The notes under the pieces: generated by a model
Told to the model about the DNA's origin: nothing
The model's input: only the letters and a program-made list of their open reading frames with translations
Database searches by the model: none
Source: a virus
Virus record (IMG/VR): IMGVR_UViG_3300030331_005361
Span: 1-21,692 of that record
DNA length: 21,692 nucleotides
Strand: one strand, 5' to 3'
Translations under genes and position numbers: made by a program
Part shown: positions 1 to 21,692 of the stretch, piece by piece
Layout of the letters: each line of letters begins with the position of its first letter
Numbering within the stretch: the stretch's first letter is position 1

Positions 1-189
1 ACTTGGCACTGCGGGTGTTGGGCCAGGGATAAGAGGAGGTATAAAAGGAGGATTTGGGTCTCCAGGTGGTGTTGGTACTAGTACTACAGGAGTGGTGTTA
101 GGCTGCTGGCCCCCTCCGCCCGAACCCTGTGTTCCTGGCCTAAGACCTCTGCCACAGGGGAATATGTTTGGATTGTTGCTGAGGGGCAT
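1..189 (-). CDS. Pro/Gly-rich structural protein, 5' part only (cut by left window edge)
   Basis: An open frame of 63 codons starts at an ATG at 189-187 and runs off the left edge without a stop. It begins MPLSNNPNIFPCGRG, then has a Gly run (GSGGGGQQ), then a strongly proline-rich stretch (VPTPPGDPNPP, IPPLIPGPTP). The start lies 8 nt after the stop of the 930-residue gene, in the same orientation and the same tight packing as the rest of the block. The Shine-Dalgarno match is weak. Low-complexity Pro/Gly sequence of this type is usual in flexible linkers of phage tail proteins, and two upstream genes carry polyproline linkers too. I do not recognise a family from 63 residues. It is most likely another fibre or baseplate-decoration gene, but the function is unassigned. 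Confidence 0.6.
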   Translation of the reverse strand, partial: MPLSNNPNIFPCGRGLRPGTQGSGGGGQQPNTTPVVLVPTPPGDPNPPFIPPLIPGPTPAVPS

Positions 190-197
190 AAGTTACT

Positions 198-2990
198 TTA
201 AGTACAAATAATGGTAGGATCGGTGGATCTCATTAAAGCGCCATTACTTCCAAATGATCTATTTGTTAAATTAGATGAAAGGCCAATGACTTCAAACTGC
301 ACTGAAGGGTATACTATAGGAGCAACGGTAGTAAAGTAATCAGGACGTGTGAATTTAGCGTCAGTCTCAGGTATAATGCCGCCGGGGTTCACGGCCCGCG
401 AAGAAAGACGATTTCCGAATCCATTAAAGATTAAGTCAAAAAGATCTTGCCTTTCGGTCGAATTAATGTTAACGGAGAATCCTGCGGGCGTGACGCCTCC
501 TGTACTAAATTCTGGATTTGACATTAGCCTAAAGTTTGGCATGGCAAATCCCGCAAATCTCTCAGAATCGTTTCTGTGAACCCAAGGGTATTGTCTTTGA
601 GGTTCGGGGAAGGTGCCGAGTCCACCTCGGGTCAGGGGAGTTATATCTTTACCTGCCCAAGCTACACAAATTGTAAAGTAATCTTTAAATTTTTGAACCC
701 AAACACAAGAACCATTTCTCATTCCCGCTGCGGTTGCTGGAGTTTCGACTGGAAAGGTTCGAGCACCTTCGCTTAGAGGAAGGCAATGTAGAAGATTTAC
801 CTTTACTTGGTAATCTGTCACCCAAGGAGTTTCTGTGAAATCCAACTGAATACGCTTTCTAACAAAGTTTATCTGAACATTTCTCTTTGCAATTTCTCTT
901 TTTTCTTGACTTAATGGATCCGTTAAACGGATTCCGGCGGGCAGACCTAAATCATCCGCAACCTCGGTTGTGGCAAAGTTATACATATTGAAAGCCGTGA
1001 AACCCAACTCATTCCTAATTTCTTCTAAAGTTAAGTTTGATCCGACAGTTTCTGGATCGCCGCCGACGAACTCGGTTACCCCAGGAAGTCCTTTCCAAGG
1101 AGGCATCCATTTCTGAAGTCCTTGCGGCCCAGCTTCCTCAATGGCTCTTGGGTATCCTATATTGATATGATCATTTATTGCATGGTCAGTAAAGGGGCCA
1201 TTATTTTTCCAATCGGCGAAGTCCCAATTAGGGAAGAAAGGGATACTCCCAGGAACATACCCAAACTCCTGTTCAACCTTATCAATAAGGTCATTAATTG
1301 GAGTTAGCTCGATACCGTTTCCAATATTTGATTTAGCATGTCTTAAAAGAGCACCCTCAGGACCCCAGTAGCCCCCTAGAACACTTCCGGCGGCGATCAC
1401 TCTAGCTCTTTCACCATTTGGTGGAGGGTTGTTCGGTGGTGGTGGTGGTGAGGAGTTGTTGCCCTGAATCTCTGATATCCTACTACTAAGCTCCTCGACA
1501 GTTTTACCTAAAGTTTTCTCAAAGTAAGCTTCGGTTACGACCGGATTAGCTATAGAGACTTGTGGTGTTGCCGCAGCAATACCTGCTCGCTCATTGTAAG
1601 CTAGCTCAGTGGTTCTAAAGAAAGGTCTTATATCAATAATATCATCATTATTGATTATATCAGCAATGGGACCACCCTCATTCTGAACTCTAATGTAAGC
1701 AATTGGCAGAATAGACTGCCCTATTAGCTGGAAGGCTGTTGACTCTAGCTGCTCTGATAAAAGAGGAGCTAAGTTCATTAAATCATCAGGCGAAGGGAAT
1801 GATCCTTTTATTAAACCGACATTAACCGAAGAGATCCCTGTATTGTTACCGCTAAAATCACCTGGGTGCGCCAACATGAGAGGAGTGCCATCTAAGCTTT
1901 GAAGGTTAACTCTATCATCAGGAGTTTCACCTGTAATGGAAGTCTTTCTAGACACGCCTATCCCCGCCCCCTTCAAGATACCCAACGATGGCTGAAGTAA
2001 CGTGGTCGGGTTGCCGTTGGCATCAAATTTCGATATTGTTGTTTGGGACTCATCAATAGCCTTAGAGTAAATAAATAACAGATCAATACGGTTATTAGCG
2101 TCTAACGCTAATCTAGTTCCGTCCGGCTGGATACAAAAGAAATCATCCGCATCAAATTCGGGGACAGTTATATCCAACTCCTCAGCAACATCTACAATAG
2201 CGGTTCTAATTGTTCCTCGCCATCTTTTAATGAACTCGGATTCCATCCTACCCATAGACCCAGCATTAGTAGGTTCGCTATCAAAAACATTATTAATTAG
2301 TCTAAGTCGTCTTTGTAATTCCGGTGTGCTGTTCTTGTATAAAGCACCGATAAAATTTGGAAACAAAGGTCTTTGATCAGACTCTGGGCTAAAGTCTGAA
2401 TCAAACTGAGCATAGCCTGGGGTTGTGGTGCCGCTCACAGAAGAGCCAGCTAGAGACCGATCAGCTATGATAAAACCATCATCATCCCATACAGGGTGAA
2501 CAAAAGTTCTTTCCGCTAGGCCATTCATGTTCAGGGCGTCCCCCAGCCTCCCCTGACTAAATTCAAATAAAGCACTGCTGACATCTTGACCTATATTTGT
2601 TTGAAAATCAAAACTGTTAAGATCTAAGGGACCTGAAGCGTCTAGTACACCAAAGCCAGTTGCTTGCGTAACTGTTTGAATTGTTGTTAGACTATATCCG
2701 TTATTTATTCTAGCTGTAAATCTTCCAGGCTTAACCCTAACCTTGCGATCAGTGCCTAATGCAAAAGGTTTTAATTCAGAAAAGCCACTTCGACCTATCT
2801 CTATAGCATCCGCGTTAGGCTGGTTCTGTATTAAGCCATCAACTTGATCTTTTAAGAATTTTTGAGACTCCTCAAGCTGCTTGACAGGGATGTTATCAAC
2901 TTCAAAGTAATAAGGATCATTAGCTTTAAAGTGCCTTACGGGGCTAATGAATGTGTGAGTTGTGTCGTAATAGTTAATTTCGTTAGGCAT
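198..2990 (-). CDS. Large tail/baseplate structural protein, probable fibre-type
   Basis: A 930-residue protein with no signal peptide or membrane segment. Residues 27-43 (YYFEVDNIPVKQLEESQ) match residues 33-49 of the preceding beta-helix protein (YNFEQDNLPLFDLDERT), which suggests a shared N-terminal docking element. A low-complexity linker, SSPPPPPNNPPPNG (about 513-526), splits it into an N-terminal part of about 510 residues and a C-terminal part of about 400. Before the linker is a compact segment containing DIIDIRPFFRTTELAYNERA. Near the C-terminus (907-919) NLTNRSFGSNGAL is nearly identical to residues 115-127 of the beta-helix protein. The ATG overlaps the upstream stop (TAATG) and has a good AAGGA site. 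I do not recognise a named family. Position and architecture suggest a virion protein attached to the baseplate periphery; adhesin or fibre function is inference. Confidence 0.7.
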   Translation of the reverse strand: MPNEINYYDTTHTFISPVRHFKANDPYYFEVDNIPVKQLEESQKFLKDQVDGLIQNQPNADAIEIGRSGFSELKPFALGTDRKVRVKPGRFTARINNGYSLTTIQTVTQATGFGVLDASGPLDLNSFDFQTNIGQDVSSALFEFSQGRLGDALNMNGLAERTFVHPVWDDDGFIIADRSLAGSSVSGTTTPGYAQFDSDFSPESDQRPLFPNFIGALYKNSTPELQRRLRLINNVFDSEPTNAGSMGRMESEFIKRWRGTIRTAIVDVAEELDITVPEFDADDFFCIQPDGTRLALDANNRIDLLFIYSKAIDESQTTISKFDANGNPTTLLQPSLGILKGAGIGVSRKTSITGETPDDRVNLQSLDGTPLMLAHPGDFSGNNTGISSVNVGLIKGSFPSPDDLMNLAPLLSEQLESTAFQLIGQSILPIAYIRVQNEGGPIADIINNDDIIDIRPFFRTTELAYNERAGIAAATPQVSIANPVVTEAYFEKTLGKTVEELSSRISEIQGNNSSPPPPPNNPPPNGERARVIAAGSVLGGYWGPEGALLRHAKSNIGNGIELTPINDLIDKVEQEFGYVPGSIPFFPNWDFADWKNNGPFTDHAINDHINIGYPRAIEEAGPQGLQKWMPPWKGLPGVTEFVGGDPETVGSNLTLEEIRNELGFTAFNMYNFATTEVADDLGLPAGIRLTDPLSQEKREIAKRNVQINFVRKRIQLDFTETPWVTDYQVKVNLLHCLPLSEGARTFPVETPATAAGMRNGSCVWVQKFKDYFTICVAWAGKDITPLTRGGLGTFPEPQRQYPWVHRNDSERFAGFAMPNFRLMSNPEFSTGGVTPAGFSVNINSTERQDLFDLIFNGFGNRLSSRAVNPGGIIPETDAKFTRPDYFTTVAPIVYPSVQFEVIGLSSNLTNRSFGSNGALMRSTDPTIICT

Positions 2991-5900
2991 TAGTTGTCCT
3001 TTTCAAGATTAAAGTTATTTACAGAGGCTAGCCCATCACCGTAGGTGTAAGAATTAAACGAGTCTCCTCCAAAAGAGTTATTATCATAATAGCCTTCTAC
3101 AACTTTTGCTAACCCAGATTTGCCTACCATGTTATGTTTAGCATTTGCAAAAGTATTCAAAGCAGAATCATCAAGAACGGCTTTGATAGTATCCGAACCA
3201 GCCATCATCGCAGAAGCATAATAGAATCCAGAAGGAACAATATCTAAATTTGAACGTCTTAGAATAGAAGCATACTGCGAAGAAGAGTCTAAGCTACCAG
3301 TAGAAGAAACGATTAGATCACCGGAAAAATTATATCCTTGGGAAAATACTTGTCTTGCCATCCCTTGTAACTGATTACTACCGTTTGCTACCATAAAATT
3401 TGTTACGGGATCGACTGAGAAGTATAGTCTAAAAGCTCCAAAGTTCTCGGCACTGACGCTCTTACCAAAAGGATTTTCAGAACTATGACCGTAGTAATCT
3501 AATACTGATAACGAAGAGGTGTCAGGAGTGTCCGTGGGCGCACCGGAGGCAGACCCCCAAACCCCTGAGGGTCCATTGTATCCTGAATCTCTTGGATGGC
3601 TTCCAGAAACAGAAAGCTGAGAAGCTTTTAGCATTGAGTTGTCAGCTATGTTCCATATAAACAATCTGGTACAGTTATTGCCTGCTAGGGGTGCCGTGCC
3701 ATCAATATCATACACTATTCCTGAGGCATTGTGCCATGTCGCGGGGAAGTGAACATTATTGGTCTCTACAAAACTGTTGCCGACTGCCCTTACACACATC
3801 CCTCCAGTAGTGATATCATCAATACTATTTGCATAGTTGTGTAGTAGGTAATGCTTACAAGGAGAAACAGCATCATTTTCAAAAACAAATCTGTCATTAT
3901 TCTGAACCACTGTAGGGTTGTCAACAACATCTGCATTGTTTACATTTGCGTTAGGATAAAACTGTACAAACCCTGCGCTGGCGTATGTTAAAAGCTCTGA
4001 ATCACTAAACCCAGTTAACCCGTCTTGTGATTGACCGTAGATGCCAGTATTGTAGAAAGCTTTATGATCACCTAGATTCTCCATCACAATTCTAGAGTTT
4101 CTATTCGCTACTAAACAAGACCTAGTAGAGTGAAGCTCAACCATGGTGTGATTAGCGGGGTTAGATAAATCAAAAGAAGAAACAAGAAGTGCTCCTTCGC
4201 CATCTTTATGTGGGGTAATCTCAATATTAGAGCTATCTTCAGCCAGAACATCCACACCAAACCTGCCAATCGTTGTCGGACCTTGAATTTTTATTGTGGA
4301 GTTATCCTTAGCGTATAAACCAGCAACATTAATGCTATCTTCCCTTTCTTTCGGCCCTAAGAAAACGTTCGCATATCCGTTAGCAGCGGTCGCATGCTGC
4401 CCCGACCCTCTAACAGTTAGTGTTGAGTTACTTTCAACCTTACTAATAAGACCATGGTGGGCTGTTAAAGTTTTACTAGTCCCAGGCACGCGAACCATGT
4501 GGGCATGGATTAAGTCTGCATCAGAGTTGTTCTTTAAATGAATACAAGGCTTAAGCTCTATACCCGATTCTTCTAAACCAAAACAACCACTGGTGTAAAA
4601 CATGCCAAACATTTGAGGCATTGAGCTTGTGTAGTAAGGCTTTATAATGCTATTGTCGGCAACTAAATCCTGACCATTTAGAATACAACCTACCTGGGAT
4701 TCTAAGGTTGAAGTTACAGACCCAGCTTGAGATTGTGAAGCTGCTGCATATAAATCTTTGTTGTATACAAGCTCGGAGTTTTCTAAGTCTATTGCTGTGT
4801 TTTGATTAAATCTTGAGTTTAGTTGGTCTGTGTAGACTTTAGAATTGCGAGACTCTACTCCCTTGTAATTTCCGTCAAAGTAAATTCTACCACTGTAATC
4901 CAGCTTACTATTACTAAGACGTAACCCTGCCTCAGTATTTAATTCGGCGAATATTTGAGAGCCGTCGTTTCTCTTTGAAGAACCGAAGTCAGGAGATTTG
5001 CCAGACTGCTCAGTGCGACCTCCAGTAATTAAAGAATTTACGGCATCAATCCCTATATCATTTCTAGAAAGGCAATACAAAGCCTCCACTGATGGCGCCG
5101 GTATATTTCCGGCACTGACAGAGTAGCTAGGATATACATTGGAATCTAAAGTAGCTGAGGCCTGCAATATATCGCGATCATAAGTGGACTTAAGATTTAG
5201 TGTAGAATTGTAGACTCGTATGCCAGCGCCATACCCACTTAGCGAATCATAAGATTCTCTCTTTTCTGAGAAAGGAACTCCCACCCTGTTAGATGATATA
5301 TTGGAATAGTTTCTGTAGCCAATAAACCCTCTAAGAATATTGACCTCTGAATTGTCCACAAACAAGCCTGAATCATTGCACCTGGATACCGAACATCTCT
5401 CTAAATTCACATTAGAGTTTTTGATTTCAATACCCCTATCTACTAAGTTCTCGCCATCAACGTTAAAGTTTCTAATGAATACTGGGCCGTTGCAATTGTT
5501 TACTTTAATAAAGTCCAACTTGTTAAAGTAAGCAAAGGCAGCAGCGGCGGTATTATTAGCACCCTCGCCTGTAGCCACCTCAGTACCGTCACCCCACTTA
5601 ATCTCTGTGTTATTTAATTCGTTTACGGTGCTAACATCAAAAACTGCGTCGGAAGATGCTTTATCAAAAGGAGTAAATTTAAAACTCTGAACTTCTGAAA
5701 TCGAAGCGGCAGTAATGTCCCAAGGAGTTATGGCGCTGCTAAGAGAGGCCGTTAGTCTGTTTAACTGCTCTGGTATAACTTTCTTTGAAAAAATGTAAGG
5801 CTTAAACTCCGCAAATCTCTCATCTTTCCATGTATTACTTGAAGAAGCCACAAATGAACCGTTACTGAACAGCCTTGCTTGCTGCATATCGTAAGCCAAC

Positions 5901-6448
5901 CCTGGCCCAGAAGCACCTGCAAGTTCTTGCTGAACATCTAACCTAATTGGGGATACCGCGCTTGCTAGCTTGTAATCAGTAGATCCGGCATCATACTCTT
6001 GGCCCGTGAGTGCTACACCTGATAAATTCATAGCAGGAGCGAAGGAGCTAAGCCTGTTAATTATCTCTAATGCTCCATTAGGACCAAAAGATTTGTTTGA
6101 TAAGTTTAAACCGCCTAACTCTCCAAAGCTAGCCACCTCTACCAGTATAGGATAGTTGATGACCTCCGGTAAAGCGTCTATGCAAGCACTTAAGGTAGTA
6201 AAATGAAGTGGGCTGCAAGCGGATGCGGCGTCGGCAGAAACAATAAAGGACATGCCTGTTAAAGCAGATGTAGGGTGTCCAAACTTTTCCCAAAGAAGAG
6301 TAGTCCTCTCATCTAAATCAAACAAAGGTAAATTATCTTGCTCAAAATTGTAGAATGAACTAGAGTCATACTTAGTTACTTTATCAGTCCAGCAAACTAA
6401 AAGTTTGTTAGATCCGCCTGAGACATATAAATCGCTTGGGTTTAACAT
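2990..6448 (-). CDS. Parallel beta-helix tail protein, candidate receptor-binding or fibre protein
   Basis: A 1152-residue protein. About residues 310-790 hold an irregular repeat in which a short strand ends in an Asn-Ser turn and leads into the next strand: GIEIKNSNVNL, GLFVDNSEVNI, GIRVYNSTLNL, GLRLSNSKLDY, AIDLENSELVY, GLYAKDNSTIKI and more. That pattern is typical of right-handed parallel beta-helices (pectate-lyase-like fold), common in phage tailspikes and adhesins. The N-terminus (33-49, YNFEQDNLPLFDLDERT) matches the start of the 930-residue neighbour, so it is probably the virion-attachment part. Residues 115-127 share a second motif with that neighbour's C-terminus. The C-terminal 350 residues are unassigned. 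The gene starts 1 nt after the preceding stop with only a weak GGA site. No catalytic residues can be assigned, so whether it binds or cleaves glycans is open. Confidence 0.75.
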   Translation of the reverse strand: MLNPSDLYVSGGSNKLLVCWTDKVTKYDSSSFYNFEQDNLPLFDLDERTTLLWEKFGHPTSALTGMSFIVSADAASACSPLHFTTLSACIDALPEVINYPILVEVASFGELGGLNLSNKSFGPNGALEIINRLSSFAPAMNLSGVALTGQEYDAGSTDYKLASAVSPIRLDVQQELAGASGPGLAYDMQQARLFSNGSFVASSSNTWKDERFAEFKPYIFSKKVIPEQLNRLTASLSSAITPWDITAASISEVQSFKFTPFDKASSDAVFDVSTVNELNNTEIKWGDGTEVATGEGANNTAAAAFAYFNKLDFIKVNNCNGPVFIRNFNVDGENLVDRGIEIKNSNVNLERCSVSRCNDSGLFVDNSEVNILRGFIGYRNYSNISSNRVGVPFSEKRESYDSLSGYGAGIRVYNSTLNLKSTYDRDILQASATLDSNVYPSYSVSAGNIPAPSVEALYCLSRNDIGIDAVNSLITGGRTEQSGKSPDFGSSKRNDGSQIFAELNTEAGLRLSNSKLDYSGRIYFDGNYKGVESRNSKVYTDQLNSRFNQNTAIDLENSELVYNKDLYAAASQSQAGSVTSTLESQVGCILNGQDLVADNSIIKPYYTSSMPQMFGMFYTSGCFGLEESGIELKPCIHLKNNSDADLIHAHMVRVPGTSKTLTAHHGLISKVESNSTLTVRGSGQHATAANGYANVFLGPKEREDSINVAGLYAKDNSTIKIQGPTTIGRFGVDVLAEDSSNIEITPHKDGEGALLVSSFDLSNPANHTMVELHSTRSCLVANRNSRIVMENLGDHKAFYNTGIYGQSQDGLTGFSDSELLTYASAGFVQFYPNANVNNADVVDNPTVVQNNDRFVFENDAVSPCKHYLLHNYANSIDDITTGGMCVRAVGNSFVETNNVHFPATWHNASGIVYDIDGTAPLAGNNCTRLFIWNIADNSMLKASQLSVSGSHPRDSGYNGPSGVWGSASGAPTDTPDTSSLSVLDYYGHSSENPFGKSVSAENFGAFRLYFSVDPVTNFMVANGSNQLQGMARQVFSQGYNFSGDLIVSSTGSLDSSSQYASILRRSNLDIVPSGFYYASAMMAGSDTIKAVLDDSALNTFANAKHNMVGKSGLAKVVEGYYDNNSFGGDSFNSYTYGDGLASVNNFNLEKDN
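2997..3001 (-). promoter_or_regulatory. Ribosome-binding site of the 930-residue protein gene
   Basis: AAGGA on the minus strand, 6 nt before the ATG at 2990, inside the last codons (EKDN-stop) of the beta-helix gene. It is one of the best Shine-Dalgarno matches in the window. Confidence 0.65.
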
Positions 6449-6449
6449 A

Positions 6450-7067
6450 TTATCCGAATGTTATTGTCCACCTAAACACCAGTCCGAAATCTGATGTTTT
6501 TCTAATGTTGCTGAAGTGCCTGTAGGCTGCTAATATGGATGTTTCTACCGCACTGTTTTTTGGATTTTTTATAAAAATACCAATTTCATTAAGAGGAGCT
6601 TCGCTGTTCCCTGGCCTGGAGATGTTGTTGCAAGAATCCTCGTCCACAAAAATTGTAAATCTTACTGTTCTTTCGTCCACCTTAGTAACTTTACTAAAGG
6701 GTATTTTAGCAAAATACTCAGGGGTTGTACCGGCCACGTCGTTAGCCCATCTAAAGCCAGAAAAAACATCTAAGTTACTGTCCGAGTTACCGTTTGAATA
6801 TTCTTCTTCGGTCAATTCTCCCGAGAGATTATTAGTAGAACTAACCTGTAACGAGTCTGACCCGCTAACGCCAAGTTTAAATCTATCTATTTGGTAATCA
6901 GTTATTGAGTCTGACCCTATCCTTCCGTATAAATGGGCGAGTGCCCACCCAAAGCCAGATACAATAACGTTATCCTCATCATATACCAAATCCTCCTGAC
7001 CGTTAACGACCTTATGAACCGTTAAGTGCCCTTTTATACCTAAATCATCTGTTAGTGCTCTAATCAT
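6450..7067 (-). CDS. Small beta-rich virion protein of the fibre/baseplate region
   Basis: A 205-residue protein that looks entirely beta-sheet. The N-terminus (IKGHLTVHKVVNGQEDLVYDEDN) reads like alternating beta-strands. The C-terminal third has LNEIGIF, then AAYRHFSNIRKTSDFGL and FRWTITFG at the very end. This NEIG(L/I)F ... W-T-I-x-F layout resembles the terminal beta-sandwich in small phage tail-fibre or collar-type proteins; that resemblance is from memory and not verified. Its ATG overlaps the stop of the 339-residue gene (ATGA), and the next gene starts 1 nt after its TAA. No clear Shine-Dalgarno site is seen, so translation is probably coupled. It lies between the gpI-like gene and the fibre-like genes, which fits an adaptor between baseplate and fibre; that role is inference. 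Confidence 0.6.
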   Translation of the reverse strand: MIRALTDDLGIKGHLTVHKVVNGQEDLVYDEDNVIVSGFGWALAHLYGRIGSDSITDYQIDRFKLGVSGSDSLQVSSTNNLSGELTEEEYSNGNSDSNLDVFSGFRWANDVAGTTPEYFAKIPFSKVTKVDERTVRFTIFVDEDSCNNISRPGNSEAPLNEIGIFIKNPKNSAVETSILAAYRHFSNIRKTSDFGLVFRWTITFG

Positions 7068-8083
7068 TTGAAGTCAAAAAGTAATGTTAATAATATCTTA
7101 GAAGAACTTGTGTTTAGAAAAAATCCTAGGCCTGCGAGGCCTGAAAAATCTCTATGAAAAAAGGGATTGTCTAAAATAGTAGCCTTAGCTACAAGCTTAT
7201 ACTGTCTGTTATTATTTAGAGCATCCCAACTATAAGGGGGCATTAACCCAGAAGCTAACATAGATTTTAAGTCAAGACAATGCACTCCCAGATGCTTAAC
7301 ACTCCCAAAAGATACTAAAGTAACAATGTCACACTGCTCTACTTGAGTGCTTATCTTCAGGAGGCCTAAGGAGGGTGAAGCAGCGCCAGATAGGATTAGA
7401 GAGCCTTTTGAATAATCTAAGGGAGAAACATTCTGTGCCACAGAAGATGGGCTAATTGTTAAAAACCCTTGCTTGTCTACTAAGCCTGAAGTATTGTACT
7501 TACTAGTTAAATCACCACCGTAAACAAAGTTTCCGTCTTTATCGTAAAATTTATAAGTATCTCCACTAGAGGCCGCGAAAGCACCCACTTTGTTCCAAAC
7601 TGAGCTTAGTTGTGGATCTATAGCAGCATTGACGTAATGCCCAAGATTCTGTAATGAGCTTGTGAATAATCCTGATGTGTCTGGTTTAGTTAAGTTTACG
7701 GGTAGAGTGCTACCTCTCTCCAACCTAGTATCTGACGGGAAAGGATCATTAGGAACTGAGTTGTAAGTGGATGAGAAATGAGAGTAAGTTGCGGAAACAA
7801 CGTAAGAAGATGCTCCATTTGGCTCGTCAGATCCATAATTAAATATAGATAGGACACCATCATCAAAACTGCTGGCCCCTGAACTTGAGTCTCCGTTAGT
7901 GTATTGTATGGTTGAAACTACATGAGAGTGGTTAGAAAACCCATCAGCGTCTTTACCGAAGGTAATGGCCTGGAATGTGTAATTTGAAGCATCAAGTATG
8001 GAACTTGCAGATGGAAGCTCAGACAATGCCGGATTTACCGTCATTACATCTGCCAAAATCTCACCAAAGCCTTGTAGGTACAT
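7064..8083 (-). CDS. Phage structural protein of unknown function, between gpI-like and fibre-like genes
   Basis: A 339-residue protein rich in Ser, Gly, Asn and aromatic residues, with no signal peptide, membrane segment or catalytic motif. The first half is low in charge and predicted to be beta/loop (VVSATYSHFSSTYNS, GSTLPVNLTK). It then has NLGHYVNAAI, and a better-defined C-terminal part with VKHLGVHCLDLKSML, YSWDALNNNRQYKLVAKATI and a final hydrophobic strand (KILLTLLFDFK). The TAATG overlap with the gpI-like gene and the ATGA overlap with the next gene suggest stoichiometric synthesis with baseplate proteins. Its slot corresponds to the first gene after gpI in P2-type operons, where fibre or fibre-adaptor genes lie. 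I do not recognise the family and assign no function beyond probable virion component. Confidence 0.55.
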   Translation of the reverse strand: MYLQGFGEILADVMTVNPALSELPSASSILDASNYTFQAITFGKDADGFSNHSHVVSTIQYTNGDSSSGASSFDDGVLSIFNYGSDEPNGASSYVVSATYSHFSSTYNSVPNDPFPSDTRLERGSTLPVNLTKPDTSGLFTSSLQNLGHYVNAAIDPQLSSVWNKVGAFAASSGDTYKFYDKDGNFVYGGDLTSKYNTSGLVDKQGFLTISPSSVAQNVSPLDYSKGSLILSGAASPSLGLLKISTQVEQCDIVTLVSFGSVKHLGVHCLDLKSMLASGLMPPYSWDALNNNRQYKLVAKATILDNPFFHRDFSGLAGLGFFLNTSSSKILLTLLFDFK

Positions 8084-11000
8084 TATACTTGTATGGTTAT
8101 CTCTTCTTTAAGATTGCCAGTTGCGGCAAAAGTTACTCCCAGAAGCAACTCATCAGGTAGGCGATAATCCAATCTTGATCCGCCCTCAGAACCCATTATA
8201 GTCGATGTCTTAGACTTGTCTCTGCTAGCATTTGCAGCGACAGAATTTTTTCCTGCTATATTATTAAAGTGTTTAAATATGTCGAAAATATCCTGCTTTG
8301 AAAGAGATACCCTGTGCTCCGAGCATTCTTTAACAACATCCTTAAGAACACATAAAGGATCACTTAAGGTACCATCCGCAAATATTTTTGAAAGTTTATT
8401 AAGAGTGAGGTCTTGAACCTTTAATGTATCAAGAAGTAGGAATTCATCAGGTTGGGATCCAGGAAGCATGAAAACCTCCACTACGTAATTTTGATCCAAA
8501 CGATGTAGTTGATTAAAGTTTTTCTGATAGTCGTATGGTAATATCAAATCCCTATTACGAGTATTAAACTCTATATCAAAATCTCTAAAGTCATCACTAC
8601 CTAGCCCTATAATAGGTGAAGTTCTAGTTGAAGAAACTAAGTTTAAGCAGGTATTGCTGTTTGAATTTGTTGTGGTTTGAGGATCGTGCTCCTCTAGTTC
8701 AAAAGATTTTATGTGAGCGTAATTGTTTATCAACTCTGTTCTAGATATCAGTTGATTATGCTGCACCCAATTACTTTTTGAATCAAAGCTCCACATGCTG
8801 CCATTCTCTGGCTTAGTGTGAATCCAAACTCCCACGCTTCTACCCCCTAGAGTTAAACCACTATCCCTACTAATCAAGCTTCTCAAGCTTAATATAAAAT
8901 CATGGTCTGGTGATAGAAAGTTATTAGGTACAGGCTGAGAGGTGCTTGCATACTTGGATATGTCAAAACGGACCCTGGGAGGTCCAGAAGGTGCATCCCC
9001 TGACCTCATCAGCACAACGGTATTATCAAATAAGAAATCATCCTCATAAGGAGCCTTACTAGATTTAGGAATTCTTATTACAGAAAAAGACTGACCCGTC
9101 ACACCCGATGTAAGAATTAACTCAACCTCACTTATTAGGCCTGTGCTCACCCTCTCAAAGTTACCTATATACATGCTAGAATCAGCATTGGCTAAGAATG
9201 AATTTGATCCAGTAAAGGGCTCAGAAGTTGCCTCTAACTTAATAGTATTAGAGAAAGAACTAGCAGTAAAAGGCTTATCGTCTCCTAAAATTTCAAAGTC
9301 GTGGTTTCTAACCAAGGGTCCAAATGTGTGAGAAAAAACGTTTGCTCCGTCTTGAGATTGAATATCGGGCCTTAAACTATGCCATTTGAAGTTTTTCTGG
9401 TAGATCCTATAGAGTCTATGAAGGTCTCTGCCAAACGCAAAGTTATAGTAATTACTCACTGATTCAGGAAAAGTGTAACCACTAGCATTTGCATTAGTGC
9501 CGCTTGCGGCCAGAGATATTTGGTCTATATTAATTGAGGTGTTTTCCTCAATTTCATTTCTTGCTTTTAATTCTTTAATTGACTCAGCCACCCTATGCAT
9601 AGCCGCATAAATACCTGGAAGCTGCCCTCTGTCTGTCGTGGTATCCTTATTATCTTTTAAGCTTCCCGACTTTCCTCGAATGTTTTGAGTGTTACTAACA
9701 TCATACTCGAAAAAAGTATTGTTTGAATTGAGATTCTGACATTGATTCCATATAGGAGGTAAATTAATATGGCTGGTGACGGGAGTGTAGCTTAATGAGC
9801 TTGGAACTAACCCTAAAGGGATTCCACTTAATCCTGAGGAAGAGTCAAAAGACACCGGCATATTAAATCCAGTCCTATCGTAATAGCCATTAAAAGGCAT
9901 TACCTTCTCGAATGATTTTCTCCTAGCTGTGATTCTAGGGATGTCCCCAATAGCTGATAAGTTTATAAATTTAGGAGAAACCAAAGATTGAAGGTCTTTT
10001 CTGTCAACAACAACTCCATCAGAGTTGATACCTCTCTTGTAGCTATTAAAGAAAATACCCGAAGCTAATCTATTACCCCCCGCGCCCTTGTCTAACTCCA
10101 CACCATCTAAATAAATATGAGGTAAGCAGTTATCTTCAAATATAAATTTATCTGGGGAGGCAGATACCTCAAGCGATATCAAAGGTATGGAGTGGGCTGG
10201 GGCAAACTTTGAAATAGCTTTAGCAGCGAATGGTACGACATCACCACTGCTTATGGACTTTAAATCTTTCTTATTAAAATCAAACTCTGAAGAGTCTAAA
10301 ACTAATTTAAAGTGAGAAGATTTACCTGACCAAAGTGGTGCATACGTTATGTCCTTGTTGTTTATGTCTTTTATAACACTATCAAGGTTTGGGGGTTGAT
10401 TGTATCCAGAGGTGAATATCAACCAGGAGCCTAGCCTAGGCTCATCATCATTAGTAAGAGCTTTAGACTCTATAAAAGAGCTAACATCTAGCGCAAACTC
10501 TTGCCTAACTCCGAAACATACCAATTGGTCGGTTATAAACCTAAGCATGTCGAAACTTAGTTCTGTGTTGACATAGTAAGGATACTCCTCAAAGGGAGGT
10601 ATCGGATAATCTCTGCCTCGGTATTCAAATGTTCCCGAAAACTTGGATAACCAAGTATTTATTGGGAAATTTTCGGGGAATTGAATGATTGTATCTAAAA
10701 TTATTTTATCTACAGCCAACTTTATATTCTCGTCCATGCTAGCGTAAGAATATTTTTCAATACCCTTAGTAGCAGCTATCGTCTCTGTCCAAGTACTAAA
10801 ATCTCTAAAGAAAGGAGATTCGGTAGCAAGAGAATAATAAATTAGAAAAGGAACGTAAGATTCCCACAATTCTGTAATCCTACCTTCAATCGGAAAATTA
10901 TTTTTAGGGAATATGGTATTAATTGTAGACTGTATAGCCCTCTTGGTACCTACTGATTTGTAAATTGAAACAGCATTCCTAAGCTGCATTCTCCACCTTA

Positions 11001-11988
11001 CAGGATCATTGCCAAACAAATCCCAACCAATTAATTGAGAGATAAAGGGTAGTAATTCATCAGGGCAATCATCTATGTCATACAGCGTTGAAATCTCCTC
11101 TGTGTCATTATTAATGTCAAAAGCTAAAAAGGATAAGGCCCTTATTAATCTTGCGAAAGGACCACTTTCAATCTTTTCTGAAGACTTTATACTGTTCTCC
11201 ATAAATAGATTAAATTTATCTCTAACTCTAAAGTCAGAAGAGTCTGCAAATAAAGGAGAATAGATTATCTGGTTCCAAGTCTTAAGCTTGTCAAGTTGCT
11301 GTATGCCGCTGGTAGTCTCAGAACTGCCACTAACAAACATGCTAGGTATAAAAGAGCTAGATGCGTTCCGCCATAAATACTCCGTTAGCCCATTTATACC
11401 GTCTAACGTATCAATTTTGTTCCCCTCGTATAAGCTGCTTACAATCAAACCTTTAACATATGAGGATGGACTAAAGGTAGGACCAGAAGTATTAAGAAAA
11501 TAAAACCAAGACAGCTTGGATATTAAGTGATCGTGTATCGCAGAGATAGATCCTAAGCTAGAGAATACAGACTCATTAGGATTATTTAAAGTTATTGAAG
11601 AAAGTAGCTTAGTATCTATGAAAGATGACAACTCTTCTTTTGATTGGAAATCAGAAAACTTTACATCAAAGAAAGAAAGAATATCGTTTTCAAAACTTTG
11701 TGTAGTTACTTTGGTTAGATTGTTCTGCTTAACAAAATAAGGTGCTATACCTGATAGGGAACTCAAGTCTGTGAAATTAGACCCTTCCATGGAACTTACG
11801 TTTAGTATGGATGAGATATTATTAGCAGCATCAATATGAGTATTTATAACTAAATCAACAATATCTTCAGACTTAGGAGTGCCAGACAGATCATCTTCAA
11901 ACAGATAGTCTGGGATAATAAATTTTAATGCCTCATGATAGTTTCTTTGAAAGAAATTAGGATTTCTTAAGTATACCTTCCCAGACAT
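8083..11988 (-). CDS. Giant baseplate wedge protein with tail-protein-I-like segment
   Basis: A 1301-residue protein. Residues about 300-360 contain DDCPDELLPFISQLIGWD followed by a positively charged helix, LRNAVSIYKSVGTKRAIQ. This is the hallmark arrangement of the P2 tail protein I family: an acidic start, LLP..A..L.WD, then a helix with the G-T-x-x-A-I motif. P2 gpI is under 200 residues, so most of this protein is extra. The N-terminal 300 residues look mainly helical. After the I-like segment come PFEEYPYYVNTELSFDML (about 470) and a long beta-rich region with RTGFNMPVSFD (about 705) and VGVWIHTKPENGSMW (about 1050). The gene follows a gpJ-type gene by TAATG, the expected order. It probably plays the T4 gp7/P2 gpI role of bridging the inner wedge to peripheral fibres; the role of the extra domains is inferred. 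Confidence 0.7.
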   Translation of the reverse strand: MSGKVYLRNPNFFQRNYHEALKFIIPDYLFEDDLSGTPKSEDIVDLVINTHIDAANNISSILNVSSMEGSNFTDLSSLSGIAPYFVKQNNLTKVTTQSFENDILSFFDVKFSDFQSKEELSSFIDTKLLSSITLNNPNESVFSSLGSISAIHDHLISKLSWFYFLNTSGPTFSPSSYVKGLIVSSLYEGNKIDTLDGINGLTEYLWRNASSSFIPSMFVSGSSETTSGIQQLDKLKTWNQIIYSPLFADSSDFRVRDKFNLFMENSIKSSEKIESGPFARLIRALSFLAFDINNDTEEISTLYDIDDCPDELLPFISQLIGWDLFGNDPVRWRMQLRNAVSIYKSVGTKRAIQSTINTIFPKNNFPIEGRITELWESYVPFLIYYSLATESPFFRDFSTWTETIAATKGIEKYSYASMDENIKLAVDKIILDTIIQFPENFPINTWLSKFSGTFEYRGRDYPIPPFEEYPYYVNTELSFDMLRFITDQLVCFGVRQEFALDVSSFIESKALTNDDEPRLGSWLIFTSGYNQPPNLDSVIKDINNKDITYAPLWSGKSSHFKLVLDSSEFDFNKKDLKSISSGDVVPFAAKAISKFAPAHSIPLISLEVSASPDKFIFEDNCLPHIYLDGVELDKGAGGNRLASGIFFNSYKRGINSDGVVVDRKDLQSLVSPKFINLSAIGDIPRITARRKSFEKVMPFNGYYDRTGFNMPVSFDSSSGLSGIPLGLVPSSLSYTPVTSHINLPPIWNQCQNLNSNNTFFEYDVSNTQNIRGKSGSLKDNKDTTTDRGQLPGIYAAMHRVAESIKELKARNEIEENTSINIDQISLAASGTNANASGYTFPESVSNYYNFAFGRDLHRLYRIYQKNFKWHSLRPDIQSQDGANVFSHTFGPLVRNHDFEILGDDKPFTASSFSNTIKLEATSEPFTGSNSFLANADSSMYIGNFERVSTGLISEVELILTSGVTGQSFSVIRIPKSSKAPYEDDFLFDNTVVLMRSGDAPSGPPRVRFDISKYASTSQPVPNNFLSPDHDFILSLRSLISRDSGLTLGGRSVGVWIHTKPENGSMWSFDSKSNWVQHNQLISRTELINNYAHIKSFELEEHDPQTTTNSNSNTCLNLVSSTRTSPIIGLGSDDFRDFDIEFNTRNRDLILPYDYQKNFNQLHRLDQNYVVEVFMLPGSQPDEFLLLDTLKVQDLTLNKLSKIFADGTLSDPLCVLKDVVKECSEHRVSLSKQDIFDIFKHFNNIAGKNSVAANASRDKSKTSTIMGSEGGSRLDYRLPDELLLGVTFAATGNLKEEITIQV

Positions 11989-13592
11989 TATATGTATTCT
12001 ACCCTTATAGTTAAGTTATTCAATTGAATAATTTCATTGAAGCCCACCCTTATTTTGGAATCAACATTATCCACTTCTGCGAATCTAAGAATATCAACTT
12101 CAGAAAGTAAAACCCTTATAAGGTCTTGAGGAATAAAAGGCTCTCCAAACTCAACATTGTTAAAATTCATATAGTTTAGTATGGATGCTCTAGACCTTTG
12201 AATAATCTCAGACTCGCTTCTTCTAAACTTATCATCAATAGTTAGGGTAACTATAAGGTCTAAAGTCCTAATCAAACCATCAACTACAACAACCTCATCA
12301 GTAAGCATTTTAAGTGGCTCTATAGCCTCTAAAAGTTGCTTTTTGTATTCTTGAGTAGCTCTTCTCAACTGATTGTCAGAGGCTCTTTCCAGAGTAAATA
12401 AATCGACTATATTAGCAGACGAGAAAGCTCTTCTCACTACCGCAGTAGCTTTACCAGTAGACCCGTAGTTTGATGCAAATCTATTAGCAAAAGCTTTGAA
12501 ATCATTTAAAGTTACAAGTCTGTCTTGTGTCCTAAAAACTAAAGGTGCATATCTTTTTGCTTCAGAAATAGACTCTGCATCCCTTCCCCCCGTGGCAATG
12601 CTGCTGTTCTCAACGGTTAAACTAACCGGCTCTTTAGAAGAGCCTAATTTAGAGGTTCCATTTAATTTAGCATTAATAACTCCCTCTGCCAAATTTCCTC
12701 TGACTCCGCCACCAACACGATAGGTAATAGTGTATTCATCTCCAATTGCAGGAGATAACCCTACAGTGTTGTCTCCAAAGAATATAGAGGCTTTAAAGTT
12801 TTCATTAGTAGTAACCTGGAAAACTTTGTCTGTAGGTCCTGATGCGAAATATATGTTATCTTCTTCTTTATAAATCCCCTGAGTTTCTGGCTTTCCTGTA
12901 ACGAACACTTGAGCACTTTTCTCAACATAAGGAAACTGGCTAAGGTTCACACTCTGTATTTGAGAGGGAGATGAAAAAACTCCTGTTTCTACAACCAATG
13001 CACCCTCAAGTAACACAGCGTCAGTAACAGTAACATTCCCACCTACAGCAGAAACAGTAAACTCTAAATCCTCAGTGGGGTCGGTTAAATCTACAGTACC
13101 ATTATTATTAACCTTGTATAAGGTGTAGGTCAATGAACCGCCATCATCTGGTGATCCAATAGTTACCACCCTATCGGAAGCCGAAACTACTAAAGTATTG
13201 GGATTGCTTAAGGTATTGACTGAGTATGATAGAGTGGCATTAGCAGCCGCTGATATCGGACCCCTCATTCTCACACCAATTAACTCTAACAATCTTTTAA
13301 CACTATCTCGGCTCTTAGCAGTTCCTATGTAATTCTCATTTGCTAAATAATCTGATTTGTTGGATTGAATGTGGCCCACAGCAGCCATCATTTCAATTAA
13401 AAGCATGCCAAAGTCTGAACTTTCAAAGTTGTTGTAATCTAAAGGGAATGTGGCTTTAACATAGTCAATTAAGTTTTGACGTAAAGTTTCAAAGTCCGAA
13501 GCAGAAAAATCAATTAACTTTTCTTTATCACCAAGCTCAGAAGGTATGAGTTTTAGAAAGTCCGATTCAACTGTTCCTGAAAAAGCTACCAT
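11988..13592 (-). CDS. Baseplate wedge protein, gpJ / T4 gp6 family
   Basis: A 534-residue baseplate J-like protein. The N-terminal region (about 45-115) has FGMLLIEMMAAVGHIQSN, YLANENYIGTAKSRDSV and RLLELIGVRMRGP, the family's helical signature. The middle is beta-rich (IYFASGPTDKVFQVT, YTITYRVGGGVRGN). At about 331-375 lies the diagnostic GGRDAESISEAKRYAPLVFR-TQDR-VTLNDFKAFA block. The C-terminus has EPFIPQDLIRVLLSEVD. These proteins form the wedge ring around the hub that transmits the contraction signal; T4 gp6 is somewhat longer and P2 gpJ shorter. The ATG overlaps the gp25-like stop (TAATG), with GGAG 10 nt upstream. Its place directly after gp25/W and before the gpI-like gene is the conserved order for contractile tails. 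Confidence 0.93.
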   Translation of the reverse strand: MVAFSGTVESDFLKLIPSELGDKEKLIDFSASDFETLRQNLIDYVKATFPLDYNNFESSDFGMLLIEMMAAVGHIQSNKSDYLANENYIGTAKSRDSVKRLLELIGVRMRGPISAAANATLSYSVNTLSNPNTLVVSASDRVVTIGSPDDGGSLTYTLYKVNNNGTVDLTDPTEDLEFTVSAVGGNVTVTDAVLLEGALVVETGVFSSPSQIQSVNLSQFPYVEKSAQVFVTGKPETQGIYKEEDNIYFASGPTDKVFQVTTNENFKASIFFGDNTVGLSPAIGDEYTITYRVGGGVRGNLAEGVINAKLNGTSKLGSSKEPVSLTVENSSIATGGRDAESISEAKRYAPLVFRTQDRLVTLNDFKAFANRFASNYGSTGKATAVVRRAFSSANIVDLFTLERASDNQLRRATQEYKKQLLEAIEPLKMLTDEVVVVDGLIRTLDLIVTLTIDDKFRRSESEIIQRSRASILNYMNFNNVEFGEPFIPQDLIRVLLSEVDILRFAEVDNVDSKIRVGFNEIIQLNNLTIRVEYI

Positions 13593-14035
13593 TAGATTTT
13601 AACTCCAATATTAAAGGCTGTGGCTATGGCGTCCTTTATAGAGCAAAACAGATTAACCTTCAACTGCCCTCCCCTAGACTCAAAAACTTGAATTTTACCT
13701 ATAGACACGGTTCTAAGGTATCTACGCACGGAGATAGTAACTTCCTCTTTTATCAAAGAAAACAATGTCTCATCAAGAGGTTCCATTAAAAACTTTCTAA
13801 GATCGCATCCATAATCAGGGCGCATAAATCTCTCACCCCTTTGAGTCCTTAGAAGAGAAGACAGATTAGACTTTATAAGTTTTAGATTAGAAGATTTGCT
13901 AAAATAACCATTTTTAGGGTTTAAAGGTATGGGGTAATTAAGACCTTGAAACTTAGGGTCTTCTAAGGTGAAGGGTCTTTTAATCTGACGTGCGGTCAGC
14001 TTGCCGTGAACAGTAACATTATTTGAAATAGGCAT
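13592..14035 (-). CDS. Baseplate wedge protein, gp25 / gpW lysozyme-like family
   Basis: A 147-residue protein, the usual size for this family (T4 gp25 is about 130 residues). Residues 61-89 carry the family signature: LLRTQRGERFMRPDYGCDLR followed by KFLMEPLDE, then a helix (LFSLIKEEVTISVRRYL) and two C-terminal strands. The EPR-like core that holds the sheath initiator to the wedge is represented by the R-G-E-R and M-R-P-D-Y-G residues. Despite the family's historical lysozyme-like name, the protein is structural: it links the inner baseplate to the first sheath ring. Its ATG is 14 nt after the stop of the glycosidase gene, with only a weak AGAG upstream, and this is the largest gap in the block. 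Its last codons (GVKI-stop) supply the ribosome-binding site of the next gene. Confidence 0.93.
   Translation of the reverse strand: MPISNNVTVHGKLTARQIKRPFTLEDPKFQGLNYPIPLNPKNGYFSKSSNLKLIKSNLSSLLRTQRGERFMRPDYGCDLRKFLMEPLDETLFSLIKEEVTISVRRYLRTVSIGKIQVFESRGGQLKVNLFCSIKDAIATAFNIGVKI
13603..13606 (-). promoter_or_regulatory. Ribosome-binding site of the gpJ-like gene
   Basis: GGAG on the minus strand, 10 nt before the ATG at 13592, inside the final codons (GVKI-stop) of the gp25-like gene. The 17-nt context is almost the same as that before the LamG-protein gene. Confidence 0.65.
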
Positions 14036-14049
14036 TTTATTTTAAATCT

Positions 14050-16173
14050 CTAAAATATAGAGAAGTCCGAGTTTACAGTTGTCCCATAGTCTTGTAGTTT
14101 AGATATGCAAATATTTGCCTTATATATTAATTCTTCATAGAAAACATCATAAGCCTCCCAGTCAATTTGAGACATAGTAGGATTCGTTGGCTTACTGGAT
14201 GTAGTATAAATACATGAAGAAGTGGCGTGACAAGAAAAGGCAGACGCGCTATTAGCATCTAAACCTGTGATATCCCTACCGTCAACCGCAGGCATAATTG
14301 TGGTTGACGGTGACCCAGGTGCTGCCAATCCGTTTGCGGCGGCGCTAAAGGCTAACCTGTCAGAAACAGATACAACCTCATTTATGCCTGACAAATCGTC
14401 AAATTCCGTTCCATACAGACTTTCTCTTAAAACATTTGGGGTTGAATGTTGGCCAGAAGCGGCAAAAAGAGTTCTTGTAAGCATAAAAATGACATTAGAC
14501 ATATACAATACTTGATTGTTTCTAGCGTCAAAATCTTCAGAGGTGCTACCGTAGCTTTTAAGGCTAGGTAATGACGACAGAGTGTAGAAAGCATCGTAAA
14601 CATCCTTTATAGTAATGTCGCTTGCGTTTAAACTATACTTTGGTTGAACTCTATTAAGGCCCACAATGTTAATATCATTTAATACAGTAGAGTGTAAACT
14701 TCCTTGAACATCGTTATACCTATATGAGTTTAAGTTTAACGCCCCTGGATTTAAAACCTGTGCTAATGCCAGCCCAGATACACCGTAAAAAACATTCCTA
14801 GTTTTTAGCCAATCTTGCTCTGTCATAGTGTATTCTGAATTAAAAGAAATATGCTCAGGAAGAACTCCTACAGAATTAAATCCATCAATAACTCCCGTTA
14901 CAACCCCTGAAGTATAACCTTTACTATCAAGACCGTCTGGGGATGCTGACTTTTGAACAATATTTGGATTAAGCTGTCTTCTAGTAAAGTCCCATTGATC
15001 TTTAGCTAAATCGTGAAAAGAAGAAACATCCATGCTTCTCCTGCATTCACCATCACTAAAGTATATTCCTTGTGTATAGTTAAAGGGGTTAAGAGTTCCG
15101 GTCCTTTCAACAAAAGCTTGATACATTAATCCACCGTAATCCTTACCTCTGTGTAAGTATTTTATAACTTCTCTTGGGTAATTCAAAGTAGGATAATTAG
15201 ATGCCTCATTATACATAGAAGGAATTCCTATATCGAGGGCTCCAGACACTGCTTCTCTAACGTATTTTTTTAACCAATAAGCACTGTTTCCATAAGTATG
15301 AAGTGATGCGAAATCTAGTCCAGTTGCTGATAAAGCATACAGATTAGGAACACTACCTTCTGTTCCTTCAGTTGAGCTAAAAAGGTAGTATATACCAGGG
15401 TCATACCCTGCTCCGTTTCCGATAGTAGTTTTAATAAAAGAATAATTGGAATTAATGTAGTCTGATGTTGCGGAACTAATGAGTCTTAAATGCTCTCTTA
15501 AATCAGATTCATTTTGAACATCGAAGGACCACATAGACTGGTAAGAGGACACCGATCTTGCTAAAGAGTCAATATAGGGTTTTGCGCTGTTTGTGAAAAA
15601 GTTAGAAGCTTGGGCTGCTGAGGATGTCTCAAATAATAAAGGCACATTTCCCCAAACTGAGCCACCAGCGCCTGACTCAGGGCCAGCGGCATTATAGATT
15701 ACAGCGGCAGATGGGTTTGATGTTACCTCAGACTCGGTAGGCTCACCCACTCCCCCCATTATATTTAGCTGATCCCAAAGAACAAATTGAACTCTTACCT
15801 TGTACTTGTCACATATTGTTAAAAAATTCTTAATATCCTCTAAATGACTATTCCCCTTAGCCTTAAAAACGTAATAATCTAAAAATACTCTTACAGCATT
15901 GATACCGTTACTTCTTAAAATGCTTATTGCATTTTCTGCATCTTCGCTGTTATAATACCACCATTGAGCAGTTTTATTAGTGCCCACAAAAGACTCTGAG
16001 TCTGGGTAACTTACAGGATCACTTACCGCTGCCCATAAGGAAGGCCTTATTTTTGGAAGATATCCATTACTCTTCCATACGGAATCTAAAGGTATGTTTA
16101 AATTCACACCTCTGCAATTAGTGAAATACCTCTGTGCGGACTCTGGGATATTAGGCTGTATAGGTTTAGACAT
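14050..16173 (-). CDS. Virion-associated glycoside hydrolase candidate, clan GH-A (GH5-like) TIM barrel
   Basis: A 707-residue protein. Residues about 17-370 show the ordered landmarks of a GH5-type (beta/alpha)8 barrel: RGVNL (21-25), INAVRVFLDYYVF (91-103, conserved Arg95), YKVRVQFVLWD (124-134), SFDVQNESD (216-224, candidate acid/base Glu222 after Asn221), FASLHTYG (288-295, His292 and Tyr294) and GIPSMYNEAS (316-325, candidate nucleophile Glu323). The two glutamates sit about 100 residues apart, as expected for retaining clan GH-A enzymes. There is no signal peptide, so if active it probably acts as a virion part. The C-terminal 300 residues are helix-rich and unrecognised; they may be the baseplate anchor. 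The gene lies between the LamG-protein gene (TAATG overlap) and gp25. Substrate is unknown. Loss of activity, with the barrel kept as a binding scaffold, is possible. Confidence 0.75.
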   Translation of the reverse strand: MSKPIQPNIPESAQRYFTNCRGVNLNIPLDSVWKSNGYLPKIRPSLWAAVSDPVSYPDSESFVGTNKTAQWWYYNSEDAENAISILRSNGINAVRVFLDYYVFKAKGNSHLEDIKNFLTICDKYKVRVQFVLWDQLNIMGGVGEPTESEVTSNPSAAVIYNAAGPESGAGGSVWGNVPLLFETSSAAQASNFFTNSAKPYIDSLARSVSSYQSMWSFDVQNESDLREHLRLISSATSDYINSNYSFIKTTIGNGAGYDPGIYYLFSSTEGTEGSVPNLYALSATGLDFASLHTYGNSAYWLKKYVREAVSGALDIGIPSMYNEASNYPTLNYPREVIKYLHRGKDYGGLMYQAFVERTGTLNPFNYTQGIYFSDGECRRSMDVSSFHDLAKDQWDFTRRQLNPNIVQKSASPDGLDSKGYTSGVVTGVIDGFNSVGVLPEHISFNSEYTMTEQDWLKTRNVFYGVSGLALAQVLNPGALNLNSYRYNDVQGSLHSTVLNDINIVGLNRVQPKYSLNASDITIKDVYDAFYTLSSLPSLKSYGSTSEDFDARNNQVLYMSNVIFMLTRTLFAASGQHSTPNVLRESLYGTEFDDLSGINEVVSVSDRLAFSAAANGLAAPGSPSTTIMPAVDGRDITGLDANSASAFSCHATSSCIYTTSSKPTNPTMSQIDWEAYDVFYEELIYKANICISKLQDYGTTVNSDFSIF

Positions 16174-18770
16174 TATACTATATTAATTGGTTCCCACATG
16201 GAGTTAGGAACTTCAATATTCTTAAAGAAGTTCTTGGTAGCTTTATAATTATTTAGAACCTCACTATCTTCAAGAGGCTTTGAATAAAATCTAGTGCAAC
16301 CTAGATGACCCCTAAGACCACTAATTTTACCTCCAAACTCTCCGCCCATAAAGTTACCAGATGATAAACCATCAGTGTAACCTCCACCTAAAATCCAAGG
16401 GGTAAAGTAGTTATCAAGACTAGGCCCACCGGAATACTCGAAAGAGTTGTTCTGATAAATAGAAGGTGACTTATAAGCCTCTCCTAATTTTTGAGTTCCA
16501 AAAGTTCCTTGGTAACTAGATGTCATTAATTTTACACCATCAAGATAAACTCTAACTTCATCTCGCGGGGGGTCCATACATACGGATAATTGAGTAAAAG
16601 ACCTGCCACAGCTAGAAAGCGAAACACCGTTGAAAGTTTCAAAAACTGGTATAGTCATGCCGTGTATGCCAGTTTTATTACAGTTTGTTTTATCTGCAAT
16701 AAACCCGGCGCTTGAAGAGTCATAAGATTGAGTCGGAGCTAAGACTAAACAAAGATCACCAACCGGATTATCACTGCTATCATTACTAGGCTCTAAGCCG
16801 AGTGTAAACCTTCTATCTCTAGTAAATCCTAAGATGGCTCCCCGTACGATACCAGTACCGGCATCAGGGCTCATATTATTAATATCTTCTTGAGGCTGTT
16901 TAGAATCGGATATACCCACGTTCTCATTAGCTAAAATGAGTCTGTATAATCCCAAGGTATTATTATCATGAAGATTATAACCCTGTGTTGTACCATCTAA
17001 ATCAGGCATGTGAATCCAAGTCTCAAAAGTCGCGCCACCTGAATTATAAAGTAAATCTTGAAACTGAGGTCTGTCTGGCAGTCTGAGGTAGCTGCCAGTC
17101 ACATCTATCTCTGAGGATCCATCTTTCGGGAATGCAACCCCGCTTAAAAAGGGAATGCCTAAGCCTCTAGTGAACACTTCGGGCGACGACCCAACCAGTT
17201 GAGAATCCAAAAGTCTACCAAAGTCACTAGAATTCCTAACCGAGAAATTAGTCCCAGAAGCTACATCTTCTTTAACGGTTAGGTAATTATATAAAGCAAT
17301 CAAGCCATCCGAAATTATCCTATCATTGATCTGAAGTGACGGTGCAGAGGGCTCTAAGGGATTGGATATTGTCTCTCCTCTCGCAATATTAGATAGTAAA
17401 ATGTGGTCTATAACAACTTCTTCCGTTGTCTCTATCTTTTCCGTAAACTTAGTTTCAAGAGGTAATACAACTCCCGTAACATCATCTTGCTGTATTACAA
17501 TTTTTCTTTGATTTTGAATATCAAGCAAGAAGTTAGAACCCGCTAAATATGAAAAGTCGTTTACCGGGATATTTCCAGGAGTAAACAAGGGACCTTTTCC
17601 TAAGAAAGTGGGAACCTTAACAGCCAGTTCTACTTGTTTCTTTCTCTTATTTAACTTATCATCGAATTGTGCTATCTCAGAAAATAAAACTTGCCTCATA
17701 TTTTCTATAATTGCTTGCGAGGCTGAGTCTTCCACAAGCTCTTTGATTTCTGATGAAACGTCAAATACTCTTCTATCTTTCTGGCCTCTAATGCTTAGAA
17801 GCAAATCATCCTGATCATAATAAGCTGTTATTGAAGGAGAATTATCAATTATATCGGGATCTAAAACACTATTAAAGTAATACCTTAGATCTTTAGAAGT
17901 AGTCGGTAATCCTCTACCCCCTAAGCTGGGGTCGAACTCTAACTTCCAAGCCTCACCAAAGGGGAATCCCCCATCTTCAAATAGGACAGACTCAGACCTA
18001 TCTTCAAGCTCAAGCAACGCAGGTTGAACGCCACTGGTTTGAGAGTCATAGTAAAGCCCATCAACTGATAACAAGAACTTACCAGTCTTAGATCTTGGAG
18101 GTCCTGCTTCAAGTCGGAATACAGATTCAGTGATCTCAGGTGGAGGCGGGGCAGGAGGATTAACAATAGAATCTAGGATGATATCATCAATAATTCCTAT
18201 TTGAGTGTCCGCTAGGTCTACAAAAGTAGTCGAGGTACCTGCAAGATCCATGAGTGCTCCAAACTCACCATTAACTATATCCGCTAAGTCTGTCGGTTCT
18301 AGGTCACCTAGCTCTTCTCTGCGCTGGAACGAATTACCATCTAAGAAGTCTAGGAACTCTTTAAACTTTGACATACACTCAGCAGCAGCCTCAAATCTCC
18401 TAGCCAACTCTCCGCCTGCTGCTACCACACCTTGTGCAGCGCCTATAAACTCACCCAAGTCCTCAGTTATGTTGAGCACCTCTAAACCAAACCTGGATGA
18501 TCTTGAGAAGAATCCAAAGTTTCCATCTCTGTCTGGGAAGAGAGATATGCCTAAAGCATCCCTTATCTCTGCATTAACGTTCTTAACTACGGTGTCTGCC
18601 CTCTGCCTTCCTCTAACAACGGCTTCTCGGTATTTCTGTAGGATTGGAACAGGAATAACGCTGAGAATGTCCGTGCCTAAAGTAAGCATGCAGCTAGGCA
18701 CTCCAAACTGTGAGGCTAGGTCTGAGGCGGAGCCTCCTGTCTTTAAAAATGTTGAAAGGTCAAAGCCCAT
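16173..18770 (-). CDS. Structural protein with C-terminal LamG / concanavalin A-like domain
   Basis: An 865-residue protein in three parts. Residues 1-200 are mostly helical (YREAVVRGRQRADTVVKNV; ELARRFEAAAECMSKFKEFL) and may attach to spike or wedge. A proline linker (NPPAPPPPEI, about 207-216) follows. A middle beta-rich region begins with KFLLSVDGLYYDSQTSG. From about residue 485 to 860 the sequence reads as a LamG jelly-roll: DGLIALYNYL, ATFETWIHMPDLDG, FTQLSVCMDPPRDEVRVYLDGVKL, and GHLGCTRFYSKPLEDSEV near the end. The chain of F-E-x-W-I, V-Y-L-D-G and the terminal R-F-Y-S-x-x-L-x-D-x-E block is characteristic of Laminin_G_3-type domains, which often bind glycans. It lies between spike and glycosidase genes, overlapping both as TAATG, with a strong GGGAG site. 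Glycan binding is inferred, not shown. Confidence 0.75.
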   Translation of the reverse strand: MGFDLSTFLKTGGSASDLASQFGVPSCMLTLGTDILSVIPVPILQKYREAVVRGRQRADTVVKNVNAEIRDALGISLFPDRDGNFGFFSRSSRFGLEVLNITEDLGEFIGAAQGVVAAGGELARRFEAAAECMSKFKEFLDFLDGNSFQRREELGDLEPTDLADIVNGEFGALMDLAGTSTTFVDLADTQIGIIDDIILDSIVNPPAPPPPEITESVFRLEAGPPRSKTGKFLLSVDGLYYDSQTSGVQPALLELEDRSESVLFEDGGFPFGEAWKLEFDPSLGGRGLPTTSKDLRYYFNSVLDPDIIDNSPSITAYYDQDDLLLSIRGQKDRRVFDVSSEIKELVEDSASQAIIENMRQVLFSEIAQFDDKLNKRKKQVELAVKVPTFLGKGPLFTPGNIPVNDFSYLAGSNFLLDIQNQRKIVIQQDDVTGVVLPLETKFTEKIETTEEVVIDHILLSNIARGETISNPLEPSAPSLQINDRIISDGLIALYNYLTVKEDVASGTNFSVRNSSDFGRLLDSQLVGSSPEVFTRGLGIPFLSGVAFPKDGSSEIDVTGSYLRLPDRPQFQDLLYNSGGATFETWIHMPDLDGTTQGYNLHDNNTLGLYRLILANENVGISDSKQPQEDINNMSPDAGTGIVRGAILGFTRDRRFTLGLEPSNDSSDNPVGDLCLVLAPTQSYDSSSAGFIADKTNCNKTGIHGMTIPVFETFNGVSLSSCGRSFTQLSVCMDPPRDEVRVYLDGVKLMTSSYQGTFGTQKLGEAYKSPSIYQNNSFEYSGGPSLDNYFTPWILGGGYTDGLSSGNFMGGEFGGKISGLRGHLGCTRFYSKPLEDSEVLNNYKATKNFFKNIEVPNSMWEPINIV

Positions 18771-19882
18771 TAGATTGGAACTCCCACGGGATCAGTATAG
18801 TCGTTATCCGTTATGTTGATTGACTCAGGGGCGGTACCTGGACTTTGACTGACCGGCGCGGCAAGGTCATCCTTACTATTGCTTGTAGGCAAGAATTTAA
18901 TTTCTGTGTCATTAACAGAGACAGAATTGCCATTTAATTTCACGCCCCCAGAAGAACCTATTTTAACCCCAGGATCGCCACCGAAAATATTAACTCCACC
19001 ACTAGCGTTCATATTAATAGAACCTCGGCTAGCTAATTGTATATTACCGTCACCAGTAATTTTAACAGACCCCTCACTATTCACTTGTATAAATGCTCCC
19101 TTTGTAATTATATTTACATGGCTTTTATCACCAATAGCAGCTAAATCTATATTTTTAAACTTACTCTTAAGCCTGACATTGCCGTAGAATTTACCATTTG
19201 TACCATTTGGACCGTTTGGACCTGAGGAATCGTTAGCAATATTTATATCCATACCCTCATTAATCTTCATGACAATGCTTGAATCTTGACATACATATCT
19301 TTGAGATAGTTGAGTGTTAATATCCAAAGATCTAGCTGGCCTCTGTTCGTCTCCGTTGCTCCCTGTCAAAACTATTGAATCCCCTTGTGGATTTTTCATT
19401 TGAATTCCTAACGGGCTTACGGTAACCTCGTTACCCCCTTCCTCTTTAACGGTTACGCTGTTTTTTATCCTGTCATCCTGCATGTCTCTTTGAATTAGAA
19501 CTCCAGCGCCCACAGAATTAGTGAATGCTTGGGTTACTGGTTTATTCTGCTTATTATAAACCTGAGCTTGCGAATCAGTTGATCTAAGGGGTTTGAAGTT
19601 AGGGTTCTCAATATTGTTTCCTGGAGTTTCCTTAGAAGCGACAATTGTTGATATATAATAAAATGGCTTTTCACCTTGTGTAAGTTCTTCGTTCCAAAAA
19701 ACTAGAACCTGATCTCCAACTTCAGGGACTGCAACAATACCTCCTGCATTAATCTTAAAAAAAGGAGATGTATAAGTCACCGGCTGAGGTTGATCACCAA
19801 ACTTGTCCCTAAAGTGAACCATTAGTGTGCCGACTTCACTATCGTCTGTATTTTCCCTTACTATACCTACTAAAGTTTTCAT
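18770..19882 (-). CDS. Baseplate central spike protein, gp5 / gpV type
   Basis: A 370-residue protein. Residues 1-85 form an OB-fold like that of gpV and gp5: LVGIVRENTDDSEVGTLMV, then AGGIVAVPEVGDQVLVFW, then KPFYYISTIV. Residues about 125-215 are strand-rich (NEVTVSPLGIQMKNPQ; SSIVMKINEGMDINI). A GPNGPNGTNG loop (221-230) leads into a beta-helical needle (about 232-330) with repeating short strands: NVRLKS, NIDLAAI, HVNIIT, AFIQVNSEG, SVKITGDG, NIQLASRG, SINMNASG, GVKIGSSG. There is no lysozyme domain, unlike T4 gp5. Such spikes are trimers that puncture the outer membrane. The C-terminal 40 residues are polar and probably flexible. The ATG overlaps the hub gene's stop (ATGA), with AGAGG 9 nt upstream. 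No separate PAAR tip gene is visible in the window. Confidence 0.9.
   Translation of the reverse strand: MKTLVGIVRENTDDSEVGTLMVHFRDKFGDQPQPVTYTSPFFKINAGGIVAVPEVGDQVLVFWNEELTQGEKPFYYISTIVASKETPGNNIENPNFKPLRSTDSQAQVYNKQNKPVTQAFTNSVGAGVLIQRDMQDDRIKNSVTVKEEGGNEVTVSPLGIQMKNPQGDSIVLTGSNGDEQRPARSLDINTQLSQRYVCQDSSIVMKINEGMDINIANDSSGPNGPNGTNGKFYGNVRLKSKFKNIDLAAIGDKSHVNIITKGAFIQVNSEGSVKITGDGNIQLASRGSINMNASGGVNIFGGDPGVKIGSSGGVKLNGNSVSVNDTEIKFLPTSNSKDDLAAPVSQSPGTAPESINITDNDYTDPVGVPI
18781..18785 (-). promoter_or_regulatory. Ribosome-binding site of the LamG-protein gene
   Basis: GGGAG on the minus strand, 10 nt before the ATG at 18770. It lies in the codons for the last residues (GVPI) of the spike protein, so the spike C-terminus doubles as the translation signal. 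Confidence 0.65.
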
Positions 19883-21692
19883 TGACTACCGCCTCTATCA
19901 AAATCAAGCTCCCCCTCCGACAGCCCAAGTAACTGACCCAGTGACAACCTCATAGTATCTCCTGGGGTTCCGAAATCAGGATTATATAGCATAAACTCTG
20001 AATACGCTTCGTCATTATTCAGGACGTGCTTATATCCGTAAATATTATAGTTATTTGAGAATATGAAAGGTTCGGGCACTTTCCCAGGTTCAGTATCTAT
20101 GGTAGAACCTACTATTCTATTAGGAGCACCAATCAGTAGGCAGTCCCTCCCAAAGTAGTCTACTGTGTTGAAGAAAGGTAGAGTCCTAACGGATGCTGTA
20201 AATAAATACCTGTTAGCTCTTCTTAAGATATCAGCGTCAGTTTTAACGGTTTTTCCTGGGGGGTTCTTAATTTTTAAATCTTTAGAAAGCTCTTTGCCGT
20301 TAAGTCTAAACCTCAATAAATCTAAGAAATCTCGACCATCCGATCTCAATACGTTTTCTGCTCTAAGTTTTGTTATTATCTCCCTGTCATTAGACATTAC
20401 TTCTAATATCGCAGGAATGTCGTTTGAAAGAGCAACTCCATCTTTATTTTTATCGTTTAAAAGTTTATCCTTAACATAATCGATTATGTCTAAGTTTAGA
20501 GAGTTGTCTAAAACCGTTTGATTACCCAGCAATGCCTGATCTAGAAGAGCATATGAAGACTCATTTGCAATACTAAGAAGCTCCAACTTGTAAGGACTTG
20601 TATCTAAAGACATACTAAGCACATTCGAGTTTTTCAAATTATGCATAAGTATAATAGATTCCTTGGTAACTCTCTTTTTAAAAGATTTATTGTAAATGCC
20701 AAAGTCTGGCTCTTCATTGTATGAGGAGGTCCTGAACTTTCTAGGATACAACACAAGCCTCATCTCCTCTTTGTAGGCTTCCCATCTACTTTTAAGATCG
20801 CTAGAATTATTAGGTTTTGAGAGACCAGACAAACCCCCCTGAATTGGCGGTTTAATCTCTGATTCGTACTTTAAAGCTGATCCTAAGCTAGGGAGATTGC
20901 TGTCCGAGTAAAGCATATTCCTAATAAGATCTCTATCACCTATAACTACCACAGAAGCAGTACCATCTGCAATTAGGCCATGCTTCCTTAAAAGAGATAA
21001 TATCCTCACATCACTCTCTTCAAAAATAATCGGATCGAAGGCTTGATCCGTCTTAGACTTTAGTTTTCTAAAAAATTGGTATAAAGGCTTTAGCCCTTCT
21101 AGAATATTAGCATTAACTTCCCCAGGTTCGTGGTCGGTGTAAAACCCTATTCTAATCTTTTTAGTATCAATGGGAACAGGCTCAGCCTCTGTTGCAGCGT
21201 CTTGATTTGCAGGAGGGTTCTCTTCTGTTACTAGGTTGCTATCCTGAGCTAGCTGGTCGAAATAATCATTTAGAGTATCCTCAAACATAATTTTAATTTC
21301 GTTTTCTAATTTAGAGATATCTGACTCAATCTTCGGTATTGTCTCGTCGCGCAGACGATTTCGTTGGACTAATGATTGGAGCGCGTTTGAATCACTTCTT
21401 ATGCCGGGAGCTAAGGGGGCAGGTTCTTCTAGCCTCGCAGTAGCTTCTACTAATTCTTTTTGAAGCTTTTTAAGTTGGTTATTGTTCTTCTTTAAAATCT
21501 CTTCAGAAACTCTAAGCTTTTCTCTAGTCATGGTTAGACTTTTATCTATAGCTTCTTGAGCAGCTTCGGTATCTGGAGGGTGAGAACAATTAAGTCCATA
21601 CTCAGCTAATATATCAGTATATAGTTTTTGAAAAGTTATTGCAGGCGATGCTTTAATCAGGCCCGACCCGCGCACGCCAACGTTCAACAAAG
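19879..21692 (-). CDS. Probable baseplate hub protein (gp27 / gpD-like), N-terminus cut by window edge
   Basis: The last 603 or more residues of a protein whose frame is still open at the right edge. The first in-frame start-like codon is a TTG at 21690, so the true start is probably outside. Residues about 42-148 of the visible part are charged helices with coiled-coil character (EEILKKNNNQLKKLQKELVE; IPKIESDISKLENEIKIMFE), followed by an acidic linker. The middle has SIILMHNLKNSNVLSMSLD. The C-terminal 100 residues (TLPFFNTVDYFGRDCLLIG, NYNIYGYKHVLNNDEAYSEF) resemble the end domain of hub proteins of the gpD/gp27 group, where a G-Y-x-H-V-L strand precedes an aromatic strand. Its position directly before the spike gene with an ATGA overlap is the classical place for the hub. 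The match is weak in sequence, so the call relies partly on context. Confidence 0.55.
   Translation of the reverse strand, partial: LLNVGVRGSGLIKASPAITFQKLYTDILAEYGLNCSHPPDTEAAQEAIDKSLTMTREKLRVSEEILKKNNNQLKKLQKELVEATARLEEPAPLAPGIRSDSNALQSLVQRNRLRDETIPKIESDISKLENEIKIMFEDTLNDYFDQLAQDSNLVTEENPPANQDAATEAEPVPIDTKKIRIGFYTDHEPGEVNANILEGLKPLYQFFRKLKSKTDQAFDPIIFEESDVRILSLLRKHGLIADGTASVVVIGDRDLIRNMLYSDSNLPSLGSALKYESEIKPPIQGGLSGLSKPNNSSDLKSRWEAYKEEMRLVLYPRKFRTSSYNEEPDFGIYNKSFKKRVTKESIILMHNLKNSNVLSMSLDTSPYKLELLSIANESSYALLDQALLGNQTVLDNSLNLDIIDYVKDKLLNDKNKDGVALSNDIPAILEVMSNDREIITKLRAENVLRSDGRDFLDLLRFRLNGKELSKDLKIKNPPGKTVKTDADILRRANRYLFTASVRTLPFFNTVDYFGRDCLLIGAPNRIVGSTIDTEPGKVPEPFIFSNNYNIYGYKHVLNNDEAYSEFMLYNPDFGTPGDTMRLSLGQLLGLSEGELDFDRGGSQ
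19892..19896 (-). promoter_or_regulatory. Ribosome-binding site of the spike gene
   Basis: AGAGG on the minus strand, 9 nt before the ATG at 19882, inside the last codons of the hub gene. It supports that start over later in-frame codons. Confidence 0.6.

Follow-up and report, generated by a model that had tools for sequence, protein, structure and literature searches.

A short conserved N-terminal peptide on two adjacent adhesin-like proteins of an uncultured bacterial virus, a probable virion-attachment plug

The unrelated receptor-binding proteins (RBPs) gp15 of phage Andhra and gp17 of phage P68, two Staphylococcus phages, have a common N-terminal loop, in which 24 residues superpose and 17 are identical (PMC9710869). 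The loop contacts the portal and stem proteins and, in Andhra, attaches the RBP to the virion (PMC9710869). The plug idea is thus known from other phages; the peptide family described here has no name in the libraries searched. Little is known about the components with which deeply diverged aquatic phages of the T4 type recognise their hosts. A 2015 survey of Far-T4 phages reports that it detected no T4 core genes for interaction with the host (PMC4360716).

The DNA analysed here (the window) comprises 21,692 nucleotides, positions 1 to 21,692 of IMG/VR record IMGVR_UViG_3300030331_005361. Its relevant features are as follows.

198..2990, minus strand: P0001, 930 residues, the second motif-bearing protein, called A type (ORF list, models, conservation)
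2841..2954, minus strand: shared N-terminal unit of P0001, residues 13-50; core, residues 27-41, at 2868-2912 (profile comparison, conservation)
2990..6448, minus strand: P0002, 1152 residues, the first motif-bearing protein, called B type (ORF list, model, structure matches)
6281..6394, minus strand: shared N-terminal unit of P0002, residues 19-56; core, residues 33-47, at 6308-6352 (profile comparison, conservation)
6450..7067, minus strand: P0003 (gp205), 205 residues, phrog_5417 family of unknown function (profile match)
7064..8083, minus strand: P0004 (gp339), 339 residues, no family match (family search)
8083..11988, minus strand: P0005, 1301 residues, gpI-like (Pfam Tail_P2_I above its cutoff)
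11988..13592, minus strand: P0006, baseplate wedge protein, gp6/J-like (phrog_219)
13592..14035, minus strand: P0007, baseplate wedge protein gp25 (Pfam GPW_gp25 above its cutoff)

The homologues of gp25, gp6, gpI, gp339 and gp205 form a baseplate cluster directly preceding the motif-bearing pair. The window's lineage has features of the T4 superfamily, namely the gp25 and gp6-like wedge genes and, in relatives, a gp23-like capsid gene. The window itself contains no capsid gene; 20 ORFs in the loci around the peptide match the gp23 of a relative, which shows pairwise identities of 30% to RM378 gp23 and about 31% to cyanophage gp23. RM378 was considered as a possible cultured relative and set aside: at E<=1, neither the profile of the peptide nor any of ten family profiles hit an ORF of this phage.

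P0001 consists of the N-terminal peptide, a modelled helix at residues 36-55, a part conserved to about residue 500, a Pro-rich linker at about 512-525 and a variable C-terminal part. In P0002 the peptide is followed by a short helix, residues 42-55, and a body resembling a right-handed beta-helix tailspike.

The two peptides, YYFEVDNIPVKQLEE (P0001, residues 27-41) and YNFEQDNLPLFDLDE (P0002, residues 33-47), are identical at 8 of 15 positions, exactly as the preliminary description had stated for both the identity and the starts at residues 27 and 33. Within the first 70 residues their ungapped 15-mer BLOSUM62 score is 44, a value that 1 of 300 shuffles reaches. Taken as a single pair of sequences, this likeness would be modest evidence. 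Over the full lengths, the pair formed by P0001 905-919 and P0002 113-127 scores higher (52), so that one P0001/P0002 pair would not decide the matter. This second similarity is not retained by relatives, is absent from the profile comparison and was discarded. The N-terminal peptide is kept by relatives in both families. Among both the P0001 relatives (mean pair identity 0.81 against 0.24 overall) and the P0002 relatives (0.83 against 0.34), no other stretch of 15 residues is so well conserved, and for this reason we accept the peptide as real.

The profile comparison of the two families aligned P0001 13-50 with P0002 19-56, at a probability of only 40% and an E-value of 2.9e-4, and gave no alignment between the bodies. 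The claim that the remainder of the two proteins is unrelated agrees with this result. The core of the motif as first described holds, whereas the real unit is longer than 15 residues, at about 38. A 54-row alignment of the peptide shows no variation at N and P, while Y, E, D and L are each present in at least 90% of the rows. Most proteins read DPYYYEVDN[LI]PLxxLxxN, and the tailspike type reads SSFYNWEQDNLPLxDLEER. The flanks of the P0001 and P0002 peptides are unlike (KANDPYYFEV and SSFYNFEQ), and therefore the two need not bind the same site. Behind the peptide, hydrophobic residues recur at P+4, +11 and +15 and weakly at +18, +22 and +25, a heptad-like spacing.

This conservation bears on two explanations without docking. 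The prohead protease of the T4 type follows the site rule L-x-E, and cleavage at the conserved L-x-E could remove the peptide during maturation. Among the matches listed, 113 of 128 parsed A-type sequences and 96 of 115 parsed B-type ones have an E at the second position behind the conserved L, and by inspection a gp21-like gene lies downstream in relatives. However, L-x-E occurs in only 15 of the 43 other-bodied proteins among the matches listed, and the conservation centres on Y-x-x-E-x-D-N-x-P instead, which makes cleavage extremely improbable. Alternatively, the A and B proteins could be ancient duplicates, which are adjacent and have a common gene order, with the peptide as an ancestral remnant serving no common contact today. 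A neutral remnant should not surpass the rest of both proteins in conservation, nor recur on further unrelated bodies; this peptide does both, and we regard this origin as very improbable.

No Pfam or PHROG family covers the motif in P0001, P0002 or 10 motif proteins of other loci; two weak overlaps fell behind the motif, in one protein with phrog_32491 at residues 35-54 (E 0.06) and in another with phrog_12982, a tail fiber protein family, at residues 37-66 (E 0.39). Searches by tblastn of P0001 and P0002 against the phage collection returned none at E<=0.1. A search of the viral contigs found none with P0001 as the single query and 44 loci with P0002. Short N-terminal tblastn queries gave weak matches in some searches and none in others; one such match, in ICP1, lies on the strand opposite the annotated gene and was dismissed as chance. 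In the PDB, the peptide profile found nothing usable by sequence (best E 0.79, a coiled-coil peptide), and gp205 found none at E<=1. No paper with the motif strings was found in the main texts of the PMC articles searched, and the literature search found none on Salmonella phage Arash.

A pattern scan of the viral contigs returned at least 120 stretches, and since the pattern presets the motif, it shows the place and the bodies of the peptide and not its frequency. The preliminary description had proposed such a search for the pattern near N-termini on diverse bodies, and this is what was found: 117 of the 120 stretches among the matches listed have the peptide at the N-terminus of a protein, and the peptide occurs on several bodies that are unrelated by body profiles and clustering, in the sense of showing no similarity at the thresholds used. 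Among the matches listed, 288 ORFs carry the peptide (215 distinct by N-terminal sequence; loci overlap, several being the same contig, for example L002 and L123), and the profile match starts at residues 4-56, beyond 56 in none of the 288. The 258 motif proteins tested among these matches divide into 129 A-type, 115 B-type, 14 neither and none both. Three proteins of one locus (L147) match no body profile at E<=10 yet join the A group by single-linkage BLAST; another protein (L157) stood alone in the first clustering and was grouped with others in a looser one; and the M4 body (L063) has no match among phages. In prokaryote genomes 29 stretches matched the pattern, of which the one real case is a probable viral contig. 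In the collections scanned, the peptide is thus specific to viruses. Wide occurrence in non-tail proteins, named beforehand as speaking against docking, was looked for and not seen.

Eight long contigs of the window's lineage (62-103 kb) hold exactly two peptide matches each, and three Arash-like records (172-183 kb) a single peptide-bearing gene each. The DNRP-locus scan used a pattern that presets the DNRP form. Alignment A1 includes two DNRP-type rows, so that the counts in the long contigs and the Arash-like records are no independent evidence for the DNRP group; an earlier profile that lacked the two rows also matched them, with E-values of 1.1e-7 and 6.4e-7.

The gene order is fixed. Among the matches listed, the gene directly upstream of the B-type gene is that of gp205 in all 111 cases (79 after removal of identical N-termini), and the gene directly downstream of the B-type gene bears the peptide in 99 of 99 (75 without identical N-termini). 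At 5 of these 99 listed loci, the slot after a complete B gene holds a protein with neither body profile, in which the peptide is kept. Gp205 is a more constant neighbour than gpI or the 339-residue protein, the two partners suggested beforehand, and is our best guess for a partner. A profile search found no gp205 around the peptide in 19 DNRP-type loci, and for that reason gp205 is not demonstrable as a general socket.

Gene position also bears on where a docking peptide would bind. The site might lie at the neck or collar. This is where the RBPs of Andhra and P68 attach, which are the nearest precedent with a structure and have the portal and stem proteins as partners (PMC9710869); in the window's lineage, capsid genes lie downstream. 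The pair sits directly behind the baseplate cluster, which speaks against the neck, though gene position is only a hint; on the whole we hold a neck site to be unlikely.

The P0002 model has a pLDDT of 78 and a pTM of 0.82, with residues 20-41 below 50 and a helix at 42-55. The structure search gave 7 matches at E<=0.001, and many tailspikes are among the VIA matches, the top one being chain 8egr_B of the Andhra upper tail (Z 21.1, 475 aligned, rmsd 3.5). By this model, the predicted body has the parallel (right-handed) beta-helix fold of tailspikes; a receptor-binding or depolymerase-like role is proposed, the fold alone showing no activity. With a pLDDT of 57, the P0001 model is poor; little can be read from the loose peptide in it, and we draw no conclusion from a Foldseek search with it that had no hit in PDB or BFVD at the cutoff of E<=0.001. 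The low pLDDT at the peptide in a monomer also fits a stretch ordered only on trimerisation.

These models invite the explanation that the peptide is an oligomerisation signal, which caps or registers the coiled coil of its own trimer or joins A to B. A helix follows the peptide at once in both monomer models, poor as that of P0001 is, the hydrophobic spacing behind it is suitable, and A and B are neighbours. On the other hand, the most conserved residues precede the helix, in the low-confidence stretch, which would be unusual for a mere trimer cap, and the B-type helix is short (14 residues). A-B pairing cannot be general, because the Arash-like records carry a single such gene. We consider oligomerisation distinctly unlikely as the main role.

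We propose instead that the N-terminal unit of about 38 residues is probably a virion-attachment plug that fixes different adhesins. In this reading the peptide is flexible and strongly conserved and stands before a helix of heptad-like spacing. It would dock onto a conserved virion site, most likely at the baseplate, and so fix the beta-helix tailspike and a second, variable fibre-like protein, both putatively receptor-binding or depolymerase-like, in equivalent or related positions; other phages would mount other bodies by the same means. We infer that the helix trimerises, that the peptide binds the virion, what the socket is, and that A and B use the same kind of site. The earlier idea of a common docking peptide for different fibres is therefore partly supported: the N-terminal place, the unrelated bodies, the restriction to viruses, the position behind baseplate genes and the low model confidence at the peptide of a tailspike that is modelled well elsewhere favour it. 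More tentatively, the plug may serve as a currency, whereby one socket type takes any bearer, two or three adhesins occupy each virion in mixed proportions, and adhesin genes move between loci and distant lineages (T4-type, Arash-like and others), keeping only the plug. With the peptide as a sequence tag, genes for adhesins of very different shape can be found in uncultured viruses, and its proposed role is a testable claim on how two different adhesins share one particle.

Among known systems, gp199 of Salmonella phage Arash (a "structural protein") and proteins of Vibrio phages D69, D148 and D181 carry DPYYxxVDNRPLxxL/I near residues 18-34, with one peptide match per record by tblastn. Unlike the proteins here, they have about 310 residues and another body, and are encoded beside helicase genes. 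The Far-T4 group (Rhodothermus phage RM378) is similar in its T4-type capsid gene, its deep divergence and its uncultured aquatic relatives (PMC4360716, PMC7198788).

The Andhra and P68 RBPs likewise have a short conserved N-terminal stretch common to unrelated bodies (PMC9710869). Theirs is an order of loop, helical stem and body, and the monomer models here, poor for P0001, place a helix at the corresponding point. The body of the Andhra RBP is a beta-helix like that predicted for P0002, and its chain heads the VIA list. Their loop is found on RBPs of two short-tailed phages, whereas the peptide is borne by two adjacent genes of one genome with contractile-tail genes; the analogy would be one of layout. 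In the branched tailspikes of CBA120, G7C, RaK2 and phiKp24, conserved N-terminal parts also mount different enzymatic beta-helix bodies on one virion (PMC9700779, PMC10253068). Those parts are either folded XD/D1 domains (T4 gp10-like or D1) or an anchor some 100 residues long, in contrast to the unit of about 38 residues here.

The window, 21,692 bases, takes up an entire virus record. Its tail and baseplate genes form a cluster on one strand, running from P0011 through P0001 in the following order.

P0011, same strand, tail/baseplate cluster
P0010, same strand, gp5-like
P0009, same strand, tail/baseplate cluster
P0008, 14050-16173, same strand, glycoside-hydrolase-like, between P0009 and the gp25 gene
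P0007, same strand, gp25, match passes the Pfam cutoff
P0006, same strand, gp6/J, phrog_219 match at 1.9e-36
P0005, same strand, gpI-like, Tail_P2_I passes the Pfam cutoff
P0004 (gp339), same strand, 339 residues
P0003 (gp205), same strand, 205 residues
P0002, 2990-6448, same strand, 1152 residues
P0001, 198-2990, same strand, 930 residues

The gp5 and GH98 labels come from matches below the Pfam cutoffs, that for GH98 being weak. The P0008 gene appears to be an optional insertion in the cluster, because only 4 matching ORFs occur among the fetched loci (the window's own and three others).

P0001 residues 27-41 and P0002 residues 33-47 are identical at 8 of 15 positions, just as the preliminary description had it. 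The pair scores 44 within the first 70 residues, which 1 of 300 shuffles equalled. Another 15-residue pair outside the motif, P0001 905-919 and P0002 113-127 (around LTNRSFGSNGAL and LSNKSFGPNGAL), scores 52, above the 44 of the motif. This second stretch is not kept in the A-type (P0001-type) relatives, and its similarity may reflect chance, convergence or local exchange. Taken alone, the motif pair makes a modest case for a shared peptide; it is the relatives that settle it as real.

With P0002 as query, 44 viral contigs were recovered; by profile, every one of the 44 has one or more peptide-bearing ORFs, and 34 have two. In these relatives a P0001-type protein lies directly behind the P0002-type one. 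In 99 of 99 cases (75 without identical N-termini) the gene that follows a complete P0002-type gene carries the motif; 88 of these genes are A-type, 6 are cut or short, and 5 have a body matching neither profile. Among 45 selected members of each type, the peptide is the most conserved 15-residue window (0.81 vs 0.235 overall for P0001, 0.83 vs 0.337 for P0002), a second window near residues 453-468 being as conserved in the P0001 type. Alignment of the two 45-member profiles by hhalign matches P0001 13-50 with P0002 19-56 (E 2.9e-4, probability 40%), and the only other match has a probability of 0.1%. The bodies behind the peptide are unrelated at the thresholds used, as had been proposed: among 258 motif proteins, 129 match the P0001 body profile, 115 that of P0002, 14 neither and none both.

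The pattern Y-x-[FY]-E-x-D-N-x-P-x-x-x-L was scanned in DNA. At least 120 viral stretches match, and among the 120 listed a profile-confirmed motif ORF is present in 117 and missing in 3. Prokaryote contigs (257 billion bases) gave 29 stretches. One, L173 (NZTP01000017.1), is a full match with both motif genes in an Altibacter MAG; its contig and the IMG/VR contig of L009 are both 29,949 long, and because of this shared size L173 is most likely the virus of L009 binned with a bacterium (flavobacterium). The MAG placement is a weak host hint. The wide occurrence in non-tail proteins considered in the preliminary description did not appear, the other 28 prokaryote matches not being real: they have no covering ORF of at least 40 residues, or a profile match that is short and weak or absent. 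A second pattern, DPYYxxVDN[RS]P, is found in 19 viral stretches, every one of which has the motif; 8 of these contigs are 168-183 kb long, a size like that of the Salmonella phage Arash and Vibrio phage D69 genomes. Both of these phages have the same motif protein. BLAST clustering with the DPYYxxVDN[RS]P set included sorts 280 bodies into nine groups, two of them single short proteins, at a level where small groups may still share remote similarity.

The peptide profile matches exactly two places in each of eight lineage contigs (62-103 kb), and one in each of three Arash-like records (172-183 kb). The records of single loci have one (L209), two (L216) or three (L133 and L147) matches. With so few matches per genome, the peptide is not scattered across virion proteins at large. 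Three motif proteins occur in L133, and in L147 (953-3468) three stand in tandem, each of 273-282 residues, downstream of where a P0002-like gene ends; this looks like a duplicated small fibre gene. L216 (5121-6664) encodes two peptide-bearing proteins that are very short, at 134 and 161 residues; genes that by inspection look fibre-like and lysis-like lie nearby. The two proteins might be plugs with minimal bodies.

Where an ORF is present just upstream of the P0002-type gene, it is gp205 (111 of 111 cases; 79 without identical N-termini); 4 further cases have no upstream ORF in the stretch. Genes for gp339, gpI, gp6 and gp25 are upstream in most of the loci whose stretch extends that far, though gp339 was not detected in L119, L124, L133, L134 and L157, where gp205 was. 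Farther downstream the genome has either a lipoprotein-like gene or one for a large proline-rich protein, followed by genes like gp21 and gp22 (both labelled by inspection) and gp23. In several relatives the large protein (800-1010 residues, proline-rich in its N-terminal part) follows the P0001-type gene. The peptide is not present in the following three.

L005, 16176-19205, proline-rich large protein
L016, 15861-18329, proline-rich large protein
L009, 16251-18650, proline-rich large protein

The gp23 of a relative has matches in 2491 phage records; the best are cyanophage proteins, about 31% identical, and identity to RM378 gp23 is 30%. These matches place the lineage, by sequence, in the T4 superfamily. 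A profile search of RM378 ORFs found none of the window families tested.

The model of P0002 is of good quality (pLDDT 78.2, pTM 0.82). Confidence falls under 50 at residues 20-41, which contain the greater part of the conserved peptide; residues 42-55 form a helix, and the body is a beta-helix matching tailspikes and polysaccharide lyases (Foldseek, VIA-align). For P0001 the model is poor (pLDDT 57.2), yet it has the same order: confidence under 50 at residues 18-33, then a helix over 36-55. Counted from the motif P, hydrophobic residues recur in motif proteins at P+4 (0.98), P+11 (0.92) and P+15 (0.80), and more weakly at P+18, +22 and +25. The spacing is as in a heptad repeat, with P+8 as a polar position.

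The top VIA row for P0002 is 8egr chain B, from the upper tail of phage Andhra (Z 21.1, rmsd 3.5, 475 aligned); its length of 600 fits the Andhra RBP gp15, given as 609 residues in PMC9710869. The same paper describes that RBP as an N-terminal loop of 36-38 residues that contacts portal and stem proteins, a coiled-coil stem of 34-38 residues and a beta-helix. A closely matching loop is described for the P68 RBP, itself unrelated, with 24 residues superposing and 17 identical (PMC9710869). Since the modelled P0002 appears to share this layout and has the same kind of body, a docking plug is the best explanation of the peptide. The earlier proposal is partly supported; for a socket at the baseplate, it is only gene position that suggests the site. 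Being the most constant neighbour, gp205 is our best guess for the partner; it was not found around the peptide in the fetched stretches of DPYYxxVDN[RS]P loci.

No Pfam or PHROG family covers the peptide in the 12 motif proteins scanned, PDB sequences gave no usable match, and none of its strings occurs in the literature searched (PMC main texts). Variable RBPs that attach through a conserved N-terminal part are already known from PMC9710869, PMC9700779 and PMC10253068. The kind of system is known; new are the peptide family, its use by two different proteins encoded side by side in one genome, and the finding that it is not confined to a single phage lineage.

Follow-up and report, generated by a model that had tools for sequence, protein, structure and literature searches.

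A divergent GH-A-like barrel protein encoded by an optional gene of the baseplate operon in uncultured T4-like phages

The baseplate operon of an uncultured phage of the T4 superfamily encodes a 707-residue protein whose N-terminal part is predicted to form a (beta/alpha)8 barrel of glycosidase clan GH-A. The operon is carried by IMG/VR virus record IMGVR_UViG_3300030331_005361, a genome fragment of 21,692 bases that was analysed as a whole and is referred to below as the window. It is set apart from known phage glycosidases by belonging to a divergent GH-A family devoid of any curated match, which a sizeable uncultured T4-type group carries as an optional baseplate gene, its active site being intact in some members and degenerate in others at one and the same position. 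The protein is probably a virion glycan depolymerase, carried on the baseplate and cutting surface polysaccharide. An initial annotation of the same DNA had described a glycoside hydrolase within a baseplate operon; its fold, motifs and setting are supported by the computations reported below, and we infer enzymatic activity and a virion location.

Twenty-four homologues originating from viral contigs were aligned with the window protein over residues 1-410 (14944..16173, minus strand) and the resulting 25 rows were submitted to AlphaFold2. The model (pLDDT 72.8, pTM 0.84) displays eight strands in barrel order, at residues 21-25, 93-97, 127-136, 214-223, 248-253, 288-292, 319-324 and 348-350. 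Every one of the best PDB matches of this model belongs to a glycosidase of clan GH-A, the majority being mannanases and mannosidases of GH5. GH5 mannanases rank first in Foldseek (1qnp, E 4.2e-8), where 125 chains are found at E <0.001, and VIA-align places GH5 and GH164 mannosidases first with a Z of 24.4 (rmsd 3.1-3.2, 283-296 residues aligned), followed by the GH2 glucuronidases, also of clan GH-A, with a Z of about 22. The 25-row profile was compared as well to the PDB sequences, a search independent of the structure model. The 15 chains obtained at E up to 1 all bear glycosidase names (mannanase, cellulase, glucanase or related); at the top stands the GH5 endo-mannanase 8d89 (E 0.0012), whose Asn-Glu pair is aligned with that of the family. 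The assignment to the clan GH-A fold can be regarded as secure since prediction, structural comparison and model-independent profile search agree; the barrel that the initial annotation had expected within residues 1-400 is what was obtained, and a non-barrel outcome did not occur. Matches to MHC class I chains in PDB searches performed with a single sequence or a small alignment (E 0.2-0.9) were attributed to chance. Residues 411-707 (14053..14943, minus strand) are poorly predicted in a full-length AlphaFold2 model built from four sequences (pLDDT 31); the end of this region (IDWxxYDxx...) can be identified in the majority of homologues, several of them with a degenerate active site.

All the motifs listed in the initial annotation were found, namely RGVNL (21-25), AVRVF (93-97), FVLWD (130-134), QNE (220-222), HTY (292-294) and PSMYNE (318-323), and its numbering of Glu222 and Glu323 is correct. 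The set lies far beyond chance, being invariant in homologues and located on the expected strands of the predicted barrel. The candidate acid/base, Glu222 (codon 15508..15510, minus strand), is preceded by Asn221 at the C-terminal end of strand 4, as in clan GH-A enzymes, and the candidate nucleophile, Glu323 (15205..15207, minus strand), stands at the C-terminal end of strand 7, so that both are placed at the barrel mouth. His292-Thr293-Tyr294 (15292..15300, minus strand), at the end of strand 6, corresponds to the HxY of GH-A enzymes; in the alignment, HxY is present in all homologues possessing both glutamates and missing from all those without them. When the window protein is compared with five homologues sharing 31-66% identity with it, Arg95, Asn221, Glu222, His292, Tyr294, Asn322 and Glu323 are all invariant.

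The Arg, Asn-Glu, His-x-Tyr and Glu of the GH5 residue set are thus present. A tryptophan on strand 8 is usual in GH5; at the corresponding position, close to residue 351, the window protein has Tyr and the homologues L003, L052 and L154 have Trp. The window protein does not match the Pfam GH5 model (PF00150) at E<=0.1, its best relative (L010) reaches 17.3 bits against a cut-off of 23.5, and no curated glycoside hydrolase family is matched above its cut-off. A hit to GH98 (PF08306; 15.7 bits against a cut-off of 23, E 0.0094) covers residues 11-151 only and was rejected. As the Pfam cut-offs are not reached, the protein is named GH-A-like and not GH5, and the earlier term 'GH5-like' is retained as a description of resemblance. 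Compared to the beta-mannanases and mannosidases of clan GH-A and GH5 (1qnp, 4lyp, 7bob and the GH164 enzyme 6t75), the protein shares the barrel topology, the Arg of strand 2, the Asn-Glu of strand 4, the HxY of strand 6 and the Glu of strand 7, but it displays only 10-16% identity, falls short of the GH5 model, and differs by an extra C-terminal region of about 300 residues and by its setting in a phage baseplate operon. The family is invisible to annotation based on sequence only, and similar modules have therefore probably been missed elsewhere.

The main genes of the window are all on the minus strand and form a tail/baseplate operon, as established from the list of open reading frames and the Pfam and PHROG matches. 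A 603-residue protein cut by the contig end is followed by a baseplate spike-like protein (18770..19882), whose OB-domain match to Phage_base_V is weak (E 0.047, below cut-off), and by an 865-residue protein (16173..18770) with a LamG/concanavalin-like C-terminal part, relatives of which match PF13385 Laminin_G_3 with a best E of 1.6e-5, below the Pfam cut-off. The barrel gene (14050..16173, ATG at 16173 and stop at 14050) comes next, a real open reading frame for which the initial annotation gave no strand. It precedes the gp25 baseplate wedge gene (13592..14035; PF04965, E 1.7e-10, above cut-off), a gp6-like wedge gene (11988..13592; phrog_219, E 1.9e-36), a gene for a 1301-residue protein with a Tail_P2_I domain (8083..11988; PF09684, E 5e-5) and those of four further structural-looking proteins. 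Adjacent homologues of gp25 and gp6, as found here, identify a T4-type baseplate wedge operon. The barrel gene was said to sit between spike and gp25 genes and does lie between them, but the LamG-like gene intervenes and is its immediate upstream neighbour; the overlap reported with that neighbour amounts to one base, shared by the stop and the start in TAATG. The barrel gene stop is separated from gp25 by 14 bases. Inspected by eye, the N-terminus of the barrel protein (MSKPIQPNIPESAQRYFTNC...) shows no hydrophobic signal, in line with the absence of a signal peptide noted earlier. Elsewhere in the window (2990-6448), a 1152-residue protein containing short NSTVNLERCSVSRC-type repeats has the look of a right-handed beta-helix; it has no Pfam or PHROG match.

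The source is an uncultured T4-like phage. The TerL encoded on L241, a related contig, has its closest match in LR756511, a 595-kb uncultured phage (34%), and then in Flavobacterium phage immuto and T4-like phages; gp6 also matches LR756511 as well as gp6 of cyanophage and T4 type. An assignment to the cyanophages is unsupported, psbA being absent from 18 related records, which are fragments. Judged by gp6 and TerL, LR756511 (segment LR756511.1 544418-581899) is the nearest relative of the group among the phage records, and it shows no barrel homologue. More generally, no homologue of the barrel protein was found in 50,697 phage records or confirmed in a scan of genome contigs; the LamG-like protein has no match in the same phage records.

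Confirmed relatives of the LamG-like protein and of gp6 were retrieved in 199 and 142 stretches, respectively, from which 103 loci distinct in the 3' end of the LamG-like gene were counted. The LamG-like gene is directly followed by gp25 in 77 of these (median gap of 8 bases) and an insertion separates the two in the remaining 26, of which 25 encode the barrel protein; these counts describe a sample and not a frequency, since the loci were retrieved by means of gp6 and of LamG queries resembling those of the window and of L060. At the twenty-sixth locus (L225), the LamG-like protein itself (7932-11654) runs on into a C-terminal region of about 380 residues containing GQSNM, a SASA/esterase-type motif; the Pfam SASA match covers the motif only (E 0.026). 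The barrel gene is optional and looks like an exchangeable tool for passing the coat around the host cell. A sugar-related theme at this site is suggested by the LamG-like neighbour and by the esterase-like fusion.

Two alternatives are confronted by this distribution. The enzyme might be made during infection and left unpackaged, opening slime or matrix for the progeny at lysis or acting on polysaccharide stores of the host, as would suit a gene that stands alone and encodes no recognised attachment domain. We consider this improbable: the gene is fixed between structural baseplate genes, overlapping one of them, in 25 phages, the site being empty in 77, its product has no apparent signal peptide, and degenerate versions, for which a free enzyme would have no need, persist at the same site. 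The protein might also be a tail-associated peptidoglycan hydrolase that opens the wall of the cell at the time of injection. Glycoside hydrolases that attack the wall are indeed known from virions, such as Gp255 of Bacillus jumbo phage BpSp, which is free-standing and binds a baseplate protein (PMC4870245); Gp255 is, however, a GH25 enzyme lysing the host wall, whereas the fold matches obtained here are GH-A enzymes of beta-mannan/glucan type and no lysozyme family is matched. Digestion of the wall should moreover be generally needed, and the barrel gene is optional, which makes this function very improbable.

Four types of active site are distinguished in the alignment. The NE/NE type with HxY is found in seven full-length barrels (window, L001, L002, L003, L034, L052 and L154) and L148 is a fragment of this type showing the second NE only. 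Ten loci, forming the L006 clade, are of NK/YA type; five (L022, L031, L042, L045 and L046) are HD/ID and two (L060 and L073) are NV/ID. The catalytic glutamate pair is therefore kept in only seven full-length barrels and one fragment out of the 25 sampled. Each type forms one group in the tree, with a support of only 61/86 for NE/NE. Close pairs of degenerate barrels display dN/dS values of 0.05-0.4, indicative of purifying selection, so the degenerate forms are not decaying. Since most sampled homologues have lost or changed the catalytic pair, the barrel can serve without GH-A catalysis. Intact and degenerate forms together offer a natural series in which to ask which glycan each phage has to cross and by what steps an enzyme becomes a scaffold.

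The same observations favour a reading in which the window protein is part of the virion but not an enzyme, acting as a sugar binder or structural adaptor with the conserved glutamates serving in binding or folding. This is rather unlikely for the group of the window, which retains the whole GH-A set (Arg, NE, HxY and NE) down to 31% identity, the glutamates and HxY being lost together elsewhere; pure binding would not require a pair of glutamates precisely on the acid/base and nucleophile strands.

A role facing the host is suggested by the comparison of two contigs, L001 and L002, that are near-identical from the spike to gp6. Synonymous and nonsynonymous changes number 4 and 0 in the spike gene, 4 and 0 in the LamG-like gene, 0 and 1 in gp25, and 1 and 2 in gp6. 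The barrel gene shows 6 synonymous and 49 nonsynonymous changes, distributed across the gene as single codons and short clusters that spare both catalytic Glu motifs. This nonsynonymous excess, which concerns a single pair of metagenomic contigs, is clear relative to the neighbouring genes (Fisher P 2e-5) and modest relative to the neutral expectation (P 0.027). Such a pattern would be expected of a surface meeting a variable host structure.

The depolymerase reading accordingly combines the GH-A fold and its invariant residues, the adjacent spike, LamG-like, gp25 and gp6 genes with the same position in 25 sampled phages, the contrast in amino-acid change with the spike and LamG-like genes, and the precedent of a phage GH5 cellulase described below. 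The following scheme can be proposed. The N-terminal 400 residues would form a clan GH-A barrel with a retaining-glycosidase site, in which Glu222 acts as acid/base and Glu323 as nucleophile, Arg95, Asn221, His292 and Tyr294 supporting the predicted active site. The C-terminal region of about 300 residues probably anchors the protein to the baseplate, beside or via the LamG-like protein encoded just upstream; it is synteny that points to the baseplate. On contact of the tail with the cell, the enzyme would cut a polysaccharide of the surface, be it capsule, slime or matrix, allowing the baseplate to reach the outer membrane, and this polysaccharide may double as first receptor. Activity, substrate and mode of attachment are all presumptive in this scheme.

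Most of the phage depolymerases known are tailspikes with a beta-helix fold. TIM barrels, as in the present protein, do occur among the phage polysaccharide-degrading folds, in only 10 of 984 DepoScope proteins (1.0%), where beta-helices dominate (PMC11326577). A GH-A enzyme in the baseplate, earlier qualified as unusual, is rare but not unprecedented. The gp095 protein of Erwinia phage S6 is a GH5 enzyme shown to degrade carboxymethylcellulose, the first receptor of this phage being cellulose (PMC9544554). It is likewise a GH-A enzyme of phage origin, but a true GH5 located at the C-terminus of a protein with N-terminal domains, in a podophage of the Schitoviridae; only strands 2-3 are aligned by hhalign between the barrel family and the phage GH5 group including gp095. 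The Henunavirus baseplate operon provides a precedent alongside gp095. In Erwinia phage pEp_SNUABM_01, the gene of a GH5 'baseplate protein' directly follows the Baseplate_J wedge gene and is itself followed by GH48. The GH-A enzyme gene thus adjoins the Baseplate_J wedge gene, with spike and hub lying upstream, a location shared with the window; the differences are a strong PF00150 match (E 2e-45) at the C-terminus, the placement of this phage in the Vequintavirinae and the lack of a listed LamG-like partner. The endoglucanase of Klebsiella phage SopranoGao is also a barrel glycosidase of a tail module, but its GH5 domain (E 2.4e-46), with relatives in 35 phage records, is fused to a Gp77 fibre-tail adaptor domain.

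The site between the LamG-like gene and gp25 may possibly, though we hold this tentatively, be a modular socket: a GH-A enzyme would have been recruited as a baseplate part, its active site would have decayed in several lineages with the barrel kept as scaffold, and other modules would have taken over the chemistry, namely the extra C-terminus of the L006 clade, an esterase-like insert in L060, the esterase-like fusion of L225 and extra genes in L022, L042, L060 and L073. Such a history, if true, would be an actual case among phages of an enzyme on its way to a structural adaptor. In the L006 clade, about 600 extra C-terminal residues (14665-16485 in L006; 62% mean column identity) are added to barrels without either catalytic Glu. 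This region has homologues within the clade and no family or PDB match; a beta-helix glycanase identity, suggested by its look and backed by no search, is not claimed. A large insert within the barrel of L060 (7384-8283), without Pfam match, contains GDEHARG and GTNN motifs and resembles by eye an SGNH hydrolase. A second open reading frame accompanies the barrel gene in L022, L042, L060 and L073; in the first two it runs opposite to the barrel gene. Such an opposite frame of about 690-800 residues, located between the barrel gene and gp25 in L022 (14703-17084, minus strand; no Pfam match) with equivalents in L042 and L046, is inverted within an otherwise one-strand late operon. Finally, the genes of two pairs, L006/L008 and L094/L105, are near-identical in one half and far more diverged at synonymous sites in the other, which indicates mosaic exchange and suggests module swapping by recombination; the LamG-gp25 site would be a place where glycan-related modules are swapped.
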